IMG/VR virus record: IMGVR_UViG_3300001533_001295
Span: 1-64,000 of that record
Origin: a virus
Strand: one strand, 5' to 3'
Length of the DNA stretch: 64,000 nucleotides
Both the position numbers and the translations under genes were made by a program. Shown here one piece after another: positions 1-64,000 of this stretch (positions within the stretch are counted from its first letter, which is position 1; each line of letters opens with the position of its first letter). A model generated the notes under the pieces. That model had not been told where the DNA came from and did no database searches. It was given only the letters and a program-made list of their open reading frames with translations.

Positions 1-123
1 ATAGCACTGGCTTATATTGATGAAAATAAACGTCCCCGTGTAGTGGTGGGATATGTAGGAGAAGATGGCATTGAAGCTGATACATACTATAAAGTTGAAA
101 ACGGAAAATTGGTAAAAGCTTAA
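1..123 (+). CDS. C-terminal end of an unidentified protein
   Basis: The reading frame is open from base 1 and ends at TAA 121-123, giving the last 40 residues of a protein that begins upstream of the window. The visible part is mixed beta-like and charged (…YKVENGKLVKA at the end). No family can be assigned from this fragment. It is followed without a clear terminator by another open frame and then the SSB-like gene. Confidence 0.6.
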   Translation: MALAYIDENKRPRVVVGYVGEDGIEADTYYKVENGKLVKA

Positions 124-296
124 AGCTAGTAGACAACTATAACGGTACTTACGCGCTTAAGCCTATAGAGAAAGATAGTTGTATTAATGTAAGTAAGCTT
201 AGAATTAAGGAGAAAAAGATTTGGAGTATTAAATGCTCAACTAATAATGTTCTAGCTAGAGTTGATGGTTCACCTGTTTTGCTTTTTTGTTCTTGA
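108..296 (+). other. Open frame with coding character but no standard start
   Basis: The frame starting at ATT 108 runs to TGA 294-296 and would encode about 62 residues with a natural-looking composition (…LVDNYNGTYALKPIEKD…). There is no ATG, GTG or TTG in this frame after the in-frame TGA at 96-98. An ATT start, a start-destroying mutation or a sequencing indel would each explain it. It fills the gap between the partial gene and the SSB-like gene. No family is recognised. Confidence 0.3.
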
Positions 297-307
297 TTGG
301 AATTACT

Positions 308-1840
308 ATGGCGAAGTTGAGAAAAGGCCGTAGAGCTTCTGTTTCTTTGAAGCCTTCTACTGTGATGAGTGGTGTGCATTTCTTCGTTAAGAATGCGCAA
401 GTAAAATACATTCGGCCTGACTGGGATAAGATTTCCCAGCCTACGGTAGTTAAAGTACTGCCGGCTATTGACGATGAGTCAGGCAAGAAGAAGTTTCTAC
501 CTTACAGGTATGATGAAGGGCTACACGGATTCAACGACTGGTATTGTCCGCTACCTACAGCCACCTATATCGGCACTAACGAAGACTGTAAGCAGAGTTT
601 TATCTTGTTCGATCCGATGGATCCGGACTATGATGAGGCGCAGAATCCTTACATCATTATGTTTAGGACTTTGCGTCGGCTAAGTTCGACCACTAGGTTG
701 GTAAAGGTGCCTGGCGTAAATAGGCAGATCTCGACGGCCGAGATCGCTGTGCTGATGCCGGGCCGTTCTAGCGACATGAAGAGTCAAGCCTTCTCTAGGC
801 CTGACCAGAGAATTACGTTCTTGAACGTTATTCCTATTTATCATCGTGATAAGTTTGCCGGTAGGCAGCACGATGGTAAGTTCTATTTTAACGGAACGCA
901 CGAAGATGACGTTCCGGTAATTATGGGCCTATCCAGCTCGGCTGGTGTAGAGCTGCTTAAGCAGGCTAACATACCTGCGAGCGAAGATGTTGATACGTCT
1001 GACTACATGAACGCTTACCATCATGGCGACTTTACGTCGCTCACAGACGGTAAGTTAGTTATGTTGTTTGATACGCGTAAGTTTTCGGCGGAAACTTTTA
1101 CCGCTGAGGCTCGCACCAACAAGAGCGTGCTGTCTGCTGACGAAGCCTTAGGCGGAGCAGACAAGTCTAACGAGGGTTTCGGTCGCTACGAAGTTGTTAT
1201 TAGGGACGAGTTCGTACTAACTCACCCTGAGACTCGTAGAGATGTAACGGTCTCTAATAAGCATATGGCTAAGCACGCCGACGCTATTTTAAATAACTAT
1301 CCACCTCTGGGTGAGTTGTTCCACGTTCCAACTCACGAAGAGATCGTCAAGTACCTGGCTCTGGCTTTTAAAGACCAGCCTTACTTGCTGTATCTCGGAG
1401 GTCTAGCTGACTTCGGTTACCTAGACACGGACGAAGTTAAAGGCATTATTAACGCTCGTAAGCAAGTCGCAGCTACCGATAATCGCTACGCGGGAGCCGA
1501 AAGCTTAGACGATCTGAGCGATGACTTAGATGATGGCGACGATGATGAGTCGTTTAACTCTAAGCCAAAAACTGTAAGTAGTAAAAACACAGTTAAGTCG
1601 ACTATCGAAGACGACGAGGACAGCCTCATTGACTGGCCTGACGATGAGGACGATAGCGATGGTGTAGCTAATGCCATCTTTGCGTCTTCAGACGAAGAAG
1701 ATGAAGACGGCCCAGATATTAAAGATCTGCTGTCGGATATGGATGCAGACGAGCCGCCGGCTGCTCCTAAAACTAAGAAAGTCTTGAAGAAGCGTAAGGC
1801 TTCGGCCGGCGGTACTTTTGCTGACGATATCCCGTTCTGA
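308..1840 (+). CDS. Single-stranded DNA-binding protein-like, acidic tail ending DDIPF
   Basis: Predicted 510-residue protein, started at ATG 308 because the upstream TTG 287 has no good ribosome site. The N-terminus is basic (MAKLRKGRR). The last ~110 residues are very rich in Asp/Glu, and the protein ends in A-D-D-I-P-F. An acidic tail with a D-D-I-P-F tip is the hallmark of bacterial SSB proteins, which use it to recruit replication and repair partners. The core has no zinc motif that I can see and is much longer than E. coli SSB (178 aa) or T4 gp32 (301 aa). The following RecA-like gene fits a recombination/replication role. It is followed by a strong intrinsic terminator. Function is inferred mainly from the tail. 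Confidence 0.65.
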   Translation: MAKLRKGRRASVSLKPSTVMSGVHFFVKNAQVKYIRPDWDKISQPTVVKVLPAIDDESGKKKFLPYRYDEGLHGFNDWYCPLPTATYIGTNEDCKQSFILFDPMDPDYDEAQNPYIIMFRTLRRLSSTTRLVKVPGVNRQISTAEIAVLMPGRSSDMKSQAFSRPDQRITFLNVIPIYHRDKFAGRQHDGKFYFNGTHEDDVPVIMGLSSSAGVELLKQANIPASEDVDTSDYMNAYHHGDFTSLTDGKLVMLFDTRKFSAETFTAEARTNKSVLSADEALGGADKSNEGFGRYEVVIRDEFVLTHPETRRDVTVSNKHMAKHADAILNNYPPLGELFHVPTHEEIVKYLALAFKDQPYLLYLGGLADFGYLDTDEVKGIINARKQVAATDNRYAGAESLDDLSDDLDDGDDDESFNSKPKTVSSKNTVKSTIEDDEDSLIDWPDDEDDSDGVANAIFASSDEEDEDGPDIKDLLSDMDADEPPAAPKTKKVLKKRKASAGGTFADDIPF

Positions 1841-1877
1841 AGATAACGTCTAGCGTCTTAGCTGTTTGTGTTGTGTT

Positions 1878-1904
1878 CCCGGCCCCTTTTTAGGGGCCGG
1901 GTTT
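1878..1904 (+). terminator. Intrinsic terminator after the SSB-like gene
   Basis: A perfect GC-rich hairpin (CCCGGCCCC, short T-rich loop, GGGGCCGGG) is followed by TTT. It lies 38 bases after the SSB-like stop codon and just before the RecA-like gene, so it probably ends the SSB-like transcript while the next gene has its own start. Confidence 0.75.
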
Positions 1905-1923
1905 GGTGTTAAAGGATTTAGCA

Positions 1924-3309
1924 GTGGCGAAGAAAAAGATAGAAAACGACGGCGATATACATTCTTTAAGGCTTAAGTTAGCTCGATCTTCGTTTAACGA
2001 AGACGTGAAAAGCCTAAATAAGTCTTCGTTAAAACGTGGCAACGTAGAGGTACGCTGTTTAGATGCTAGTGATAGTCCTTTAATTATCGGCTTTGAGTTG
2101 CCGTTTCCTTTGCAGTTTTTATTTTCTTCTAGAGTGATGCCTCTCGGCGTTTGTATGGAGTTAGCCGGCGAGAGAATGTCTTGTAAGAGCTTATTTACTT
2201 ACGAGCTCGGTCGCATATTTTGCGACAACGGCGGCTGGATGGAGCTTATAAACACGGAAAGTAAATATAGCCAGACGTTAGCTATGAGTATTTTGGGCTA
2301 CGATAGGCCGTACGCTATCAACGCTCAAATGATAAATGATATGTCTCTATGGCAGAAAGCCTTAAAAACTAGAGCCGAGAGTATTATCGACGGGATGGTG
2401 TCAGGCGATAAGGCCAACGGAATACCAGCTGGAGCTACTTACCCAGTTCTTCTAGCTGTCGATTCGATTGCTGGCGCTAGCCTATCTGAAACCAACGCTA
2501 GGATTGATAAGGACGGCAGTGCTGGCCGTGCTTTTCCGTTAGAAGCTTTAAGCTTAACTAATTACTTAAAGTACTTAGCCGGACAAATAAGTCCCTATCC
2601 TATTACAGGTTTATTTGTCAATCACTTAAAAATTAAGCCGGGTGAGAATATGTACCAGCCGGCTGAAGAACGTACGCCTGGCGGCACGCATGTTAAATTT
2701 CAGGTATCTTTAATTGTGTACATGTACCGTAAGGCTAAATCTACGCACCTAGACCCAAGTCCTAGTGGGTCAGGTACGATCGAGCGTAGACAGATTCAGT
2801 TTAAGATAGCTAAGAGCAGCATAGGCGCTGACAATCGCAAGATGTCTGCCTGGGTATCTTGGTGTCACCGTAAGGGTGAAGACGGTAACATGCGTCAGAT
2901 AACCAGGTGGCAGTGGAATGAAGCAACTACTCGCTTGCTGTGTGATTTCCAAAAAGGAAAGTTATATCCGTCTACTAAGTTAAGTGAATCTACTTGGCGC
3001 ACTAAGATGGATGACTATTTTCATTTTAGGGATCTAGGCAGAGGCAACTTCTGCAGCGACTCCTTAGGTGTTCCTTCCTCTGATCCGCTCACGGCTTCAG
3101 AGATAGGTAAGCTGATTAACGATACGCCGGAAGCTATGAGTTCTCTAAGGCTGTTGTTCGGCATACATGACAACTGCCTGTGGGAACCAGGCGAAGACTT
3201 TGAGAAAATTAGAAAAGCTGCAAGTTTATACAAGGACGACGATTTTATAAACAATGCTCTCGGCAACTCTTTCGACGAAGAAACCGTTAACATATTGGAT
3301 GATGTCTGA
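1924..3309 (+). CDS. RecA/UvsX-like recombinase
   Basis: Strand-exchange ATPase of the RecA/UvsX class, 461 residues. Start chosen at GTG 1924, which has AAAGGA 7 bases upstream; the more upstream TTG 1903 lies in the terminator tail. A Walker A-like segment, G-E-R-M-S-C-K-S, is at about residues 82-89; the last glycine of GxxxxGK[ST] is replaced by Cys. A Walker B-like strand, L-L-A-V-D-S, ends near residue 181 and matches RecA VVVDS. Further on, G-G-T-H-V-K-F resembles the RecA GGNALKF loop 2 region. It is followed with a TGATG overlap by an unknown gene. RecA-fold assignment is good; whether it acts as UvsX or RadA-like is not resolved. Confidence 0.75.
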   Translation: MAKKKIENDGDIHSLRLKLARSSFNEDVKSLNKSSLKRGNVEVRCLDASDSPLIIGFELPFPLQFLFSSRVMPLGVCMELAGERMSCKSLFTYELGRIFCDNGGWMELINTESKYSQTLAMSILGYDRPYAINAQMINDMSLWQKALKTRAESIIDGMVSGDKANGIPAGATYPVLLAVDSIAGASLSETNARIDKDGSAGRAFPLEALSLTNYLKYLAGQISPYPITGLFVNHLKIKPGENMYQPAEERTPGGTHVKFQVSLIVYMYRKAKSTHLDPSPSGSGTIERRQIQFKIAKSSIGADNRKMSAWVSWCHRKGEDGNMRQITRWQWNEATTRLLCDFQKGKLYPSTKLSESTWRTKMDDYFHFRDLGRGNFCSDSLGVPSSDPLTASEIGKLINDTPEAMSSLRLLFGIHDNCLWEPGEDFEKIRKAASLYKDDDFINNALGNSFDEETVNILDDV

Positions 3310-3851
3310 TGGTATATAAGTCTGAAGCTCAGCAACGCAGGCATTTAACCTTTGAGCAGCAGGGATATCAGAGGTTAGAGGACGAAGCCGTAAAAACACT
3401 AGTTACGGCTATGAAGCTTCCTATTAGGGATTTTGAAGCTATTAAGCAGATAGCTAAAGCCAGGTCTCAAGACGGCTCTGGCTTAATGCTGCTATCTGAC
3501 TTTTATGAGCATGTACCTGAGTTTCCTTTAGATTTAGTTTGTGCTCCTAACGAAAATCTCAGAGCTAATGCGTCTCTTGGGCAGGTGTTTTGTTTGAGTA
3601 ACTTCACTCAGTACAAGTTCTACCGGGAGCTGATCGAGTCTAGAAAGTCTTCTAATTCAAGGAAAAGTCCTATAGGCGTGCTAATTAGGTGGCCGTATAT
3701 GGTTGATCTTATGTGCTTGCATACGGCAGCTATTAACACGACAGCTCCTTACTCTTACATGTGCGTGAGAGTATCGGACAACCTACCAGCTATGCGACTT
3801 GAGCCGCTAAAACAATTGATCAAAGCAATTTACAATGACGGCGAAAAATAA
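3309..3851 (+). CDS. Unknown protein downstream of the recombinase
   Basis: Encodes 180 residues; its ATG overlaps the recombinase TGA by one base (TGATG), so the two are translationally coupled. The N-terminal third is Gln/Arg-rich and helical, the rest is mixed with hydrophobic strands. No motif is recognised. Its position directly after a RecA-like gene allows a mediator or accessory role, but nothing in the sequence proves it. Confidence 0.7.
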   Translation: MVYKSEAQQRRHLTFEQQGYQRLEDEAVKTLVTAMKLPIRDFEAIKQIAKARSQDGSGLMLLSDFYEHVPEFPLDLVCAPNENLRANASLGQVFCLSNFTQYKFYRELIESRKSSNSRKSPIGVLIRWPYMVDLMCLHTAAINTTAPYSYMCVRVSDNLPAMRLEPLKQLIKAIYNDGEK

Positions 3852-4920
3852 AAATGAGCCTTTATTCGTCAGCCACCGAAATATTACTTCAAGTAAGTTA
3901 GACGACTTTACAGAAATACTTAATAAATCAGATCAAAGTTTAGCTACACTATTCATATCTGATTTAAATAATGTGTGCATCGGGGCTGACGGTAAAGTCG
4001 CTAATAGGTACACGTACTCTTATCCGGCCTTCAGACAGGTAGGTAATTCTATAGGGCCTGGTTTAAGTTCTTTTTTAATTTTAAATTACAAAGATCACGT
4101 TGATAATTTAAAAAATAAAGAAGACTTCGACTCAGATAAGTACGGCAACTTAATTAAGTACGTAGCCGGTACTTTTAATAGAGTAGTTAAATTTAACTTA
4201 AACAAACTCGCAGGTACTAAGTTTATAGTTAGCAACGACTCTAATTTAATAGACGGTCATATAGGTCGTAGGTTTATTATAGTTAGAAATAAACTAATAT
4301 TTTCGCAGGCATTAGAGTTAGCTGACTCTATGGCAGACAAGCCTAAGTTCGTACTAGGCTCTCTGTACGGTCGCGACATGACCGCCATATTTATATCCGA
4401 AAAAACTTTCTTAAATAAAAATAACTGTTCATTTAAGCGTGGCTTTTTAGTTCAAAACAGAGAAGTATCTGGTAGAGCTATTCGGTTCGCTAATTTAATC
4501 TACTGCACTGAGTTTAAGGGCTTCGCTTTAGACTCATTCTACCCGGACACACGTATCAATCATGTGTCTGCTGCTAAGCTGATAAAGAAGGTCTCAGCCC
4601 TGTCTGACACTATGCAGTCTAGGCAGCTTTCAAAAGACATAGTTAGCCAAAAAATAGATACAGCTTTGAACAGTACTGTGCTTAACTCCAAGGTTGACTT
4701 GACTAAAAAATTTCAGAAAAAGCTAGCTAGCTGGCTAGCAGAGGGGGGCGTTTCTAGTTATAGAAGAGAGCTGTTCTTAGAGGATCTTGCGGGCTTGGCC
4801 TCAAGAAGGAAGGTCTCCAAGTACGATATGTTCGGCTTGATGATCGCCTTGAAGTCTGTAGGCTTGTTAGATCAAGACGTTAGTGCTAGTCGCCTAGCGT
4901 ATCAACTTCTTTTTGCCTGA
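3835..4920 (+). CDS. Unknown 361-residue protein
   Basis: ATG start lies 17 bases inside the preceding gene. The protein is basic and Lys/Asn/Ser-rich with regular alternation of strands and helices, and a C-terminal helical part from about residue 260. The central region has some resemblance to DUF932-type phage proteins, but I cannot point to diagnostic residues, so it is left unnamed. The next gene follows after a 14-base gap with its own ribosome site. Confidence 0.65.
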   Translation: MTAKNKNEPLFVSHRNITSSKLDDFTEILNKSDQSLATLFISDLNNVCIGADGKVANRYTYSYPAFRQVGNSIGPGLSSFLILNYKDHVDNLKNKEDFDSDKYGNLIKYVAGTFNRVVKFNLNKLAGTKFIVSNDSNLIDGHIGRRFIIVRNKLIFSQALELADSMADKPKFVLGSLYGRDMTAIFISEKTFLNKNNCSFKRGFLVQNREVSGRAIRFANLIYCTEFKGFALDSFYPDTRINHVSAAKLIKKVSALSDTMQSRQLSKDIVSQKIDTALNSTVLNSKVDLTKKFQKKLASWLAEGGVSSYRRELFLEDLAGLASRRKVSKYDMFGLMIALKSVGLLDQDVSASRLAYQLLFA

Positions 4921-4934
4921 CACAGGAGTTAGAT

Positions 4935-6041
4935 GTGGCGAAAACTGAAGAAGTAAACGAGGGTCTCTCTCTGACGGATGTACAGTTGGACACCTCAGCA
5001 CCTGAGGTTAGTAGACGTATCAGCGCAGAGAAGACGATGCCTACGGCTTTGCGAAAGATTTCTGAGGAAATCGAGCAGGCCAAGGGAAAGCTAGGAAAGC
5101 TTGAGCTAGGTACTGAGTTCACTATCGCAGAAAGACTGCTGTTCTGTAAGGAAGATCCTCAGACGTACGGCACGTCGGGTTTGCAGCAGCTAGCGTCTAG
5201 ACATAATTTTTCGTCTAGCCAGGTATCTAACTACGTGCGGGTAGCTGAGACTTTTACGCGCGAAGACCTGGATCAGTTTATCGAGTATAACTCTAAGCAA
5301 ACCTCTAGATACAATCGTATTACCTTCTCTCACCTATGTCAGTTCTCTCGCGTCTCTGACGAAGATACGCGGCAGGCTATTATTATGCGGACCTGCAAGG
5401 AGGGTCTGCCTATTACCGATGTCGCTAAGATGGTCGATGACAATAAGGTCATCGCCAACCTAGCTGGAGACACGGATAAGTCGCTAATCATTAAACCTGT
5501 TCCGACGCTTAACGCCGGTCTAAAGCTTTGCGACAAGTTTAACGAGGTCACTTCTAGGGTGATGTCGGCAGAGTTTGCTTCCAGGGTTATGGAGCTGGCT
5601 CAAGGCAAGTCTAGTAAAAAGCTGTTCGGTTTGCTTGAAGATTACGCGCTATGTCTGAACGACCTAGCTGAAATTATCGACCAGCAAAAGCAGTCTTTGG
5701 AGGCTGTTATTGATAAGGCAGCGGCTGTTAAGGCGCAGGCAGCTAATCTAGACGAAGTTGAACCAGTCGTAGACGAGGTAGAAGACGACACGTTCGAAGA
5801 TGATGTCGAGGAGGTCAGTGATGACCAGGAGGTGTCGGTCGAAGATTTCGTAAAGACTACTAAACTGCTAGCTGACGATGAAGACGAAGAAGAAGAGGTT
5901 GAAGAAGTCGACGAGCTAGACGAGGAAGAAGTCGACGACGATGAAGAACTCGAAGACGACGAAGAGTACGAGGACGACGAAGAGTACGAGGACGACGAGG
6001 AGTTCGAAGAAGAAGAAGTCGAAGAAGCCCAAAAGCAGTAG
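4935..6041 (+). CDS. ParB-like DNA-binding protein with very acidic tail
   Basis: GTG start 4935 with CAGGAG upstream; 368 residues. Residues ~55-135 contain a helix-turn-helix-like stretch (LQQLASRHNFSSSQVSNYV) of the kind found in the HTH domain of ParB/KorB-type proteins, followed by helical segments. From about residue 275 the protein becomes almost entirely Asp/Glu with repeated D-E-E-Y-E-D units and ends in EEAQKQ. No clear CTPase box (GxxR…) is visible. It may be a centromere-type or transcription regulator. The DNA for its acidic tail is also read in another frame by the next gene. Confidence 0.55.
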   Translation: MAKTEEVNEGLSLTDVQLDTSAPEVSRRISAEKTMPTALRKISEEIEQAKGKLGKLELGTEFTIAERLLFCKEDPQTYGTSGLQQLASRHNFSSSQVSNYVRVAETFTREDLDQFIEYNSKQTSRYNRITFSHLCQFSRVSDEDTRQAIIMRTCKEGLPITDVAKMVDDNKVIANLAGDTDKSLIIKPVPTLNAGLKLCDKFNEVTSRVMSAEFASRVMELAQGKSSKKLFGLLEDYALCLNDLAEIIDQQKQSLEAVIDKAAAVKAQAANLDEVEPVVDEVEDDTFEDDVEEVSDDQEVSVEDFVKTTKLLADDEDEEEEVEEVDELDEEEVDDDEELEDDEEYEDDEEYEDDEEFEEEEVEEAQKQ

Positions 6042-6489
6042 GATTCTTCCCGGTCAGAAAATACCGGGAGACGAGTCTCACCTTACTGGTTACTACTGTC
6101 ACGCTCCCGCCGGCAGCTCGGATATTACTTTCGGGCTGCGGGCGGGATTTAATTTTGGTGAGAAAGTTAATTTAGCCGACAATCTAAAAGTTAATGAGTT
6201 AAATGCTCTGCGCGAGTTCGCTGGTATAGTGGCCCACGCCTTAAACTCAGGCGTAGACATTACGAGTTTAGACGTAATGTTTAATCAAATAAAAGTCTTT
6301 GTAAACAGCAATCAAGTGCATTATGGAGACAAATACCAGCCATTAGGGCTGGAAGTTCTTCAGACCGCTATATACCGTTATTTATTTAAAGAACATAAAC
6401 CGTCTAAATTATACAAAGGTGATGTTATAGAAGTCGTACCTCAACACTTTACGAGAGCGGCTAGATTAAGTGACAAACGAAAAAAATAA
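5941..6489 (+). CDS. Unknown protein whose basic N-terminus overlaps the acidic tail of the upstream gene
   Basis: The first usable start is ATG 5941, inside the ParB-like gene in the +1 frame. This gives a Lys/Thr/Arg/Ser-rich N-terminal ~30 residues, encoded by the same GA-rich DNA that encodes the acidic tail. The rest (from ~6040) has ordinary composition: about 150 residues with mixed strands and helices and no known motif. No ATG, GTG or TTG exists between 5941 and about 6160 in this frame, so either the long overlap is real or translation starts at a non-standard codon or by frameshifting. Confidence 0.55.
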   Translation: MKNSKTTKSTRTTKSTRTTRSSKKKKSKKPKSSRILPGQKIPGDESHLTGYYCHAPAGSSDITFGLRAGFNFGEKVNLADNLKVNELNALREFAGIVAHALNSGVDITSLDVMFNQIKVFVNSNQVHYGDKYQPLGLEVLQTAIYRYLFKEHKPSKLYKGDVIEVVPQHFTRAARLSDKRKK

Positions 6490-7234
6490 AACTCTAAAAT
6501 TTACTACCATCCCTAAGAAAGCTAGATATTTAGCCTTAAGTGTTTTTAGATATATTAAAAGTAATCACGTAGACAAAGACCCAGATCAACCTAGATCTAA
6601 GACTATAGCTAATCTTAAAGTTTACTTTCCTAAGACTTATGACTCCGTATTAATGGCTTCAGCGCCGGAGTTATTTTCTAGTCATAGGTTGAGTGTAGGT
6701 AGTGCTAGAGCCATCGCTTGGCGCTTAGCGGTCAACGCTAGGCTAATGCGCTCAGGCTACTCTGTATCTCCTAAAGCTCAAGTAAAAGAGCACGTTGCTT
6801 TAGCTAAAGTGACTTCCGTCAACATAGATAAAAATTACGGCGGCAAGAATAGAATTAAATTAGTTTTGAACTTAACTGTATTAACCGGTTTTTTAGCTGG
6901 ATCTGTTAGGCCTGTAATCTTGCCACATAATTACGGGCCTATATTATTTAGAAACTTAGTCGGTAGGTTGAGGTTTAGTTACAGCTATTCTCCGCTACTG
7001 CTGGGAGGCCTTAAACTCTTAATACACATAGTACCTAGAGAAGAAGGCCAGGACATAACTCAGCTAAATGCTTCGCCGTCTAATAGGTATTCTAACACTA
7101 AGCTAACTAAGGCTAGGTTTAGAGAAGTTAGTCCGTGTGTACACGAAGACAAGCAGATAGTAGACTGTCTACTTTGCTCGAGAGGTAGGCAGAGCTGCAG
7201 ACTAGGTCTAACTTTGTATGACCGCATTAAATAG
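6470..7234 (+). CDS. Unknown basic protein with C-terminal cysteine cluster
   Basis: GTG start 6470 overlaps the upstream gene by 20 bases. It encodes 254 residues, strongly basic. The last 40 residues carry H…C-x-x-C-x-x-x-x-x-x-C (CLLCSRGRQSC), which could bind a metal. No enzyme signature is visible. It is flanked by unknown genes in a tightly packed run leading to thyX. Confidence 0.6.
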   Translation: MTNEKNKTLKFTTIPKKARYLALSVFRYIKSNHVDKDPDQPRSKTIANLKVYFPKTYDSVLMASAPELFSSHRLSVGSARAIAWRLAVNARLMRSGYSVSPKAQVKEHVALAKVTSVNIDKNYGGKNRIKLVLNLTVLTGFLAGSVRPVILPHNYGPILFRNLVGRLRFSYSYSPLLLGGLKLLIHIVPREEGQDITQLNASPSNRYSNTKLTKARFREVSPCVHEDKQIVDCLLCSRGRQSCRLGLTLYDRIK

Positions 7235-7243
7235 GATGAAAGT

Positions 7244-7879
7244 ATGAGTGAGAAGCTAAAAGAACTAGACTCGTTACTTTTCAACAAGATCACTATGGTC
7301 AAGCCTAAGGGTTACGGCGATGACACGCAGTGGTTTAGCCCAGACGCCCATGTGGTGGCTATGGTCGCGCAGTGTGTTGACCACGTAGCTGCCGCCTTTG
7401 AGACGGACTTCTGGCCTGAGCTAACTAAGACTATATGCAAGGCGCACGATTTAACTGAAGAAGAACTTGAGCAGCACGTAGTAGCTGCTTTTAAAGTTAT
7501 TCACGATTTCTTCCAGCGTGCCACGGATGGTACGGCTGAGGATATGACTTATTTAGACGCGCTCAACAACGTGGGCTGGGCTAACATGCACCCAGCTGGG
7601 CGTGTAGCGTATATGGCTATGGTGTCCCAGTACTTCTTCGCAAGGTTCTGGGTAGCCTGCAGGCAGCTAGTGCGTATGGGTATCGAACCTTCCCAAGTTT
7701 TTGGAAAGATCGCCAGTAATGCTCAGGAGCTAATGCGTTTAGTTAACGAAAACGTTACGCCTGAGGTAGAAGCTGTAAACAGGCTTAAGAAAGCTGTGCT
7801 GTTCGCTAAAGGCGCTGACTTCAGCAACTACATGATCAACCGAGTAGTTGAAGAAACTATACTTGAGAGCGCTAGATAA
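7244..7879 (+). CDS. Unknown helical protein
   Basis: ATG 7244 with AGGATGAAAG upstream; 211 residues, predominantly helical and acidic, with aromatic-rich central helices. Its stop codon is immediately followed by the thyX ATG, so the two are probably cotranslated. I do not recognise the family. Confidence 0.65.
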   Translation: MSEKLKELDSLLFNKITMVKPKGYGDDTQWFSPDAHVVAMVAQCVDHVAAAFETDFWPELTKTICKAHDLTEEELEQHVVAAFKVIHDFFQRATDGTAEDMTYLDALNNVGWANMHPAGRVAYMAMVSQYFFARFWVACRQLVRMGIEPSQVFGKIASNAQELMRLVNENVTPEVEAVNRLKKAVLFAKGADFSNYMINRVVEETILESAR

Positions 7880-8527
7880 ATGGTAGAGCTGTTGGGGTAT
7901 TTTGGTGACGACCTTATGGTCGTTAATGCGGCTAGGGTATCTTTTAATAAGTATAAAAAGATACTGGATTATTCGGATGAGCGGTTAATAAGGTTTTTAA
8001 TTAAACGTAAACATACTAGTCCGCTAAGGCATCCACAGCTACAGTTCAGGATAAGCTGTCCTGTCTATGTAGAGCGCCAGCTTTTTAAGCATCAAGTTGG
8101 AATGTCGGCCAACAGCATTAGCGCTAGGTATGTTGACTTTAGTGATTCTTACACTTCAATTAAAACCTGGAGGAAGCAGTCTACGAGTTCAAAGCAAGGT
8201 AGCGAGGGCGAAGTCGACGACCAAAAAACTTGCCGAGAACTAGAAAATAACGTAATTAACTTATGTAGAAATACTTACAACAAACTACTAGAACTAGGTG
8301 TGTCTAAAGAACAGGCTAGGACAATACTGCCTTTAAATCTGAACACTACTTTTATCTGGACTGGAAGTCTGCTGGCCTACTTACATCTATTTAACTTACG
8401 CATTAAATCTGACGCTCAAGCTGAAACCAGAGAGGTAGCTGAAGCTATGTTAGATAGTGTGATTAATTTAAAAGATAGGCCGTTTAGTAAAGTCATTACA
8501 GCTTGGCAAGAGTTAAAAAATGTCTGA
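7880..8527 (+). CDS. thyX: Flavin-dependent thymidylate synthase ThyX
   Basis: Makes dTMP from dUMP using methylene-tetrahydrofolate and NADPH with bound FAD. The ThyX signature (RHRxxSxNExSxRY) is present in variant form at residues 70-84 as KHQVGMSANSISARY: it keeps the His, both Ser, Asn and the final Arg-Tyr, while the first and third basic residues are Lys and Gln. Length (215 aa) is normal. The start codon follows the upstream stop directly, and the end overlaps the RuvC-like gene by 8 bases. With dCMP deaminase and RNR elsewhere in the window it forms the phage dNTP supply. Confidence 0.9.
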   Translation: MVELLGYFGDDLMVVNAARVSFNKYKKILDYSDERLIRFLIKRKHTSPLRHPQLQFRISCPVYVERQLFKHQVGMSANSISARYVDFSDSYTSIKTWRKQSTSSKQGSEGEVDDQKTCRELENNVINLCRNTYNKLLELGVSKEQARTILPLNLNTTFIWTGSLLAYLHLFNLRIKSDAQAETREVAEAMLDSVINLKDRPFSKVITAWQELKNV

Positions 8528-9083
8528 CTATTTACCAGGTGGTGTTGACTTAGGTCTCAAAGGAGGCTGCGCGTTTACCCACCTTGGTAAAGTTGTGTAC
8601 ATTTTTAAAGTTCCTAAGCGCAATGTAAAAATTAATAGTCTCAGAAAGATAAGAAAAAAAATAACCGAAGTAAAAAAAGTAGTATCAGTCTATGATACTG
8701 TCAAGCTCTTAGAGCACTTAGACGCAGCTGACATAAAAGCTAAAAACTTAGGCTTTAAGGGTATAAAACTAGTAATAGAAGATTTCCAGCAAAGACCAGG
8801 CTTTAACCATCCTAAGAGTTATCTATCTACAGGCGGCTGCCTGCAGTTCTGGCGAGACTCCTGTTTGATTGCAGGAGTTAATTTCTATATGGTCTCTCCC
8901 GTCACTTGGAAAAGAGACATGTCTTTAACTAGCGATAAAGAGCTCAGCTGCAAGTTAGCCTGTGATATGTTTCCTGGTAACAGTGTTTTTATAAAAGATG
9001 ACAATCTAGCTGAAGCAGCATTACTGTCACATTGGTTTTCTGTTTTCAAGAAAGATCTTTTATGTTCTCCTACGGAATCGTAG
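8520..9083 (+). CDS. RuvC-like Holliday junction resolvase
   Basis: RNase H-fold nuclease of the RuvC type, 187 residues. The first catalytic Asp is in G-V-D-L-G (D10), the second acidic strand is L-V-I-E-D-F (E87), and the C-terminal acidic pair lies in D-D-N-L-A-E-A (about residue 160), giving the usual D-E-D-D order. A conserved-looking P-V-T-W-K segment precedes the third motif as in RuvC-like phage resolvases. It would cut branched recombination intermediates before packaging. It overlaps thyX by 8 bases and the next gene by about 20 bases. Confidence 0.8.
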   Translation: MSDYLPGGVDLGLKGGCAFTHLGKVVYIFKVPKRNVKINSLRKIRKKITEVKKVVSVYDTVKLLEHLDAADIKAKNLGFKGIKLVIEDFQQRPGFNHPKSYLSTGGCLQFWRDSCLIAGVNFYMVSPVTWKRDMSLTSDKELSCKLACDMFPGNSVFIKDDNLAEAALLSHWFSVFKKDLLCSPTES

Positions 9084-9667
9084 CTGTCAGCACTCAATCT
9101 CCAAGTAACGTGCCGTTTGATCCACCTGAGTTTACAGCGCCTAAGAACTATACTGACCCTATCAAGATCAAAGATTACGTCCAAAAGAAGACCGAAGCCT
9201 GGTTAGACGGTTTGAACGCTAATCCAGTGTTAGCAGAGACTGTCGATGTCTCATACTTTTTTAAGAAAGACTACGCAGGTGAAGCTTCTCCTGCTAAATT
9301 TAAAAACGTAGAAGAAGCTATGGCTAAAATGGAAGAGCTCGCTAAAGGAGTTAACGCGCGCGAGTTCACTTGGTTTAGTTTCGACGTAGACTTCACTGTA
9401 CGATTAATACGACACTACGCTGCTAGGAACGGTCTGACGAGCTTAGCCGCTCTCAGCCATGCTAATAGGGTGGACTGTTGGTCGTTGTTAGGTGTTAAGT
9501 CTGATTACATTCCGCAAAAAGCGGCGTGGGATATTTGGTTTGATTTAGCTAGTAAGTCTGATATGCCTTCGAATTTAAGTAAGGATCTTACTGGAAAAGA
9601 TCAAGGAAAAGTTTGTGTGGCTATGGCTTACCATATTGTTAGGGCTTACGGGCTAGTGTGCTCGTAG
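9062..9667 (+). CDS. Unknown protein
   Basis: Start placed at ATG 9062 (AAGAAAG upstream) rather than at TTG 9032, which would extend the overlap with the RuvC-like gene. 201 residues, mixed composition, with a Trp-rich middle part. No motif is recognised. It ends 28 bases before the next gene. Confidence 0.6.
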   Translation: MFSYGIVAVSTQSPSNVPFDPPEFTAPKNYTDPIKIKDYVQKKTEAWLDGLNANPVLAETVDVSYFFKKDYAGEASPAKFKNVEEAMAKMEELAKGVNAREFTWFSFDVDFTVRLIRHYAARNGLTSLAALSHANRVDCWSLLGVKSDYIPQKAAWDIWFDLASKSDMPSNLSKDLTGKDQGKVCVAMAYHIVRAYGLVCS

Positions 9668-9695
9668 AATTACTAAGAATCACAGGTTAACTTAA

Positions 9696-10400
9696 ATGTT
9701 AGGCTCAGGCGTCGATAGATTTGACTATAAACAGGATCCAATCGAACTGGTTAAAATGTCTGGCGCTAGAGGTTGTTCTCTAGTCAAGGCGTCTGAGGAC
9801 TTTGAATTTTTTGTACCGTACGTACCTGCGGTAGTTATGTCGAATAACTACGTAGATCCACTTATGGTATGTAGGTCAGCTGTAGGGATTCCCAGTAAGA
9901 TGTATTACTGGGAATCCCCTTATCAATTAGTAGAGCTAGGTAAGGTTGGACGCCACCTTGGCTTAAGTTCACACGTAATATTTGGTTTAAAGAAAGACGA
10001 CTGGGCTACAGTATCCGAGCATGTTGGGTCTATTAACGTAAAAACATTTTCTCCGGTAGACCCTAAAAATTCGTTCGTATTACACTTCGGCGTACAGACT
10101 CTGGATATGGCTGACCCTCTGGCTCCTAGTAGTAAGCACTACAGCGGAGCCGACGACTTGCGTATAAAGTTAAACGCATTTGTAATTAATAGTCAGTTCT
10201 GGGGTATAATACTTAGAGACCACGGTATTAAGAAATTTGGTCTGCCGACCTTTTTTAGAATAACCGTAAAGCAGTCGCTAGCTGATCCTAAGTCAGAATA
10301 CTTTGTCAAGGCTGTTATCGAAGGTGTAGCTCCTGACGATTCTTTAGGTATTTTAAATAGCTCTAAGTTCAGTAATAATGGTGGATTACATGGAATCTAA
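9696..10400 (+). CDS. Unknown protein
   Basis: 234 residues starting at ATG 9696. Composition suggests a globular beta-rich protein with several Phe/Tyr-rich strands. No catalytic motif could be identified. The 3' end overlaps the next gene by 23 bases. Confidence 0.6.
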   Translation: MLGSGVDRFDYKQDPIELVKMSGARGCSLVKASEDFEFFVPYVPAVVMSNNYVDPLMVCRSAVGIPSKMYYWESPYQLVELGKVGRHLGLSSHVIFGLKKDDWATVSEHVGSINVKTFSPVDPKNSFVLHFGVQTLDMADPLAPSSKHYSGADDLRIKLNAFVINSQFWGIILRDHGIKKFGLPTFFRITVKQSLADPKSEYFVKAVIEGVAPDDSLGILNSSKFSNNGGLHGI

Positions 10401-10755
10401 ACAGCGACCTCCATATGAAGTTGTTCAGTTCTTGTTAGGAGTATCGGCAGCTGTAGCCGTACCGGACGTTGAAGACAAGAAAGCTGCTTTAGCTGCTGCT
10501 TTAGATAAAGTTATTGAAGAACTAGCTAGTAAATTTAACGCAAAATGCGCAGACGAATACGTAGTGCCTCTTAACAGCTCGGCACCTAACATTCAGGTGT
10601 TCAATGGAGTGGTTATGGGTACTTTGTCGGGCGTGGTAAAAGAGAAGTCCCATGAAATTAAAAGTGTTAGGGTCGCAAGTCCAGCAGAGAAAGTCATCGA
10701 AGCAGCTAAGCAAATCGGCGGAACAGTTAGAAGAACAAGAAGAAGAGGTAGGTAA
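10378..10755 (+). CDS. Unknown small protein with Arg-rich C-terminus
   Basis: ATG 10378 (alternative ATG 10390), 125 residues. Ala-rich helical N-terminal half, then strands, and a strongly basic end R-R-T-R-R-R-G-R that could touch nucleic acid. The coding DNA for the last 35 residues is also the start of the next gene in another frame. Confidence 0.6.
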   Translation: MVDYMESKQRPPYEVVQFLLGVSAAVAVPDVEDKKAALAAALDKVIEELASKFNAKCADEYVVPLNSSAPNIQVFNGVVMGTLSGVVKEKSHEIKSVRVASPAEKVIEAAKQIGGTVRRTRRRGR

Positions 10756-11101
10756 AAAGTTCTTCGCCGTTATAGCGACTTTAGGAATATCTCCGTCTTG
10801 CCTCATGTTCGAAGACAGGGAAAGCTTAGTAAAGCACCTGCGCGAACATATAAGTAAGTCTATACCCGATGATGTGCGTATATATGTGTTTGAAGGTAGT
10901 CGTATACCTATAACTCACTCGTCAGGTAATTACTTAGATCCACACCTAGTCTTCTCTAGCGAAGACAGAGTCAGGATATTAAGTAATGAATACATCGACC
11001 CGAGCCAAGATCAACTAATAAGTGGCATCATTAAATCTCCTTTAAATACTGAAACAACGACATCCGAAGAATCTAGTGACGAAGATGACTTATTCTTCTA
11101 G
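10652..11101 (+). CDS. Unknown protein overlapping the upstream gene by 104 bases
   Basis: ATG 10652 follows AAAAGAGAAG. 149 residues: a charged Gln/Glu/Lys helix (E-E-Q-E-E-E-V) encoded inside the upstream gene, a globular middle, and an acidic Ser/Glu/Asp tail ending D-D-L-F-F. An end of acidic residues plus aromatic tip recalls partner-recruiting tails, but no family is recognised. A conserved 28-bp element and a terminator follow directly. Confidence 0.6.
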   Translation: MKLKVLGSQVQQRKSSKQLSKSAEQLEEQEEEVGKKFFAVIATLGISPSCLMFEDRESLVKHLREHISKSIPDDVRIYVFEGSRIPITHSSGNYLDPHLVFSSEDRVRILSNEYIDPSQDQLISGIIKSPLNTETTTSEESSDEDDLFF

Positions 11102-11103
11102 CG

Positions 11104-11132
11104 CTTAATTATTTAACATTTTGCGCTATATT
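11104..11132 (+). promoter_or_regulatory. Candidate phage promoter, copy 1 of a conserved 28-bp element
   Basis: Starts CTTAATTATT and ends TTTTGCGCTATAT, 28 bases in all. The same element with identical spacing occurs at 60265 and 60914. All three lie in intergenic DNA before + strand genes and are followed within 50-60 bases by a hairpin. The TATAT end could be a -10 box; no good -35 TTGACA is present. It could be recognised by the phage RNA polymerase, but that is inference. Confidence 0.5.
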
Positions 11133-11153
11133 TTAATGCGGTGTCGCTCTCAC

Positions 11154-11181
11154 AAGGCCTGCTTTTAGCAGGCCTTTTTTT
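11154..11181 (+). terminator. Intrinsic terminator between the promoter-like element and the next gene
   Basis: AGGCCTGC, a TTTTA loop, GCAGGCCT, then seven T. A textbook rho-independent terminator. It lies downstream of the candidate promoter and upstream of the gene at 11199, so it either ends the previous operon or attenuates the new transcript. Confidence 0.8.
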
Positions 11182-11198
11182 ATTTAAAGGAGACGCAG

Positions 11199-11924
11199 GT
11201 GTATGAGTTAGGTGAGGTACCGAAAACTAAAGCTAACAGGAAGTTAGCGGCCATAATTCAAAAGGCCAAAAAGAAGCTTTTTAATAAAGCTATCTGCTAC
11301 CAAGGAAAAGACTTTTTCATAAAGATTTTTTACTCGGTAGAAAACAAGTTTTATTGTGTCATCGAAGAAGGTGAGACAATTAAAACTATCGACCTAGATT
11401 TAGCAAGCGTTGGCCCTAGAAAAATTTACGCTGTAAAAAGCGTAAAAAGTATTCCAGAAAAAAAGCTTGCTGATGTCGACAGATTAGTTAAAGAAAATAA
11501 TCGAATAAGCGCTTATTCGATTTCTGGAGAGTTTCTGTTTGCTTTTGCCCCAGAGGAGAAAGGAGCAAAACTGTATGATTTGGACGGCGTTGACTATGTA
11601 ACTCTAGAAGACTATTTCAAAGATAAACCTAGTTTCAACGCGGCTTGGCTATCTCAACGGTTCTTAAACATAAAAGCCGATTTCGGTCGGCTTAAAGTTT
11701 GGGTGCTAACTAGTAAGAATTACTTAGATCATAGCTACTTTGATCTAAGTAAAGCAGCGGATGTTACGGCGTTAGTTATATTAGTTACCTTAGGAAAGGG
11801 CAGAAAATTATGTGCACGGAATACGCCAGACAACTTGTCGCTGACTGGACCAACAGCGGCAACTCCCAAGCCGAAAAAATCTTCGTTTCGGTGGATAACA
11901 ACCAAGCTAATGAGCTGGTTGTAG
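11199..11924 (+). CDS. Unknown basic protein
   Basis: GTG 11199 has a strong AAAGGAG site 6 bases upstream. 241 residues, Lys-rich N-terminal helix, then beta-rich middle. The last ~38 residues (Pro/Lys/Ser-rich, ending near LMSWL) are encoded by DNA that also starts the next gene. No known domain. Confidence 0.65.
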   Translation: MYELGEVPKTKANRKLAAIIQKAKKKLFNKAICYQGKDFFIKIFYSVENKFYCVIEEGETIKTIDLDLASVGPRKIYAVKSVKSIPEKKLADVDRLVKENNRISAYSISGEFLFAFAPEEKGAKLYDLDGVDYVTLEDYFKDKPSFNAAWLSQRFLNIKADFGRLKVWVLTSKNYLDHSYFDLSKAADVTALVILVTLGKGRKLCARNTPDNLSLTGPTAATPKPKKSSFRWITTKLMSWL

Positions 11925-12877
11925 CTATATTCACCGAAGAAGAGATCTTCGGCGAGATTAGGAAACCCGGTAAGGGTTGGCTGTCCGTGAAAATGGACAA
12001 ACCTCTCTCTGGAAAACAGAGAAAGTTCTACCGGAATAACTGCATCATCAGCCCAGCTGATGGAGTTATGAAGGTAACTGAGGGTGAGATTGACTTCTCG
12101 TTCGAAGTGGCTGAGAGAGTATACTCAGTCACAAAGCCGATTGAGGCAGCTATCACAGAGAAAACCTCTGTTAAAAAAGGAGAGATAATCGTGAGATTCT
12201 CTAAAATTTTAGACATCGTAGAGGAGTACTACGATGGTAAGAATTTCAGCATAGATCCCCAGGCTGAAAAAACCAACACTGAGTCAGAACAGTTGCTGGA
12301 GCACATTTACAATGTTCTTCACAACGGTAAAGAACAGTTCGCTTACCGCTGGTACTACGTCCTTCCTTCAAACGCTTTGACGCCTGGGATGGCGTTAAAA
12401 CTGAAGGAAGAGAAAGCGCTGGAGGCTATCGAAGGCGGCCTGCCGGTCCGGGTGATGCACCGCTCTAGGTACATCACACATGCCGACGAAACGACCGTCC
12501 GGCTCAGGACTAAACACTACAAGGAAGTAGTTTTCGACAGCCGACTGGTATCTATAGACGTAGAGCCAGGGAGGCTGTACGAAGCCGGCGAGCAAGTAGG
12601 CCGGTTCGTCAGGAGTATGGAAGACCTCGACATCATTCAGTCTGACAAGCGCGCGTTAGAGCGCATTTCGGACTGTTACATGCTGGAGAATTCCATTTTC
12701 TCTGGGGACAAGGTTATGGTCCCTGCTCGATTGGCCTTTTCGAAAAAGATGGAGAATTTCGAAAAGGTGTTAGTAAAAGGAGAATCGTTGGGAAAAGGGC
12801 CGCTCCCTTTCAACGATGACGGCTATGTTGATTTCGGCGATGTCAGAGTGTTCAGGCACTCTAAGCTGAAAAAGTAA
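11810..12877 (+). CDS. Unknown beta-rich protein
   Basis: ATG 11810 is preceded by TTAGGAAAGG, a good ribosome site, which supports starting inside the previous gene (115-base overlap). 355 residues. There is an S-P-A-D-G-V segment near residue 82 and several strand-turn-strand units with G-E or G-D turns suggestive of barrel-sandwich folds. Base composition is slightly richer in G/C than its neighbours. Two hairpins follow, so this ends a transcription unit. Function unknown. Confidence 0.65.
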   Translation: MCTEYARQLVADWTNSGNSQAEKIFVSVDNNQANELVVAIFTEEEIFGEIRKPGKGWLSVKMDKPLSGKQRKFYRNNCIISPADGVMKVTEGEIDFSFEVAERVYSVTKPIEAAITEKTSVKKGEIIVRFSKILDIVEEYYDGKNFSIDPQAEKTNTESEQLLEHIYNVLHNGKEQFAYRWYYVLPSNALTPGMALKLKEEKALEAIEGGLPVRVMHRSRYITHADETTVRLRTKHYKEVVFDSRLVSIDVEPGRLYEAGEQVGRFVRSMEDLDIIQSDKRALERISDCYMLENSIFSGDKVMVPARLAFSKKMENFEKVLVKGESLGKGPLPFNDDGYVDFGDVRVFRHSKLKK

Positions 12878-12945
12878 GCACTACAAAAAAGTGCTTACTT
12901 AGTGTAAAGTAGGCGGAGAAGTTAACCTTCTCCGCCTACTTTTTA
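12872..12945 (+). terminator. Tandem hairpins, the second an intrinsic terminator
   Basis: First hairpin 12872-12900 (AAGTAAGCACT / AGTGCTTACTT) has no T run. The second at 12907-12941 (AGTAGGCGGAGAAG / CTTCTCCGCCTACT) is followed by TTTTT and is a strong terminator. Together they separate the unknown gene upstream from the small pre-portal genes. Confidence 0.75.
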
Positions 12946-12960
12946 GCTATTGGAACTAAT

Positions 12961-13170
12961 ATGCAATTTTCTACAGAGTATGCTGTAAAAGGCTTAGACC
13001 AAGCTATGGTGGACGACGAGGAGCTGCCGTCTGACTATAAGCCACCTACCAAGATGAATTCTAGAGATTTAATCGACGGCACGGATTTACCTAAGTACGG
13101 GCCTTCTGCTCCTTTTAAATTAGAGGTAAGCAAAGACTTTAATGATTTATCTATACACCTAATTCCATAG
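12961..13170 (+). CDS. Small unknown protein
   Basis: 69 residues from ATG 12961, acidic and Pro-rich, without a hydrophobic core that I can see. The ribosome site is weak. It begins the cluster that leads to the portal gene. No function can be given. Confidence 0.5.
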   Translation: MQFSTEYAVKGLDQAMVDDEELPSDYKPPTKMNSRDLIDGTDLPKYGPSAPFKLEVSKDFNDLSIHLIP

Positions 13171-13244
13171 CCATCGAAATCTATAATCAGTTAGTTAGAC
13201 AGCACGGTAAAGCTGCTACTGTTAGTACTGAAGAAAGTAAACCT

Positions 13245-13694
13245 ATGTCTATATCTCAGAGTGTACGTAGATCTACTCCGGCTGCCAGCTACACTGCACC
13301 CCTAGATTTAAGTAGTGTATTTAAGATACCGGGCTTGAGCCTAGAGCCGTCTGAGCCGTCTATTAGCATCGACATGCACTATTTTGCGCCAGACGCGCAA
13401 AAGGTTAGGCATAAGTACAAGGTAGATCACGCCATTTTTATGTCTCACCCAGATACAGGTGAGCCGGAGTTTTTTGTAACGGTCACCGATCAGCGTCGAG
13501 GAGAGGACGTTATAGACCAGCTGCCCGTTATCAGCGCTGTTCCTTTCGATGACGCTACCATATCCCTTGATTTGGTAGACGGAGGTAATCAGTATAGAAT
13601 TACAGCAGATCAAGGATCTATTGAATTTTCTTTCGGCGTGTTCTTCTTTATGATATTTTTCACTAAGCAAGTAGTAGAGATTAATAATGGATAA
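13245..13694 (+). CDS. Unknown beta-rich protein
   Basis: ATG 13245 with GAAGAAAG upstream; 149 residues, alternating strands, ending in an unusually hydrophobic Phe-rich segment (about residues 128-142) that could be a membrane or core helix. The same frame is open back to 13146 and reads coding-like (…EIYNQLVRQHGKAATV…) but contains no ATG, GTG or TTG, so the true start may be further upstream at a rare codon (ATA 13167 or ATC 13173). No family recognised. Confidence 0.6.
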   Translation: MSISQSVRRSTPAASYTAPLDLSSVFKIPGLSLEPSEPSISIDMHYFAPDAQKVRHKYKVDHAIFMSHPDTGEPEFFVTVTDQRRGEDVIDQLPVISAVPFDDATISLDLVDGGNQYRITADQGSIEFSFGVFFFMIFFTKQVVEINNG

Positions 13695-13869
13695 GTTCGC
13701 CGTAATAAGAGAAGACATTACTCCGCAGTACGCCGAGAGAAAAAAGTGCTCAAGCGGTAAGTGCGGCTGCGCTGGTGGCAGCAACAAGCGTTCGTCTGAG
13801 ATTCCGGCAGAGCTTACCGAAAAAGTCGCTAAGGACTTAGTTAAGCAAGATAAAAAGACTAGCTCTTAA
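13687..13869 (+). CDS. Small cysteine-containing protein
   Basis: 60 residues from ATG 13687, overlapping the previous gene by 8 bases. Contains C-S-S-G-K-C-G-C at about residues 21-28, a compact Cys cluster that could bind a metal, and a Lys-rich C-terminus. It lies just upstream of the portal gene; function unknown. Confidence 0.55.
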   Translation: MDKFAVIREDITPQYAERKKCSSGKCGCAGGSNKRSSEIPAELTEKVAKDLVKQDKKTSS

Positions 13870-13884
13870 GGTCTAGCGACTTAT

Positions 13885-15762
13885 ATGAATGACAACGCAA
13901 CAGGTATGTCTTTTTCTGCTTGTGGAAATATAAATTCTACAGGCGGCGGTTTAGGTAAGGCTAGGTTTCCGTCGCCTTACTTAGACTACACATCTACATA
14001 TGTGTGGCGTACGTTAGACGAAGTATTTGACTGGTCCGAGTTCAGCTTCCTTATGACTCCTGAAGTCAGGGAAGCTTTTAGGCGTTTAGTTAGCCCTTTT
14101 GTTACTCCGTTAAAATTCGAGTCTCTTGATCCAGAACACAGGCCATTAGATCCAGGCGATGAGAAGTCTTGGCAGAGACTTGTAGAGCTTAAATTAAAGT
14201 GGCCGATGCACGCCTTCGTCACTTTACTCAACATAATGTTCTACGGCAACGACTTTATGAGCGTTGTCGCTCCGGTTGATCGTTGGCTTGAGTGCCCCGA
14301 CTGTGGTACTAGGTACAGGCTCAGAGAGCTTACTCATGACCATAATTTTAGCTACTCTAAAAACGGCTTCTCTTTAAAATGCCGCTCACCTAGCTGCCGT
14401 TACAGTGGTTTAAATAGTAAGAAAATCTTTAAAGTAGTTGATATGCGAGATTCTCGGCCTGAGAACTTTCGCATCAAGCATTGGTCTCCTAGGAACATCG
14501 TAATAGATTACTACGAAGTACCTGAAGAGACTAAAATCTACTGGAATATCCCAGGCACTATTAAACAAGCTGTAAAGAAGAGCGATGTTTATACCTTGTC
14601 GACTCTAGACATGGGTATGCTCAAGGCTATAGAGGAAGGAAAACTATTTGAGTTTAATAAAAATAGAGTTTTCCATGCCTACGAGCCCACGCTATCTGGG
14701 ATAAAAAATAATGGTTGGGGGTTACCTAGGGTAACTGGATTACATAAGCAAGCTTGGATGCTGCAGCTTTTAAGAAAATCTGTGCAGTCTATAGCTTTAG
14801 ACTTAGATCATCCTATTAAAATAGTCTCGCCGGCTCCGGTGTCTCAGCAGACAATGGGCGGAGCTATGTCTCCTAACCAAGCTCAACCGGTAGCTGAATT
14901 TCAACGCAACTTTAACAGGATATTAGCTTCTCATAGGTTTGACCAAACTAGGTGGCACGCAATGGGTCAGCCTATTCAGTCTTCGTTTTTAGGCGGACAA
15001 GCTAATCAGTTGTTTCCGTCAGAAATGATAAACGCTACTAAAGAAGACTTAGTTGATGCAGCTGGGTTGCCTGTCGAACTTTATAAAGGTAACTTATCGG
15101 CGCAAGCTGCCCCTATGGGTATGCGTTTGTTTGAAGTTCAAAACTCATTTTTAGTAGCCATAATAAATGATGCTGCTCAGTTTGCAGTGGACCGCATATG
15201 TGAGTTAAGCGCCAGGGACCCTGTAAACGTAAGTCACCAGCCACTGAAGTTGGTCGACGATATGAACACCATTGCCATGTTGAGCCAGCTGGCTACTTCC
15301 GGTGCTATCAGCTTGAGCGAGCCGCTTGGTAGGTTGGGCGTTTCGCTGCGCGATGATATGTGGAAGCAGCATTACGAACAAAAGTTGCGTCAGGAATTCC
15401 AGCAACGCATGGAGTCCGACATGATGAAGCAGCAAGAATCGGCTGCTTTGATGCAGCAGCTTGGCGCTCCTCAAGAACAGCAAGTAGGACCTGACGGCCA
15501 ACCTATGCCTCAAGGTCCAGCAGCTCAGATGCTTCCTTCGCAGGGACTAAAGCCGCCTCCTCAGCTTGAGCAGTGGGAGCCTGCGGCTATGTCTTTGGCT
15601 GAGACTTTATCTATGATGCCTGAAATTCAAAGGCAGCAAGAAATAAGGATACTCAGAGAGCAGAACCCGACTTTCCATGCTGTAGTAATGCAGCGGTTGA
15701 GTCAGATACGCAGGCAGCAGGGTACGGAAGCTCGCGCTGCCATGATGTCCGGTGGTATGTAA
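13885..15762 (+). CDS. Portal protein with inserted zinc ribbon
   Basis: 625-residue protein with portal-like organisation: N-terminal alpha/beta part, a long central region carrying G-W-G-L-P-R and K-E-D-L-V-D-A-A-G-L-P motifs typical of phage portals, and a C-terminal Gln/Met-rich helical barrel tail. A zinc ribbon is inserted at residues 137-171 (C-P-D-C … C-x4-C). The portal ring is the DNA gate of the capsid and binds the terminase. The C-terminal ~150 residues are low-complexity Gln/Pro/Met. Terminase and capsid genes are not seen nearby, which is unusual for a portal. Assignment is by pattern, not alignment. Confidence 0.7.
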   Translation: MNDNATGMSFSACGNINSTGGGLGKARFPSPYLDYTSTYVWRTLDEVFDWSEFSFLMTPEVREAFRRLVSPFVTPLKFESLDPEHRPLDPGDEKSWQRLVELKLKWPMHAFVTLLNIMFYGNDFMSVVAPVDRWLECPDCGTRYRLRELTHDHNFSYSKNGFSLKCRSPSCRYSGLNSKKIFKVVDMRDSRPENFRIKHWSPRNIVIDYYEVPEETKIYWNIPGTIKQAVKKSDVYTLSTLDMGMLKAIEEGKLFEFNKNRVFHAYEPTLSGIKNNGWGLPRVTGLHKQAWMLQLLRKSVQSIALDLDHPIKIVSPAPVSQQTMGGAMSPNQAQPVAEFQRNFNRILASHRFDQTRWHAMGQPIQSSFLGGQANQLFPSEMINATKEDLVDAAGLPVELYKGNLSAQAAPMGMRLFEVQNSFLVAIINDAAQFAVDRICELSARDPVNVSHQPLKLVDDMNTIAMLSQLATSGAISLSEPLGRLGVSLRDDMWKQHYEQKLRQEFQQRMESDMMKQQESAALMQQLGAPQEQQVGPDGQPMPQGPAAQMLPSQGLKPPPQLEQWEPAAMSLAETLSMMPEIQRQQEIRILREQNPTFHAVVMQRLSQIRRQQGTEARAAMMSGGM

Positions 15763-15777
15763 TTAAGGTTTATATCG

Positions 15778-16092
15778 ATGAAACGACGACGCAAGAGAAT
15801 ATTACCCGTGGATGGCGAAATTCAAGAATCGGCTCCCATGCCTACTCCTGTAACTGAAGAAGTTAAGCCTCCTGCGGAGGAGATTCCTCCGGTAGAGGAA
15901 GCTCCTCCTGTGGAAGAAATTCCACCGGTAGAAGAAGTTCCTCCGCCAGTAGAAGAAGTTCCTCCGCCGCCAGCAGAGGAAGAGGAAGAGGAAGTTGAAG
16001 TTAAAGTTGAATCAAATCAACCAGAGTACGCTTCTTATTTGCATTTTCTATTAGCTCTAGAAGGCAACAGCGAACCGCTAACTATAATTTAG
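15778..16092 (+). CDS. Pro/Glu-repeat protein, possibly a truncated glycosyltransferase
   Basis: 104 residues from ATG 15778: basic start (MKRRRKR), then seven or so P-P-V-E-E repeats and a poly-Glu run, then a short globular end (S-Y-L-H-F-L-L-A-L-E-G-N). The stop TAG is followed by a coding-like frame (16083-16199) that looks like the end of a GT25-family glycosyltransferase, so this gene may be the front part of a broken one. The repeat segment alone would be a flexible spacer. Confidence 0.5.
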   Translation: MKRRRKRILPVDGEIQESAPMPTPVTEEVKPPAEEIPPVEEAPPVEEIPPVEEVPPPVEEVPPPPAEEEEEEVEVKVESNQPEYASYLHFLLALEGNSEPLTII

Positions 16093-16199
16093 GCTACATT
16101 ACTTCTTGCGGCTGGGTAACTAGAACCTACATTAAAGGTTGCTATAGGTACGCACTCAGCGCAAACGGAGCTAAAAAGATAACGGAACTTATGCAGTGA
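16083..16199 (+). pseudogene. Glycosyltransferase (GT25-like) C-terminal remnant
   Basis: In the frame one base behind the preceding gene, 16083-16199 reads YNLGYITSCGWVT… then Y-R-Y-A-L-S-A-N-G-A-K-K-I-T-E-L and stops at TGA. The A-L-S-x-x-G-A-K-K-[IL] string is typical of LPS glycosyltransferase family 25. No start codon is available. The middle of the enzyme, with the D-D motif, is missing. It is best read as a remnant after deletion and frameshift; a sequencing indel is the alternative. Confidence 0.4.
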
Positions 16200-17014
16200 C
16201 AGTCAACGTCTTTGCTACTCCTGGTGGAACTAACTTGTTAGGCGGAGCCGTTACGCTTCGCCGTAACCCTAAACCAGGTGAATCTAACAACCCCGCTAAG
16301 CAGTGGGTTTTTAACAGCGCTAAGACTAACTACGATTTAACTCATGGTAAAACCATATCTGAAGTAGCTAAAGATAAAAGTAAGCAACCTAGCGAAAAAA
16401 ATACTAAAGAAAATGGTCGGAACATGGCTCCAGCACATAAAGTAGCTTTCGGAAATCTTAAAGTTCCGCAAAAAAACGACATAAACTACGAAGCTTTAAA
16501 GCTGTACAGGAAGTGCGCAGTAGTATCTGCCGTACCTAACATACTTAGGTCTGCAGGAAGTTTTATGGCTAGGGCAGGTAAAAACCCTGTCATGAACTAT
16601 GGTACAAAAGCTATGCAAGGATACGGCGTAGGAAATTTAGGTAGCGTTTTGTCGGCACATGCAACCGGATTTCCGTTAGACGATAATTTTAGTTACGGCT
16701 TAGCCTTGATGGCTCCTGCAATTATGAGAGGCCGACGTCCACGTACCCTAAGACGTTTCAATAACCTGAGTAACAAAGGTCTTGCGTTAGCGGCGATGGG
16801 TAGTTTACAACGTCAAACCTGGGGTAACGGCCAATCTATGCTACTAGACCCTAGAGGTGCTTTAAACCAAAACAAACAAGAATTCAGTCAATCTATGTAC
16901 AATAACTTACATGATTACTCTATTAAAGCGGGTTTTGGTGGTGTAGATCCTATGTTGCATGAGTTTAGTAAACTTAGATTTTTAAAATACCTACCGCCGT
17001 ATAAAAAAGCTTGA
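16196..17014 (+). CDS. Unknown protein, possibly virion-associated
   Basis: GTG 16196, overlapping the remnant stop. 272 residues, basic, Asn/Gly/Ala/Met-rich with moderately hydrophobic Ala/Gly stretches in the second half. Similar composition to several other Ala/Gly-rich proteins in this window that I suspect are packaged. No motif recognised. Confidence 0.55.
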   Translation: MTVNVFATPGGTNLLGGAVTLRRNPKPGESNNPAKQWVFNSAKTNYDLTHGKTISEVAKDKSKQPSEKNTKENGRNMAPAHKVAFGNLKVPQKNDINYEALKLYRKCAVVSAVPNILRSAGSFMARAGKNPVMNYGTKAMQGYGVGNLGSVLSAHATGFPLDDNFSYGLALMAPAIMRGRRPRTLRRFNNLSNKGLALAAMGSLQRQTWGNGQSMLLDPRGALNQNKQEFSQSMYNNLHDYSIKAGFGGVDPMLHEFSKLRFLKYLPPYKKA

Positions 17015-17018
17015 CTTA

Positions 17019-17741
17019 ATGCCTCAGGTAGACGCTTTACGAGAACCGTGGAAAGTAGTATTACTAGTCCACGGTGAGACTAGGCGCCAAGTTGAGCAGA
17101 CTTATACCCAGTTGCAGCAACTAGGTTTCGAGTCTGTACATGTCGCTTCGTCTTCTGACGTTACTATAAATAAACGTCACGACACAATAGTTCAACAGGA
17201 TAAAACCTGGAAGAGCGAGTACTACCTGTATAGAGACATGATAAAAATCATGTCTAGTGCGTACGCCAGCCAATGCGACATGTTCATGTTTGTCAGAGCT
17301 GGCTCTTTTTTATGGGAACAGTTGCCTGTCTATTGCGAGACAACCATTCCTAAAGACTCTGTAGGAGTTTGGAATCCGTTTACACCTAATAGAGTGTTTC
17401 CGGATGAGCAGCGGCAACGGCCTGAGTGCACAGGGAACTTTGGCTGGTGCCGACATCCAATAAATTCTTCATTGGCGGCTTACCATTGTTTCGTTGTAAG
17501 AAACCACACTCTTACGTTAATGGCTGCGTACATGGACGACGAGCCAGAACTTGGAGGTAATTTTGGAGGCAGTTTAGCGTTAGCTCTAAACAGGTATGAA
17601 GTGCCGATGTACTTCCACTTACCTAGTTTGGTTGTGTATTCTTCCGAATTTTTATTAGCTGACGATTTTGTAGGAGTATCACATCATATGAATCAATCAG
17701 ACATGCGCGTTTGTAACTACATCTACAAAGCTGATGTATGA
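17019..17741 (+). CDS. GT-A-like glycosyltransferase
   Basis: 240 residues. Begins with a V-V-L-L-V-H strand and a nucleotide-fold pattern; at about residues 88-97 C-D-M-F-M-F-V-R-A-G occupies the place of the DxD strand of GT-A enzymes but lacks two acidic residues. Later N-S-S-L-A-A-Y-H-C-F-V-V resembles the acceptor-side strand. Next to a GT25-like remnant and an SDR epimerase-like gene (ATGA overlap), which suggests a sugar-modification patch. Activity is doubtful without a clear DxD. Confidence 0.4.
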   Translation: MPQVDALREPWKVVLLVHGETRRQVEQTYTQLQQLGFESVHVASSSDVTINKRHDTIVQQDKTWKSEYYLYRDMIKIMSSAYASQCDMFMFVRAGSFLWEQLPVYCETTIPKDSVGVWNPFTPNRVFPDEQRQRPECTGNFGWCRHPINSSLAAYHCFVVRNHTLTLMAAYMDDEPELGGNFGGSLALALNRYEVPMYFHLPSLVVYSSEFLLADDFVGVSHHMNQSDMRVCNYIYKADV

Positions 17742-18718
17742 ACTTATCTAACTCTATTCTAGTAATAGGGGCAGATACACCGTTAGGCAGCGAGATAGCT
17801 AATAAAGTAAGCAGCGCGAATACAGGCGTCATATCCTGGAGCTGTGATAGAGTTGTAAATGACTCTACTAAAATAATAAAAGACTCACTTTACAGTAAAA
17901 AACCATTTGCTGTTGTAAATTGTCTGGGTCTATCTTATAGGTGCGCTCACGCTGGCGACCAGGCACATATACAGAGTTTGGCTGCTACTCATACAGCCAT
18001 ACAGTACGCCGGACGTAAAGGTGCTGTGTATGTACATGCAAGTTCAGCTGACGTATACGGTCAAGCTGTGTCGATGTCGCAGCGTACTGTTTACGAGCCG
18101 TACGACCCGTACCTATGCTCTACGGACAACTTAGAGTCTTTGTTTAACTCTAGGCTAGAGTCTCAGGTATTTATGCAGACTCAGATAGCGTGTCCGGACG
18201 TATGGGCAGGAGCCAGAGTATCTACTGGGCTCGTATTTTACGTACTGAGACTGGGTCCTATTGTACTTCCGGCTGGTAACAGTAATAAAGACGCCTGCAA
18301 GCTGTCTAAGTTTGTTCATCTTGCTTTAAGTAAACGTCACAAGGATGTACATATAGAGAGTCCTGAGGCGTTAGTAACTCCTGTAAGTCTAGACTACGCT
18401 GTAAACTCAGTTATGTATGCGGTGGACAATCCGCATAAATTACAAAGCGGTGTATATAATATAGGTTCAAACAATCCTGTAAGTCTCAGGAGTTTGTTTA
18501 ATCAACTAAACATATACAGTGGTAGTCACTTTGTAGTAAAGCCTAAAAATATCAGGTATTCTGATAAAGACGACAGTCTTTTAGTGAATTGGCCTGTAGT
18601 TGATCAAGCTCTGTCTAACGTCTGGTGGCATAGGCGAACTAAACTGAGTCCACTAAATACAACTACTTTAATAAAATCTGTATTATCTGATGAAGACTCC
18701 GACGCTGAATTATTTTAA
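17738..18718 (+). CDS. Extended SDR family protein (nucleotide-sugar epimerase/reductase-like)
   Basis: 326 residues with an N-terminal Rossmann motif G-A-D-T-P-L-G (variant of GxxGxxG, residues 11-17) and H-A-S-S-A-D-V-Y-G near residue 100, which matches the active-site Ser strand of epimerases and RmlD-like reductases (SSxxVYG). The usual YxxxK pair is replaced by Y-L-C-S-T, so catalysis may be altered. A later N-I-G-S-N-N-P-V-S segment is also typical. Start ATG overlaps the stop of the glycosyltransferase-like gene. Confidence 0.65.
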   Translation: MNLSNSILVIGADTPLGSEIANKVSSANTGVISWSCDRVVNDSTKIIKDSLYSKKPFAVVNCLGLSYRCAHAGDQAHIQSLAATHTAIQYAGRKGAVYVHASSADVYGQAVSMSQRTVYEPYDPYLCSTDNLESLFNSRLESQVFMQTQIACPDVWAGARVSTGLVFYVLRLGPIVLPAGNSNKDACKLSKFVHLALSKRHKDVHIESPEALVTPVSLDYAVNSVMYAVDNPHKLQSGVYNIGSNNPVSLRSLFNQLNIYSGSHFVVKPKNIRYSDKDDSLLVNWPVVDQALSNVWWHRRTKLSPLNTTTLIKSVLSDEDSDAELF

Positions 18719-20111
18719 AAGAGCTAACAAGACGCCAAAGTCTGTTACAGCTCTATCAGGTAAGCTAATCTTATCTGACTCTAACTGGGTTCTGTTAGAA
18801 GTCCCTAACGCGATAGTCTACGGTCTATACGCTGCGTTAGACGTGCCTGGTATAGAGTTACCTAAACATAAAGGTAAGCTCAACGCGCATATAAGTGTTA
18901 TGCGTGCTGAAGAAGTAGAGGCCATAGGCGGCGGCGACATAATCTCTGAGCGCGGTAAAAGCTACCATTTTCAGATAGGTAACTTAAAAGAAGTTAAACC
19001 TATAGGATGGGAAGGCGTTGAACGAGTTTGGTTTGTTGAAGCTTTTAGTCCTGAGTTGTCTCAGCTGCGGCGTAGCTACGGTTTAACTTCTTTACCTAAA
19101 AAAGGTAACAAGAACCTCAAATTTCATATAACAGTAGCTATAAGAAAATCCAGAGTATTACAAGAGAATAAGGTAACTAAGACTGCAAGTATTAAAGACG
19201 CGGTTAAGTTATTTAGTAAACATAGTGACGAGATACAAGGAGTTACCACAGGTTTAACTCCTGAGCAACTAAGGCAGGTTCCCGGTTACACTCAGCCTAC
19301 ACCTCATAATCCTTTAAATGCGGCTAGACAAATAAGTCAATCACCTGATCTATCTAGTTTTGCAAATTCCAACGCAGTAAGCGCTAGAAACACACCTTCA
19401 CCTATAGCTAAGCCTAATTTTTTCTCAGACTATAGAGATTATTTCTTAAGAGCGCATGCTCCAAACGCTTCTTTTCTAGGACTAGTTAGTCCTGAGAACA
19501 GACAGCAGATAGAGCAAAGAGTGCCGGCCGACGCGCTAACGCACGCAGCTCAAGCCGGTCCTATTGTTAGCGCGGGCGCCTTAGCAACTGCTGGAGGAGT
19601 TGCTGCAGCTCCAGCGATACAAGGAGCTGTAGCTCCTGTTCTTACTGGTTTTAGTGCGAGAAAGAGTATGCCTACTTTTACTAACTTTATGCGTCGGCTT
19701 AAAAGTAGACCAAAACAACCACCAAAACCAACAGCTAATCCTGCAGGTAGTACGGCATCTCCTGCTAGTGACCCATTTAGCGCGTTTAGGCCTAAAACTC
19801 CCGGCACTAGCACTACGCCAGCAAATGTTGGCGGCAGAAATTGGCGTGGAACAGTAGGTAAAAATTTCTCACGCGCATCAAACTTAGCAGGAGCATATCT
19901 TATGTTTTCAGCAATTAATGACGCAGTTAACCCTAAAGATAATGATCAAAGCTACTTAGACAATAGTAATGAGTACCCGACAATAAGTGAATTTCTTAAT
20001 TCAGGAGGACAAATGGGTTCAGAAACTCAGAACGCACCAAGTGCGCCTAGCAGTGGTCTAGACTTTGACGACCCAACTAAGACGCGATTAAAGCGGTATA
20101 CGTACCTGTAG
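18690..20111 (+). CDS. 2H phosphoesterase domain fused to an Ala/Gly-rich, possibly injected, tail
   Basis: 473 residues. The N-terminal ~155 residues carry two H-x-[ST] motifs about 80 residues apart, A-H-I-S-V (near 66-70) and F-H-I-T-V (near 145-149), the signature of the 2H phosphoesterase (LigT/CPDase) fold, which opens cyclic phosphates and cleaves 2'-5' or cyclic oligonucleotides. The remaining ~300 residues are Ala/Pro/Gly/Ser-rich with a long hydrophobic segment near 285-315. T4 Acb1, a 2H enzyme, destroys CBASS signals, so an anti-defence role is possible. Start overlaps the SDR gene by 29 bases. The 2H call is good, the role is inference. Confidence 0.65.
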   Translation: MKTPTLNYFKRANKTPKSVTALSGKLILSDSNWVLLEVPNAIVYGLYAALDVPGIELPKHKGKLNAHISVMRAEEVEAIGGGDIISERGKSYHFQIGNLKEVKPIGWEGVERVWFVEAFSPELSQLRRSYGLTSLPKKGNKNLKFHITVAIRKSRVLQENKVTKTASIKDAVKLFSKHSDEIQGVTTGLTPEQLRQVPGYTQPTPHNPLNAARQISQSPDLSSFANSNAVSARNTPSPIAKPNFFSDYRDYFLRAHAPNASFLGLVSPENRQQIEQRVPADALTHAAQAGPIVSAGALATAGGVAAAPAIQGAVAPVLTGFSARKSMPTFTNFMRRLKSRPKQPPKPTANPAGSTASPASDPFSAFRPKTPGTSTTPANVGGRNWRGTVGKNFSRASNLAGAYLMFSAINDAVNPKDNDQSYLDNSNEYPTISEFLNSGGQMGSETQNAPSAPSSGLDFDDPTKTRLKRYTYL

Positions 20112-20851
20112 TGGCGCATAAAAAAACGCCAGCTAAGCAACTTCTTATACCAGGTAACAGTAAGCTAGGTTACGGTATTTGGCACTTCTCTATACCTGCG
20201 GTAATTACTTGCGTAGGTAAAAGCATAGATTGCGCTAAACTATGCTACGCCACTAAGGGCTTCTTTAGGTACGGCAACGTAAAGATCTCTCTAAACTCTA
20301 GAAATGTCGCTAGGCTGCAGCCCACTTTTGTCAGCGACATTGTTCGTGAAATACGTTTAAAGAATATTAGAGACGTACGTATTCACGTGTCAGGCGACTT
20401 TGACGATAGAAAATACGTCATTAAATGGCAGCAAATTGTCAAGAAATGTCCTAGGACGTCTTTTACGTTCTATACTAGGTCGTGGCGTTCGCCAGAGCTT
20501 ATATCAAGTATTTTACAACTAAGTAAAATGCCTAACGTTGTTCCTTGGTTCTCCTGCGACAGAGGAACCGGCGAGCCGCCTTATCATGAACATATTGGTC
20601 GGGCCTACATGGCTGTTCATGATGATGACTACCCTAGTTATAAAGTTGACTTAACTTTTAGGGTGTTAAGAAAAAGTAAGATGACCAGAGCTAAGGACGG
20701 ATCATTAGTCTGTCCGATAGAGCGCGGTATAAGCGTAAATCATGAAAAACTAAGCTGCTCTACTTGTAGACTGTGTTATGAGTCTGCCAAAATAAGGTGG
20801 CTACGTAGTAATGTTCGGCCGTCTTCAAACTCATTACCGGTGTTAAATTAA
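20111..20851 (+). CDS. Gp88-family phage protein
   Basis: GTG 20111 overlaps the previous TAG by one base. 246 residues. N-terminal G-N-S-K-L-G, then I-T-C-V-G-K…C-A-K-L-C-Y-A, a middle I-H-V-S-G-D-F and F-T-F-Y-T-R-S-W, and a C-terminal C…C-S-T-C-R-L-C cluster. This order resembles the mycobacteriophage gene 88 family, whose function is unknown. The cysteine pattern suggests a metal or iron-sulphur site. Confidence in the family is moderate. Confidence 0.6.
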   Translation: MAHKKTPAKQLLIPGNSKLGYGIWHFSIPAVITCVGKSIDCAKLCYATKGFFRYGNVKISLNSRNVARLQPTFVSDIVREIRLKNIRDVRIHVSGDFDDRKYVIKWQQIVKKCPRTSFTFYTRSWRSPELISSILQLSKMPNVVPWFSCDRGTGEPPYHEHIGRAYMAVHDDDYPSYKVDLTFRVLRKSKMTRAKDGSLVCPIERGISVNHEKLSCSTCRLCYESAKIRWLRSNVRPSSNSLPVLN

Positions 20852-21229
20852 ATGAGCAATTTATATATCGCTGTTATACCTACAGAGAACTACAGTAAGC
20901 GCACCAACTTAGCTTTAGGTCTTCAGATTTTTGGTCTAGACGAGAAATTAATTAGCCAGTCTGTATCTACGCTAGGCTCTAACCACTCTGAATTCGAGTT
21001 CTACGTACCTCGTGGCACTAAATTTAAGTTGTCGTTAGAAGAATCTATACCTGAACTTCCGTTTGGGCTTAATGCTGAGTGGACTAAGTTAATTAGATCT
21101 GGCGAGCAGTTTAGCGGAACAGAAGTCGGTCCTTTCGTAGATGTAGTGCTCTTCTCAACTGGAGACTTTGAAAATGATTACGAATACGAAGAAGAAGCTG
21201 TAGTTGAGGAATCTTTTGACGCAAGATAA
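20852..21229 (+). CDS. Unknown acidic protein
   Basis: ATG directly follows the upstream stop. 125 residues, beta-rich, ending in a Glu/Asp-rich tail (Y-E-Y-E-E-E-A). No motif. It overlaps the next gene by a few bases. Confidence 0.6.
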   Translation: MSNLYIAVIPTENYSKRTNLALGLQIFGLDEKLISQSVSTLGSNHSEFEFYVPRGTKFKLSLEESIPELPFGLNAEWTKLIRSGEQFSGTEVGPFVDVVLFSTGDFENDYEYEEEAVVEESFDAR

Positions 21230-21932
21230 TTTGCACGTTGGCTTAAAATTTAAAGATATATGCCACTACTGCGATGGAAAAGGCGCGCATAGTTTTGGAA
21301 CTTGTGGTCGCAGTAGGTGTAAGTTTTGTGGCGGTGTAGGTCGTCTTGTATGTCTTAAGTGTGAAGACGTTAAATCACCTAATATACTTGCTTTAAGAAA
21401 TAGAAGTATTTTTGTAAAATACTTAAATGCTACAATTAAAATTAATAACACTATCAATTTTGATAAATGCGCTATTAACGTAAAAAAACTACTTAAACAA
21501 AGTAATTTTAATTTATGCTCAGCTTTCAACGAGTTTACCCTAACTCACGGAGACTGCGTATATATATTTAAGCGTAAAAGAATGAGACAGTTTGTTGTTA
21601 TTTTATTAAGAGAAACAAAACCGTTAAGACCTTTCGGAGGTCAAGAAACTATATTGTTAGAATTTAACAATAAAAAAATTCATAACTTAGATAAAAGATT
21701 TTATGAAAATAGATTTAGGTTGTTATTAGAAGCCAAACTTAAAAACGATAAAGCAACGCTTTTACTAAATTCTCTAGATAAAAATTTAGTTCAAATATTA
21801 AACAGTTGTAGTAATTTTCGTGAAACTATGGGTTGCGATATAACCTATAAACCTACAGATTCTAAATACACGTATTATTTAAAGTATGAAAGACTCGACG
21901 TTTATAGCATAGTTAGGAGGCGCAATGATTGA
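21216..21932 (+). CDS. Zinc-finger protein with DnaJ-like CxxCxGxG repeats
   Basis: Start set at TTG 21216, which has TTGAGG just upstream; TTG 21204 is the longer option. About 238 residues. Near the N-terminus are C-H-Y-C-D-G-K-G, C-G-R-S-R-C-K-F-C-G-G-V-G and C-L-K-C, the zinc-binding repeats of the DnaJ central domain. The rest is Lys/Asn/Leu-rich and has no known domain. It could be a zinc-finger chaperone-like or nucleic acid-binding protein. Confidence 0.6.
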   Translation: MTQDNLHVGLKFKDICHYCDGKGAHSFGTCGRSRCKFCGGVGRLVCLKCEDVKSPNILALRNRSIFVKYLNATIKINNTINFDKCAINVKKLLKQSNFNLCSAFNEFTLTHGDCVYIFKRKRMRQFVVILLRETKPLRPFGGQETILLEFNNKKIHNLDKRFYENRFRLLLEAKLKNDKATLLLNSLDKNLVQILNSCSNFRETMGCDITYKPTDSKYTYYLKYERLDVYSIVRRRND

Positions 21933-24117
21933 TGCTGCAGTGAATGAAGTAGTAAATCGACTTACCGGTTTCAGTAGCTATGAAATCGACATCGAAGAAG
22001 ATATCAATGTCTTCTTAACTAAAAAATTAAATCAATATAACAATGCTGCACTTAAAGGTAGCAGATTAGAGATTATAGCAAATTTAATACTGTACTTAAG
22101 CCAGCACACTAAAATAAGTATAGTTTATACATATTCTTATTCAGCTCGAAACTCCATTGAGTTGTCTTTTTACTTAGATCACTTAGGTATAGATCTAAAC
22201 GAGCTTTACAAAACCAACAGCGACGATGTAACGCTAAAAGCGGTTGGTTCTACGCTTAATATAAATTTTGACAGTGTAATTTTAAATAAAAGATTTAAAA
22301 GCTTAGTAACCGCGATAGCCACTAAAAACGACATCTCTTGCGACAACTCTGAAAGCTTAGTGACGGTAAACAGCGGAGTAGACGCAGCGTTTTTCTGTGA
22401 CGAGAGTGTAGATGATGTTAGTGATTTTTTTGAAGCTAATATTAAAGTAGCTGGGTTCTACTATTTTATAAGTGCTTCGGGTCCGATAGTAATTTGTAAA
22501 AAACCAAAAACAGCCATACCTGATCTTATCAGAGAAGCGCTGTATTTGTTTGAAGACAACTTGTACTTAAATAAAGATAAGTTAAAAATAAATCATGTCT
22601 CTACAGTAAGAGACGTAAATAAGATAGTAAACTCGCTGCGTAAAATTAACGTATGCGCTAACGCTAGCGTAAAGCTAACACGCAGCTTAACTTTTTATAA
22701 GTTTGTTTTCGAGAAAGTTAGGTATTATCGAGGCAAACTCAAGTTAATTGACGTAAAGTCATACGACAGCGATGAAATAACTGTTGAGACGATATATAAC
22801 GCTGGGTTAATTAGGTGTGTTAAAAAACCTAGTTGTTCAGGTATCAAGAAAACCGCCAAAACTAGTATATTGAATGACAGTGAATTGCACACTGTTCTTG
22901 TCATGGATGCGGACTTTGATTTCGTATACGGCAGCTTACCTGATTTTATTAAGGTAAGGTCGTACGAACCAACTAGCGTTAGCGTAAAAAATAAAAACTC
23001 TAACCTAGATGTTGTTGTTCTATACGGTAGCTCAAATGAGAACAACGATGTATTTACCGTTCTAGAAGAAGCCAAAATAAACGAAGTACTAGACAACCAT
23101 AAATCTAGTACATTTTATTATATTAAATACAGCAGACTTACAAAACTAATAAATGATACGTACTCAGTAGATACGTACAAATGGTTTTTTCAAGCGTGCG
23201 TTAAATTAAAGCCCGAAAACATAAAAGTCATCGGCGTTACTGAAGCCGGTAAGAATTTATGTGAGTCGTTGAATATACGTAATCTTGAAACGTACGTATC
23301 AGACGCTCTAAATAGTCTATCGAAGATAGACAAAGAAGTAGTTAGATTCATGAAAGAAAGCGGCAGACATTTTAAATCTACAGTAAAGTGTATGTCGCAC
23401 AGCAAGTTTAGGTTATTTGAGCTATTTAAATTAGTTTCAAATAGTAAATATAAAAAGCTAGTTCAAGATTCTAGCGTGTTCTATTCTTTGCTTAGTAAAT
23501 ATAAAATATTAATAGCTAACACAGAACTTTACGCAACTGAAGACTCTGACTTTAATTTTGATTTAGCTTATTACTCAGCTAAACCAGACGACTTTAACTT
23601 TTACGCGACGCTCAATACTAACATACTCGAGCTTTTAACTAACTTAGGTCCGCATAGTACTTTTAATTTAGATAACTACAGCACAGCTGCCACGTTATGC
23701 TCAACCCTAGTGAAAGCTGATTTGGTAAACAACAGTACAGCACTAGTGGCAGTTGATAATGTTCTTAATAATATTGAACGTGATCCGAGTAAACTGCGTA
23801 AAGTCTCAGAGTTAGACTACTACTCTTTTAAATTTTTTAGGTTTGTGGTTGACGCTAACAATTTAGAAGCTAATTTAGACGCAGCTGTAGAGTCGTTAGG
23901 TGAGAGCAACTTAAGAAAAATTAGCTTTAAGTTTATTAACCTACCACTTTATTTACTGTCTTTCCACGCGGACAAGCTAAGTGATAACCACTTAGAAGCA
24001 CTACTAAATAGCGCTAACAACTTAGACCTGCTATTTATCCACGGGCATACGCAGATGCCGGAAGCTATTGAGATTTATGAACGTCGTCAGTTCGACACTG
24101 TTGTTGGAGGAATTTAA
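21925..24117 (+). CDS. Large unknown protein
   Basis: 730 residues from ATG 21925 with AGGAGGCGCA upstream, one of the best ribosome sites in the window. Composition is Asn/Ser/Asp/Lys/Tyr-rich with regular strand-helix alternation and no low-complexity or membrane segment. I could not find nucleotide-binding, nuclease or protease motifs. It sits between a zinc-finger protein and an AT-hook protein, so a DNA-related job is conceivable but unsupported. Confidence 0.65.
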   Translation: MIDAAVNEVVNRLTGFSSYEIDIEEDINVFLTKKLNQYNNAALKGSRLEIIANLILYLSQHTKISIVYTYSYSARNSIELSFYLDHLGIDLNELYKTNSDDVTLKAVGSTLNINFDSVILNKRFKSLVTAIATKNDISCDNSESLVTVNSGVDAAFFCDESVDDVSDFFEANIKVAGFYYFISASGPIVICKKPKTAIPDLIREALYLFEDNLYLNKDKLKINHVSTVRDVNKIVNSLRKINVCANASVKLTRSLTFYKFVFEKVRYYRGKLKLIDVKSYDSDEITVETIYNAGLIRCVKKPSCSGIKKTAKTSILNDSELHTVLVMDADFDFVYGSLPDFIKVRSYEPTSVSVKNKNSNLDVVVLYGSSNENNDVFTVLEEAKINEVLDNHKSSTFYYIKYSRLTKLINDTYSVDTYKWFFQACVKLKPENIKVIGVTEAGKNLCESLNIRNLETYVSDALNSLSKIDKEVVRFMKESGRHFKSTVKCMSHSKFRLFELFKLVSNSKYKKLVQDSSVFYSLLSKYKILIANTELYATEDSDFNFDLAYYSAKPDDFNFYATLNTNILELLTNLGPHSTFNLDNYSTAATLCSTLVKADLVNNSTALVAVDNVLNNIERDPSKLRKVSELDYYSFKFFRFVVDANNLEANLDAAVESLGESNLRKISFKFINLPLYLLSFHADKLSDNHLEALLNSANNLDLLFIHGHTQMPEAIEIYERRQFDTVVGGI

Positions 24118-24651
24118 GTGAGTCTTAATCGCAAAGAGTTAGTCGCGGCTCTGGTCAAAAAGACCAAGGGTGTTATAACACCTAAGGAAATCGTAGAGCA
24201 TTTCCGAGAAAAAGGTGTTGAGATTTCGGAGCAGTACGCGGCTGTTCTAAAAAGCAATGTTAAAAGGACCCTCGTAGCTGAGGGAGTTAGTATGAAAGAG
24301 ACTAAAAGGCGCGGCCGGCCGCCTAAGGCCAAGGTACATGTAGAAGAGGCAACACCAGCCGGTCAGACCCAACCGTCGCCGGTCGTAGTAAAGCGTCGGG
24401 GCCGGCCACCTAAGTCAACTGAGACTGTGAAGGCTGCAGTAGCTCAGACTAAAAAGCGGGATACGTATTCAGAGAAAGTATCAAAGATTGCTGCGAAGAT
24501 GACAGCTATCGGCGAGGCGTGTGACACAGAGCAGAAGAACGCCGAACTGGTTGGTCGAATTTTCTTAGTTCGGTCCAAGTTGGTGGAGTCGTACGACCAT
24601 CAGTCGGTCGACGCTGCGTGGAAACGTGTATCTGAGGAAAGCGTAAGCTAG
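24118..24651 (+). CDS. AT-hook DNA-binding protein
   Basis: GTG 24118 with TTGGAGGAATT upstream; 177 residues. Contains two perfect AT-hook cores, R-R-G-R-P-P-K, at about residues 62-68 and 94-100, which insert into the minor groove of AT-rich DNA. The N-terminal 55 residues are a helical domain (I-T-P-K-E-I-V-E-H-F). Likely a nucleoid-associated or transcription-related phage protein. A strong terminator follows. Confidence 0.75.
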   Translation: MSLNRKELVAALVKKTKGVITPKEIVEHFREKGVEISEQYAAVLKSNVKRTLVAEGVSMKETKRRGRPPKAKVHVEEATPAGQTQPSPVVVKRRGRPPKSTETVKAAVAQTKKRDTYSEKVSKIAAKMTAIGEACDTEQKNAELVGRIFLVRSKLVESYDHQSVDAAWKRVSEESVS

Positions 24652-24681
24652 ACAAACTAGCTTAAATTGGTTAGGAAATAA

Positions 24682-24710
24682 GGCAGGGGTCATTTCGGCC
24701 CCTGCCTTTT
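24682..24710 (+). terminator. Intrinsic terminator after the AT-hook gene
   Basis: GGCAGGGG, loop, CCCCTGCC, TTTT. A new transcription unit starts after it, with GGAAGGA before ATG 24732. Confidence 0.8.
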
Positions 24711-24731
24711 CTTGTTTAAGGAAGGACTGTT

Positions 24732-25031
24732 ATGGATCCGCTGGCAGTGTCTAATAACGATTTTTCACATATCTACGGTTGGGATAAACTATCAAAGGAG
24801 GCTAGGGATAAAGTAAAATACTTTCTAAGGGCTTTCTCCGTTAACTATCCTCCGGATGACGGGACGGTATTATCCAACGAGATAGAACTTTCCTGGAGTG
24901 TTGAGACGCTCGATGTGTCGTTAGTCGTTGACTTAGATACTAAGAGAGCAAGACTATCTGTGTGGAACGCAGAGCTAGAGGATTCGTCGAAATTTTCTGA
25001 CGGTATAAACATAGAATTTCAAGTAGACTAA
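24732..25031 (+). CDS. Small acidic unknown protein
   Basis: 99 residues, ATG 24732 preceded by AAGGAAGGA. Acidic, with beta strands (L-D-V-S-L-V-V-D-L-D). First gene of a run of five genes ending at the RNA polymerase gene. Function unknown. Confidence 0.6.
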   Translation: MDPLAVSNNDFSHIYGWDKLSKEARDKVKYFLRAFSVNYPPDDGTVLSNEIELSWSVETLDVSLVVDLDTKRARLSVWNAELEDSSKFSDGINIEFQVD

Positions 25032-25033
25032 AA

Positions 25034-25888
25034 ATGACTCAACCTCTGGAAAAAGCTATCGATTTCGTCTTCGAAATAGCTGAAGACTTAAAAAATAGAG
25101 AATTTGACGATTTTCCAGAGGCTATTAAAGTTGCTTCAAACATAGCCAGGGAGCTTAGATTAGAGGGCTACTACACTCCTTTGGTAAAAACTTCCAGTAA
25201 AATTAAGTTTAAAGGCAATCCTAAAAGTGTAGGAAATTTTGCAGATTACCTAGGCAGATTATTAGGTTTATGGCAAGGAAATATACTAGGTATACCTAAC
25301 AAGCCGGGACCTTTGGGCAGCCTCATGGTTTTAGCCCCGCTTGGGGCTGCCCTAGGTTACGGCGGCGCTAACTTGGCCAATTTATTAACCGGTGGTAATG
25401 CTTTTACTCACCCAGTAAACGCTGCGATCATGGGAGGTTTAGCCGGCTCTGCGCCTGCAGGACTTTTAGCAGCTTATAATTATGCGGCTAAGCACCCAAT
25501 GACAGATTCCGCCCTCAACTTCTCTATGACTAAGGAATCTAGTTTCTCTTATATACCTGTAGATAAATTTAAAGAAGTTGTCTACGGCGACCCCAACGTT
25601 GCCTCTAGTCTCTCAAGAAGAACCCAAGCAGCTGCTGTGGGTTTAGTTGAGTCAGCCAACCATTTACCTGGTAGGCGTTATAATGACTTTCCTATAGTTA
25701 CTCCGAATGACATCGCTAGAGTAGCTGTCGGAATGGGGTCGGGTTATGCTTCAGGTTTACTTGTAGGAAAAGCCTTAGGTGGTTTGTTCGGTGTCTCAGA
25801 CAACGCGCAACAAATATTAAGGCGGTCTGGAGCTGCAGCCGGTATAATTAGAAGTATGGTTCCGCTAGTATATAATGGTGGGTTTTAA
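25034..25888 (+). CDS. Gly/Ala-rich membrane-active protein, probably virion-associated
   Basis: 284 residues with a soluble charged N-terminal 65 residues and then three hydrophobic Gly/Ala-rich segments (about 95-120, 130-155, 235-260). This pattern is common in phage proteins ejected with DNA. No enzymatic motif. The gene overlaps the next by one base (TAATG). Confidence 0.5.
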   Translation: MTQPLEKAIDFVFEIAEDLKNREFDDFPEAIKVASNIARELRLEGYYTPLVKTSSKIKFKGNPKSVGNFADYLGRLLGLWQGNILGIPNKPGPLGSLMVLAPLGAALGYGGANLANLLTGGNAFTHPVNAAIMGGLAGSAPAGLLAAYNYAAKHPMTDSALNFSMTKESSFSYIPVDKFKEVVYGDPNVASSLSRRTQAAAVGLVESANHLPGRRYNDFPIVTPNDIARVAVGMGSGYASGLLVGKALGGLFGVSDNAQQILRRSGAAAGIIRSMVPLVYNGGF

Positions 25889-26301
25889 TGTCTCGACTAA
25901 TTTTGCCTTTCGAAGCATCTAATAACGTAGCTAAGATTGGTACGCTCAGCGTATGGGCTAGGAACGGTATAATTTGCTTAAGTCACGAGCTCCCTAATGG
26001 TAAGGAAGATTTTAAGCAATTATCTGTTGGTGCTGCTAAAGTAAGATATGGAGCTATGAACGATGAGCTAAAGCGGTTAAGGCAAGAAGCTCATCGACAT
26101 CCTAAGCTGCGAGACCAGGTTCATATGCTTGAAAGGTTTTTAAGCGCTATGAACACGGTCATAGCTAAAGCCGAGGAGCAAGGTCCACCGGAAAACAGTG
26201 ACGCTATTAAAGATCGCCTGCGACGACGTAAAACGCAGGTTAGCGTACCATTTACTAGAGCAGACCTAGAAGCTAAAGACGCTGAGCGAGGGCTAAAATA
26301 A
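25888..26301 (+). CDS. Unknown basic protein
   Basis: 137 residues, ATG overlaps the preceding TAA. N-terminal strands followed by an Arg/Lys/Glu-rich helical part. It resembles a small structural or scaffolding-type protein only by position. No motif. Confidence 0.55.
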   Translation: MSRLILPFEASNNVAKIGTLSVWARNGIICLSHELPNGKEDFKQLSVGAAKVRYGAMNDELKRLRQEAHRHPKLRDQVHMLERFLSAMNTVIAKAEEQGPPENSDAIKDRLRRRKTQVSVPFTRADLEAKDAERGLK

Positions 26302-26888
26302 TGAGTAAAAATAATAAAGTTGAAGACGTCATTGAGCAGTTCATCAAAATAGGTCTAGACGTAAAGCAAATGGAGGCTTTGTCTGGTGAAATTGCTGATT
26401 TTCTAGAGGAAGCAGATAATCAAGGCGTGCTAGAAGATTTGTTAACTGACAGTATGTCGAAGTTAGCTGAGTGCTCTAACTTAAGTAAAACAGCTAACCC
26501 AGCTGCAGCTGCGGGAGCTGCTCCGGCGGTTGGTGGTTATTTAGGTTGGAAAACCATATTACCGGCAGCTTACCTAGCTAGTCTAGGTTCTCGAACAGCT
26601 GACACTGCTATAGGCGCTGCTGGTGGATTAGCTAAATCAATAGCGTCCGCAGGTGGTAAGGCTTTACTACCTTTAGGAGCTCTGTCTTTAGCTGCTCCTT
26701 TTTTTATTGGTAGATTTGGTGGAGAATTATCTGCCGACGCTCTACACAATCATGACGCTGAAGCAGAAAGAAAGTACATACAGGACCAGGAAATACTAGC
26801 TGCTCTTAGAGAGGCTACTAGACAAGTTAAGCAGCGGTCAGGCTTACCTAGTAATTACAGCGTAGACACTGGCACTGACTTCAGTTAA
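26301..26888 (+). CDS. Membrane-active Ala/Gly-rich protein
   Basis: 195 residues. N-terminal acidic helix (about 1-55), then a long Ala/Gly/Leu-rich region (about 65-150) with two hydrophobic segments that could cross a membrane, and a charged C-terminal helix. Same architecture as the genes at 25034 and 27221. Probably an ejected or internal virion protein; no direct proof. Confidence 0.5.
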   Translation: MSKNNKVEDVIEQFIKIGLDVKQMEALSGEIADFLEEADNQGVLEDLLTDSMSKLAECSNLSKTANPAAAAGAAPAVGGYLGWKTILPAAYLASLGSRTADTAIGAAGGLAKSIASAGGKALLPLGALSLAAPFFIGRFGGELSADALHNHDAEAERKYIQDQEILAALREATRQVKQRSGLPSNYSVDTGTDFS

Positions 26889-26961
26889 CTTAATCGGCGT
26901 CCTAATCTAAAGAGAGCGCCGAAATGAATGAGTTTGATTACAGGTATTATAGTCAGCAAGG

Positions 26962-27516
26962 ATTGCCGTTCTTAGCAGGATAGCTAGGCAGGCTTTTTTT
27001 GATCTAAGAAAACCTGAAGAACGCAAAAATGGCCATACCTTAGAGGAAATATTATCCTTAAATGCGTGTGGCGAGTATGAGATAGTAGCTTGGAAAGAGT
27101 ATGAAATAGCCTCAGAAGTTACTGCTGCTCTACCAGCCGTCTTTGTTCATTTAGTGTGGTATGAAAAATTTGACGTACTCGTATCACAGTACCCATCTTT
27201 TATAAAAAATAAATTTAAAAATGAAGACAGAACTACTCAACTCAATAAAGAAAAAGACAGCCAACACGGCGTCGTTCGAAAACGCAGTAAGTCAAATACA
27301 AAACCTAAGGTCTTCGGCAATGCCGGAGGAGAGGCAGAAGTTTCTGCTGAATCTATTATTAGCGACGGGGGCAGCGGGAGCGGGAATAGCCGGACTGTCG
27401 CATCTCCAGAGCTTGAACAAGAGACAGACTTCAGCCAAGAAGCCACACATATCCGAAGTTCGAGTAGAGTTATTTGGTCAAGAAAAAGACAAAAGACAAA
27501 AGTCGAACCGGCGTAA
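26962..27516 (+). CDS. Unknown protein without a standard start codon
   Basis: The frame is open from 26953 to TAG at 27514-27516. Residues up to about 27220 look like real protein (A-R-Q-A-F-F-D-L-R-K-P-E-E-R, …E-I-V-A-W-K-E-Y-E). No ATG, GTG or TTG occurs before GTG 27154, and the first codon after the upstream stop that could serve is ATT 26962. The last 98 codons overlap the next gene and look like shadow coding (Ser/Gly/Glu-rich). It may be a real gene with a rare start or the front part of the downstream gene separated by a frameshift. A short frame MNEFDYRYY… (26924-26983) starts just upstream. Confidence 0.35.
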   Translation: MAVLSRIARQAFFDLRKPEERKNGHTLEEILSLNACGEYEIVAWKEYEIASEVTAALPAVFVHLVWYEKFDVLVSQYPSFIKNKFKNEDRTTQLNKEKDSQHGVVRKRSKSNTKPKVFGNAGGEAEVSAESIISDGGSGSGNSRTVASPELEQETDFSQEATHIRSSSRVIWSRKRQKTKVEPA

Positions 27517-28186
27517 AAGATTAGTTAACCCTAATCTTTTCAGCTATACCGACGCACCTGATTCGCCCAAGATTAAATTATCGGCACTGACCGACTCAGC
27601 AAATAAGAAAACAGCCAGCGATTTTTTAAATTTTACAACTAACCCATCAGCCTACTTATCTGAGCTAGGCAGAAGTCTAACTTCTTCTGGCGGCAAAGGT
27701 TTAACCGACAGTTCTCTTTTCTTGCCGGCGGCACTACTGGCTGGTTCAGCTGGTTTAGGCGGAGGTTACTACGCTACTAATAAGTTACTTAATAAACTTA
27801 GGGAAACCGCAAGAAATAAAGAACTAGCTAAAGCTGAGCTAGAGTTTGAAGCAGCTTTAGCTGAGTCGGCTAAAACAGCTAGTAATAAAAATTGTCTCTT
27901 TGATAACACGTCTAGGATAGTTAACGTTTTAGATAAGGTAGCAGACGGTGGTTTAGTGTCTCCAGGCGTCTCGCATGCTGCTAGGAACATAGTAGGTTTG
28001 TATTTAACTGCAGCGTTGGCTTTAGGTGGAGTTGGAGCTTATGGAAGCTACAAATCCAACAAGGCTAAATCTAAATCAAAAGCTATTGAGCGTGCTCAAT
28101 TAGAGCGACTATCTCAAATGAGTCAAAGACAGTATCCAGCTATATACGCAGAGCCAGGTGTATCCGCAGATGATTCAGAACAATGA
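27221..28186 (+). CDS. Unknown membrane-active protein upstream of RNA polymerase
   Basis: 321 residues from ATG 27221. A basic N-terminal helix, hydrophobic Gly/Ala segment near 45-60, Lys/Arg-rich stretch, two further hydrophobic segments (about 165-185 and 255-275). Ala/Lys/Ser-rich composition with K-T-A strings shared by several other genes of this phage. Its start lies 296 bases inside another open frame and its end overlaps the polymerase start by 29 bases. Probably a virion-internal protein. Confidence 0.55.
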   Translation: MKTELLNSIKKKTANTASFENAVSQIQNLRSSAMPEERQKFLLNLLLATGAAGAGIAGLSHLQSLNKRQTSAKKPHISEVRVELFGQEKDKRQKSNRRKRLVNPNLFSYTDAPDSPKIKLSALTDSANKKTASDFLNFTTNPSAYLSELGRSLTSSGGKGLTDSSLFLPAALLAGSAGLGGGYYATNKLLNKLRETARNKELAKAELEFEAALAESAKTASNKNCLFDNTSRIVNVLDKVADGGLVSPGVSHAARNIVGLYLTAALALGGVGAYGSYKSNKAKSKSKAIERAQLERLSQMSQRQYPAIYAEPGVSADDSEQ

Positions 28187-31100
28187 TAACGAAGACATCG
28201 CGCTTACTTTAAACCAACCTGCTAAGCCTTTAGTTAGTTATCGAGCTGTAGACGACGCAGAAGTTCTGCGTGAAAACGTATATCAAAAAGCGTTAAATGC
28301 GGCTAAGTCTATACAGCCGCTGCAGTACGGTAAGTTTCAGCTAGCTCTAACTGACGTAGACTATGAGGACTCTCCTCAACCTACCAAGAGAGATCAGACC
28401 ACAGCTTTACTTGGGCGTAATAGTATAACTCGCCGGCTGAGAGGTACTTGGTCTCTGCAAGATACTCAGACCGGTGAGACGGTTGATCAGCGTAAGCAGA
28501 TCATAGCTAACGTGCCGCACGTTTTACATGACGGAAGTATCGTCATGCGCGGTACTAGGTATGCCTCCGGTATTCAACAGCGTCTTAGGCCTGGCGTTTA
28601 TACTCGTGTACGTAAAAGCGGTGAGCTAGAAGCTCACGTTAACGCTAAGGTAGGTACAGGTCCCAGCCACAGGTACGTCTTGGAGCCTGAGACAGGTAGG
28701 TTTTTACTTAATATTGGTAACAGTAAGATACCTTTGTCTAATTTATTAGACGTACTAGGAGTAGATAGAAAACGTGTCGAAGACGTCTGGGGCAAAGAAC
28801 TCACCGCCGTAAACTACGGTAAGCAGGATCCTAAAGCCTTAAATAAACTGTACGACAAGTTTGTCCCTAATAGGCTTAGAAACAAAGACGACCTCAGTAA
28901 CTCTGAGGCTATGCGTCAGAAAATTTCTGATGTATTTAATAACATCGGCTTAGATCAAGGTGTATTGAGCCAGACTGTTAATTTACCTACAGAGCATCTA
29001 AGCCCTGAGGTAATTCTAGCTGCGACGAGTAAGATACTTGAGATATCTAAGCAGCAAGAAGATAAGGACGACCGAGATCATCCAGGCTTCGCAACATTCC
29101 ACGATCTATCTGATCTGATCGCTGAAAGAATTAGCAACGATCACGGCGGCGTCAGACGCCAGTTGATGTACAAGATAGCTCAAAAAGGCAACTTAGCTAA
29201 TCTTCCGTCAGGTTATCTAGACAAGCAAATAAATAGCGTAATATTCGGTTCAGGTCTTGCTGCAGCTGTAGAAGAAACCAACCCGGCCGACATACTAGAT
29301 AGAATAACTAAAGTAACTAGGTACGGTGAGGGTGGTTTACCCTCTACGCAATCAACTCCGTCTGAAGCTAGAAATGTAAATCTAGGTCAGTTCGGCTTCA
29401 TAGATCCTGTGCGAACGGCTGAGTCGCTTAGAGTTGGTGTAGACGTTAACGTAGCAAATCCTACGTTCATAGGTAGCGATAATAAGCTCTACGCTAATTT
29501 TATAAACCTAGGAAACGGTCAAACAGAGTTACACTCGCCTGACGAGTTATTTAACTCTTCTTTAGTTATAGGTCCAAGCTCTATAGAAGGTTGGGACTCG
29601 GCTGTAGTAGGCGGCAAATTACAACTTGTAAGGCAGGGGGAAGGTGATTTTAAGTTACCGTCCTATGACAACGCCTTTAATATATTAAGCCAAATACTTC
29701 CTATGAAGTCGGCGTCGTTCGCTCAGCGTCTATCTATGGGCGCTAGAATGTCCCAGCAGGCTTTACCTGTGGAAGGAGCTGAAGCTCCTTTAGTGCAAGC
29801 AGCTGTGCCAGGAACAGGTGGCGCGGAGAGTTATGAGTCTAGGATAGGTACCAAGCTGGGAGCAATCAGGGCTAAAGATAGAGGCCGGGTTCTAGCTGTA
29901 ACTGATGACTATATTGAGGTCGCTTACCCAAACGGCAGTGTAGTAAAAGAAGATTTAGACTACTACAGACCTACCGCTCGTAAGTCGTTCATACACAACA
30001 CGCCGCTAGTTCAACCGGGCGATATTGTTGAGCCAGGCCAGATTTTAGCTAAGAGTAATTTTACAGACGACCAAGGCTCTTTGGCTTTTGGTAAGAACGT
30101 TAGAACAGCTCTTATACCTTGGGGTGAAAACTGGGAAGACGCTATCATCTTTAGCCAGCGCATGGCTAACAGTATGAGGTTAAACCAAGCTTATAAAAGC
30201 CATTTTGAAATAACAGATAAAGACGAGGTAGGTAAAAAGCCGTTCGTATCTGTTTTTGCTTCAAAGTACAACAAAGACATTTTAGACACGCTTGACGATA
30301 ATGGCGTAGTCAAGCCGGGCACGGTAGTTAAAAAAGGCGATCCGCTTATTTTAGCTATACGTGAGACAGACATGACTGGCAACCGAGTACATAAAAAGCA
30401 AGCTAAGTCTTACTCAGATGCTAGTGTTACTTGGGACCACAACCATGAGGGCTTGGTAACACATATAGCTGACTCAGGCAAAGGCTTCAGCGTTATGGTG
30501 ACTACCAGTAAGCCACTTGAAGAAGCAGACAAGATTGCAGGCTTATACGGTAATAAAGGTACGGTTAGAATTCTGCCTGATGCTCAGATGCCTGTGGCTG
30601 AGGATGGTGAAATTATAGACGCGCTCATATCTCCTTTGGCGGTTATATCTAGAGGTAACTCGTCTTTCCCTTTAACGATGCTACTAGGTAAAGTCGCAGC
30701 CAAGACTGGTAAGTCTTATAAAATTGAAGACTTTACCGGCCAAGACTTCACTCAACTGGTCAAAGAAGAGTTAGGTAAAAATAAGCTTAACGCTACAGAG
30801 ACGGTAACCGACCCTAACACAGGCAGGCAGATACCTGGTGTTCTTGTTGGTAATTCTTATTTAATGGCCTTACATCACTCAGCTGAGGCTAAGTCGTCAG
30901 CTAGAAGTATTGGCTCTTACTCGGCTTCCGGAGAACCAGCTAGAGGCACTAAAGGTCAGGCTAAGCGAGTATCGGGCCAGGAACTAGCTGCACATATGGC
31001 TCAAGGAGCTTATAAGTACAGCAGAGAATCTTCGTTGCTTAGAGGAAGACGTAACGATGACTTCTGGTCGGCTTATATGGGTGGTCACAATATAGAATTG

Positions 31101-32576
31101 CCTCAAGTTAATGAAGTATATGAGGGATTTTTAGACCGACTTAAAGGTATAGGTATAAACCCGGTAAAGTCAGGCGAAGACACTCAGCTTATGGCTATGA
31201 CCGACAACGATGTTAGAGAGCTGGCCGGCAGTAAACGAGTGACAGTACCTGACACTGTTAACATGTTTAAGGATCTTCAGCCTATAAAAGGCGGTTTAAT
31301 GGATCCTGCGATATTTGGTGAAGGCGATAAATTTGCGGCTTTTGATTTACCTGAAGCTCTACCTAATCCAGTATTTGAAGAGCCTTTGCGCAAGCTACTC
31401 GGTGTAACTGAGAAGCAATTTAGAGGCATTATTTCGGGTACAGAAGAGTTAGGTAAGTTTGGCTCAGGACCAGATGCTCTACATAGCTACCTTAAGAACT
31501 TAAACGTAGACGATGAGATTAAGCGCGCTAGACAAGAAATAGCTGGCACTAAGAAAACAGCTAGAGACGCAGCTGTTAAGCGCTTGCGTTATCTAAAGAT
31601 GTTCGAGCGCACTGGCGTTAAGCCTGAAGAGCTTATGGTAAGTGTTGTGCCGGTTATTCCTCCCAATCTTAGACCTATATCTCGCATAGGTAATAAGGGA
31701 TCGGTAGCTGTCTCTGACTCTAACTATTTATATAGAGAGTTAATGTTAGCTGCTGAGAACTTAGGAGAGATGAAACAGTTTTCATCTGACTTAAGTAAGG
31801 AGCGTTTGGCTACGTATGACGCACATAAAGCTCTAGTTGGTTTAACTGATCCTCAAAGCCGAGAGCTGAGGTCTAAAAAAGTAAAAGGTCTTATTAAAGA
31901 GATAATCGGAGACTCACCTAAGACCGGCATAGTTCAGCGCCGGCTTTTATCTACCAACGTCGACAACGTCACTAGAGGCGTCTTGGTGCCTGACACTAGT
32001 CTTAAAATGGGTCAGGTAGGTGTTCCGGTAACTCAGGCCTTAACCTCTTACTCTAATTATGTAATTAGAGATTTAGTTCAAAGCGGTATGCCTAGGGTAG
32101 AAGCTTTAGAGTCAGTTAAGAATAAATCTAAGGAAGCTATACAGGCTCTACAGAGAGTGATTAAAGATAGACCGGTTGTTCTTAGTAGAGCGCCAGTACT
32201 ACATAGGTACGGTAATATCGCCCTAGAGCCAGTCTTGGTGTCGGGCGATGGTATCAGGTTAAACCCTTTCGTATATAAAGGACTCGGAGCTGACAACGAC
32301 GGTGACGCTGTTAATATGCACGTCCCTCACAGCGACGAAGTCGTAAGAGAGGTTAGACAAAGACTCTCTCCGGCCAGTATGCTTATCCACCACCAGGATA
32401 AAAAGACTCCGGCTTTTTCTGTTAGCCAAGATCATCTTCTTGGGCTATATTACGCTTCTACAAAACGCAATGACCGCAAACGAACTAAATATTTTAGTTC
32501 CGTTACTGACGCGGTTGCCGCATTTAAGCGCGGCGAGCTAAACGTAGATGATCCTGTTAAGATCAGCGAATCTTAA
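28158..32576 (+). CDS. RNA polymerase beta subunit fused to the N-terminal half of beta-prime
   Basis: 1472 residues (GTG 28158 or ATG 28170). Beta part: M-R-G-T-R-Y-A-S-G near residue 135; K-I-A-G-L-Y-G-N-K-G near 790 matching beta KMAGRHGNKG; P-L-A-V-I-S-R-G-N following it; C-terminal K-R-V-S-G-Q-E-L matching KxRxGEME near 945. Beta-prime part from about 1030: V-V-P-V-I-P-P-N-L-R-P (LPVxPPDLRP) and R-A-P-V-L-H-R, then the metal-binding loop A-D-N-D-G-D near 1377-1382 (NADFDGD in bacteria), keeping all three Asp. It stops shortly after S-Q-D-H-L-L-G-L-Y-Y; the rest of beta-prime is the gene at 52344. No zinc-ribbon Cys set of cellular beta-prime is visible. It would transcribe phage genes. 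Confidence 0.93.
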   Translation: MYPQMIQNNDNEDIALTLNQPAKPLVSYRAVDDAEVLRENVYQKALNAAKSIQPLQYGKFQLALTDVDYEDSPQPTKRDQTTALLGRNSITRRLRGTWSLQDTQTGETVDQRKQIIANVPHVLHDGSIVMRGTRYASGIQQRLRPGVYTRVRKSGELEAHVNAKVGTGPSHRYVLEPETGRFLLNIGNSKIPLSNLLDVLGVDRKRVEDVWGKELTAVNYGKQDPKALNKLYDKFVPNRLRNKDDLSNSEAMRQKISDVFNNIGLDQGVLSQTVNLPTEHLSPEVILAATSKILEISKQQEDKDDRDHPGFATFHDLSDLIAERISNDHGGVRRQLMYKIAQKGNLANLPSGYLDKQINSVIFGSGLAAAVEETNPADILDRITKVTRYGEGGLPSTQSTPSEARNVNLGQFGFIDPVRTAESLRVGVDVNVANPTFIGSDNKLYANFINLGNGQTELHSPDELFNSSLVIGPSSIEGWDSAVVGGKLQLVRQGEGDFKLPSYDNAFNILSQILPMKSASFAQRLSMGARMSQQALPVEGAEAPLVQAAVPGTGGAESYESRIGTKLGAIRAKDRGRVLAVTDDYIEVAYPNGSVVKEDLDYYRPTARKSFIHNTPLVQPGDIVEPGQILAKSNFTDDQGSLAFGKNVRTALIPWGENWEDAIIFSQRMANSMRLNQAYKSHFEITDKDEVGKKPFVSVFASKYNKDILDTLDDNGVVKPGTVVKKGDPLILAIRETDMTGNRVHKKQAKSYSDASVTWDHNHEGLVTHIADSGKGFSVMVTTSKPLEEADKIAGLYGNKGTVRILPDAQMPVAEDGEIIDALISPLAVISRGNSSFPLTMLLGKVAAKTGKSYKIEDFTGQDFTQLVKEELGKNKLNATETVTDPNTGRQIPGVLVGNSYLMALHHSAEAKSSARSIGSYSASGEPARGTKGQAKRVSGQELAAHMAQGAYKYSRESSLLRGRRNDDFWSAYMGGHNIELPQVNEVYEGFLDRLKGIGINPVKSGEDTQLMAMTDNDVRELAGSKRVTVPDTVNMFKDLQPIKGGLMDPAIFGEGDKFAAFDLPEALPNPVFEEPLRKLLGVTEKQFRGIISGTEELGKFGSGPDALHSYLKNLNVDDEIKRARQEIAGTKKTARDAAVKRLRYLKMFERTGVKPEELMVSVVPVIPPNLRPISRIGNKGSVAVSDSNYLYRELMLAAENLGEMKQFSSDLSKERLATYDAHKALVGLTDPQSRELRSKKVKGLIKEIIGDSPKTGIVQRRLLSTNVDNVTRGVLVPDTSLKMGQVGVPVTQALTSYSNYVIRDLVQSGMPRVEALESVKNKSKEAIQALQRVIKDRPVVLSRAPVLHRYGNIALEPVLVSGDGIRLNPFVYKGLGADNDGDAVNMHVPHSDEVVREVRQRLSPASMLIHHQDKKTPAFSVSQDHLLGLYYASTKRNDRKRTKYFSSVTDAVAAFKRGELNVDDPVKISES

Positions 32577-32648
32577 TCCCCTGTAGCTCAATGGCAGAGC
32601 GTTCCGCTGTTAACGGAGTGGTTGTAGGTTCGAGCCCTACTGGGGGAG
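32577..32648 (+). tRNA. tRNA-Asn (GTT)
   Basis: 72 bases folding as a standard cloverleaf: acceptor TCCCCTG/TGGGGGA (two G-U pairs), D arm GCTC…GAGC, anticodon stem TTCCG/CGGAG with loop CTGTTAA (anticodon GTT), T arm GTAGG/CCTAC with TTCGAGC, discriminator G as in Asn tRNAs. It begins on the last base of the polymerase stop codon. The CCA end is not encoded. Confidence 0.9.
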
Positions 32649-32655
32649 CTACTAA

Positions 32656-32694
32656 GGCCGGATGGCGGAATCGGCAGACGCACAGGTAGTTAAA
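32656..32694 (+). pseudogene. 5' half of a class II tRNA-Leu (TAA), 3' half missing
   Basis: GGCCGGATGGCGGAATCGG and onward matches the first half of bacterial tRNA-Leu(UAA) closely (acceptor, D arm, anticodon stem AGGTA and loop GTTAAAG). No matching TACCT stem, long variable arm, T arm or TCCGGCC acceptor follows in the next ~120 bases. It is therefore a truncated gene, or an exon whose partner has been lost. Confidence 0.7.
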
Positions 32695-32720
32695 GTTGAG
32701 TAAATGACTTCCACTAGTAC

Positions 32721-32752
32721 ATAGTCGGGACATGTTCATAAGTCCCGACTAT
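32721..32752 (+). other. Perfect hairpin in the tRNA cluster
   Basis: ATAGTCGGGAC and GTCCCGACTAT form an 11-bp perfect stem around a 10-base loop. It is followed by TTTCTG, not a clear T run, so it is a weak terminator or an RNA processing or remnant structure between the broken tRNA-Leu and the next tRNA. Confidence 0.55.
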
Positions 32753-32772
32753 TTCTGATTAATAGCCACGCG

Positions 32773-32846
32773 GGGGGTATAGTCCAACTGGCAGAGACAA
32801 AGGTATTAAAAACCTTCAAGTGTCGGTTCGAATCCGACTACCCCTA
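32773..32846 (+). tRNA. tRNA with anticodon TAA (Leu) but class I shape
   Basis: Acceptor GGGGGTA/TACCCCT, anticodon stem AAGGT/ACCTT with loop ATTAAAA (anticodon TAA, reads UUA), variable loop of only 5 bases, T arm GTCGG/CCGAC with TTCGAAT, discriminator A. The fold is clean. Leucine tRNAs normally have a long variable arm, which is absent here, and the acceptor stem looks more like tRNA-Gln. The amino acid actually loaded is uncertain. Confidence 0.8.
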
Positions 32847-32931
32847 TTTATTTTTGTGAGTTAACCGAGATAAACTCACAATCTTTACAGTGTATGCTGT
32901 AGGTTATTTTCACCAATATTAAAGGTGCGTT

Positions 32932-33477
32932 ATGGATCAAAAACGACTGCAGAAGTTGCTGTCTAATTTGTGGTCTAAATCAGCGTCAACGCAACCTGTG
33001 TCGGACGTATACATTATTAAGGGTAACCCGGAAGTAGATACCGGTAATGCGCATAATTACGCTAGTTTCTACGAAGACGTAGCTAAAGTTGTTGGCGAAA
33101 ACGGGTTTACATACAGCTTTGACGATGGGCTGGGCGGCACGTTACCGCCTGGCGGTAAATTATGGATCGGCCATAGTCGCGGTGGAGATCGGCTGAGATT
33201 TGCTCCTAAAGAAGTTGCTACGCTCAAGTTAGATGACTTTGAACCAGCCGAGGCTAAAGAGAAACAACGGTTGGCTTATGAGCAGTTATTTAATACGCGA
33301 GGATATAAAAATATAGCCGACGTGCCGTTGCATCTGCGACCTCAGCCAGGGCCGGAACACTATACATTAAATGAAGAGGCTAAGGCGGCTATTGTCGCTA
33401 AACTTCGAGAGTTACGTAAAGTTCGTATTACTTCACGACTTCGGTCGTTGTTAGGTCGATCTCACTTGTTTCCTTAA
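32932..33477 (+). CDS. Alpha/beta-hydrolase-like phage protein (GHSRGG)
   Basis: 181 residues, ATG 32932 with AAAGGTG upstream. Around residue 80 it has L-W-I-G-H-S-R-G-G-D-R-L, the nucleophile-elbow pattern G-x-S-x-G of alpha/beta hydrolases, preceded by a loop with P-P-G-G-K. The N-terminal strand Y-I-I-K-G-N-P also fits. It is short, and a full Ser-His-Asp triad cannot be confirmed. Substrate unknown. First gene after the first three tRNAs. Confidence 0.5.
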   Translation: MDQKRLQKLLSNLWSKSASTQPVSDVYIIKGNPEVDTGNAHNYASFYEDVAKVVGENGFTYSFDDGLGGTLPPGGKLWIGHSRGGDRLRFAPKEVATLKLDDFEPAEAKEKQRLAYEQLFNTRGYKNIADVPLHLRPQPGPEHYTLNEEAKAAIVAKLRELRKVRITSRLRSLLGRSHLFP

Positions 33478-33493
33478 ACGTGGAGAAGGTTCT

Positions 33494-33874
33494 ATGCCAG
33501 CTTCTGGATTTTATTGGGCTAAGCACAAAAACTCTGAAAATTACGACATTGTCGTTTATTACAACGAAGACGAGGGTACGCTCAAGTTTGTTAAGTCGTC
33601 TAACAATAAGGTTATTAAGTTTAATCCTGCTACAAGTAAGACCTACACTTTAGGCGAATCAATTCCTGATGACGTAGATAAAGTCACTGAGAGCCTGTTG
33701 GAAGAGAAGTCAGAGTTTTATATAGAGACAGGCGCTGGTCTAGGTAAGCATGTATTCAGGGTTGTCAGGATACTGTCAGACGGAAGCATACATGTTTTTG
33801 GTAGCTACTCCAGTGAGACCGCAGCTATACTAGTAAAAAACAGACTCAACTCAGGTAAACTTCTAGGTTGGTAG
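33494..33874 (+). CDS. Unknown small beta-rich protein
   Basis: 126 residues, ATG 33494 with GGAGAAGG upstream. Mostly beta strands, Lys/Asp-rich, no motif. Followed two bases later by the next gene, so part of one operon. Confidence 0.6.
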   Translation: MPASGFYWAKHKNSENYDIVVYYNEDEGTLKFVKSSNNKVIKFNPATSKTYTLGESIPDDVDKVTESLLEEKSEFYIETGAGLGKHVFRVVRILSDGSIHVFGSYSSETAAILVKNRLNSGKLLGW

Positions 33875-33875
33875 C

Positions 33876-34088
33876 ATGCAGGCTTTAATAGATAAGTACT
33901 TAGCTCAGGAGAAAGCTAACAACGAAGAACGTAGAGCATTACACCGAAGACACACGGACGAGTTAAGAGAGTTAAACGAAAGACACAGGTGCGCGCAGAA
34001 TCCTTTTAAGATAGCTCTAGGCAGAGATTACTGCAGAGAGAACGTTCAAGTACTGGCGCAGGCTCTGAGGGCTCTTCGCCGCGACTAA
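33876..34088 (+). CDS. Small helical charged protein
   Basis: 70 residues from ATG 33876, very rich in Arg/Glu/Leu with heptad-like spacing, suggesting a coiled coil. Two Cys near residues 42 and 55. Function unknown. Confidence 0.55.
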   Translation: MQALIDKYLAQEKANNEERRALHRRHTDELRELNERHRCAQNPFKIALGRDYCRENVQVLAQALRALRRD

Positions 34089-34100
34089 AAGCGACTAAAG

Positions 34101-34496
34101 ATGTATCTACTAAAATTAATAGTAATTTTAGTTTTATCAGTAGATACATCTATCTCTAGTACCGATAACTACAGGCGTATGGAAGCGGACAAGCCTGTAG
34201 CCGGTCTGTATACTATGCTGGTCAACCGCAGGCACAGCCACAATTTACCTGAGTTAAGATACTGCGCTGACTTAAGCTCTGAGTGTTATTTTAATAACCA
34301 GTTTCAAAGGCGTTACGGCTTAGGTGAGTACACTCGTCAAACCGGTTGCTTCGTGGCAAATGACGGCATGTTCGCTATAAATGTCTTTAGCAAATTATTT
34401 AGCGAGGGACCTGGCTACTATCTAACACTTAACACAAATATAACTAAATTTGGTGCGCACTATGATGGGCATTTTTGGACCGTAATATTCGAGTAG
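34101..34496 (+). CDS. Secreted CAP (SCP/PR-1)-like protein
   Basis: 131 residues. The first ~18 residues (MYLLKLIVILVLSV) form a signal peptide-like hydrophobic start. The mature part has the feel of a short CAP domain: L-V-N-R-R-H near 41, G-P-G-Y-Y near 104, then a T-K-F-G-A-H-Y strand and G-H-F-W-T-V-I-F at the end, similar to the closing G-Y-W-T-Q-V-F of CAP proteins. Exported phage proteins of this kind are rare. Family call is tentative. Confidence 0.45.
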   Translation: MYLLKLIVILVLSVDTSISSTDNYRRMEADKPVAGLYTMLVNRRHSHNLPELRYCADLSSECYFNNQFQRRYGLGEYTRQTGCFVANDGMFAINVFSKLFSEGPGYYLTLNTNITKFGAHYDGHFWTVIFE

Positions 34497-34505
34497 GAGC
34501 GGGAC

Positions 34506-34703
34506 TTGTCTGACAAACCTTCATTTGAGTTAAATCAAAGAGTCGAGGTAAATCACTACGGTTTGGGAACTATATCAGAAGTCACTAACAGATTTCATCC
34601 GAAGTACGGTTACGGCTATTTAGTCAATTTGGACAAAAAACAAAAATCTAAACTAAAGTTACTAGCTTGGTTCTACGAAGACGAGATAAAAGCAGCCGAG
34701 TAA
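34506..34703 (+). CDS. Small SH3-like/DUF3553-type protein
   Basis: 65 residues, TTG start 34506 with TAGGAGCGGGA upstream. Contains R-V-E-V-N-H-Y-G-L-G-T-I, the strand-turn pattern seen in small barrel domains of CarD/UvrD-tail type proteins. Basic C-terminus. Lies 5 bases before the interrupted tRNA-Arg gene. Function unknown. Confidence 0.45.
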   Translation: MSDKPSFELNQRVEVNHYGLGTISEVTNRFHPKYGYGYLVNLDKKQKSKLKLLAWFYEDEIKAAE

Positions 34704-34742
34704 TGTAAGCCTCTGTAGCTCAGCGGATAGAGCAGCGGCCTT

Positions 34743-35348
34743 TAAGTAGTGGGAGCCTTTATGTGGAAGATCGAGAAGATAGTTAGCAAAGGAGATTACA
34801 ATTACTACGTTGTGCGCAATCATCCAAGCTGTACCAAGCATGGCTATGTATTGCATCATAGAGTAGTAGTGGAAAATCACCTTGGCAGGCTTCTTGATCC
34901 GACTGAAGTTGTGCATCACCTAAACGGTGATAAGAAAGATAATCGTGTAGATAACTTGCGTGTTATGGATGAAGCAGATCACGCAAGAGTTCATGGGTAT
35001 GAACAGGGTGCTCGTTTTGTGGAGCTAAAATGTCCGAGCTGCGGTGTGTTATTTCATCGGCCGCGACGACAAACACATTTAGTAAAACCTACAAAATATG
35101 CTACTTGCTCATCCTCATGTCGAGGAAAGTTCTCACGTGAAATTCAACTTCATGGACTAACACATAAAGTGGAGGAGGCTATATCGGAGAATATCGTAAG
35201 AGAGTACACGAAGTATTCACACGACAACTCCGAGCAAACCATTTAACTATGGGATGCGTAGAGACTACACGCCTCCAGCCTGAAATGGCTAAGATATAGT
35301 CCAGCCAGCAAGCCTTTATCGGTGGTCATGGAAACATGATGCTGGAAG
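34743..35348 (+). mobile_element. Group I intron with HNH endonuclease, in the tRNA-Arg anticodon loop
   Basis: 606 bases between T34 and C35 of the tRNA. Group I core marks: GAGACTACA (R-like) at 35261-35269 and AAGATATAGTCC (S-like) at 35291-35302, the classic P7 strands; intron ends in G after GGAA. GGGAGCC at 34751-34757 can pair with the exon end GGCCTT and places a U-G pair at the 5' splice site. An HNH ORF fills the space before the core. Confidence 0.85.
34761..35246 (+). CDS. HNH homing endonuclease in the tRNA-Arg intron
   Basis: 161 residues; ATG 34761 has GGGAG six bases upstream. HNH motif: E-V-V-H-H-L-N-G-D near residues 47-55, then N-R-V-D-N-L-R and H-A-R-V-H. A zinc-ribbon-like set C-P-S-C … C-x4-C follows in the second half. 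It would cut intron-less tRNA-Arg alleles to spread the intron. It ends just before the intron core, as expected for intron-borne nucleases. Confidence 0.85.
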   Translation: MWKIEKIVSKGDYNYYVVRNHPSCTKHGYVLHHRVVVENHLGRLLDPTEVVHHLNGDKKDNRVDNLRVMDEADHARVHGYEQGARFVELKCPSCGVLFHRPRRQTHLVKPTKYATCSSSCRGKFSREIQLHGLTHKVEEAISENIVREYTKYSHDNSEQTI

Positions 35349-35418
35349 CTAAGCCGTCGGTCGGGGGTTCGAATCCCTCCAGAGGTATTTTCAGTAGTAT
35401 TGCAAAGGAGTGAAAAAT

Positions 35419-35538
35419 ATGAAGAATATTGCATGGTTTATAGTCCAGTGGGTATTAGGTATGCTGCTCAGCTTACCTATAGCCGCCATAATCTTGTGGC
35501 TGCTAGGCGTGCTTAAAATAGAACTAATTATCCACTAA
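35419..35538 (+). CDS. 39-residue membrane protein between the two interrupted tRNAs
   Basis: ATG 35419 is preceded by AAAGGAG, a strong site. The peptide starts M-K-N-I-A-W-F and is almost entirely hydrophobic with one Pro, giving one or two membrane helices, and ends in K-I-E-L-I-I-H. Too short for most gene finders. Could be holin-like or a membrane toxin; unknown. Confidence 0.55.
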   Translation: MKNIAWFIVQWVLGMLLSLPIAAIILWLLGVLKIELIIH

Positions 35539-35579
35539 CAGTTGGGACCGTAGCTCAAAGGTTAGAGCAGGAAACTCAT

Positions 35580-36356
35580 CAGTGTTGACTCTTGTGTTCT
35601 TGGTTATGGTGTACTTTACTAAGTAACTAAGAACCATCGAAAGAAGTCGGATGTCGAAATCCAAAAGTAAGGTGAGAATGTTGAATGGGTATAGAGTTAT
35701 CTACGACCCAACTCATCCAAAAGCTATGACCAGTGAAAATTGGAACGGATATGTGTACGAACATGTAGCTGTTGCTCAAAATTCACTAGGAAGAAGCTTA
35801 GAAAGTGATGAAGTAGTTCATCACTTAGATGGGAACCGCGAGAACAACAGGTCTTCGAATCTGCTTGTTTTGGAGCGGAGTCAGCATGCAAAACTTCACA
35901 GATGGATGGAGACAAATGGTGCCTTTACATTGAAAGATGTAAATGAGAATGGGGTGAATTCAGGGAAACCTAAATCTATTTCGACATGTAAAGTTTGTGG
36001 AAAAACTCTACAAGCAAAGCAAAAAGGTGCTTGCTCACTTAAATGCAAGCGTATCCTTTCCAGGAAGGTTGAAAGACCGGACAGGCCGACGCTAGAAATC
36101 GACATGCAAAATCTATCAATGGTAGCAATTGGTAGTAAGTATGGAGTTTCAGATAATGCGATCAGGAAGTGGATAAAATCTTACGAAATAGACACGGCAA
36201 TCCTGAGCCAAGCTTCTGGTACACCAGAAGAAGGTGCAGAGACTAGCGGAGAGGTAAAGTCCTCTTAATTACCGCCTAGAGCGCCCCACACCCAAACGAG
36301 TAATGTCGTGGGTGGTGAGATAGTCCAGGGAGAAAATGAAAATTTTCACAAACCAG
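35580..36356 (+). mobile_element. Group I intron with HNH endonuclease, in the tRNA-Ile2 anticodon loop
   Basis: 777 bases inserted after U36 and ending in G (CCAG). Core candidates: GCAGAGACTAG at 36235-36245 and GAGATAGTCC at 36317-36326. The reading frame inside runs into the core region, a known arrangement. Sequence around the ORF differs from the Arg intron, so the two introns are not recent copies of each other. Confidence 0.8.
35651..36268 (+). CDS. HNH homing endonuclease in the tRNA-Ile2 intron
   Basis: 205 residues from ATG 35651 (AAAGAAG upstream). HNH: E-V-V-H-H-L-D-G-N near 57-65, N-N-R-S-S-N-L-L-V-L, H-A-K-L-H. Then zinc-ribbon Cys (C-K-V-C … C-S-L-K-C) and a C-terminal helix-turn-helix (S-K-Y-G-V-S-D-N-A-I-R-K-W) for DNA recognition. 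Same family as the nuclease in the tRNA-Arg intron but with the extra HTH. Confidence 0.85.
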   Translation: MSKSKSKVRMLNGYRVIYDPTHPKAMTSENWNGYVYEHVAVAQNSLGRSLESDEVVHHLDGNRENNRSSNLLVLERSQHAKLHRWMETNGAFTLKDVNENGVNSGKPKSISTCKVCGKTLQAKQKGACSLKCKRILSRKVERPDRPTLEIDMQNLSMVAIGSKYGVSDNAIRKWIKSYEIDTAILSQASGTPEEGAETSGEVKSS

Positions 36357-36437
36357 AATTTCTTGGTTGCGGGTTCGAATCCTGCCGGTCCTATTTTAGT
36401 CATTATCTTAGTTTTAAACTTTAACTAGGTTTATACC

Positions 36438-37076
36438 ATGTTTAGTCTATTAGCGGTCATGTGTGTGAATGACTTAATCTTTAGTAAAATTGAGCCAGTT
36501 ACTAATAGATTTGGTTCAGGTACTTTTTATTCGGACGTAATGAATTATGCTTCAAATCCATACGTCCGGGATATAAGGTCTACCAACGCGCACGAGACAA
36601 CGCATGGTATAAACTCGTCACTAAGAAACAGATTCAGGAGCGTTTATCCTCATAAGATAAACGCTTTTTTTGTTGGTAGAGGGGAGTACGTAGTACTCGC
36701 CGAACCTAACATCAGGTTGAGAGATGTAGCGCAATTTGTTCCGGCGGCTCTAAGAGGTCGCCGTTTTAATTTGTACTTCGTGCAACAAGTTAGGCACTGG
36801 GACGATACGCCTTTATATGTGTTAGACGAGTTCGTTTGTTACATAAACGGAGGTAAGGTATGCGTAGACGATCTGTTAAATAATCGGTACAGACAAGAGA
36901 ACACAGACGGCGTGTCTGGTTGTTTAGAGTTTGCCATATACTCTATGGCTTTGGTGAAGTGTATAGAGATTAGAGATCCAGGTTACTTTGAGCGAGAGAA
37001 AAATTTCCTACCATTTATTAACCACTTAATATTTGAGGCAGGTCTTACGTTTTATAAAGGAAGTCAGTTTAGGTAG
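36438..37076 (+). CDS. HExxH metallopeptidase-like protein
   Basis: 212 residues, ATG 36438; hydrophobic first 12 residues might be a signal. Near residue 52: N-A-H-E-T-T-H-G-I-N, a zincin active-site HExxH. Third ligand not clear. The stop TAG is followed in the same frame by 47 sense codons with coding character before TAA 37218, suggesting readthrough or a recent stop mutation. With the exported CAP-like gene this may belong to cell-surface functions; substrate unknown. Confidence 0.55.
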   Translation: MFSLLAVMCVNDLIFSKIEPVTNRFGSGTFYSDVMNYASNPYVRDIRSTNAHETTHGINSSLRNRFRSVYPHKINAFFVGRGEYVVLAEPNIRLRDVAQFVPAALRGRRFNLYFVQQVRHWDDTPLYVLDEFVCYINGGKVCVDDLLNNRYRQENTDGVSGCLEFAIYSMALVKCIEIRDPGYFEREKNFLPFINHLIFEAGLTFYKGSQFR

Positions 37077-37220
37077 CTATATAGTCCTACCCAAAATGCT
37101 CTATTAAGAAGACTACAGACAGAACCGTCGGCTAGAGAAATACTAGATCTACTAAGAGGAAGTTTTTACTTAGAACAACAAAGAAGCGGAATCAGACTCT
37201 TTCAAAACCAAAGGAATTAA
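37077..37220 (+). other. In-frame coding extension after the metallopeptidase TAG stop
   Basis: 47 sense codons directly after TAG 37074-37076, in frame, ending at TAA 37218-37220. The peptide (…T-E-P-S-A-R-E-I-L-D-L-L-R-G) looks like a normal helical segment. There is no ATG, GTG or TTG for independent translation. The TAG is followed by CTA, a context known to favour readthrough in some systems. Confidence 0.45.
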
Positions 37221-37222
37221 GC

Positions 37223-38200
37223 ATGGAACCGCAAAACGCGCTGCACAGTATGTTCACTAACTACGTGGAAGATATGTTGGGCCTGGACGCGGAAGGTTTT
37301 CCGAGATTTTTCTTGCACTACAGGCCGACATCTGCCGGAGGCTATGATGCGCTAAGAAAGATGGAGCTGGCTGACGTTAAGCCGGCTTTTAAGAATTTTA
37401 TGGATGTTAAGCTACCTTACATTAAGCGAAAAAGTAAAGGTAACATAGACAAGTATTTTCGACACACCTACTTCATTGCCGACTGGCTCTATAATCAGGG
37501 ACGCGGGCTTACGAGAGCCTGGAGTCCTGAAATTAGGAACGCCGTCTTTGATGAGTGTGTAGCTATTTTAAGTGAAGAGTTCGAAAGTTTTGGTTCGTCT
37601 TTCGAGTCGGTTGAGAAGTGCGAAACCGCTTTATCTAGCTTCCTATGGGCTTGCTTAGCTGGCCTTAAAGGAGGAGACTTAGCGCACAGCTACGTAGCTG
37701 ATATGTTAAGTAATAAATTTAATCACTTCCTGTGGGGAGCGGTTGCAAGCATCTCAGAGGATACCTGCGGCGCTGAGAGTTATATCCTTAACGAAGTGGC
37801 AAGCGGTAATCTGCAGAGTGGCGAGGGCATGCCCTACAACCTCTATCGAGTCGTATTCGACGCCATACAGCCTACTTACTGGCTAGACAGGCCAGATGAT
37901 CGACATACGGAGAAGCTCCCCTTCTCGATCGATCTTGTTTTAACTAATCAAGAGTTCGCCTCAGCATACGCTTGGGAGCGGCCGCACTTGTTCGAGTTTG
38001 AGAAGACTTGGGACAAAGAAGTACTCGAGCCGCTGGAAGAAGAAAAGCAGATCGAGTATCTTAGGGTCTGCGCGGCCAGCAGCTGTGCTAAGGTAGTTGT
38101 CCCTACGCACGTGGAGTGGGGAGTAACTTCTAACAATAAAGCGCTATACCACGTGGTGCTGGATCACATTGTTTATACGACAATGTGTTTCGGCAGCTAA
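37223..38200 (+). CDS. Unknown 325-residue protein
   Basis: ATG 37223 preceded by AAGGAATTAAGC. Helical, aromatic-rich, acidic; several Trp and Cys, no clear catalytic motif. Codon use is richer in G/C than the genes nearby. Followed by two hairpins, so it ends a transcription unit. Not recognised. Confidence 0.65.
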   Translation: MEPQNALHSMFTNYVEDMLGLDAEGFPRFFLHYRPTSAGGYDALRKMELADVKPAFKNFMDVKLPYIKRKSKGNIDKYFRHTYFIADWLYNQGRGLTRAWSPEIRNAVFDECVAILSEEFESFGSSFESVEKCETALSSFLWACLAGLKGGDLAHSYVADMLSNKFNHFLWGAVASISEDTCGAESYILNEVASGNLQSGEGMPYNLYRVVFDAIQPTYWLDRPDDRHTEKLPFSIDLVLTNQEFASAYAWERPHLFEFEKTWDKEVLEPLEEEKQIEYLRVCAASSCAKVVVPTHVEWGVTSNNKALYHVVLDHIVYTTMCFGS

Positions 38201-38215
38201 GCTTAGTTAAATAAC

Positions 38216-38244
38216 GCGTCCCCGCTCGTTTCTGGGCGGGGACG
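38216..38244 (+). terminator. GC-rich hairpin after the 325-residue gene
   Basis: GCGTCCCCGC / GCGGGGACGC, 10-bp stem, followed after a few bases by TATTTTTT. Probable terminator. Confidence 0.7.
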
Positions 38245-38335
38245 CTCATCTATTTTTTAACTAGCAGCAGGTGTGGTAAAGTGTATTAGAGCTTGATCAT
38301 TGGCGCCTGTAACTAACTCTAAGTCTTAAATAAAG

Positions 38336-38381
38336 TCCGCCTATCTTTGCCTCAAAGCAAAGTATCTTTGGCGGATTTTTT
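38336..38381 (+). terminator. Terminator or attenuator in the nrdB leader
   Basis: TCCGCC and GGCGGA enclose an inner hairpin (CTTTGC…GCAAAG) and are followed by TTTTTT. It lies 36 bases before the nrdB start, inside what should be the nrd leader, so it could attenuate nrd expression or terminate an upstream small transcript. The 38245-38335 stretch upstream holds no ORF that I trust. Confidence 0.6.
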
Positions 38382-38416
38382 GTCTACCCACACAACTTTC
38401 ACTTGAGGAAATTCTC

Positions 38417-40357
38417 GTGATATTCGAAGAGCAGCTCGCACGCAAGCCGGACCATTATCCCTGGACTGAAGAATTTGTGCGAGCTATGTGGGAGGGACAT
38501 TGGACAGACAGAGAATTTAATTTTTGCTCAGATATACATGATTTTAGAACTAATTTAACCGAGCAAGAACAAGAGATAATAGTCAGATGTTTATCGGCCA
38601 TAGCGCAGATAGAAGTAGCTGTTAAGACTTTCTGGGCTAAACTAGGCGATAACTTACCTCACCCGTCTATAAGAGACATGGGGTACGTCATGGCTAACGT
38701 AGAGTGTTATGCCGAAGGAACAGAAGTATTAACTCCATCTGGTTGGTGTAATTTATTTGACGTTAAAAACGGCGACCCAATTTATCAGTACCATCCTGAA
38801 GATGGGTCTTTGTCTGAAACAAAGGCTAAAGATTCTTTTAGTAAGCCTTACAAAGGCGCGATGTTTATTTTTGGTAGTAAGTCTAACAAGTGCATGGTTA
38901 CGCCCAACCACAATATGTTAGTTAGACGTATACGAAGTAATTCTTGGGAGCTGACTAAAGCTACGGCTAAAGATCTGAAGATACATCCGTCTATTAAAAT
39001 GCCAAAGACTACGTATATATCTTCAGAAAAAAAGACCGTTAATAAGCTGAGCTACATGGATAGGCTAGCTATCGCGATACAAGCGGACGGTACAAGAGCT
39101 ATGGGGTATTCTAGGCGTGGCGAGTATGTTGAGCGAGGTTCAACCGGTGGTTACACGTATCAACTTAGGTTTAGGCGTGCTCGAAAAATAGAACGCATCG
39201 AATACTTAATCAGTAATGCCGGAATAGACTACAAAAAGTACACACTTAAAGATGGTGTGACGCAGGTTTTTAACGTTGTTTTCCCTACAGATAATGATTA
39301 TAAGAATTTCTCTTGGGTTGACTTGAGTAATAAATCTACAGACTGGTGTAAAGAGTTTGTAGAAGAATTATTTCATTGGGATGGTAGTTTGCGTCAAAGA
39401 GCTTACTTCTCTAAGTACAAAGAGAATGTAGATTTTTGCCAGCATGTAGGTATTTTGGCCGGCTACCACACAACTGTAGGGTTTACTGACGACTACAGGA
39501 CAGGCCAAAATAGGCGAAAACATAGAGTTTTATTCGCCAAAAAGCCGAGTCTTTGGCGTCATATAAGTGATATGCGTAAAGAAGAAGTTGATTACTTCGG
39601 TAGAGTTGGTTGTGTCACTGTGGACACCGGTGCGATAATGACTCGCTTAGATGGGCGAACATTTATTGCAGGTAATTGTATCCACAATTCGGCCTACGAG
39701 CGTTTATTAGAGGTTCTAGGTATTGAAGATGTATTCGAAAAGAACCTGCAACTAGAGTGGATGCAGGGGCGTGTTAAATACTTACGAAAGTATACACACA
39801 GATTTTATAAAGACAGTAAAAAACAATTTATATATGCCTTAATATTATTTACTCTTTTTGTGGAGAACGTGTCTCTCTTTAGTCAGTTCTACGTAATTAA
39901 TTGGTTTGGTCGTAAAAATTTATTAAAAGACACAAACCAGCAGACGAATTACACACTCAAGGAAGAAGACCTACACGCTAAAGCCGGCATAAAGCTTATA
40001 CAGGTAATAAGAAGCGAGCACCCTGAGTTATTTGATGACGAGCTTCAAGGCCGAATACTAGATGAAGCCCGAGAAGCTTTTAAAGCCGAGTCTAAGATCA
40101 TCGACTGGATGGTTAACGGCATCAAGGACGAGTTACTTTCTGCCGAGCTATTAAAAGAGTTCGTTAAGAACCGTATCAACAGCTCATTAAGTCAGATAGG
40201 GTTTGACTCGGTTTTTGATGTAGACCAGGATATACTCGCCAAGACTCTGTGGTTTGATGAAGAGTCTTTAGGTAACGGTATGACGGACTTTTTCCATGCT
40301 CGTCCGGTAGAGTATTCGAAAAAAGGCCAGAGTTTCTCCGAAGAAGATTTGTTTTAA
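38417..40357 (+). CDS. nrdB: Ribonucleotide reductase small subunit NrdB, with intein
   Basis: 646 residues (322 after intein removal). GTG 38417 with TTGAGGA upstream. The subunit holds the di-iron site and tyrosyl radical. Residues 1-96 end at N-V-E; the host sequence resumes as C-I-H-N-S-A-Y, so the first E-x-x-H iron-ligand motif is split by the intein. Later F-V-E-N-V-S-L-F and I-R-S-E-H-P supply further ligand-type Glu/His. It is followed 10 bases later by nrdA with AAAGGAAG. Confidence 0.92.
   Translation: MIFEEQLARKPDHYPWTEEFVRAMWEGHWTDREFNFCSDIHDFRTNLTEQEQEIIVRCLSAIAQIEVAVKTFWAKLGDNLPHPSIRDMGYVMANVECYAEGTEVLTPSGWCNLFDVKNGDPIYQYHPEDGSLSETKAKDSFSKPYKGAMFIFGSKSNKCMVTPNHNMLVRRIRSNSWELTKATAKDLKIHPSIKMPKTTYISSEKKTVNKLSYMDRLAIAIQADGTRAMGYSRRGEYVERGSTGGYTYQLRFRRARKIERIEYLISNAGIDYKKYTLKDGVTQVFNVVFPTDNDYKNFSWVDLSNKSTDWCKEFVEELFHWDGSLRQRAYFSKYKENVDFCQHVGILAGYHTTVGFTDDYRTGQNRRKHRVLFAKKPSLWRHISDMRKEEVDYFGRVGCVTVDTGAIMTRLDGRTFIAGNCIHNSAYERLLEVLGIEDVFEKNLQLEWMQGRVKYLRKYTHRFYKDSKKQFIYALILFTLFVENVSLFSQFYVINWFGRKNLLKDTNQQTNYTLKEEDLHAKAGIKLIQVIRSEHPELFDDELQGRILDEAREAFKAESKIIDWMVNGIKDELLSAELLKEFVKNRINSSLSQIGFDSVFDVDQDILAKTLWFDEESLGNGMTDFFHARPVEYSKKGQSFSEEDLF
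38705..39676 (+). mobile_element. Intein in NrdB
   Basis: 324 residues: starts C-Y-A-E-G-T-E-V (block A, Cys1), block B-like M-V-T-P-N-H-N, endonuclease-like I-A-I-Q-A-D-G and L-F-H-W-D-G motifs (LAGLIDADG type), ends F-I-A-G-N before C. The boundary after A-G-N was chosen because it restores E-C-I-H in the host. The penultimate residue is Gly where most inteins have His. Confidence 0.85.
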
Positions 40358-40367
40358 AGGAAGCAAC

Positions 40368-43300
40368 ATGTCCGACTTCTACTGGCTTAACAATGACTCT
40401 AGGCTTTTTCTATCCCGAGGATATTTAGCCGAGGGTCAAGAAGCTGAGGATAGGCTTCTAGATATTAGTAAGAACGCTGAGAAGACGTTAGGCCCTAACT
40501 TCGCCGGCTTTGCTGATAAGTTCTATGGTTATTTAGCTAGAGGCTTCTACTCCCTAGCTACGCCGGTCTGGACTAATTACGGAAACGATCGCGGACTTCC
40601 TGTGTCCTGCGTTGTTGGTGATACATGGATAAATACAAAATATAATGGAGGCAAACTAGCTAAAGATATAGAAATAGGAGACGAGGTTTTAACTCATAAA
40701 GGGCAATATAAAAAAGTAACAGATGTAATTTTAACAAAAAATCAAAAAGATATTTATAAAATTAAAATATCTAGCAGAATGACACCACTATACATCACTG
40801 GAAACCATTTGGTTTTAACAAATTTAGGATGGGTTAGATGTGATGAGTTAAATTCAGATTACCATCTTGTCGCTATTAACGGAGATATAGAATATATTGA
40901 GCAAGATTACGAAATAGATCTAAAACCATTTTGTAATTTTGAATCAACTATAATTGATGGTAAAATATGTAAATTAATTACAGACAATATAAAGTATAAA
41001 AAAAGATCAAAGAACGGAGTATATGTTGATTACTACGCTACACCCAAAGAAAAAATACAAGTAGATAACGACCTAGCTTGGGCTTTGGGGTTGTGGTTTG
41101 CCGAGGGATCCCTTAGCACTAGAGGTGGCTCACCGTGCGGAATTCGTATAACGTATAATACTAAAGACGAAAAAGAATTGGGGGATAAATGGTTCCATAT
41201 AATGTCTGAAAAATTCGGCTTAAAAGGTAACATCTATGACAGTGTGTGTAATAGAAATGGAAAATCTACAAGCTGGAGTAACGCAAATATTAACTCTAAT
41301 ATTATAGGTAATTTTTTCGAATCTTTTGGTAAAGGATGTAAAGAAAAAACAATACCTCAATGGATTATTGATCTACCCAAAGAAAAACTTGATCTTTTCT
41401 TAAAAGGCTTGTTGGATGGGGATGGTACAAAAACTAAAAGCAATTCCAACAGAATAACCGTAGCAAATCCTAAAATGCTGCTTCAAATATACCAGATAGG
41501 ACTAAAACTTGGTTTGCAGATGTCGCTGCAAATGCAAGAAAAAGCAGGAAAATTAGCAACAACTACACATACTTATACATGTATCTTTATATCTTATGAA
41601 ACAGATAATAGAAGATCTAGCAGATTTGCTATTAAATTTCATGATGGTTTATATTACTCGAAAATTAGAGAAATATTAAAAACAGATAAATCAGAAGATG
41701 TATATGATTTTACTGTTGAAGATGATCATTCTTTTAGCGCTGCTGGTGTCCTACTTCATAATTGCTTCAACTCACATTTGTCGGACAAAATGCAGTCTAT
41801 ACTATATAAGACTGCTGAAGTCGGCATGATGAGTAAGTACGGCGGCGGCACATCTGGTTACTTCGGCGACATACGTCCTAGAGGCGCGCCTATAAGCGTA
41901 GGCGGCACTTCTAGCGGAGCCGTACACTTTATGGAGTTGTTCGATAAAGTGGCAGATACGGTGAACCAGGGCAACTCTAGGCGCGGATCTTTCGCTGCCT
42001 ACTTACCTGTAAGCCATCCCGACATACTAGAGTTTTTGCGCATAAGATCTGACGGCCATCCTATTCAGAACATGTCGATAGGTGTAACTATCACCGACGA
42101 CTGGATGAGAGATATGATTGCCGGAGACAAAGACAAGCGTAAGGTATGGGCTAAGATAATTGAGAAGAGATTTGAGAGCGGTTATCCTTATGTCGCTTTT
42201 ATAGACAACATTAATAAAAACAATCCTAAAGTTTATAAAGATAAAAATTTAAGCGTAAAATCACAAAATCTTTGCGTTGCTGGAGACCAGCGGGTTGTAA
42301 CTAGCCGAGGTATGCTTACAGCTAAAGAGCTGTATGAGATCGGAGGTAACTTAACACTGTTTGACAACGATAAGATTGTTAATTCAGGGCCTATGTCTCT
42401 TGTAGAACGTATGGCCGATGTCTATGAAATTGAGCTAGATAACGGCCTCACACATAAAGTTACTAGCTACCATAAAGTTAAAGTCAGGACGTCTGGCACT
42501 TTGGATACGGTAGTTAAGACGGCCGACGTAGCTTGCTCAGATTTAAACGTAGGCGATTTAGTAGCTGTTCAGACTAATAAAGGTCTGTTTGGTGACGTCA
42601 ATAAAGAAGATGAAGCTTTTCTACTAGGCTTGCACCAATCAGAAACTGAAGATAATACGTTAACTGAAGTCCCAGACTGGATCTGGGAGTCAAACGAAGA
42701 TACGCAGAGAGCATATATAAGAGGCCTACTACTTCCAAATATTGGAAGAGGGCTGCACCACCGGTCAAAGGACTTCCTAAAAGACTTACAACTCGTACTA
42801 GTGAATTTGGGAATTAACTGTGCTTTAAAATTAAGAGAAGCTGAAGGGGTTTATACACTTTATAGTTTAGACGATGATTTAGATAACGCCTTCCATAAAA
42901 TTAAGTCTATTAATTACGTAGGCCAAGAAGACGTCTACTGCGTGACTGTAGACTCAGCAGAGCACCATTGGGTCTGCAACGGAGTCGTAACACATAACTG
43001 CGCGGAAATATCGCTCCATTCAGATGAAAAATACTCTTTTGTATGCGTGTTATCTTCTATAAACTTAGAACACTGGGATGCTATAAAGTCTACAGACGCG
43101 GTCGAGACGCTAATATATTTCCTCGACACGGTAAACGAGGAGTTCGTCCGTAAGTCTAAGGATCTTCCTTTTATGGAACATCCTTATAATTTCGCTAAAG
43201 ACCATAGGGCTCTAGGTCTTGGGGTTTTAGGCTGGCACTCGTATCTTCAGTCTAAGATGATACCTTTCGATAGCTTTGAAGCTAATCTAGAGAACGTAAG

Positions 43301-43901
43301 CATCTTTAAGACTATATCTGAGCGCTGTAAAGCAGCTACGACTAAGCTAGCGGATGTTCTAGGTGAGCCAGATATTCTAAAAGGTTACGGCGCGCGTAAT
43401 ACGCACACAATGGCGATAGCTCCTACGACATCTTCGTCTTTTATATTAGGTCAGGTATCACCTAGCATAGAGCCACTCAATAGTAACTACTTTGTTAAGC
43501 GTTTAGCCAAAGGTAACTTCACTTATAGAAATCCTTATCTAGTGGATTTACTAAAGGCTAAAAATAAGGATGACGCTAACACGTGGCACAGCATCCTAAC
43601 GCACGGCGGATCTGTACAGCATTTAGACTTTATGGACGACCATGAGAAGAACGTCTTTAAGACCTTCTCAGAAATTAGTCCTAAGCAAGTCATAATTCAA
43701 GCTGCCCAACGCCAGCAGCACATCGATCAAGGTCAGAGCTTAAACATCATGATACCGCCTGGTACTAAGGCTAAGTTAGTAAGTGATCTTATGATCTTTG
43801 CTTGGGAGCAAGGAGTAAAGAGTCTCTACTATCAGCGAAGCGCTAATCCATCTCAGCAGTTGTCTAGAGAGATACTAAACTGCTCTGCATGCGAGTCGTA
43901 G
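40368..43901 (+). CDS. nrdA: Ribonucleotide reductase large subunit NrdA, with two inteins
   Basis: 1177 residues (about 550 without the inteins). Class I alpha subunit that reduces NDPs or NTPs. Visible sites: redox Cys after L-P-V-S (E. coli C225 region), N-L-C-A-E-I with the radical Cys (C439 region), the partner Cys in S-F-V-C-V-L-S-S-I-N-L, M-A-I-A-P-T near the end, two Tyr near Y-Y-Q-R, and the C-terminal pair C-S-A-C. The N-terminal ATP cone is absent. The first two cysteines are each the +1 residue of an intein. The end overlaps the first R-x-T-G-P gene by 13 bases. Confidence 0.92.
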   Translation: MSDFYWLNNDSRLFLSRGYLAEGQEAEDRLLDISKNAEKTLGPNFAGFADKFYGYLARGFYSLATPVWTNYGNDRGLPVSCVVGDTWINTKYNGGKLAKDIEIGDEVLTHKGQYKKVTDVILTKNQKDIYKIKISSRMTPLYITGNHLVLTNLGWVRCDELNSDYHLVAINGDIEYIEQDYEIDLKPFCNFESTIIDGKICKLITDNIKYKKRSKNGVYVDYYATPKEKIQVDNDLAWALGLWFAEGSLSTRGGSPCGIRITYNTKDEKELGDKWFHIMSEKFGLKGNIYDSVCNRNGKSTSWSNANINSNIIGNFFESFGKGCKEKTIPQWIIDLPKEKLDLFLKGLLDGDGTKTKSNSNRITVANPKMLLQIYQIGLKLGLQMSLQMQEKAGKLATTTHTYTCIFISYETDNRRSSRFAIKFHDGLYYSKIREILKTDKSEDVYDFTVEDDHSFSAAGVLLHNCFNSHLSDKMQSILYKTAEVGMMSKYGGGTSGYFGDIRPRGAPISVGGTSSGAVHFMELFDKVADTVNQGNSRRGSFAAYLPVSHPDILEFLRIRSDGHPIQNMSIGVTITDDWMRDMIAGDKDKRKVWAKIIEKRFESGYPYVAFIDNINKNNPKVYKDKNLSVKSQNLCVAGDQRVVTSRGMLTAKELYEIGGNLTLFDNDKIVNSGPMSLVERMADVYEIELDNGLTHKVTSYHKVKVRTSGTLDTVVKTADVACSDLNVGDLVAVQTNKGLFGDVNKEDEAFLLGLHQSETEDNTLTEVPDWIWESNEDTQRAYIRGLLLPNIGRGLHHRSKDFLKDLQLVLVNLGINCALKLREAEGVYTLYSLDDDLDNAFHKIKSINYVGQEDVYCVTVDSAEHHWVCNGVVTHNCAEISLHSDEKYSFVCVLSSINLEHWDAIKSTDAVETLIYFLDTVNEEFVRKSKDLPFMEHPYNFAKDHRALGLGVLGWHSYLQSKMIPFDSFEANLENVSIFKTISERCKAATTKLADVLGEPDILKGYGARNTHTMAIAPTTSSSFILGQVSPSIEPLNSNYFVKRLAKGNFTYRNPYLVDLLKAKNKDDANTWHSILTHGGSVQHLDFMDDHEKNVFKTFSEISPKQVIIQAAQRQQHIDQGQSLNIMIPPGTKAKLVSDLMIFAWEQGVKSLYYQRSANPSQQLSREILNCSACES
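40608..41762 (+). mobile_element. NrdA intein 1 with LAGLIDADG endonuclease
   Basis: 385 residues from C-V-V-G-D-T-W-I to L-L-H-N, then host Cys. Contains both LAGLIDADG motifs, G-L-W-F-A-E-G-S and L-K-G-L-L-D-G-D-G-T, so the homing nuclease looks intact. Codon and base use is clearly more A/T-rich than nrdA itself, pointing to recent arrival. Insertion is immediately before the redox Cys. Confidence 0.92.
42273..42998 (+). mobile_element. NrdA intein 2 with decayed endonuclease
   Basis: 242 residues from C-V-A-G-D-Q-R-V to V-V-T-H-N, then host Cys. Block B is V-T-S-Y-H-K. Remnants of LAGLIDADG helices (F-L-L-G-L-H-Q-S, Y-I-R-G-L-L-L-P) lack the acidic residues, so the nuclease is probably dead while splicing blocks are intact. 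Base use matches nrdA, suggesting an older resident. Insertion is immediately before the thiyl-radical Cys. Confidence 0.9.
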
Positions 43902-44092
43902 TAAACACGCAAGAAACTGGCTTAACGTCTTTAACTAGTTACGTTGAAGTCATAAGACACACAGGCCCCGTTACTATATTTAGTAACGGGGTTTTGTTTC
44001 AACATAACCCGCTAGAAGATGCGTACAATTTTATAGACACCAGAAATAAAGTTTTTTACAGAAGCATACTTTATGAAGTACGGCCCAAATGA
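43889..44092 (+). CDS. R-x-T-G-P array member 1
   Basis: 67 residues, ATG inside the last codons of nrdA. Signature R-H-T-G-P at residues 23-27. The codons of and after the signature also form a strong terminator hairpin (43966-43995), so this member overlaps the end of the nrd transcript. Confidence 0.6.
   Translation: MRVVVNTQETGLTSLTSYVEVIRHTGPVTIFSNGVLFQHNPLEDAYNFIDTRNKVFYRSILYEVRPK
43966..43999 (+). terminator. Intrinsic terminator inside array member 1
   Basis: CCCCGTTACTA, loop TATT, TAGTAACGGGG, then TTTTGTTT. Perfect 11-bp stem about 65 bases after the nrdA stop. It should end most nrd transcripts, and it lies within the first array gene. Confidence 0.75.
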
Positions 44093-44110
44093 TGAGATAT
44101 CTTTAAACCT

Positions 44111-44335
44111 ATGACTATGTTGGTAAAAATTAATTCTCTAACTAACGGTGGTAATGAAAATCCTTATCTAACTTTAGAGTACGGTAGAAACTACAAAAAC
44201 AAACATAGACAAACCGGACCTACTCAGTACATACACAACAATAACGGAATATTACTTGCTAAAAACACTTCGCATAAAATTATTTATTTTAGAGAGAAAT
44301 TAGCTACAAATTGGATAAAAGAATGGCCAAGTTAA
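44111..44335 (+). CDS. R-x-T-G-P array member 2
   Basis: 74 residues from ATG 44111. Signature R-Q-T-G-P at 33-37. Asn/Lys-rich N-terminal half. Ends just after the start of member 3. Confidence 0.6.
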   Translation: MTMLVKINSLTNGGNENPYLTLEYGRNYKNKHRQTGPTQYIHNNNGILLAKNTSHKIIYFREKLATNWIKEWPS

Positions 44336-44538
44336 AGCCAGGCGAGGCCGGAATGCTAGTTGAAGTAAATAGTTTATCTTTTATTTACGGTAATAGTAGG
44401 TATTTAAGGTGTACAGGCCCGTCCATTTGTCGCGAAAATAGAGTGTCTTTTGATACGTGGAACTACAGTACCTTGGAAAACAGACTGAAACATGTTAAAG
44501 CCAAAGATAGAGAACACAATATCCCATGGCTCAGCTAA
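44323..44538 (+). CDS. R-x-T-G-P array member 3
   Basis: 71 residues from ATG 44323 (TTG 44311 is the longer alternative). Signature R-C-T-G-P at 29-33, preceded by strand F-I-Y-G. Overlaps member 2 by 13 bases and member 4 by 13 bases. Confidence 0.6.
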   Translation: MAKLKPGEAGMLVEVNSLSFIYGNSRYLRCTGPSICRENRVSFDTWNYSTLENRLKHVKAKDREHNIPWLS

Positions 44539-44765
44539 CTGCGTCAGTTTACTTAAATAATTACAGAAAAACCATGATAACCAAAACCGAAAGCCTAGTA
44601 GTTGAGGTAACTAAGGTTAGTGTTGTTTACGGCGACTACCTCAAACTGAGGTACACAGGTCCGTCAGTCTGTTTCATGTCTAGAATAACTTACGACAGAA
44701 CATCTAAAAGTACTTCTAAACTAAAACATATTGACGCTAAACATAGAAAATTAACTTTCACGTGA
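44526..44765 (+). CDS. R-x-T-G-P array member 4
   Basis: 79 residues from ATG 44526 (ATG 44574 would give the shorter form typical of the family). Strand V-V-Y-G-D-Y then R-Y-T-G-P at 42-46, then R-I-T-Y-D. Lys/Ser-rich tail. Confidence 0.6.
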   Translation: MAQLTASVYLNNYRKTMITKTESLVVEVTKVSVVYGDYLKLRYTGPSVCFMSRITYDRTSKSTSKLKHIDAKHRKLTFT

Positions 44766-44772
44766 GGATTGA

Positions 44773-44985
44773 ATGGTTCAAATAAAAATAAGCAAAGATT
44801 CTTTAACTTATTGTTTAGAAGAAAAAAGTGAAACACGTAGCAATCGCATTTTTTTAATGCGCAGATCTACCGGGTCATCACATATAAACAATAAATATAT
44901 GTGTCTACATAAATCAATTTTAAAATCTAACGATGATGTCGTTACTTTCTTCTTTAACTACAAAAAAATCTTTAACAGAGCCTAA
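44773..44985 (+). CDS. R-x-T-G-P array member 5 (divergent)
   Basis: 70 residues from ATG 44773 with GAGGATTGA upstream. Signature degraded to R-S-T-G-S at 31-35. Keeps the N-terminal strands and a hydrophobic strand after the signature. Stop overlaps the start of member 6 by one base. Confidence 0.55.
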   Translation: MVQIKISKDSLTYCLEEKSETRSNRIFLMRRSTGSSHINNKYMCLHKSILKSNDDVVTFFFNYKKIFNRA

Positions 44986-45200
44986 TGAACACAGTATTTG
45001 TATTTATATCTGCTAATAAAGTATCTGTGTTTATATCTGCTGATAAAATCAAGACTAAAAGACACACGTATATGTACTACTCTAACACCGACGGCTCAGG
45101 GCGAGTAAACTACACCGGACCAGTAGTTATGGGAGATGCGTATATAAGCGTATACAATTTTAAGTTTAAGTATGTACGGAAAATTCCAAGTATATCGTAA
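44985..45200 (+). CDS. R-x-T-G-P array member 6
   Basis: 71 residues. The N-terminus repeats V-F-I-S-A twice (an internal duplication of about 27 bases), then N-Y-T-G-P at 42-46 with a G-S-G turn before it as in member 17. Overlaps member 7. Confidence 0.6.
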   Translation: MNTVFVFISANKVSVFISADKIKTKRHTYMYYSNTDGSGRVNYTGPVVMGDAYISVYNFKFKYVRKIPSIS

Positions 45201-45423
45201 AATGGCTAGACATAAAAAACATACGTGTCAGGTAACCGTCTCTGAGCCGTCTGCAATTAGCACAATTATTATTTACGGGCAGTACGCTTCATGCAGACAC
45301 ACCGGCCCCTCTGTGGTATCTTCTGACCACATTTGTCTAGAGTACAATGACTGTAACAACTTATATGAATTAAAAATTTGCTATTTTAGGACTACAAAAA
45401 TCGAAAAGTCAATTTGTGCTTAA
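45172..45423 (+). CDS. R-x-T-G-P array member 7
   Basis: 83 residues from ATG 45172, or 73 from ATG 45202, which removes most of the overlap with member 6. I-I-Y-G-Q-Y then R-H-T-G-P at 42-46 (longer numbering), then H-I-C-L-E-Y. Confidence 0.6.
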   Translation: MYGKFQVYRKMARHKKHTCQVTVSEPSAISTIIIYGQYASCRHTGPSVVSSDHICLEYNDCNNLYELKICYFRTTKIEKSICA

Positions 45424-45447
45424 ATTTACACATTGATAAGAAAAATT

Positions 45448-45678
45448 ATGCCTCATGTAATCATTTCTAGATATAGTGTAATTATTTATAAAATATACGA
45501 TGAAAATATGAACGATAACATCGCACTTAACTACTACTGCGGGTCCTTAACCTGTCGTCGGTATACTGGACCTGGCATAATTCGGGCTAGTAATATTTGT
45601 CTAATTTATTCTGAAGCATCAGGAGAAACTCATTTTAAGGTCTGTAAATTTAAGCTTAAGAGGGCGTCATGCTTGTAG
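45448..45678 (+). CDS. R-x-T-G-P array member 8
   Basis: 76 residues from ATG 45448 (TTG 45433 is upstream). Signature R-Y-T-G-P at 38-42, followed by N-I-C-L-I-Y. Overlaps member 9 by 10 bases. Confidence 0.6.
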   Translation: MPHVIISRYSVIIYKIYDENMNDNIALNYYCGSLTCRRYTGPGIIRASNICLIYSEASGETHFKVCKFKLKRASCL

Positions 45679-45914
45679 AAGTTTCTAATAATATAACAGT
45701 TTATGGTAGTTACGTAGAAGCTAGATATACTGGCCCTGCGGTATTTCGTCATGATTCGGTTTATCTAGATTATTATATAAATTTTAAAGAACGTAATTCA
45801 GTGCAGATACAGCTAGGTAGTGCTGTTAAACCCGTAGAATGTTTTACTCAAAAAATTTGCTACTTTAAGATCAAAAAGACAAACGATCTTTTTGATTTTA
45901 GTACTAAGCAATGA
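45669..45914 (+). CDS. R-x-T-G-P array member 9
   Basis: 81 residues from ATG 45669. Compact N-terminus (V-Y-G-S-Y), R-Y-T-G-P at 19-23, then S-V-Y-L-D-Y-Y and a longer Lys-rich C-terminus ending in a strand shared with members 7 and 8 (K-I-C-Y-F). Confidence 0.6.
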   Translation: MLVEVSNNITVYGSYVEARYTGPAVFRHDSVYLDYYINFKERNSVQIQLGSAVKPVECFTQKICYFKIKKTNDLFDFSTKQ

Positions 45915-46099
45915 GACTGAAGATTCAACCGTATAGCGTAACTATCGCTAAAGTAGGGATTAATAATTTCCTAAAATACTACGTCATATATAGTCCTGAA
46001 ATGAGTCAGTTTAGGTATACCGGGCCAGCTATAATTTGGGCTAACATTTCTTTTTTAGACAAAATATTTGCAGCACGAGCCGCTGCCAGGATGTTTTAG
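45911..46099 (+). CDS. R-x-T-G-P array member 10
   Basis: 62 residues, ATG overlaps the previous TGA (ATGA). R-Y-T-G-P at 35-39, then I-S-F-L-D. Short Ala/Arg-rich C-terminus. Confidence 0.6.
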   Translation: MRLKIQPYSVTIAKVGINNFLKYYVIYSPEMSQFRYTGPAIIWANISFLDKIFAARAAARMF

Positions 46100-46101
46100 C
46101 G

Positions 46102-46281
46102 ATGTTTAGTGTATCTATAACGCATATAGGCTTAGGGTATGGTAATTTTATCTTAGCTAGAAATACCGGGCCTCGGTTAATAATTAAAAACTACGTCGTC
46201 TTACAGTATCTGTCTCCAGAGAAAGTCTACTGCTGTAAAATTTGCGCGCACTCAAACAAACAAAATTACTATGCAAGTTAA
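46102..46281 (+). CDS. R-x-T-G-P array member 11
   Basis: 59 residues from ATG 46102 (MFSVSITHIG…). R-N-T-G-P at 20-24, followed by Y-V-V-L-Q-Y, and a C-terminal C-C-K-I-C. Begins two bases after the stop of member 10. Confidence 0.6.
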   Translation: MFSVSITHIGLGYGNFILARNTGPRLIIKNYVVLQYLSPEKVYCCKICAHSNKQNYYAS

Positions 46282-46417
46282 TATAAATGCTTTTAACGTG
46301 TTAATTTATGACTTCGTCAGACATACTGGGCCTTGTGCGCTAGATAATGGAAGTTTCGATTTAGATGTTTATTCGACTGAAAACGGTTATTACGTGCAGA
46401 CTTTTTGTTATCTCTAG
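46271..46417 (+). CDS. R-x-T-G-P array member 12
   Basis: 48 residues from ATG 46271 (MQVNINAF…), overlapping member 11 by 11 bases. R-H-T-G-P at 17-21, then S-F-D-L-D-V-Y. A short form. An 89-base non-coding gap follows, with nothing recognisable in it. Confidence 0.55.
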   Translation: MQVNINAFNVLIYDFVRHTGPCALDNGSFDLDVYSTENGYYVQTFCYL

Positions 46418-46506
46418 TAAGCAAACAATCGACTATCCCCACTGAGTGAAAAAGCTTAGATAAGCGTAACTTTTTTAAATTCTACTTACCTGAGAACAAA
46501 CACTGC

Positions 46507-46737
46507 ATGACTAATTTGAGCGTAACAGTGTCGAATATGAAGATATCGTACGGTGACTATATTTCTAGATATCAGGTTGTTAGAGCTGGCCTTACTTTCT
46601 ATAGACATACAGGACCTTATGTAGTCTCAGACAACTACGTTCTACTTGATACATACTTTCAGCAAATACTTGTAAAACTCATTACTTCCGTTAGGTGTTT
46701 AATAATATGTCTCAAATTGGTACCTTTAATAGAATGA
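46507..46737 (+). CDS. R-x-T-G-P array member 13
   Basis: 76 residues from ATG 46507. I-S-Y-G-D-Y, then R-H-T-G-P at 33-37, then Y-V-L-L-D. Overlaps member 14 by 4 bases (ATGA). Confidence 0.6.
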   Translation: MTNLSVTVSNMKISYGDYISRYQVVRAGLTFYRHTGPYVVSDNYVLLDTYFQQILVKLITSVRCLIICLKLVPLIE

Positions 46738-46982
46738 CGAACGTAACTAGTCACAGTGAGGACGGCTGTCAGATAGTTCCCCAGTTAATAAAAATTTCAA
46801 AAAACGAGGTTGTTTATGGTAACAGATACTTAATTAGATATACCGGGCCTTCTATAATATACTCGATATCATGCTGTGCAGATCTTAGTCATTTCCCAAA
46901 CACGTACCGTCAAATAATTTTTGACATACGTAAAAAAAAATTATGTAGACATGAAACAGAATATAAAAAACAAGTATTTTAA
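46734..46982 (+). CDS. R-x-T-G-P array member 14
   Basis: Start set at ATG 46734, giving an ATGA junction with member 13; ATG 46695 or 46707 are longer options. 82 residues. V-V-Y-G-N-R then R-Y-T-G-P at 35-39. Lys-rich C-terminus. Confidence 0.55.
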   Translation: MTNVTSHSEDGCQIVPQLIKISKNEVVYGNRYLIRYTGPSIIYSISCCADLSHFPNTYRQIIFDIRKKKLCRHETEYKKQVF

Positions 46983-47214
46983 AAGACATCCTCCAATGTA
47001 TAGGTTTCCAACCATAAACATGCGGCTGAAATTTAAAATTTTTGTAAAAATAGTTGATAGAAGAAATTTAAACTACAGTTTCTTAGGAAAATACTCATTA
47101 AGAGATCACCGATTAACCGGCCCCGCCGTAATCACTAACAGATACGTTGCTTTAAAACATAATTTGTCTAGAAAATCTAAATTCTATTTTTACACTAATA
47201 AAAAATCTTTGTGA
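46921..47214 (+). CDS. R-x-T-G-P array member 15
   Basis: Up to 97 residues; the real start is probably a later ATG (46951, 46996 or 47020), giving a more usual length. R-L-T-G-P at 64-68 in the long form, then Y-V-A-L-K-H. Very basic. Confidence 0.55.
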   Translation: MTYVKKNYVDMKQNIKNKYFKRHPPMYRFPTINMRLKFKIFVKIVDRRNLNYSFLGKYSLRDHRLTGPAVITNRYVALKHNLSRKSKFYFYTNKKSL

Positions 47215-47244
47215 TCGTTGCTTCTTCTAAGGTAGCGCGCTTGC

Positions 47245-47445
47245 ATGTTTAAAGTAGTAGTAGATAGCTCAGGGATATGGTACTACTCACCGTTAGGGCT
47301 AGCTAAGTACACCGGTCCTTGTATAGCGGGTCGTAATTATTTTGTTTTAAAGAAAATAATAAAACTAAGAAAACGCAATAATGGACGTAGGCCGCTGCTG
47401 CATTATAGATACGCAGTTAAATACCGTGAAATTAAAATTATCTAG
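47245..47445 (+). CDS. R-x-T-G-P array member 16
   Basis: 66 residues from ATG 47245. K-Y-T-G-P at 21-25, then Y-F-V-L-K. Arg/Lys-rich C-terminal half. Its stop is directly followed by the ATG of member 17. Confidence 0.6.
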   Translation: MFKVVVDSSGIWYYSPLGLAKYTGPCIAGRNYFVLKKIIKLRKRNNGRRPLLHYRYAVKYREIKII

Positions 47446-47667
47446 ATGTTCCCAGTAAAGATATCACTACACCATATAGTTTATGTCAGTACCGATGGAC
47501 CAGGTCGAATAAGATACACTGGACCAGCAATTGTAGGGCGTACGTATTCATATTTATATTCGTTCCAAGAAAAATACCGTATTAGAAAAATTTATGATTT
47601 TAGGCTTAAAACAAGTTACGTATTTGCAGAGGAATTAGATGTTAAGGATAGAAGTATCGTTAAGTAG
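47446..47667 (+). CDS. R-x-T-G-P array member 17
   Basis: 73 residues. G-P-G-R-I-R-Y-T-G-P with signature at 23-27, then a strand and K-I-Y-D-F as in members 18 and 19. Start of the subgroup of close copies. Confidence 0.6.
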   Translation: MFPVKISLHHIVYVSTDGPGRIRYTGPAIVGRTYSYLYSFQEKYRIRKIYDFRLKTSYVFAEELDVKDRSIVK

Positions 47668-47803
47668 GGTAATTTACGTCTACGGCAGATATACCGGTCC
47701 TTCCTCAATATTTCTTCTAAGAATTTACTTAGACTCGATTAAAGAAGGACGCTATGTTGAAAAAATCTATGATTTTATAAATAAGTCCGAGCAGATTTTT
47801 TAG
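47639..47803 (+). CDS. R-x-T-G-P array member 18
   Basis: 54 residues from ATG 47639 (MLRIEVSLSRVIYVYG), overlapping member 17 by 29 bases. R-Y-T-G-P at 17-21, then I-Y-L-D-S-I-K-E-G-R-Y-V. The DNA of its second half is closely related to member 20. Confidence 0.6.
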   Translation: MLRIEVSLSRVIYVYGRYTGPSSIFLLRIYLDSIKEGRYVEKIYDFINKSEQIF

Positions 47804-47808
47804 TTAGG

Positions 47809-48000
47809 ATGCAGATGATCAAGATAAAAATAGCGCCAGGTCGTGTAATGTACGACCACAGCTTATATAGGTATACCGGTCCTTACGTAATATTTCCTAG
47901 ACTAATCTTCTTAGACTCGTTTAAAGAAGAACTATATGTTCAAATAATTTATGATATTAAACGTAAATGCGAGCAAAATACGGATATGTCTGAAAATTAG
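47809..48000 (+). CDS. R-x-T-G-P array member 19
   Basis: 63 residues from ATG 47809 with TTAGGATGC upstream. R-Y-T-G-P at 21-25, then I-F-L-D-S-F-K-E-E. Stop is followed directly by the start of member 20. Confidence 0.6.
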   Translation: MQMIKIKIAPGRVMYDHSLYRYTGPYVIFPRLIFLDSFKEELYVQIIYDIKRKCEQNTDMSEN

Positions 48001-48192
48001 ATGTTCGGCGTAAGGATAACACTAGACTGCGTAATCTACGGCACTTTAGAATCATATAGATACACCGGTCCCTCTGTAGTACGCGCTAGCGCCGCCTACT
48101 TAGACTCGATTAAAGAAGGGGGTTATGTGCAGATAATTCATGAGGTTAAACATAAATCAAAACGAACTGTAAATTTAACTGATTATACGTAG
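48001..48192 (+). CDS. R-x-T-G-P array member 20
   Basis: 63 residues. R-Y-T-G-P at 20-24, then A-Y-L-D-S-I-K-E-G-G-Y-V. Bases 48097-48145 of this gene are repeated exactly at 48200-48248. Confidence 0.6.
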   Translation: MFGVRITLDCVIYGTLESYRYTGPSVVRASAAYLDSIKEGGYVQIIHEVKHKSKRTVNLTDYT

Positions 48193-48199
48193 TGGCACT

Positions 48200-48370
48200 T
48201 ACTTAGACTCGATTAAAGAAGGGGGTTATGTGCAGATAATTCATGAGGACCACAATCCAATATATGTTAATAGTCCGTTTAAGATGCAAACTCAGTTTAG
48301 TACGGACTTTACTATTGAAGAAATTATAAAAAGTGATGAAGTAGCGAAGTTTATGTCACGGTTTGAGTAA
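48200..48370 (+). pseudogene. Chimeric remnant: duplicated piece of member 20 joined to an unrelated C-terminus
   Basis: After a 49-base exact copy of part of member 20 (48200-48248), the same frame continues (H-N-P-I-Y-V-N…, …K-S-D-E-V-A-K-F) to TAA 48368-48370. The new part is acidic and unlike the array. The only in-frame start is GTG 48230, so an intact R-x-T-G-P protein is not made. It looks like a recombination junction. A 49-base direct repeat defines the left end. Confidence 0.6.
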
Positions 48371-48639
48371 TGTTCAAATCAATAATTGCAGGTAAACGTG
48401 TAGCAGTTATTAAAGTTAGAGTTAGCTTGCGGGAAGTTAATTATTACGAATATAAGTTTAATAATTGGAAAAACACGGGTATAAATTTTTCTAGGGATAC
48501 GGGAGCTGCTTTAATGAAGCGATCTTCATCGTATTTTTGTTCCAGCGGTAGAACACTTAAAACGGTGTTTGTTTGTATGACGTTAGGAAATGGAGATAAC
48601 GTTGACAAAGTCGTACAGGTGTTCCCGTCGTATGATTGA
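48370..48639 (+). CDS. R-x-T-G-P array member 21 (divergent)
   Basis: 89 residues from ATG 48370, overlapping the remnant stop by one base. R-D-T-G-A at 42-46; the rest is Ser/Lys/Val-rich and only loosely similar to the other members. Confidence 0.5.
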   Translation: MFKSIIAGKRVAVIKVRVSLREVNYYEYKFNNWKNTGINFSRDTGAALMKRSSSYFCSSGRTLKTVFVCMTLGNGDNVDKVVQVFPSYD

Positions 48640-48666
48640 TAATCGTCTCAACGTAGAAATTCATCC

Positions 48667-48900
48667 ATGCTAGATGATATTGACAGCGACTCAGTTAATG
48701 TAGTCGTTACTGTAACGCGGTCTGGCGTTATTGACTTCTTAGTCAGAAAAAGATACACCGGACCTTACGCTATAATTAAAGATAGCATATGGTTAATTGA
48801 GTCTCACAGAGGATCTATGTGTGACTTTACTACTGTAATTATCACTGCTAGCGATAGGCGGCGGCGCTCAGCAGGTTTCGCGAGTGAGTGTCTTGATTAA
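48667..48900 (+). CDS. R-x-T-G-P array member 22
   Basis: 77 residues from ATG 48667. V-N-V-V-V-T-V strand, R-Y-T-G-P at 29-33, then S-I-W-L-I-E. Arg-rich C-terminus overlaps member 23 by 17 bases. Confidence 0.6.
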   Translation: MLDDIDSDSVNVVVTVTRSGVIDFLVRKRYTGPYAIIKDSIWLIESHRGSMCDFTTVIITASDRRRRSAGFASECLD

Positions 48901-49105
48901 GGATAATCGTAATTTGGTCTACGTAATTGTTAAAGCTAACAATAAATTTAGATTTAACCTTTGCAGGTACACAGGTGTCTGTTGTAACACACCTACGTAT
49001 GCGCTACTTATGCGCCTTAACGTTAATGATGTGTACGTAGATAACATTTGCGTAAAGTACATTTCGGCGTTAACGCACAAGATAGAAAAATCAACTCATA
49101 GCTGA
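48884..49105 (+). CDS. R-x-T-G-P array member 23
   Basis: 73 residues from GTG 48884. R-Y-T-G-V at 28-32 (Pro replaced by Val), then Y-A-L-L-M-R. Ends just before member 24. Confidence 0.55.
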   Translation: MSVLIKDNRNLVYVIVKANNKFRFNLCRYTGVCCNTPTYALLMRLNVNDVYVDNICVKYISALTHKIEKSTHS

Positions 49106-49115
49106 AGTGTTATAT

Positions 49116-49370
49116 ATGAAATTAACGCCGTTTATAGTAGATATTTCTCCACAGCAAAAGGCTAAAAACAAGCACGTAATATTTAACTACGATAACTACA
49201 ATCAATTTAGATATACTGGAGCTTGCTTAAGCACAAAAACCGACGTAGTCTTGAGAACGCCAACTTTAATAACACCAGAGCGACCGAAAGAACTTAGACT
49301 TAAACTAATTATTGTAGAATATAAAAAAACGCAGATTTTACCAGTTGCTTATCCTTGGACTCTCGAATAA
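49116..49370 (+). CDS. R-x-T-G-P array member 24
   Basis: 84 residues from ATG 49116 (GTG 49107 is upstream). R-Y-T-G-A at about 32-36, then V-V-L-R-T-P. Pro-replaced signature as in the neighbouring members. Confidence 0.55.
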   Translation: MKLTPFIVDISPQQKAKNKHVIFNYDNYNQFRYTGACLSTKTDVVLRTPTLITPERPKELRLKLIIVEYKKTQILPVAYPWTLE

Positions 49371-49380
49371 CGCTAATGTA

Positions 49381-49578
49381 ATGACGTTAGTTGTTGAAAT
49401 TAGTAACACGCTACGCATATCGTATTGCGTAGATAAAAAAACTAATTTAAAAATTATCACAGAATACAGATTTACTGGGGCTGCGTTTGTAGTTCGCGGT
49501 ATTTCTTATTTAAACAAAAAAAACACTTTATACTTAATACTTGACGTACGCAACAGAAAGGTAGCTGGTCTTGTGTAA
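49381..49578 (+). CDS. R-x-T-G-P array member 25
   Basis: 65 residues from ATG 49381 (TTG 49345 longer). L-V-V-E-I-S strand, R-F-T-G-A at 30-34, then I-S-Y-L-N. Close in shape to members 9 and 24. Confidence 0.55.
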   Translation: MTLVVEISNTLRISYCVDKKTNLKIITEYRFTGAAFVVRGISYLNKKNTLYLILDVRNRKVAGLV

Positions 49579-49582
49579 GCCA

Positions 49583-49729
49583 ATGGTAATAGTAACGATT
49601 CATTACTTAGAATATAAAATTAACGCAACTTATCCGCACAGATTGCGTGTATTGTGTGCAGCTTATGAACGTACGACTTACGGAAATTTACGCCATTATG
49701 TTAGAGATACCGGGTTATTTCTTGTTTAA
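49583..49729 (+). CDS. R-x-T-G-P array member 26 (truncated)
   Basis: 48 residues from ATG 49583 (MVIVTIHYLE…). R-D-T-G-L at 41-45, after which the protein ends in F-L-V. The region after the signature is missing, so it is probably decayed. Confidence 0.45.
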   Translation: MVIVTIHYLEYKINATYPHRLRVLCAAYERTTYGNLRHYVRDTGLFLV

Positions 49730-49732
49730 ACG

Positions 49733-49942
49733 ATGTGTAAGGTATTTAGTATGAATGAATTTGACGTTTTAAGCGTCGATATTTTTAGTGTCGATTATTT
49801 TATTTACGGAGATTACAACAAATACAGACACACCGGCCCCTCTGTAATTAAGAAACATGTAGTAGCTTTAGATAAGTATGTAGCCCATCCACGCATACCA
49901 GCCAGGATTGATGCGTCTAAAAAAATTACTGATTTTAACTAA
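49733..49942 (+). CDS. R-x-T-G-P array member 27
   Basis: 69 residues from ATG 49733 (ATG 49751 shorter). F-I-Y-G-D-Y, R-H-T-G-P at 32-36, then V-V-A-L-D-K. A canonical member. Confidence 0.6.
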   Translation: MCKVFSMNEFDVLSVDIFSVDYFIYGDYNKYRHTGPSVIKKHVVALDKYVAHPRIPARIDASKKITDFN

Positions 49943-49944
49943 GT

Positions 49945-50172
49945 ATGAAAAATATCAGAGTAACGGTAGGCATCGATGCTAGAAAAATAGCCCACAACAC
50001 AAGCATACATTTTTGTGTTTATTTTATTTACGTAAACTACGGCAACAAATACGACCGGTTTACCGGTCCTTGCGCGTCTTTTCAAGATGACACTGTCTCG
50101 ATCAACAACACCGAATTAGACTTAAAGAAAAAGACAGAACGCAGTTACTTAAATTATTTTTACCGCAGATAG
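49945..50172 (+). CDS. R-x-T-G-P array member 28 (last)
   Basis: 75 residues from ATG 49945. R-F-T-G-P at 38-42 after Y-V-N-Y-G-N-K-Y. Ends the array; the next genes are on the opposite strand and converge on it with only 6 bases between. Confidence 0.6.
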   Translation: MKNIRVTVGIDARKIAHNTSIHFCVYFIYVNYGNKYDRFTGPCASFQDDTVSINNTELDLKKKTERSYLNYFYRR

Positions 50173-50178
50173 TAACTA

Positions 50179-50421
50179 TTAAAAAGACTTGACCTCGTTT
50201 TTATTTAAATCAACATCAGTGTTGTTGACTGAGTTACCTAAATTAGAGCAAGAGCCAAGTATAGTTATTACGCCTACGACAACTGTAACCCAAGCAGCTA
50301 CTGTAGAAGGCTTGAGTACGTCTTTACCTTCTCCAGGTTCGTTTAAGTAATCTCCACCAACTACTTTGTCTATCTTATTTACGTTGTTGATGTTTATTTT
50401 AGTGATCTTATCTCTTCGCAT
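50179..50421 (-). CDS. Small membrane protein (minus-strand cassette)
   Basis: 80 residues, start at 50421. N-terminal 35 residues basic and Asn-rich; one membrane helix at about 41-57 (T-V-A-A-W-V-T-V-V-V-G-V-I-T-I-L-G) followed by G-S-C-S-N. Last gene of a three-gene unit. Function unknown; the layout fits a small inner-membrane protein. Confidence 0.55.
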   Translation of the reverse strand: MRRDKITKININNVNKIDKVVGGDYLNEPGEGKDVLKPSTVAAWVTVVVGVITILGSCSNLGNSVNNTDVDLNKNEVKSF

Positions 50422-50422
50422 A

Positions 50423-50725
50423 TCAGTCTACTTTATTATTAGTTTCTCCACCTAGATTACCTATAGAGTTTACTCGGTCTATATCTATGTTGACGTTGGA
50501 CTTGTTACTAATGATTTGTACTGAGTGAATTAAATTCTCATGCCTAGTACACAGGTGCTCAAACTTACTTTCTAACTTACCTATATCAGCTACACACCTA
50601 TCTATGTTTTGTGCGTGAAATCTCATGTTAGCTTTAAGGTTAGTGATGTCTGCGTATATAGCTGCAAACTCTCCTCTAAGCTTATCTAACCTGTCTATGA
50701 GTTCTACGTATCTAGTGACGTCCAC
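50423..50725 (-). CDS. Coiled-coil protein (minus-strand cassette)
   Basis: 100 residues from GTG 50725 (minus strand) with AAGG upstream. Regular heptad spacing of Leu/Ile across residues 5-75, so a coiled coil, then an Asn/Asp-rich tail. Lies between two membrane protein genes, one base from its downstream neighbour. Could be a spanin-like or exclusion component, not shown by sequence. Confidence 0.55.
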   Translation of the reverse strand: MDVTRYVELIDRLDKLRGEFAAIYADITNLKANMRFHAQNIDRCVADIGKLESKFEHLCTRHENLIHSVQIISNKSNVNIDIDRVNSIGNLGGETNNKVD

Positions 50726-50738
50726 GACTAAACCTTAA

Positions 50739-51386
50739 CTAGCTAGAGCATAGTAAATAATGTTTTCCGTCAAACATATATTTATGTACGTGCGTGTGTA
50801 TCTTACGTAGCTCATTATTACTTAAACCAACCTCCAATGTTAATTCTGCGTCATGTCTACAACTGGGTATAGCTAAAATTAGGTATAATTCTTTTATACT
50901 GTCCTCACTCAAAAACGAATTAACTTCAGACCCTACCAACTCTTCACACACCTTATTAAACTGTTCGGCAAATTCTTGTGTCGAAAAAATTACATTTAAA
51001 TTCTCGTCTATGATGATGAACTTTAAATGTGCTTCTTTTATGCCGTAGAGCGTAGTTATTGCTCGCTGGTTAGATCCATCCGCATCTGGGATGTAGCTTT
51101 CGGTTAAACCATCTATAGCTTTGTCTAAACTATCCTCTATCTTTTTTATGCGTAAATCTTCAAACACCATAAACACACACATAAAAGCCAGAGTAGACGA
51201 GGCCACGATCGTTATAGTTATCACTAAGCTGTTGTTTTGATTTAACTCTTGCTTAGTAACCGTGTCCAAGCTAACTTCTGCTGCGTAATTAATCTTGTAG
51301 TCGAGATTAAACAACGTAATAAATAGAATACTTATGTATACTATCGTTGTAGGTATTAAGTATTTATCGAATCCTAAAGTTGTCAT
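50739..51386 (-). CDS. Two-helix membrane protein with PAS-like cytoplasmic domain
   Basis: 215 residues from ATG at 51386 (minus strand). Membrane helices at about 10-28 and 54-76 with a short loop between, a charged linker helix, then about 115 residues with F-I-I-I-D-E-N-L-N-V-I-F-S-T, typical of the first strands of PAS domains. It resembles the input half of a sensor protein without a kinase. First gene of the only - strand unit in the window. Confidence 0.6.
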   Translation of the reverse strand: MTTLGFDKYLIPTTIVYISILFITLFNLDYKINYAAEVSLDTVTKQELNQNNSLVITITIVASSTLAFMCVFMVFEDLRIKKIEDSLDKAIDGLTESYIPDADGSNQRAITTLYGIKEAHLKFIIIDENLNVIFSTQEFAEQFNKVCEELVGSEVNSFLSEDSIKELYLILAIPSCRHDAELTLEVGLSNNELRKIHTHVHKYMFDGKHYLLCSS

Positions 51387-51507
51387 AACTAACTGCTCAA
51401 GCTTATCTTATTGTTAACAGGGTTGGTTTTCGCACCGAATTCAATTACCATTGTTTGATGGCTTTACGCCGACAATTGAAACTTACTCTATTCTAGGTAC
51501 AAGTAGC
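51387..51507. promoter_or_regulatory. Divergent intergenic region
   Basis: About 120 bases between the - strand cassette and the next + strand gene. It must contain the promoters for both directions. No copy of the 28-bp element is present. A longer start for the + gene (TTG 51451) would occupy half of it. Confidence 0.4.
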
Positions 51508-52101
51508 ATGTCTGACGAATTAGACGCTGTCCTTAACTATATTAGCTCTAAATTAAATAAGAGCAGCGCTATTCCAGCAGAAGAATTAGCGGGTGCGGCG
51601 CAGCAGATTCCAGGCCAAGAACCTCCTATGGATCCTGCTGCAGGCGGAGCTCCGCCAGTAGATCCCGCTACTGGTATGCCTATGGATCCGGCCATGATGG
51701 ATCCGGCCATGATGGATCCGGCCATGATGGATCCGGCTATGGCTGGCGGACCGCCTATGGATCCTGCGGACGATCCTATCTTAGGTGAGCTATTCGGTAA
51801 GTTAGATTTAGTAGTAAAGAAGAACTCACAGATCTTAACTCTCGTAGCTTCTATTGCAGAGGCTCTGGGAGTTCAGCCTAGCATTGCCGAGCTTCTTGAA
51901 GCTGGCGAGGACGTGGTAGATGAGAACGCCATGAAGCAGGCCAGCGTTCCAGAAGGTTACGTCGAAGTGCCTTACGGTTACTCAGACGGCAAACCTAGTC
52001 ACGTCAGCGATACGGTTGAAGACGTTAAGAACAGTCAGCATGAGAAGCTGTCCTCGTCTGCGGCTGTATTCAAGCGTTATCTAGCTACGAAAAACAAGTA
52101 A
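51508..52101 (+). CDS. Pro/Met/Asp-repeat protein, probably virion-associated
   Basis: 198 residues from ATG 51508 (TTG 51451 would add 19). A helical N-terminus, then D-P-A-M-M repeats encoded by four near-identical 15-base units at 51682-51741, then a helical part and a polar C-terminus ending R-Y-L-A-T-K-N-K. The repeats form a flexible linker. Function unknown. Confidence 0.55.
   Translation: MSDELDAVLNYISSKLNKSSAIPAEELAGAAQQIPGQEPPMDPAAGGAPPVDPATGMPMDPAMMDPAMMDPAMMDPAMAGGPPMDPADDPILGELFGKLDLVVKKNSQILTLVASIAEALGVQPSIAELLEAGEDVVDENAMKQASVPEGYVEVPYGYSDGKPSHVSDTVEDVKNSQHEKLSSSAAVFKRYLATKNK
51682..51741 (+). repeat. 15-base tandem repeat
   Basis: Four copies of ATGATGGATCCGGCC (first and last incomplete or with one change), each encoding M-M-D-P-A. 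Likely to vary in copy number by slippage. Confidence 0.8.
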
Positions 52102-52105
52102 AGCT

Positions 52106-52351
52106 GTGAAAAATAATTTATCAGCTGGCATTTTCTCTTTAGGCAGCGATCACGGTAAAGTAATATCTGGCGATGTTATCGTGATCTTCGACCAGTATGG
52201 GTCGCCTTTGGTAGGCGTAGATAAAGTAGCAAACAAGCTAACTCTTATCTGCACCCACGATAAGCCTGATGAAATGCGTCAGTTTTTAGCTAGGCATAAC
52301 ATACCAACTAATGTACCTAATGTAACTTCGGTTAAGATACCTCATGGCTGA
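52106..52351 (+). CDS. Small unknown protein before RNA polymerase beta-prime C
   Basis: 81 residues from GTG 52106. Mixed strands, no motif. Overlaps the polymerase gene by 8 bases, so the two are coupled. Confidence 0.6.
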   Translation: MKNNLSAGIFSLGSDHGKVISGDVIVIFDQYGSPLVGVDKVANKLTLICTHDKPDEMRQFLARHNIPTNVPNVTSVKIPHG

Positions 52352-54662
52352 TCTAACGTTTGGGCAATTAATTTTATCTAAAATTTTGCCGCCGGACGTT
52401 TATAGGCCGGGGCAATCTATAGATAAAAAATCTATAAATACTATTCTAGAAGACGTAGCTAGAAAGTATCCCGAACGTTACGAGGACATATCTTTCCAGC
52501 TACTTCAGCTAGGTAAAGACAGCGGTATAGCTCAAGGCGGCGCCAGCTTTGATATAGATGATCTTCTAACACCTCCGAAGGCTAAAATTAGGAGAGATAA
52601 ATTAAAAGACAAAATCAAGCTAGTATTAGAGACAGCTCCACCTGAAGCTAGAAATCAGCTGATAGTTGATATGCTTCAAAAAGCCAGAGATACTGACGTA
52701 GGTGAAGTTCACTCTGAGGCTGAGCAGCTCAAAAATAATTTAGCTATGCAGCTGAAAGGAGCTGGCCGAGGTAACCCTGTCAATTTAGCTAGATTAATAG
52801 CTAGCGATCTAATTTATTCGGACTCAGAAGGAAGTCCTATACCTGTACCTATTCTGCGTAGCTACAGCCAAGGTTTGACGCCCGGCGAGCATCTCTCCAG
52901 TGTGTTTAGTTCTAGGGGAGGTTTGATAGTTACCAAGCTAGGAGTAGGTGAGTCCGGGTATCTATCTAAGATGCTATCAGCAGGGGCTCACAGGCTGGCT
53001 GTGACCGACGTAGACGCCCCTGAAGATAGGCAGTGGCTAGCTAGCGCTAAAGGCTTGCCTGTAGATACCACTGACAACGACAACGTAGGATCCCTGCTGG
53101 CTTACGATGCAGGCCCTTATAAGAGGAACACGGTACTTACGCCTAAGATACTAGAAGATCTTAAAGATAAAGGCTACGACCAAATAGCTGTTAGAAGTCC
53201 TTTGACGACTACTGAGCCGGAAGGTGGCGTGTACGCTAGAGATGTTGGTTTAGATGAAAACCATAAACTAGTAGCTGTTGGCTCAATACCAGGAATACTA
53301 GCTGCTTCTGCTTTATCTGAGCCTTTAACACAAGGAGCGCTCAGCTGCTTATCAGTTGGTACTTTAGTCAGAATGGCGGACAAGTCTGAAAAACCTATTG
53401 AAGAAGTTGATATAGGGGAGTGGGTACTGGGCGCAGACGAGTTGGGAAGAGTGTTCCCTACACTTGTCACAAATATATGGGATCAAGGCAAGCAGCCGGT
53501 ATATAAGTACACTTTTTCTAACTTACCCAACTTAGCGCCAGTTGAAGTAGAATGTACCGAAGAGCATGTCGTACTTTTATCGGACGGCATGAACAATTCT
53601 AAAGAGCCTATCGGTCGTCGCTGCTCTAATAAGACTAACGATATTTGCGCTGTTTACGTAAGTAAAACCGACAAAGCTTACAGCGACTGCTGCGCACCGC
53701 TTAGCTGCGAGTATGTGGGTGAGCGGCAGTGCTACGACATTGAGGTGTCTAATCCGTCTTCGCTATTCGTGCTAGCTAGTGGCTTAGTAGTTAGTAACTC
53801 GAAGCACGGTGGAGCTACAGCTGGCGGAAACATATCCGGCTTTGCTCTTATAGAGAAGCTAGTTAATACACCTAAAGAGTTTAGAGAAGCAGCTACTTAT
53901 GCGTCTAAAGACGGCCAGGTTTCTGCGGTTAAACCTGCGCCGCAAGGTGGTAATTATGTGATTATCAGCGGAGAGAAGCATTACATACCTGCTTCTGCTA
54001 ATATAAATGTTAAGCTCGGACAGTCAGTTGAAGCTGGCGACAGACTCAGCTCTGGTCCAATTCACCCGCATTTAGCTGTCAAGTACAAAGGCTTAGGCGA
54101 AGGAGCTCGGCAGGTTACAAGTCAAATCGTTGAATCTATGCGAGATAGCGGTCTTAAAGTTCACCGCAGAAATGTCGAGCTTGTAGTCAGAGGGCTTCTC
54201 GACCGTGTACGCCTAACGTCTGAATACGGCGATTACGTTCCTGATGACGTAGTGCCTTACAGCCGTATAGAGAGTTCTTATCAGCCAAGGCATGGGTTTA
54301 AACGCCTACCATCTGCTCAAGCAGCCAATAAGTATCTAGAAACTCCTACACTGCATTACACAATTGGAACTAGAATTACTCCTTCGGTTATAAAGAATTT
54401 AAATCGATTTAAGATTGACAAAGTAGACGTACATGATGAACCGCCGCCATTTGAACCAGAAGTGGTCCGTGCGGTAGATTTATTACAGACGGATCCAGAT
54501 TGGCTCACTAGGCATTACGGTACAGGACTTCAAAAAGGTTTACTCAAAGCTGTCCATGAAGGCGACGTATCTTCTACAGATAGTACAAGTTTTGTTCCGG
54601 CTAGGGCTAAAGCTGTAGGTTTTGGTGACAATGAGCCTTTTAAGCTAAAACCACAGGTATAA
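52344..54662 (+). CDS. RNA polymerase beta-prime, C-terminal half, with mini-intein
   Basis: 772 residues (621 after splicing), continuing beta-prime where the gene at 28158 stops. N-terminal F-G-Q-L-I and S-F-D-I-D-D-L align with bacterial VGRALL and VGIDDM. R-G-G-L…S-G-Y-L-S-K-M-L (about 191-211) matches the bridge-helix start NSGYLTRRL. G-I-L-A-A-S-A-L-S-E-P-L-T-Q (about 317-330) matches the trigger-loop approach VIAAQSIGEPGTQ. The intein follows four residues later. After it K-H-G-G-A and the C-terminal jaw/clamp part. It would assemble with the fused beta/beta-prime N chain. Confidence 0.92.
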   Translation: MADLTFGQLILSKILPPDVYRPGQSIDKKSINTILEDVARKYPERYEDISFQLLQLGKDSGIAQGGASFDIDDLLTPPKAKIRRDKLKDKIKLVLETAPPEARNQLIVDMLQKARDTDVGEVHSEAEQLKNNLAMQLKGAGRGNPVNLARLIASDLIYSDSEGSPIPVPILRSYSQGLTPGEHLSSVFSSRGGLIVTKLGVGESGYLSKMLSAGAHRLAVTDVDAPEDRQWLASAKGLPVDTTDNDNVGSLLAYDAGPYKRNTVLTPKILEDLKDKGYDQIAVRSPLTTTEPEGGVYARDVGLDENHKLVAVGSIPGILAASALSEPLTQGALSCLSVGTLVRMADKSEKPIEEVDIGEWVLGADELGRVFPTLVTNIWDQGKQPVYKYTFSNLPNLAPVEVECTEEHVVLLSDGMNNSKEPIGRRCSNKTNDICAVYVSKTDKAYSDCCAPLSCEYVGERQCYDIEVSNPSSLFVLASGLVVSNSKHGGATAGGNISGFALIEKLVNTPKEFREAATYASKDGQVSAVKPAPQGGNYVIISGEKHYIPASANINVKLGQSVEAGDRLSSGPIHPHLAVKYKGLGEGARQVTSQIVESMRDSGLKVHRRNVELVVRGLLDRVRLTSEYGDYVPDDVVPYSRIESSYQPRHGFKRLPSAQAANKYLETPTLHYTIGTRITPSVIKNLNRFKIDKVDVHDEPPPFEPEVVRAVDLLQTDPDWLTRHYGTGLQKGLLKAVHEGDVSSTDSTSFVPARAKAVGFGDNEPFKLKPQV
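53346..53798 (+). other. Mini-intein in the beta-prime trigger loop
   Basis: 151 residues from C-L-S-V-G-T-L-V to L-V-V-S-N, followed by Ser. Block B-like V-E-C-T-E-E-H-V. No LAGLIDADG or HNH motif, so a minimal splicing domain. Penultimate residue is Ser instead of His. Host junction is Q-G-A-L-S / S-K-H-G-G, which corresponds to the E. coli trigger loop near M932-T934. Confidence 0.88.
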
Positions 54663-54664
54663 AC

Positions 54665-55516
54665 GTGACTTTAGATTTTCGTAAATCAGCGCTTTATCAA
54701 GCCATTAAAATAGCTAGATGCTGGAAAGGCTACGAACCTGTTCCAGGCATGAAAGCCTATGAACCTGGTTCATGCCGGCCTAAAGGCAGCAAGCCAGATA
54801 AGAAGAAGAAAGAAGTAAGCTCTAAGGCAGCTAACTATTTAATAAAGCTAGCAATAGATACCGCTCAATACGGTAGTCCGGGTCCTGCAGCTCGCCAGCA
54901 AGCTAGCGTACGAGATCCTAGAAGTCTGTCTTATTTAGCGGAGCCGGGGTTTGGCAATTGGATTTACTCTATGGGAGGTGCTATCAGGCACTCTATCCCA
55001 GGTATAGGTGGTTATCCTCATAAAAGTTTCTACGATCCTAGAACTACTTCATTAAATCACATGGATCCTGAAACTAGGCGCATTAGAGATTTACGTAATT
55101 CTTATAATAGATTTTGGGCTGGTTTAGGTTATACGTCTTCTAACACAGAGTTAGAGCAGCAGAGGGCTATGGACTACATACAAGCTGCTCGCCTAGGGGC
55201 TATTCCTAGAACAGCTATATTTGAGGCCGGCGAAGCTAGACCTCTACAAGATCCTAATTTTATAAGTGCTGCTAAAACAACTCACTCAGCTCCTGTTGCA
55301 CCTAGGCCAGCTCCAATAGCTGCCGGATCACCGCCTGCGACTTCTAACGTTACTCCTAATGCTTCAACTACCGCACAGCCGGCACCTACCGCACAGCCGA
55401 CAAGTAGCCGTCCAGCTGCTCCGGTTGATAACAGTCCAGTGAGGTTTAGAGCAGCGGATGGTATGGGTGTAGAAGAAGCTTTAAATAACGTAAGAAGATC
55501 TCATTCAAGGAACTAA
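54665..55516 (+). CDS. Unknown protein with Pro/Ala/Thr-rich tail
   Basis: 283 residues from GTG 54665, two bases after the polymerase stop. N-terminal C-W-K-G-Y-E-P-V-P-G and C-R-P-K-G, a basic linker, a central part rich in Arg/Tyr, and a disordered Pro/Ala/Thr tail. K-T-type strings as in other putative virion proteins. Not recognised. Confidence 0.55.
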   Translation: MTLDFRKSALYQAIKIARCWKGYEPVPGMKAYEPGSCRPKGSKPDKKKKEVSSKAANYLIKLAIDTAQYGSPGPAARQQASVRDPRSLSYLAEPGFGNWIYSMGGAIRHSIPGIGGYPHKSFYDPRTTSLNHMDPETRRIRDLRNSYNRFWAGLGYTSSNTELEQQRAMDYIQAARLGAIPRTAIFEAGEARPLQDPNFISAAKTTHSAPVAPRPAPIAAGSPPATSNVTPNASTTAQPAPTAQPTSSRPAAPVDNSPVRFRAADGMGVEEALNNVRRSHSRN

Positions 55517-55530
55517 GTTAGGTAAAATTA

Positions 55531-57942
55531 ATGTCTACAGAATTAAATAAGATACTCACTCACGTTAAGCATGCGTTCGATAAGACCAATAATGTTATTG
55601 GCTCTGAGCATAGGCGTATAACAGCCGCTAGAGATTATTTAAAGCGGGCAGACTACGTTGCTAACCGCATGAATAACTTTGAGCGGGCTTTTGGTGCTGT
55701 AGCTTATACCTATCTACAGGAAAAAGCTCCCGGTCTATTGCCGTATGTAGTCGGCTTTCAGCTGCTAGATAAGGATGAAGACGGCGAGCGCGGTGCCGGT
55801 GTGTTTATTGCTAAGATCAGCGATAAGATAATCGACGTGCCTATGTTCTTTATAAATAATGAACTAAAAGGCCACGTCTTGATGCGTCTCAGGCACCCGA
55901 ATTTGTTCTTGCCTTTACGCGAGTCATTTGTTGACTATTTATTTTCTCGGATGCCTCAAGATTTAGGCGATCCCAGCTCACTTTCTTTAAGTGAACTTCC
56001 CAACTCAGCTCAGCCCGACATGCAGGTCTTTGATCCGGTACACATGCTCAAGCAGAGCAGTGTTGCCGAGTACTTAGAGCCTTGGGCTAGAAGTGTTGAT
56101 GCGTTCGAGACATTAAGTATGTACTCACCTAACCCTATTACTAGGGAAGTGTTTGACGCTGTACGTACCAAGAAGGCTAGCCGCATGATTGTGGACCTTC
56201 AAGACGTATTTATGCAGCATCCTGTGTTGTTTAAGGCAGCTAAAGTATTAGCTTTAGAGTTCCCTGGCTTTGCTGCCAAGATGAACAAGGGCTACGGAGA
56301 TACTTGGGTAGCTGATATCGAGCGAGAGTTCGAGCTTCGTAAAGAAGCGGCTAACTGCTTAAAACTCTACGAAGCTGAAGGCGAGCTTAGATTAACCGGC
56401 ACGGCTAAAACAGCTTCTGTGTCTGTCTATACCAGTGTTCCGCCATTTACTGATCCTGACGAGGCCGATCATATTCGCGGCGAGATCAGGAAGTGGGGCT
56501 GCTACATTGATGACAAACGAGCTGAAGATCAGACTTCCATGTTCCTAGACTCGACCGTAGCTCGAGTTATAGAGTCGGACATGGATCTTGAGAGTCCGTC
56601 GTTTGCAGGCAGCTACGATGTCTTAATGCGTGACGGTAAGTATAAGTCGGTGATGATTGTTCCAGGTCCTAGAGTTGTTGGACTTGATAACCGTATCGAT
56701 TTAATCGTAGATGCTTCATCTAAGAAAGCTGCGCTGGTCAGCCGTAACGACTACGTAGCTAAGACCGTCAAGAGCGGAACTAATACCGAACCTAGGCTCG
56801 CCTGGAATGAGACGTTTAAGAAGCTCTCCTCTAGGGTATCTGCTGGTATCGGCGTGTTCATTAGCCCAGCGGGTCAGGCTTCTGTGCCTGTGAGCTTACG
56901 TAATAAAGTAAGTAAAGACTCGTGGGATGCTTACGATTCAGCTTATAAGTTATTCAGCGACTTTTCAGGTGCCAGCACGCATGGAACTCCTGACGTAGAC
57001 TTCAACGGCATTAATAAGGTTCGTATCTACGACACAGAGAATGCTAACGCTGAAATCTTTGTCCGCAAAGATGAGCTGGTAGTCCCAAGTAACGCTAAGT
57101 TCATTAAGTTCTCCGATTCGGACAGCATGAGCTCTGATGATAAGTTACCTGTCCAGCAGACAGCCAGCTTGTCGTTCCAAGAATTAGTCAATATGTCTAA
57201 CGTTAAATTGACTAAACATTCCAGTGACCGCTATGTACTCAACGGCGCTAATTGTACGGCGTCTCAGGTCAGAAACTATTTAGTGTTCCAGGCTCACCTG
57301 GATAAGACTTCCGCTGAGTACATGTTAGACCAAGATATAGGTACCAAGTACTACGTAGTATCTAAGCCCGGCCAAGACATCACTATTGATCATTTAAATA
57401 AAACGGCTCAGTTTGATGAGCCGACTTTACCTTTCCCCGATATGCGTAATACGCAGCCCGGTCCTACCGGAAACTACGCTGTAACCAACCTGCCGGATGA
57501 AGAAGAAGTCAGAGGTGACTTCAATCCTACGCGCCAACCTATGCGTGAAGGAGAGACGCCTGAAGAGCGTCTGGGTCTAGACTTAGCTTCAGCTGGCGGA
57601 ATGCCTGCTATGGGTCAAGACGGCGGCGTAGATGACGGTCTGTTCGATGTCTCGGGCCTTACAGCTTTACTTAAAGCAACAAGAATTGACTCGCAGCTTA
57701 GGACAGTGTCTAAAACTTTAATCAACGCGATCGATCAGCTAGGGCAAGTTATATTCTTGTTCTACGCAAACCCAGACGCGTTCCAAGATTATTACGGTGA
57801 GACAGAGATGTCTGACCTAGAAGATGCGCTCATTAGTAATTTCGAATCACTCGGTGATTTGTTTATATCGCTAACAAGGCGCTCAGCCGAACCTGACCCA
57901 CTATTAGATATATCCACTCTTAAAGCTGAGAACTTTATATGA
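55531..57942 (+). CDS. Large unknown protein, probably structural
   Basis: 803 residues from ATG 55531. N-terminal helical segment, then a long alpha/beta part without nucleotide-binding motifs, repeated K-T-A-S strings (potential processing or linker sites), an acidic/Pro linker near 640-690 and a helical end. Codon use is less A/T-biased than most genes here, which often marks highly expressed virion genes. Overlaps the next gene by 4 bases. Confidence 0.55.
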   Translation: MSTELNKILTHVKHAFDKTNNVIGSEHRRITAARDYLKRADYVANRMNNFERAFGAVAYTYLQEKAPGLLPYVVGFQLLDKDEDGERGAGVFIAKISDKIIDVPMFFINNELKGHVLMRLRHPNLFLPLRESFVDYLFSRMPQDLGDPSSLSLSELPNSAQPDMQVFDPVHMLKQSSVAEYLEPWARSVDAFETLSMYSPNPITREVFDAVRTKKASRMIVDLQDVFMQHPVLFKAAKVLALEFPGFAAKMNKGYGDTWVADIEREFELRKEAANCLKLYEAEGELRLTGTAKTASVSVYTSVPPFTDPDEADHIRGEIRKWGCYIDDKRAEDQTSMFLDSTVARVIESDMDLESPSFAGSYDVLMRDGKYKSVMIVPGPRVVGLDNRIDLIVDASSKKAALVSRNDYVAKTVKSGTNTEPRLAWNETFKKLSSRVSAGIGVFISPAGQASVPVSLRNKVSKDSWDAYDSAYKLFSDFSGASTHGTPDVDFNGINKVRIYDTENANAEIFVRKDELVVPSNAKFIKFSDSDSMSSDDKLPVQQTASLSFQELVNMSNVKLTKHSSDRYVLNGANCTASQVRNYLVFQAHLDKTSAEYMLDQDIGTKYYVVSKPGQDITIDHLNKTAQFDEPTLPFPDMRNTQPGPTGNYAVTNLPDEEEVRGDFNPTRQPMREGETPEERLGLDLASAGGMPAMGQDGGVDDGLFDVSGLTALLKATRIDSQLRTVSKTLINAIDQLGQVIFLFYANPDAFQDYYGETEMSDLEDALISNFESLGDLFISLTRRSAEPDPLLDISTLKAENFI

Positions 57943-58325
57943 CCGCGTTTGATCCATACACGTATCAACCTGGAGATGCCTGGACTTCTACCGAGTTCTT
58001 CGGCCGGGCTCTAACTTTGCCTAGAGTTACAGCCACGTTCTCAGCTGGTGGCCAGACTACTACTCCTAGTTACTTTGAGTTTAGAGACGGCCGCATTCAA
58101 GACAGGCCTGGTGTTAGCGTTTATATACGTAAAGTTGGTTCTGGAGCTATCTCTATTACATTAGAAGACTCCAGAGATAACGGCGTTAACTGGGTTACAG
58201 TTAAGACGTACAACAACGAAGGTATCGATGAGATTGAAGTCGATACTCCAAGAATGCTTAGGCTTAAGTGTATCTCTTTAGGTGCTTCTACTACGGCTGA
58301 AGTTAAACTAAGTCAGGCGATGTGA
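57939..58325 (+). CDS. Small beta-rich protein, possibly a decoration or tail component
   Basis: 128 residues from ATG 57939 (ATGA overlap). Almost all beta strands with Ser/Thr/Gly turns (V-S-V-Y-I-R-K-V, I-S-I-T-L-E-D-S), the texture of an immunoglobulin-like or jelly-roll virion domain. No family call. Confidence 0.5.
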   Translation: MTAFDPYTYQPGDAWTSTEFFGRALTLPRVTATFSAGGQTTTPSYFEFRDGRIQDRPGVSVYIRKVGSGAISITLEDSRDNGVNWVTVKTYNNEGIDEIEVDTPRMLRLKCISLGASTTAEVKLSQAM

Positions 58326-58543
58326 TGCCAAACACAATTAAACACCCAGACCACCCTATATGGTCTGTAATTAGGCTCGCAGTAGTTAACGTGTCCGTCC
58401 TGGTGGCTGTCTATATGCTGTCAGGAAGCGACAACCGCGATCTTTGGGTTATACTAGCTGCGCTAGGCGCATCCGGTGTTACCGAGTTTTTAACGTTCAA
58501 ACAAATTCAGAAAGTAGATCGAGAGAACTTAGATAATAAGTGA
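58325..58543 (+). CDS. Two-helix membrane protein, holin-like
   Basis: 72 residues from ATG 58325. Two hydrophobic segments at about 13-31 and 38-58 joined by a short polar turn (G-S-D-N-R-D), charged C-terminus. Topology fits a class II holin, but no lysin gene is adjacent. A terminator follows. Confidence 0.45.
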   Translation: MPNTIKHPDHPIWSVIRLAVVNVSVLVAVYMLSGSDNRDLWVILAALGASGVTEFLTFKQIQKVDRENLDNK

Positions 58544-58574
58544 TCTTGTTTACTTACTGACCGGACTGAACTTC

Positions 58575-58598
58575 AGCGCTCGAAAGAGCGCTTTTTTT
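58575..58598 (+). terminator. Intrinsic terminator
   Basis: AGCGCTC GAAA GAGCGCT followed by six T. A stable GAAA tetraloop hairpin, ending the structural transcription unit before the dCMP deaminase gene. Confidence 0.85.
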
Positions 58599-58609
58599 AT
58601 GGAGAGTTT

Positions 58610-59065
58610 ATGTCTTGGTTTGATTTATTTTATGACGACCGCAAACTACTAAAACTAAAAGCTTTCATCAAATTTGCCAATCAGCTAGGCGATTTATCTA
58701 CCTGCAAGCGACGCCGCGTAGGGGCTATTATATTTCCTGAAGACTTTACCGAAGTGCTAGCCATAGGCTACAACGGACCTCCTAGCGGTATAGCTAATAA
58801 TTCGTGTAAAGATATATCAGCAAGATGTGGCTGCGTACATGCTGAGGCAAATGCCATAGTCAAGCTGCAGACACATAAAGAAAATCTAGTAATATACAGC
58901 ACCGTAACCCCATGCGAGCACTGTGCCGGTTTAATTATCAACACCAAGAAGATCAAATACTGTTTGTACTCTGTGCAGTACAGTAATGATGAAGGCCTGG
59001 ACAAACTTCTCAAGGCGGGTATCGAAACCAGAAAGCTGACAGAGATTATTGATGACTTCTCATGA
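58610..59065 (+). CDS. dCMP deaminase
   Basis: 151 residues from ATG 58610 with GGAGAG upstream. Zinc site H77-A-E79 (C-V-H-A-E-A-N-A) and P-C-E-H-C (C102, C105). The N-terminal G-Y-N-G-P-P-S-G is typical of dCMP rather than cytidine deaminases. It makes dUMP for ThyX. An additional zinc-binding Cys/His set in the insert (C-K-D…C-G-C) is like T4 dCMP deaminase. Confidence 0.9.
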   Translation: MSWFDLFYDDRKLLKLKAFIKFANQLGDLSTCKRRRVGAIIFPEDFTEVLAIGYNGPPSGIANNSCKDISARCGCVHAEANAIVKLQTHKENLVIYSTVTPCEHCAGLIINTKKIKYCLYSVQYSNDEGLDKLLKAGIETRKLTEIIDDFS

Positions 59066-59615
59066 CGAAAAATTTTATAAATTAAAAGAAGTAGCAATCG
59101 TACTTAAACACGTATGTAGCCTCATTAATACTGAGAACTTATTAGTCATCCCTAGCCTGACAGGTAGATATTTTTATAGAGTAGAAGATAATATTTTCGA
59201 CTTAATTAATTCAACGAATAAATTATACGAAAGTAGTCGTAGTAATTATAGTAATTTTTTTATACCGGTAAAAGCTACTTCTTTAGCTGCAGAAGACCTA
59301 GATTTGGACTTAGTAGAACTAGGTTTAATTTTAGCCGAGTATCAAAAACTAAGCGTAAAGTTATCAGATAAAGAACACGCATTGGTTAGACTCCTGAAAA
59401 CTCTCAGAAAGTATTTAGGATCTTATACCGATATAATTTTGTATGTTTTAAATGAAACGCAGTTTATAGTTTTTGACCACTCAACTAAACTTAGTATTAA
59501 TTTATCTAACAATTTTAAGATAGAGCTATCAGATAATAACTATTATTTAATAAGAAATAAATTTCCTTCAGTAATAGTTGACGCAGAAGATATGTTTATT
59601 AAACCACATTTTTGA
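59052..59615 (+). CDS. Unknown protein
   Basis: 187 residues from ATG 59052, overlapping the deaminase by 14 bases. Leu/Asn/Ser/Lys-rich, mostly helical then beta, noticeably A/T-rich. No motif. Confidence 0.55.
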   Translation: MTSHDEKFYKLKEVAIVLKHVCSLINTENLLVIPSLTGRYFYRVEDNIFDLINSTNKLYESSRSNYSNFFIPVKATSLAAEDLDLDLVELGLILAEYQKLSVKLSDKEHALVRLLKTLRKYLGSYTDIILYVLNETQFIVFDHSTKLSINLSNNFKIELSDNNYYLIRNKFPSVIVDAEDMFIKPHF

Positions 59616-59646
59616 GCACTTGCTTTTTATTGATTAAGCCCAGCCC

Positions 59647-59997
59647 ATGTATGAGTACGAAGCCATTATCTACAACGTCGTCGACGGAGACACGTTAGAT
59701 CTGACTGTAGATCTTGGTTTTGGTGTGCAGTTCTCACACAGGTTCAGGTTGCTTGATGTAGATTGTCCTGAGATCAACAGAGGCCCGTTAGATCAAAGAG
59801 AGTTAGGTCTGAGGGCTAAAAAATATGTCGAAGACTTAGTTGAGCTTAACAACAAACTTTGCCTAGTGAGAACACATAAGCGCAAAGGTAAGTTCGGCAG
59901 GTATTTAGCTAACATTTACTTTGAGCACAACGACTACGACCTATCTTTGTCTGAGTTGTTAATAAAAGAAGGCCACGGAGTTCCTTACGGTAAGTAG
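59647..59997 (+). CDS. Staphylococcal nuclease-like (thermonuclease) protein
   Basis: 116 residues. V-V-D-G-D-T-L-D (residues 11-18), R-L-L-D-V-D-C-P-E (34-42) and G-K-F-G-R-Y-L-A (81-88) are the three SNase signatures with catalytic Arg, Asp/Glu and Arg. Single-domain, no signal peptide, so intracellular. Nearby nucleotide genes suggest a role in host DNA breakdown or DNA processing. Confidence 0.85.
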   Translation: MYEYEAIIYNVVDGDTLDLTVDLGFGVQFSHRFRLLDVDCPEINRGPLDQRELGLRAKKYVEDLVELNNKLCLVRTHKRKGKFGRYLANIYFEHNDYDLSLSELLIKEGHGVPYGK

Positions 59998-60005
59998 AGG
60001 TAAAC

Positions 60006-60269
60006 ATGAAAATTGATGACGCTTTGATTCAAGACCTAGTTAACAATCGTCTGACGGGTCAACAAGAACAAGAGCTTTTTAAAGCTATCCTAAAAGATGA
60101 GAAGCTTAAGGATAAGCTAATAAAAATGCTAAGTGAAAATAATAAGATGGCCTGCGCACCAAAGGAGCCGACTAGCTTTTCGTCGCTCTCTAAAAGCGGC
60201 AAACCTATGACACACATTTCTGAGACGATTACAAAAAGGCAACGAGCTAAGCTCGGTAAAACGTCTTAA
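60006..60269 (+). CDS. Small charged unknown protein
   Basis: 87 residues from ATG 60006 with GAGGTAAAC upstream. Helical N-terminal half, Lys/Ser-rich C-terminal half. Its stop codon lies inside copy 2 of the 28-bp element. Confidence 0.6.
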   Translation: MKIDDALIQDLVNNRLTGQQEQELFKAILKDEKLKDKLIKMLSENNKMACAPKEPTSFSSLSKSGKPMTHISETITKRQRAKLGKTS

Positions 60270-60294
60270 TTATTAGCGTTTTTGCGCTATATGT
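60265..60294 (+). promoter_or_regulatory. Candidate phage promoter, copy 2 of the 28-bp element
   Basis: CTTAATTATT … TTTTTGCGCTATAT with the same spacing as the copies at 11104 and 60914. It is followed by a small hairpin (GTAGCC/GGCTAC, 60298-60314) and then a terminator before the lipoprotein gene at 60393. Confidence 0.55.
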
Positions 60295-60322
60295 AGATGT
60301 AGCCAATTAGGCTACACAAACG

Positions 60323-60361
60323 GAGCCCCGTAGATTTGTGATTGGTCTACGGGGCTCTTTT
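60323..60361 (+). terminator. Intrinsic terminator in the leader of lipoprotein gene 1
   Basis: GAGCCCCGTAGA / TCTACGGGGCTC, 12-bp perfect stem, then TTTT. It separates the promoter-like element from the gene start, so it either ends upstream transcription or controls entry into the gene. Confidence 0.8.
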
Positions 60362-60392
60362 CAATCACACTTCAATCACTAGGAGATCTGAT

Positions 60393-60851
60393 ATGACGAC
60401 TAAAATATTACTGTCGATCATTAGTTTGTTACTCTTCGTCGTCGGCTGCAAAACTGACTACAGCGATTTAGAGACTCGCCCCCAGACAAGTCTCCAAGTC
60501 TCATTCGTCACCAATAAAGAAGGGATCGAAATGGAGAATATGGTGATTCTCCGCTACGGGCACCGAGAAAAACTCGTAGACAAGTCAAAGAACTTTAAGA
60601 CATGGGACGACCTTTTCCCTTTCTACTTGAAGCAGGCTTTAGAAGAGGCTGCCCTAGAATACCAAGTTACCCACTTGGAGATCGACGCCAATACAGTTGG
60701 CGTAAGGGTTAACCTTTGGATCAAAAACGCACTGCAGGACGTATTTGGCGTCCAAGAAGTCAAAGAAGTTCCTTACGAGCGCCGCTGGCCTGTGAGAATG
60801 TCAGATATTGAAGGCGTTCGGTGGCAACCTTCAACGAAATTGCCGTACTGA
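60393..60851 (+). CDS. Lipoprotein 1
   Basis: 152 residues from ATG 60393, which has AGGAGAT upstream and so beats the longer start at 60342. Signal II sequence: basic M-T-T-K, hydrophobic core, lipobox V-V-G-C with Cys at residue 19. Mature part is charged, beta/alpha, no known domain. Base composition is more G/C-rich than most of the phage. An outer-surface or periplasmic anchored protein, possibly superinfection exclusion. Confidence 0.7.
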   Translation: MTTKILLSIISLLLFVVGCKTDYSDLETRPQTSLQVSFVTNKEGIEMENMVILRYGHREKLVDKSKNFKTWDDLFPFYLKQALEEAALEYQVTHLEIDANTVGVRVNLWIKNALQDVFGVQEVKEVPYERRWPVRMSDIEGVRWQPSTKLPY

Positions 60852-60855
60852 CCTG

Positions 60856-60898
60856 AAAAACCCTGATTACGTTTTACGTGTAATTGGGGTTTTTTTTA
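60856..60898 (+). terminator. Intrinsic terminator after lipoprotein gene 1
   Basis: AAAACCCTGATTAC … GTGTAATTGGGGTT followed by eight T. Almost the same sequence recurs after lipoprotein gene 2 (61433-61478), so the two cassettes share ends as well as starts. Confidence 0.8.
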
Positions 60899-60913
60899 GC
60901 TCTTATAACTTAG

Positions 60914-60943
60914 CTTAATTATTAGCATTTTTGCGCTATATAT
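60914..60943 (+). promoter_or_regulatory. Candidate phage promoter, copy 3 of the 28-bp element
   Basis: CTTAATTATT … TTTTTGCGCTATAT. The leader after it (60944-61020) can fold into nested stems (GTACTA…TAGTAC, CATAC…GTATG and CTGCCC…GGGCAG) without a T run before the lipoprotein gene 2 start. Confidence 0.55.
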
Positions 60944-61034
60944 AGGTGTAGTACTAGCTGCCCGTAGTACTTCACATACTCAACACGTTGTTGTGTATGT
61001 AATCAAATGGGCAGTGTCTTAAAGGAGACATATT

Positions 61035-61430
61035 ATGACTTACAACAAATCCCTAATGGTCTTGGTTTTGGTTGTTGGATCCTCACTCGTTGGCTGTGAT
61101 AACGCGGCCAAGGAATTGACCGCAACTTTAAGCAGCTCCGTGGTCACGACGGGTGATAAACTTATAAGCCGAGAGGATCAGGCCTTGGCGGCTGGCGAAG
61201 CCGTCATAAAGGGACTCTTGGGGGGCCATCCGAACGAAGCCCAACACCATCTGTTGGAGCGGGCTTTAAGGCCCGTGCTCGAGAATCAAATCGCCAACGA
61301 GTCAAACCTTTTCGGAGGCTCACTCTATGATAATAGTTTGAGACTCCAGCAGCGGATTTTAAAGTTGGTTAGGTCTACGGACCTAATCGACCAGCTCAAA
61401 AAGCTGGCGGACGAGCCAGCTGCTGAGTAG
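61035..61430 (+). CDS. Lipoprotein 2
   Basis: 131 residues, ATG 61035 with AAAGGAGAC upstream. Signal II: M-T-Y-N-K, hydrophobic core, lipobox L-V-G-C with Cys at residue 21. Mature part is helical and charged. Not similar in sequence to lipoprotein 1, but in a cassette with the same promoter-like element and terminator. Possible early-expressed, host-modifying protein. Confidence 0.7.
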   Translation: MTYNKSLMVLVLVVGSSLVGCDNAAKELTATLSSSVVTTGDKLISREDQALAAGEAVIKGLLGGHPNEAQHHLLERALRPVLENQIANESNLFGGSLYDNSLRLQQRILKLVRSTDLIDQLKKLADEPAAE

Positions 61431-61432
61431 CG

Positions 61433-61478
61433 ATAAAAACCCTGATTACACTTTACGTGTAATTGGGGTTTTTTTTAG
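61433..61478 (+). terminator. Intrinsic terminator after lipoprotein gene 2
   Basis: AAAACCCTGATTAC … GTGTAATTGGGGTT and a T run, near-identical to the copy at 60856-60898. Confidence 0.8.
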
Positions 61479-61536
61479 CCCTCACAACTTTACGCTAAAC
61501 TAATCTTGCAGGACAAACTCTAACAAAAGAGAAAAA

Positions 61537-62547
61537 ATGCCCAGCAAGAACAAGTTCAGTATGACTGAACTAGCGCTAAAGTATGTAGACGATTTTCCAG
61601 CAGCAGCCACAAGAACATTAGCCAGGATGATGTATAAAGATCATCCGAGAGTGTTCTTATCTATTGAGCGAGCCAGAGCTGTAGTCAGACGCATACGTGG
61701 TTCAGCGGGAGACAGGCCTACTGTAGCTAAAGCCAAGCAAAGGTCTAACCCTAAGGTTAGGTCTACCGGCTATCCAGCTTTACCTAAACCTGTGAAAGAG
61801 GTTGAAGACTGGAGAGCTTTCGCTGTTGAAGAACCCGGCGTAACAGCTGTATTTTCTGATATTCATATACCTTTCCACGATCCTCAAGCTTTAGAAGAAA
61901 CTCTAAAAGTAGCTAAGAGGCGTAAGGTAAATACTATTTTACTCAACGGTGATATAGTAGATTTCTACGCTGTAAGCCGCTGGGAACAGAACCCAGAGAT
62001 TAGAGATTTAAATAACGAGATAATGTCTTCTAGGCAGTTTTTAGCTCACCTAAGAGGCAGGTTCCCTGACGCTAGGATAATATATAAGGAAGGTAACCAT
62101 GAGAACCGCTGGACATCGTACATGACCGTACATGCTCCAGAGTTTCTAGCTGTTGATTCGTTTAAACTCCATGAAGTGCTAAAATTAACTGACTTAGGTA
62201 TAGAGTTAATTAGTGATCTCAGACCTATATCTTTAGGTAAGTTGAGTGTCATTCATGGACACGAGTACGCTAGATCTGTGTTCTCTCCGGTAAATCCAGC
62301 TAGAGGTTTGTTTTTGCGTGGTAAAACTACAGCTATGTGCGGCCACCATCATCAGGTGAGCCAGCATAGCGAGAGAACCTTAGAGGGTAAACAGCTGTCT
62401 ACCTGGAGTCTAGGTTGTCTGTGTAATTTGAATCCACAGTACATGCCTCTTAATAACTGGAGTCATGGGTTTGCTATAGTTGATGTGGAAAGTAGTGGCG
62501 ATTTCCATGTCGACAACATTAAAATAGTTAACGGTAAGAGTGTTTAA
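61537..62547 (+). CDS. Calcineurin-like metallophosphoesterase
   Basis: 336 residues. N-terminal ~90 residues helical and basic, resembling an HTH-like or DNA-binding part; then the five phosphoesterase motifs: F-S-D-I-H (D108, H110), L-N-G-D (D139), E-G-N-H-E (N187, H188), V-I-H-G-H and C-G-H-H-H. The set is complete, so a binuclear metal enzyme. Substrate unknown; phage members act on nucleotides, phosphoproteins or DNA ends. Confidence 0.85.
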   Translation: MPSKNKFSMTELALKYVDDFPAAATRTLARMMYKDHPRVFLSIERARAVVRRIRGSAGDRPTVAKAKQRSNPKVRSTGYPALPKPVKEVEDWRAFAVEEPGVTAVFSDIHIPFHDPQALEETLKVAKRRKVNTILLNGDIVDFYAVSRWEQNPEIRDLNNEIMSSRQFLAHLRGRFPDARIIYKEGNHENRWTSYMTVHAPEFLAVDSFKLHEVLKLTDLGIELISDLRPISLGKLSVIHGHEYARSVFSPVNPARGLFLRGKTTAMCGHHHQVSQHSERTLEGKQLSTWSLGCLCNLNPQYMPLNNWSHGFAIVDVESSGDFHVDNIKIVNGKSV

Positions 62548-62564
62548 CCTAAGAGTTGAGTAAA

Positions 62565-63053
62565 ATGACTAACCTGTATAGACCTGGCGAAGTTATTGGT
62601 ACGAAGTATACCCGAGCTTATCGTGTTGAGGCTTCAAACCCTCTAAACGATATTCCTCACATTACTTTTGCCGAAGAGACGGTGTACAACCTAGACGAGA
62701 ATGGCCCGGTAACTAAGCAACTAGGTAATTTAAATACCTACCTAACGCCCGACAGTCTTGGCACTACGTTTGAACTTCGTAATCCATTTACCGGTGAAGC
62801 TATCGGCGAGGACATGACTTACGGCGAAGTCATGGCCATCCTCTACTCTCTTTACATTGATTTAGCTATCAAAAGAGATATAGCGGAAGCCGCACCTGAA
62901 CCAGAGCCCGATCCAGAACCAGATCCCGGCGAAGATCCGGATAATCCGGTAGATCCAGAAGATCCCACCGATCCAGAAGATCCCACCGATCCAGAAGATC
63001 CTATCGATCCCGAAGATCCCACAGATCCAGAAGATCCTGACGGCGATGACTAG
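62565..63053 (+). CDS. Unknown protein with Pro-Glu-Asp repeat tail
   Basis: 162 residues from ATG 62565 (GAGTTGAG upstream). A globular first ~105 residues, then D-P-E-D-P-T repeats encoded by 18-base units over 62940-63045. The acidic tail is a rigid spacer or surface tag. Possibly a virion protein. Confidence 0.6.
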   Translation: MTNLYRPGEVIGTKYTRAYRVEASNPLNDIPHITFAEETVYNLDENGPVTKQLGNLNTYLTPDSLGTTFELRNPFTGEAIGEDMTYGEVMAILYSLYIDLAIKRDIAEAAPEPEPDPEPDPGEDPDNPVDPEDPTDPEDPTDPEDPIDPEDPTDPEDPDGDD

Positions 63054-63107
63054 CTTATAAGCACATAACGATTTCAGCTGTTAGACAGATGAACGTAGGG
63101 AAAAAGT

Positions 63108-63734
63108 ATGACGTCAAAAACTTACAAATCCTTATGTTTCATAGGTCCGACAGCTGTAGCAACTACGAACGGGCTTATACCGATACGGGACGTTAAGAAA
63201 GGTGACCTAGTCTATACGCTAGATGGAACAGCTAGACCGGTCTTAACTGTAGGCAGCCGAGTTTATTCTGGTGATATGGTTAAGATCTACTGTGGTGGTA
63301 GAGCAGTCTGTTGTACTTTAGAGCATCCTTTTTTTGCAGCCTATATAAACAAGATAGATGTAGATGGGATGTACAGGTTTCCACGTAAAGTCAAGAATGC
63401 CGTTAAACTTAGTTTAAAGGATTATCTACTTATTCCTTGGAATTTATTATTAAGTTACTCAGATTCCACTGAATTAAGGCATACTTACGCTAAGATTAAG
63501 GACAAAGACTTTTCGTCAAATAAAGCTGGAGCTTTAACTGCTTACGCTCAGAAAAGGGATATTAAAGCTGTAGGTTGCCGAGAAGGAGTAGCCAGGCGTA
63601 TTGATAGAGTTAGGCTTTTAGAAGCTAGAAATATACCTGTCTATAATTTAGAGGTAGAAGACAGGCATACGTACACCGCTGAGTTTTTCGCAGTTAGTGG
63701 TTGCGTTAATCCAAATATCCATGATATGACTTAA
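63108..63734 (+). CDS. Free-standing Hint (intein-like) domain protein
   Basis: 208 residues. Only nine residues precede C-F-I-G-P-T-A-V (intein block A-like). Block B-like C-T-L-E-H-P-F follows near residue 67, and a block F-like V-Y-N-L-E-V-E-D-R-H-T-Y near residue 183. The end is A-V-S-G-C-V-N-P-N-I-H instead of H-N plus Cys/Ser/Thr. So it has a Hint fold without a host protein; it may self-cleave, or be a BIL-like domain or half of a split system. No nuclease domain. Confidence 0.65.
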   Translation: MTSKTYKSLCFIGPTAVATTNGLIPIRDVKKGDLVYTLDGTARPVLTVGSRVYSGDMVKIYCGGRAVCCTLEHPFFAAYINKIDVDGMYRFPRKVKNAVKLSLKDYLLIPWNLLLSYSDSTELRHTYAKIKDKDFSSNKAGALTAYAQKRDIKAVGCREGVARRIDRVRLLEARNIPVYNLEVEDRHTYTAEFFAVSGCVNPNIHDMT

Positions 63735-63799
63735 TTGCTGCTGGAAAGTCTAGCAGCTATTCTTGGGGTAGTAGTTCGGTTTAACCTTTGAGGTGTTTT

Positions 63800-64000
63800 A
63801 TGTCTTGTATCGCGTCTTTTCCGCGTCCTTCCTTAGCCTGTGCTCTCCAGCTGCTGCGAGCTTTTCGCACCGCCGAAGTACCTGTTCAAGAAATTACTCT
63901 GCGTCTTATTTCCCTGGCTGGTGGAGTTGTTAGCAACAGCTCTTTTAAAGGCGTCGAAGACGCTGCGCTGTGCTTTGAAGGCGGAATTACTATTCCTGCT
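63800..64000 (+). CDS. N-terminal part of an unidentified protein
   Basis: ATG 63800 with TTGAGGTG upstream; open to the window end, 67 residues visible (MSCIASFPRPSLAC…). Ala/Leu-rich then G-G-V-V-S-N-S-S. No family can be assigned. Confidence 0.55.
   Translation, partial: MSCIASFPRPSLACALQLLRAFRTAEVPVQEITLRLISLAGGVVSNSSFKGVEDAALCFEGGITIPA

What the first reader, a model, noticed from the sequence alone, without database searches (positions are those of the whole stretch)
11104..11132. 28-bp element repeated three times with identical spacing
CTTAATTATT, about eight less conserved bases, then TTTTGCGCTATAT occur at 11104, 60265 and 60914, each in intergenic DNA before a + strand gene with a strong ribosome site. 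It is a good candidate for a phage-specific promoter, possibly read by the split RNA polymerase or by the host early in infection.
Basis: partly seen in the sequence, partly recalled or inferred. Interest (0 to 1): 0.6.

Follow-up and report, generated by a model that had tools for sequence, protein, structure and literature searches.

The report
Triplicate promoter-like element in giant phage
A virus that carries its own multi-part RNA polymerase has the same 28-letter DNA signal three times, each just before a gene; it is most probably the 'start copying here' signal of that virus, a new example of a known kind, with an unusual 'stop'-like hairpin right behind it in two of the three places.

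Summary
CTTAATTATT-N5-TTTTGCGCTATAT (spacer 5, not about 8) occurs exactly three times, identical at 23/23 fixed positions, at 11104, 60265 and 60914, all on + and all before an ORF. Shuffles give none; the next best site in the 84,772-base record has six or more mismatches.

Best reading: a phage promoter. TATAT sits at the -10 place and CTTAAT/TTAATT 16-17 bp upstream. Six bases after TATAT all copies have G (predicted +1), as in AR9 early promoters (consensus-6N-G). Copies 2 and 3 head cassettes of element, lipoprotein gene and near-identical terminator. Between element and gene, copy 1 has a strong terminator hairpin and copy 2 a weaker one.

The fit to E. coli sigma70 is poor, which points to a dedicated factor. 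Relatives encode one multisubunit RNA polymerase plus a sigma70-like protein, but that gene would lie outside this record, and the promoter motifs of two distant relatives do not match the element. Which polymerase reads it is unresolved. No copy was found in viral or genome collections. No transcript data exist, so promoter function is inferred. New member of a known kind.

The parts
11104..11131 (+). Element copy 1 (CTTAATTATT TAACA TTTTGCGCTATAT)
11138..11138 (+). Predicted transcription start (G, six bases after TATAT)
   Evidence: TATAT-6N-G in all three copies; inference from the AR9 early promoter layout (PMC5312081)
11154..11183 (+). Intrinsic-terminator hairpin with T7 tract between element and ORF; would end the RNA about 45 nt after the predicted start
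   Evidence: Listed by the terminator scan; z -3.0 for the leader
11199..11924 (+). ORF of unknown function, RBS AAAGGAG, GTG start; overlapped at its end by ORF 11810-12877
   Evidence: no Pfam or PHROGs match
12906..12944 (+). Terminator hairpin plus T tract closing unit 1, followed by AGCTATTGG
60265..60292 (+). Element copy 2 (CTTAATTATT AGCGT TTTTGCGCTATAT)
60299..60299 (+). Predicted transcription start (G)
   Evidence: inference
60298..60316 (+). Hairpin GTAGCC-AATTA-GGCTAC at the predicted 5' end of the RNA
60322..60361 (+). 15-pair hairpin followed by a short T run: terminator-like, weaker than copy 1 (not called by the terminator scan)
   Evidence: Fold z -6.7; absent
60393..60851 (+). 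Lipoprotein ORF A (lipobox LLFVVGC), 152 aa
   Evidence: no relative found
60856..60897 (+). Terminator closing unit 2; 91% identical over 56 nt to the one closing unit 3
   Evidence: Repeat D14; z -3.9
60914..60941 (+). Element copy 3 (CTTAATTATT AGCAT TTTTGCGCTATAT), directly behind the terminator of unit 2
60948..60948 (+). Predicted transcription start (G)
   Evidence: inference
60957..61015 (+). Structured leader (CTGCCC...GGGCAG enclosing an 11-pair hairpin), no T tract
   Evidence: z -3.6
61035..61430 (+). Lipoprotein ORF B (lipobox SSLVGC), 131 aa, unrelated to A
   Evidence: no relative found
61435..61476 (+). Terminator closing unit 3
28158..32576 (+). Phage RNA polymerase beta fused to the N-terminal part of beta' (D-N-D-G-D catalytic motif at residue 1379)
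   Evidence: Rpb2_6 1.5e-42, Rpb1_2 5.5e-17
52344..54662 (+). Phage RNA polymerase beta' C-terminal part, interrupted by a Hint (intein-like) domain
   Evidence: Rpb1_5 2.3e-10, Hint 4.9e-7

Best explanation
The element is the recognition site of one class of phage promoter. A transcription-initiation complex binds the bipartite site, CTTAATTATT at about -34 to -25 and TTTTGCGCTATAT at about -19 to -7, opens the TATAT region and starts RNA at the G six bases further on (11138, 60299, 60948). Each start serves a short unit: one or two genes closed by a terminator. In copy 3 the RNA leads straight into a lipoprotein gene through a structured leader. In copies 1 and 2 the RNA meets a hairpin within about 15-25 nt (a strong terminator in copy 1, a weaker terminator-like hairpin in copy 2), so full-length mRNA is probably a fraction of starts or needs an enzyme or factor that passes the hairpin. 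The most likely reader is the phage's own multisubunit RNA polymerase with a phage initiation factor of the sigma70 type, encoded in the part of the genome missing from this record. Shown: sequence, copy number, positions, geometry, terminators, polymerase genes, sigma-like protein in relatives.
For: Three copies with 23/23 fixed bases identical while spacer and flanks differ; never in shuffles. All before + ORFs, in the roughly 5% intergenic DNA. TATAT with CTTAAT/TTAATT 16-17 bp upstream; TG 6-7 nt after TATAT in all copies, i.e. TATAT-6N-G, the layout of AR9 early promoters (AAATATATATTAT-6N-G; also a conserved start 6 nt downstream in phiKZ and phiR1-37; PMC5312081). That paper notes that such promoters tolerate few deviations, which suits the lack of degenerate copies. 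Leaders from the predicted starts fold better than shuffles (z -3.0, -6.7, -3.6). Units 2 and 3 are element + different lipoprotein gene + shared terminator. Poor fit to E. coli sigma70 (8, 7, 7 of 12; not listed). Own RNA polymerase genes. Eight IMG/VR relatives carry a sigma70-like protein (Sigma70_r3 1.2e-9, r4 over cut-off, RpoD_Cterm 8.7e-10) about 20 kb beyond a gene that here lies 1.7 kb from the end of the record. Two named distant relatives with polymerase and sigma genes have over-represented -35/-10-type motifs before genes.
Against: No transcript data. Only three copies in 85 kb. Copies 1 and 2 are followed by hairpins that would end many transcripts, odd for a simple promoter. Matrices built from the D69 and Arash motifs do not pick out the element (ranks in the thousands), and no comparable repeated element was found in the IMG/VR relatives searched for motifs, so the sequence itself has no comparative support. 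No sigma-like gene in the 85 kb held.
Confidence: 0.68

Rival explanations
1. Promoter read by the host RNA polymerase (a host sigma whose consensus differs from E. coli sigma70, or sigma70 plus a phage activator) that serves moron-like cassettes independently of the phage programme.
For: -35/-10-like spacing; self-contained units of promoter, small lipoprotein gene and terminator look like morons, which are usually read by host polymerase (general knowledge); intrinsic terminators around the units.
Against: Only 7-8 of 12 sigma70 matches, a level met about 19-82 times per kb and strand in this genome; identity extends over the spacer, which sigma70 does not need; no copy of the element in the species-genome collection.
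Confidence: 0.2
2. A promoter-terminator module: the main products are short structured RNAs (about 45 and 63 nt), or the module is a loading site for an antitermination factor that lets polymerase pass the hairpin, as at Q-dependent late promoters of lambdoid phages.
For: Strong terminator about 16 nt behind the predicted start in copy 1 and a 15-pair hairpin about 23 nt behind it in copy 2; conserved bases between -10 and -35, where Q binds in lambda (general knowledge).
Against: Copy 3 has no T-tract terminator in its leader; copy 2 has only a short T run and is not called by the terminator scan; no Q-like protein identified; no Rfam family over its gathering score.
Confidence: 0.18
3. A protein-binding site that is not a promoter (operator, recombination or cassette-exchange boundary).
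For: Element and terminator are shared ends of units 2 and 3 with different genes between them, as expected of exchange by homologous recombination.
Against: Copy 1 lies 49 kb away without the shared terminator; no terminal repeats or target duplications seen around the copies; the position of TG relative to TATAT is constant.
Confidence: 0.08

Closest known systems
Early (virion RNA polymerase) promoters of phiKZ-related jumbo phages, e.g. AR9 AAATATATATTAT-6N-G
   Same: Highly conserved AT-rich block near -10, invariant G 6 nt downstream, in a phage with its own multisubunit RNA polymerase (PMC5312081, PMC7598289).
   Different: Here there is a second fully conserved block at about -34 to -25, a GCGC core and only three copies in 85 kb. 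The polymerase is one beta-beta'N fusion plus beta'C, with no second set detected in this record or in near-complete relatives.
Repeated promoter-like motifs of Vibrio phage D69 and Salmonella phage Arash (found here; no paper on Arash in the library)
   Same: Same spacing of two boxes before genes, in phages with a related RNA polymerase (29% identity) and sigma-like proteins.
   Different: Sequence TCAACA-N17-TATAAGTAANNTGTAA; matrices built from it do not find the element; 16 and 18 sites respectively were used at up to 2 mismatches.
Bacterial sigma70 promoters
   Same: TATAT at the -10 place, box 16-17 bp upstream.
   Different: Only 7-8 of 12 consensus bases; conservation across the spacer.
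Phage morons (own promoter, gene, terminator)
   Same: Units 2 and 3 have this anatomy around small lipoprotein genes.
   Different: Independent expression and host-polymerase use untested; no relatives of the two genes found.

Membership tests
phiKZ-type vRNAP early promoter | Extended AT-rich conserved block centred near -10 | tested here: met
   TTTTGCGCTATAT at about -19 to -7, identical in 3 of 3, though with a GCGC core
phiKZ-type vRNAP early promoter | Start at a conserved base 6 nt behind the block | tested here: inconclusive
   TATAT-6N-G in 3 of 3, but no mapped start
phiKZ-type vRNAP early promoter | Tens of copies (41 in AR9, 28 in phiKZ) | tested here: inconclusive
   3 in the 85 kb held; the record is probably under half of the genome
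phiKZ-type vRNAP early promoter | Two multisubunit polymerases, one of them in the virion | tested here: not met
   One set only in this record, four IMG/VR relatives of 194-205 kb, D69 and Arash; virion location not testable
Sigma70-type promoter (E. coli consensus) | Good match to TTGACA and TATAAT | tested here: not met
   8, 7, 7 of 12; not listed by the scans
D69/Arash repeated promoter motif | TATAAGTAANNTGTAA with upstream TCAACA | tested here: not met
   Matrix ranks 2,346 or worse of 169,464 positions
Moron cassette | Own promoter and terminator around one inserted gene | tested here: inconclusive
   Layout present in units 2 and 3; promoter unproven; no empty-site relative found
Any promoter | RNA 5' end at the predicted start | not testable with these tools
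   No transcript data for this uncultivated phage

The most novel reading that the evidence does not exclude
This phage group runs a multisubunit RNA polymerase of its own together with its own sigma70-family factor, and the element is the bipartite promoter of that holoenzyme, with leader hairpins that stop one polymerase (host) but not the other (phage) and so gate the cassettes. Reviews describe the two strategies as alternatives: polymerase-encoding jumbo phages without sigma, sigma-encoding ones without polymerase (PMC7824862, PMC7598289).
Probability: 0.25. Interest if true: 0.65.

Novelty: new member of a known kind. Interest (0 to 1): 0.4.

Why it matters
If it is the promoter of a phage polymerase with a sigma70-like partner, it gives a defined DNA target for reconstituting a third type of phage-encoded multisubunit transcription machine (one polymerase plus phage sigma), beside the phiKZ and AR9 enzymes, and a test of how leader terminators sort host from phage polymerase. 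Otherwise it is a useful annotation of a phage promoter class.

Tried and rejected
Fourth copy: TTTAATTAGCGTTACTACTGCGACGCTATAT at record position about 68077 (outside the window) has the boxes 3 bp further apart and its CGCTATA is part of a hairpin; not counted. Inverted repeat TAGCG...CGCTA across the element: loop length differs between copies and copy 3 folds no better than shuffles; rejected as the functional feature. Hit L105 in viral contigs: inside a coding region of an unrelated contig; chance. Exact and shortened element in viral contigs and genome contigs: nothing related. D69/Arash matrices applied to this genome: negative; an apparent likeness of TATATGTAGATGTAG to TATAAGTAANNTGTAA is therefore not used as evidence. 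De novo motif search in the IMG/VR relatives: no promoter-like repeat clearly above shuffles, only a terminator-linked motif. Relatives of the downstream genes: none. Rfam on the leaders: nothing near a gathering score.

Full report
OBSERVATION. The element is real. Its exact form is CTTAATTATT-N5-TTTTGCGCTATAT, at + 11104-11131, 60265-60292 and 60914-60941. Shuffles never give a match even with three mismatches; simulated order-4 Markov genomes never repeat such a pair. In the whole record of 84,772 bases nothing lies between 0 and 6 mismatches: there is no cloud of weaker copies. Spacer and flanks differ, so this is not a recent duplication of a long segment, although copies 2 and 3 share 38 bp at 92%.

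SURROUNDINGS. The record is an IMG/VR virus contig, probably a fragment of a roughly 200-kb phage. Its best relatives by the RNA polymerase beta' part are contigs of up to 205 kb at 46-49% identity, and the nearest named phages are Salmonella phage Arash and Vibrio phage D69 at about 29% in beta. Nearly all genes are on +. Intergenic DNA in gaps of 30 bases or more is about 5%, and all three copies lie in it or at its edge. Copy 1: ORF end, element, strong hairpin with T7, RBS, ORF 11199, ORF 11810, terminator at 12906-12944. Copy 2: ORF end overlapping the element, a hairpin at the predicted 5' end, a second 15-pair hairpin with a short T run, RBS, lipoprotein ORF 60393-60851, terminator. Copy 3: element directly behind that terminator, structured leader, RBS, a different lipoprotein ORF 61035-61430, and a terminator 91% identical to the previous one over 56 nt. 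Units 2 and 3 thus share both ends and differ in the gene.

GEOMETRY. TATAT stands where a -10 box stands, CTTAAT/TTAATT 16-17 bp upstream. Behind TATAT the six bases are TTTAAT, GTAGAT and ATAGGT, followed in all three by G. In AR9 the early promoter is AAATATATATTAT-6N-G with G as the start, and phiKZ and phiR1-37 also start 6 nt behind their conserved block (PMC5312081). The review PMC7598289 states that in each RNA-polymerase-encoding jumbo phage a conserved AT-rich motif centred near -10 can be located before presumed early operons. The element fits that description, but has in addition a second conserved block at about -34 to -25.

WHICH POLYMERASE. The E. coli sigma70 match is 8, 7 and 7 of 12, a level that occurs 19-82 times per kb and strand in this genome, and the conserved spacer suggests a dedicated reader. 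The phage has a beta-beta'N fusion (28158-32576, D-N-D-G-D motif) and a beta'C part (52344-54662, with a Hint domain). Only one such set is seen in this record, in four IMG/VR relatives of 194-205 kb, and in D69 and Arash. Eight IMG/VR relatives also have a 277-338-codon frame with weak Sigma70_r4 matches; four of these proteins were examined and belong to the sigma70 family (Sigma70_r3 1.2e-9, RpoD_Cterm 8.7e-10, solved sigma factors to 6.6e-6). It lies 19.9-20 kb beyond the orthologue of ORF 82768-83106 in G012, G013 and G007; in this record only 1.7 kb follow that ORF, so its absence here is expected. The D69 and Arash sigma annotations hold up, and these two phages carry over-represented motifs with a -35-like box 17 bp before TATAAG. 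But matrices from those motifs do not find the window's element, and the IMG/VR relatives gave no comparable motif. The layout is shared; the sequence is not. The assignment to the phage polymerase with a sigma partner is therefore an inference, and a non-canonical host sigma remains open.

MECHANISM. Most likely the element is a promoter that starts RNA at 11138, 60299 and 60948. The hairpins that follow within about 25 nt in copies 1 and 2 imply attenuation, a short RNA product, or readthrough by a polymerase or factor that ignores them. This is the least explained part.

NOVELTY. Promoter motifs of RNA-polymerase-encoding jumbo phages are a known kind; this sequence is new in the collections searched (records very near this phage may be left out of those collections). 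What could lift it above an ordinary new member is the coexistence of a phage multisubunit polymerase and a phage sigma70-like factor, which comparative surveys treat as alternatives (PMC7824862: no sigma factor in any group 1 phage). That point rests on the relatives, not on this record.

Noticed in passing
Relatives of the window's phage: L161-L167 (centre of each locus); also OQ632216.1 and OZ195729.1: Phages of this group encode both a multisubunit RNA polymerase and a sigma70-family protein, a combination that reviews of jumbo phages describe as alternatives.
   Followed up: partly
52344-54662: The RNA polymerase beta' C-terminal ORF carries an intein-like Hint insertion (CLSVGTLV...VVSN|S) between EPLTQGALS and SKHGGA, which looks like the trigger-loop region; the matching stretch in relatives is about 610 codons against 772 here.
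   Followed up: partly
12940, 38254, 60893, 61472, 83188 (last one beyond the window); relatives L111, L120, L125, L127, L139, L147, L149, L151: Terminator hairpins with their T tract are followed by a conserved AGCTATCAGC-like motif, in this record and in distant relatives; one instance (12940) resembles a relative's site (L127:13286) before a neighbouring orthologous gene, including the RBS. Could be a terminator extension or a promoter core.
   Followed up: partly
OQ632216.1 and OZ195729.1: Clear promoter-like motifs: GGTATAAGTAANNTGTAA in Salmonella phage Arash (18 sites at up to 2 mismatches) and TTATAAGTAATATGTA in Vibrio phage D69, with a TCAACA-like box 17 bp upstream; mainly on the - strand before genes.
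   Followed up: partly
40368-43901: Ribonucleotide reductase large subunit with intein splicing, Hint and LAGLIDADG homing-endonuclease domains.
   Followed up: no
35894-36348: Group I intron (Rfam RF00028, 68.8 bits) overlapping the end of an HNH-endonuclease ORF and followed by a tRNA-like 3' end (GGTTCGAATCC, 36372).
   Followed up: no
44000-50200: Run of more than 20 short ORFs of about 50-95 aa with recurring repeats such as TACACCGGTCCCTC (repeat families D3-D8): a possible expanded family of small proteins.
   Followed up: no
62900-63050: In-frame repeats coding for Asp-Pro-Glu/Thr-rich sequence at the end of ORF 62556-63053 (repeat D2).
   Followed up: no
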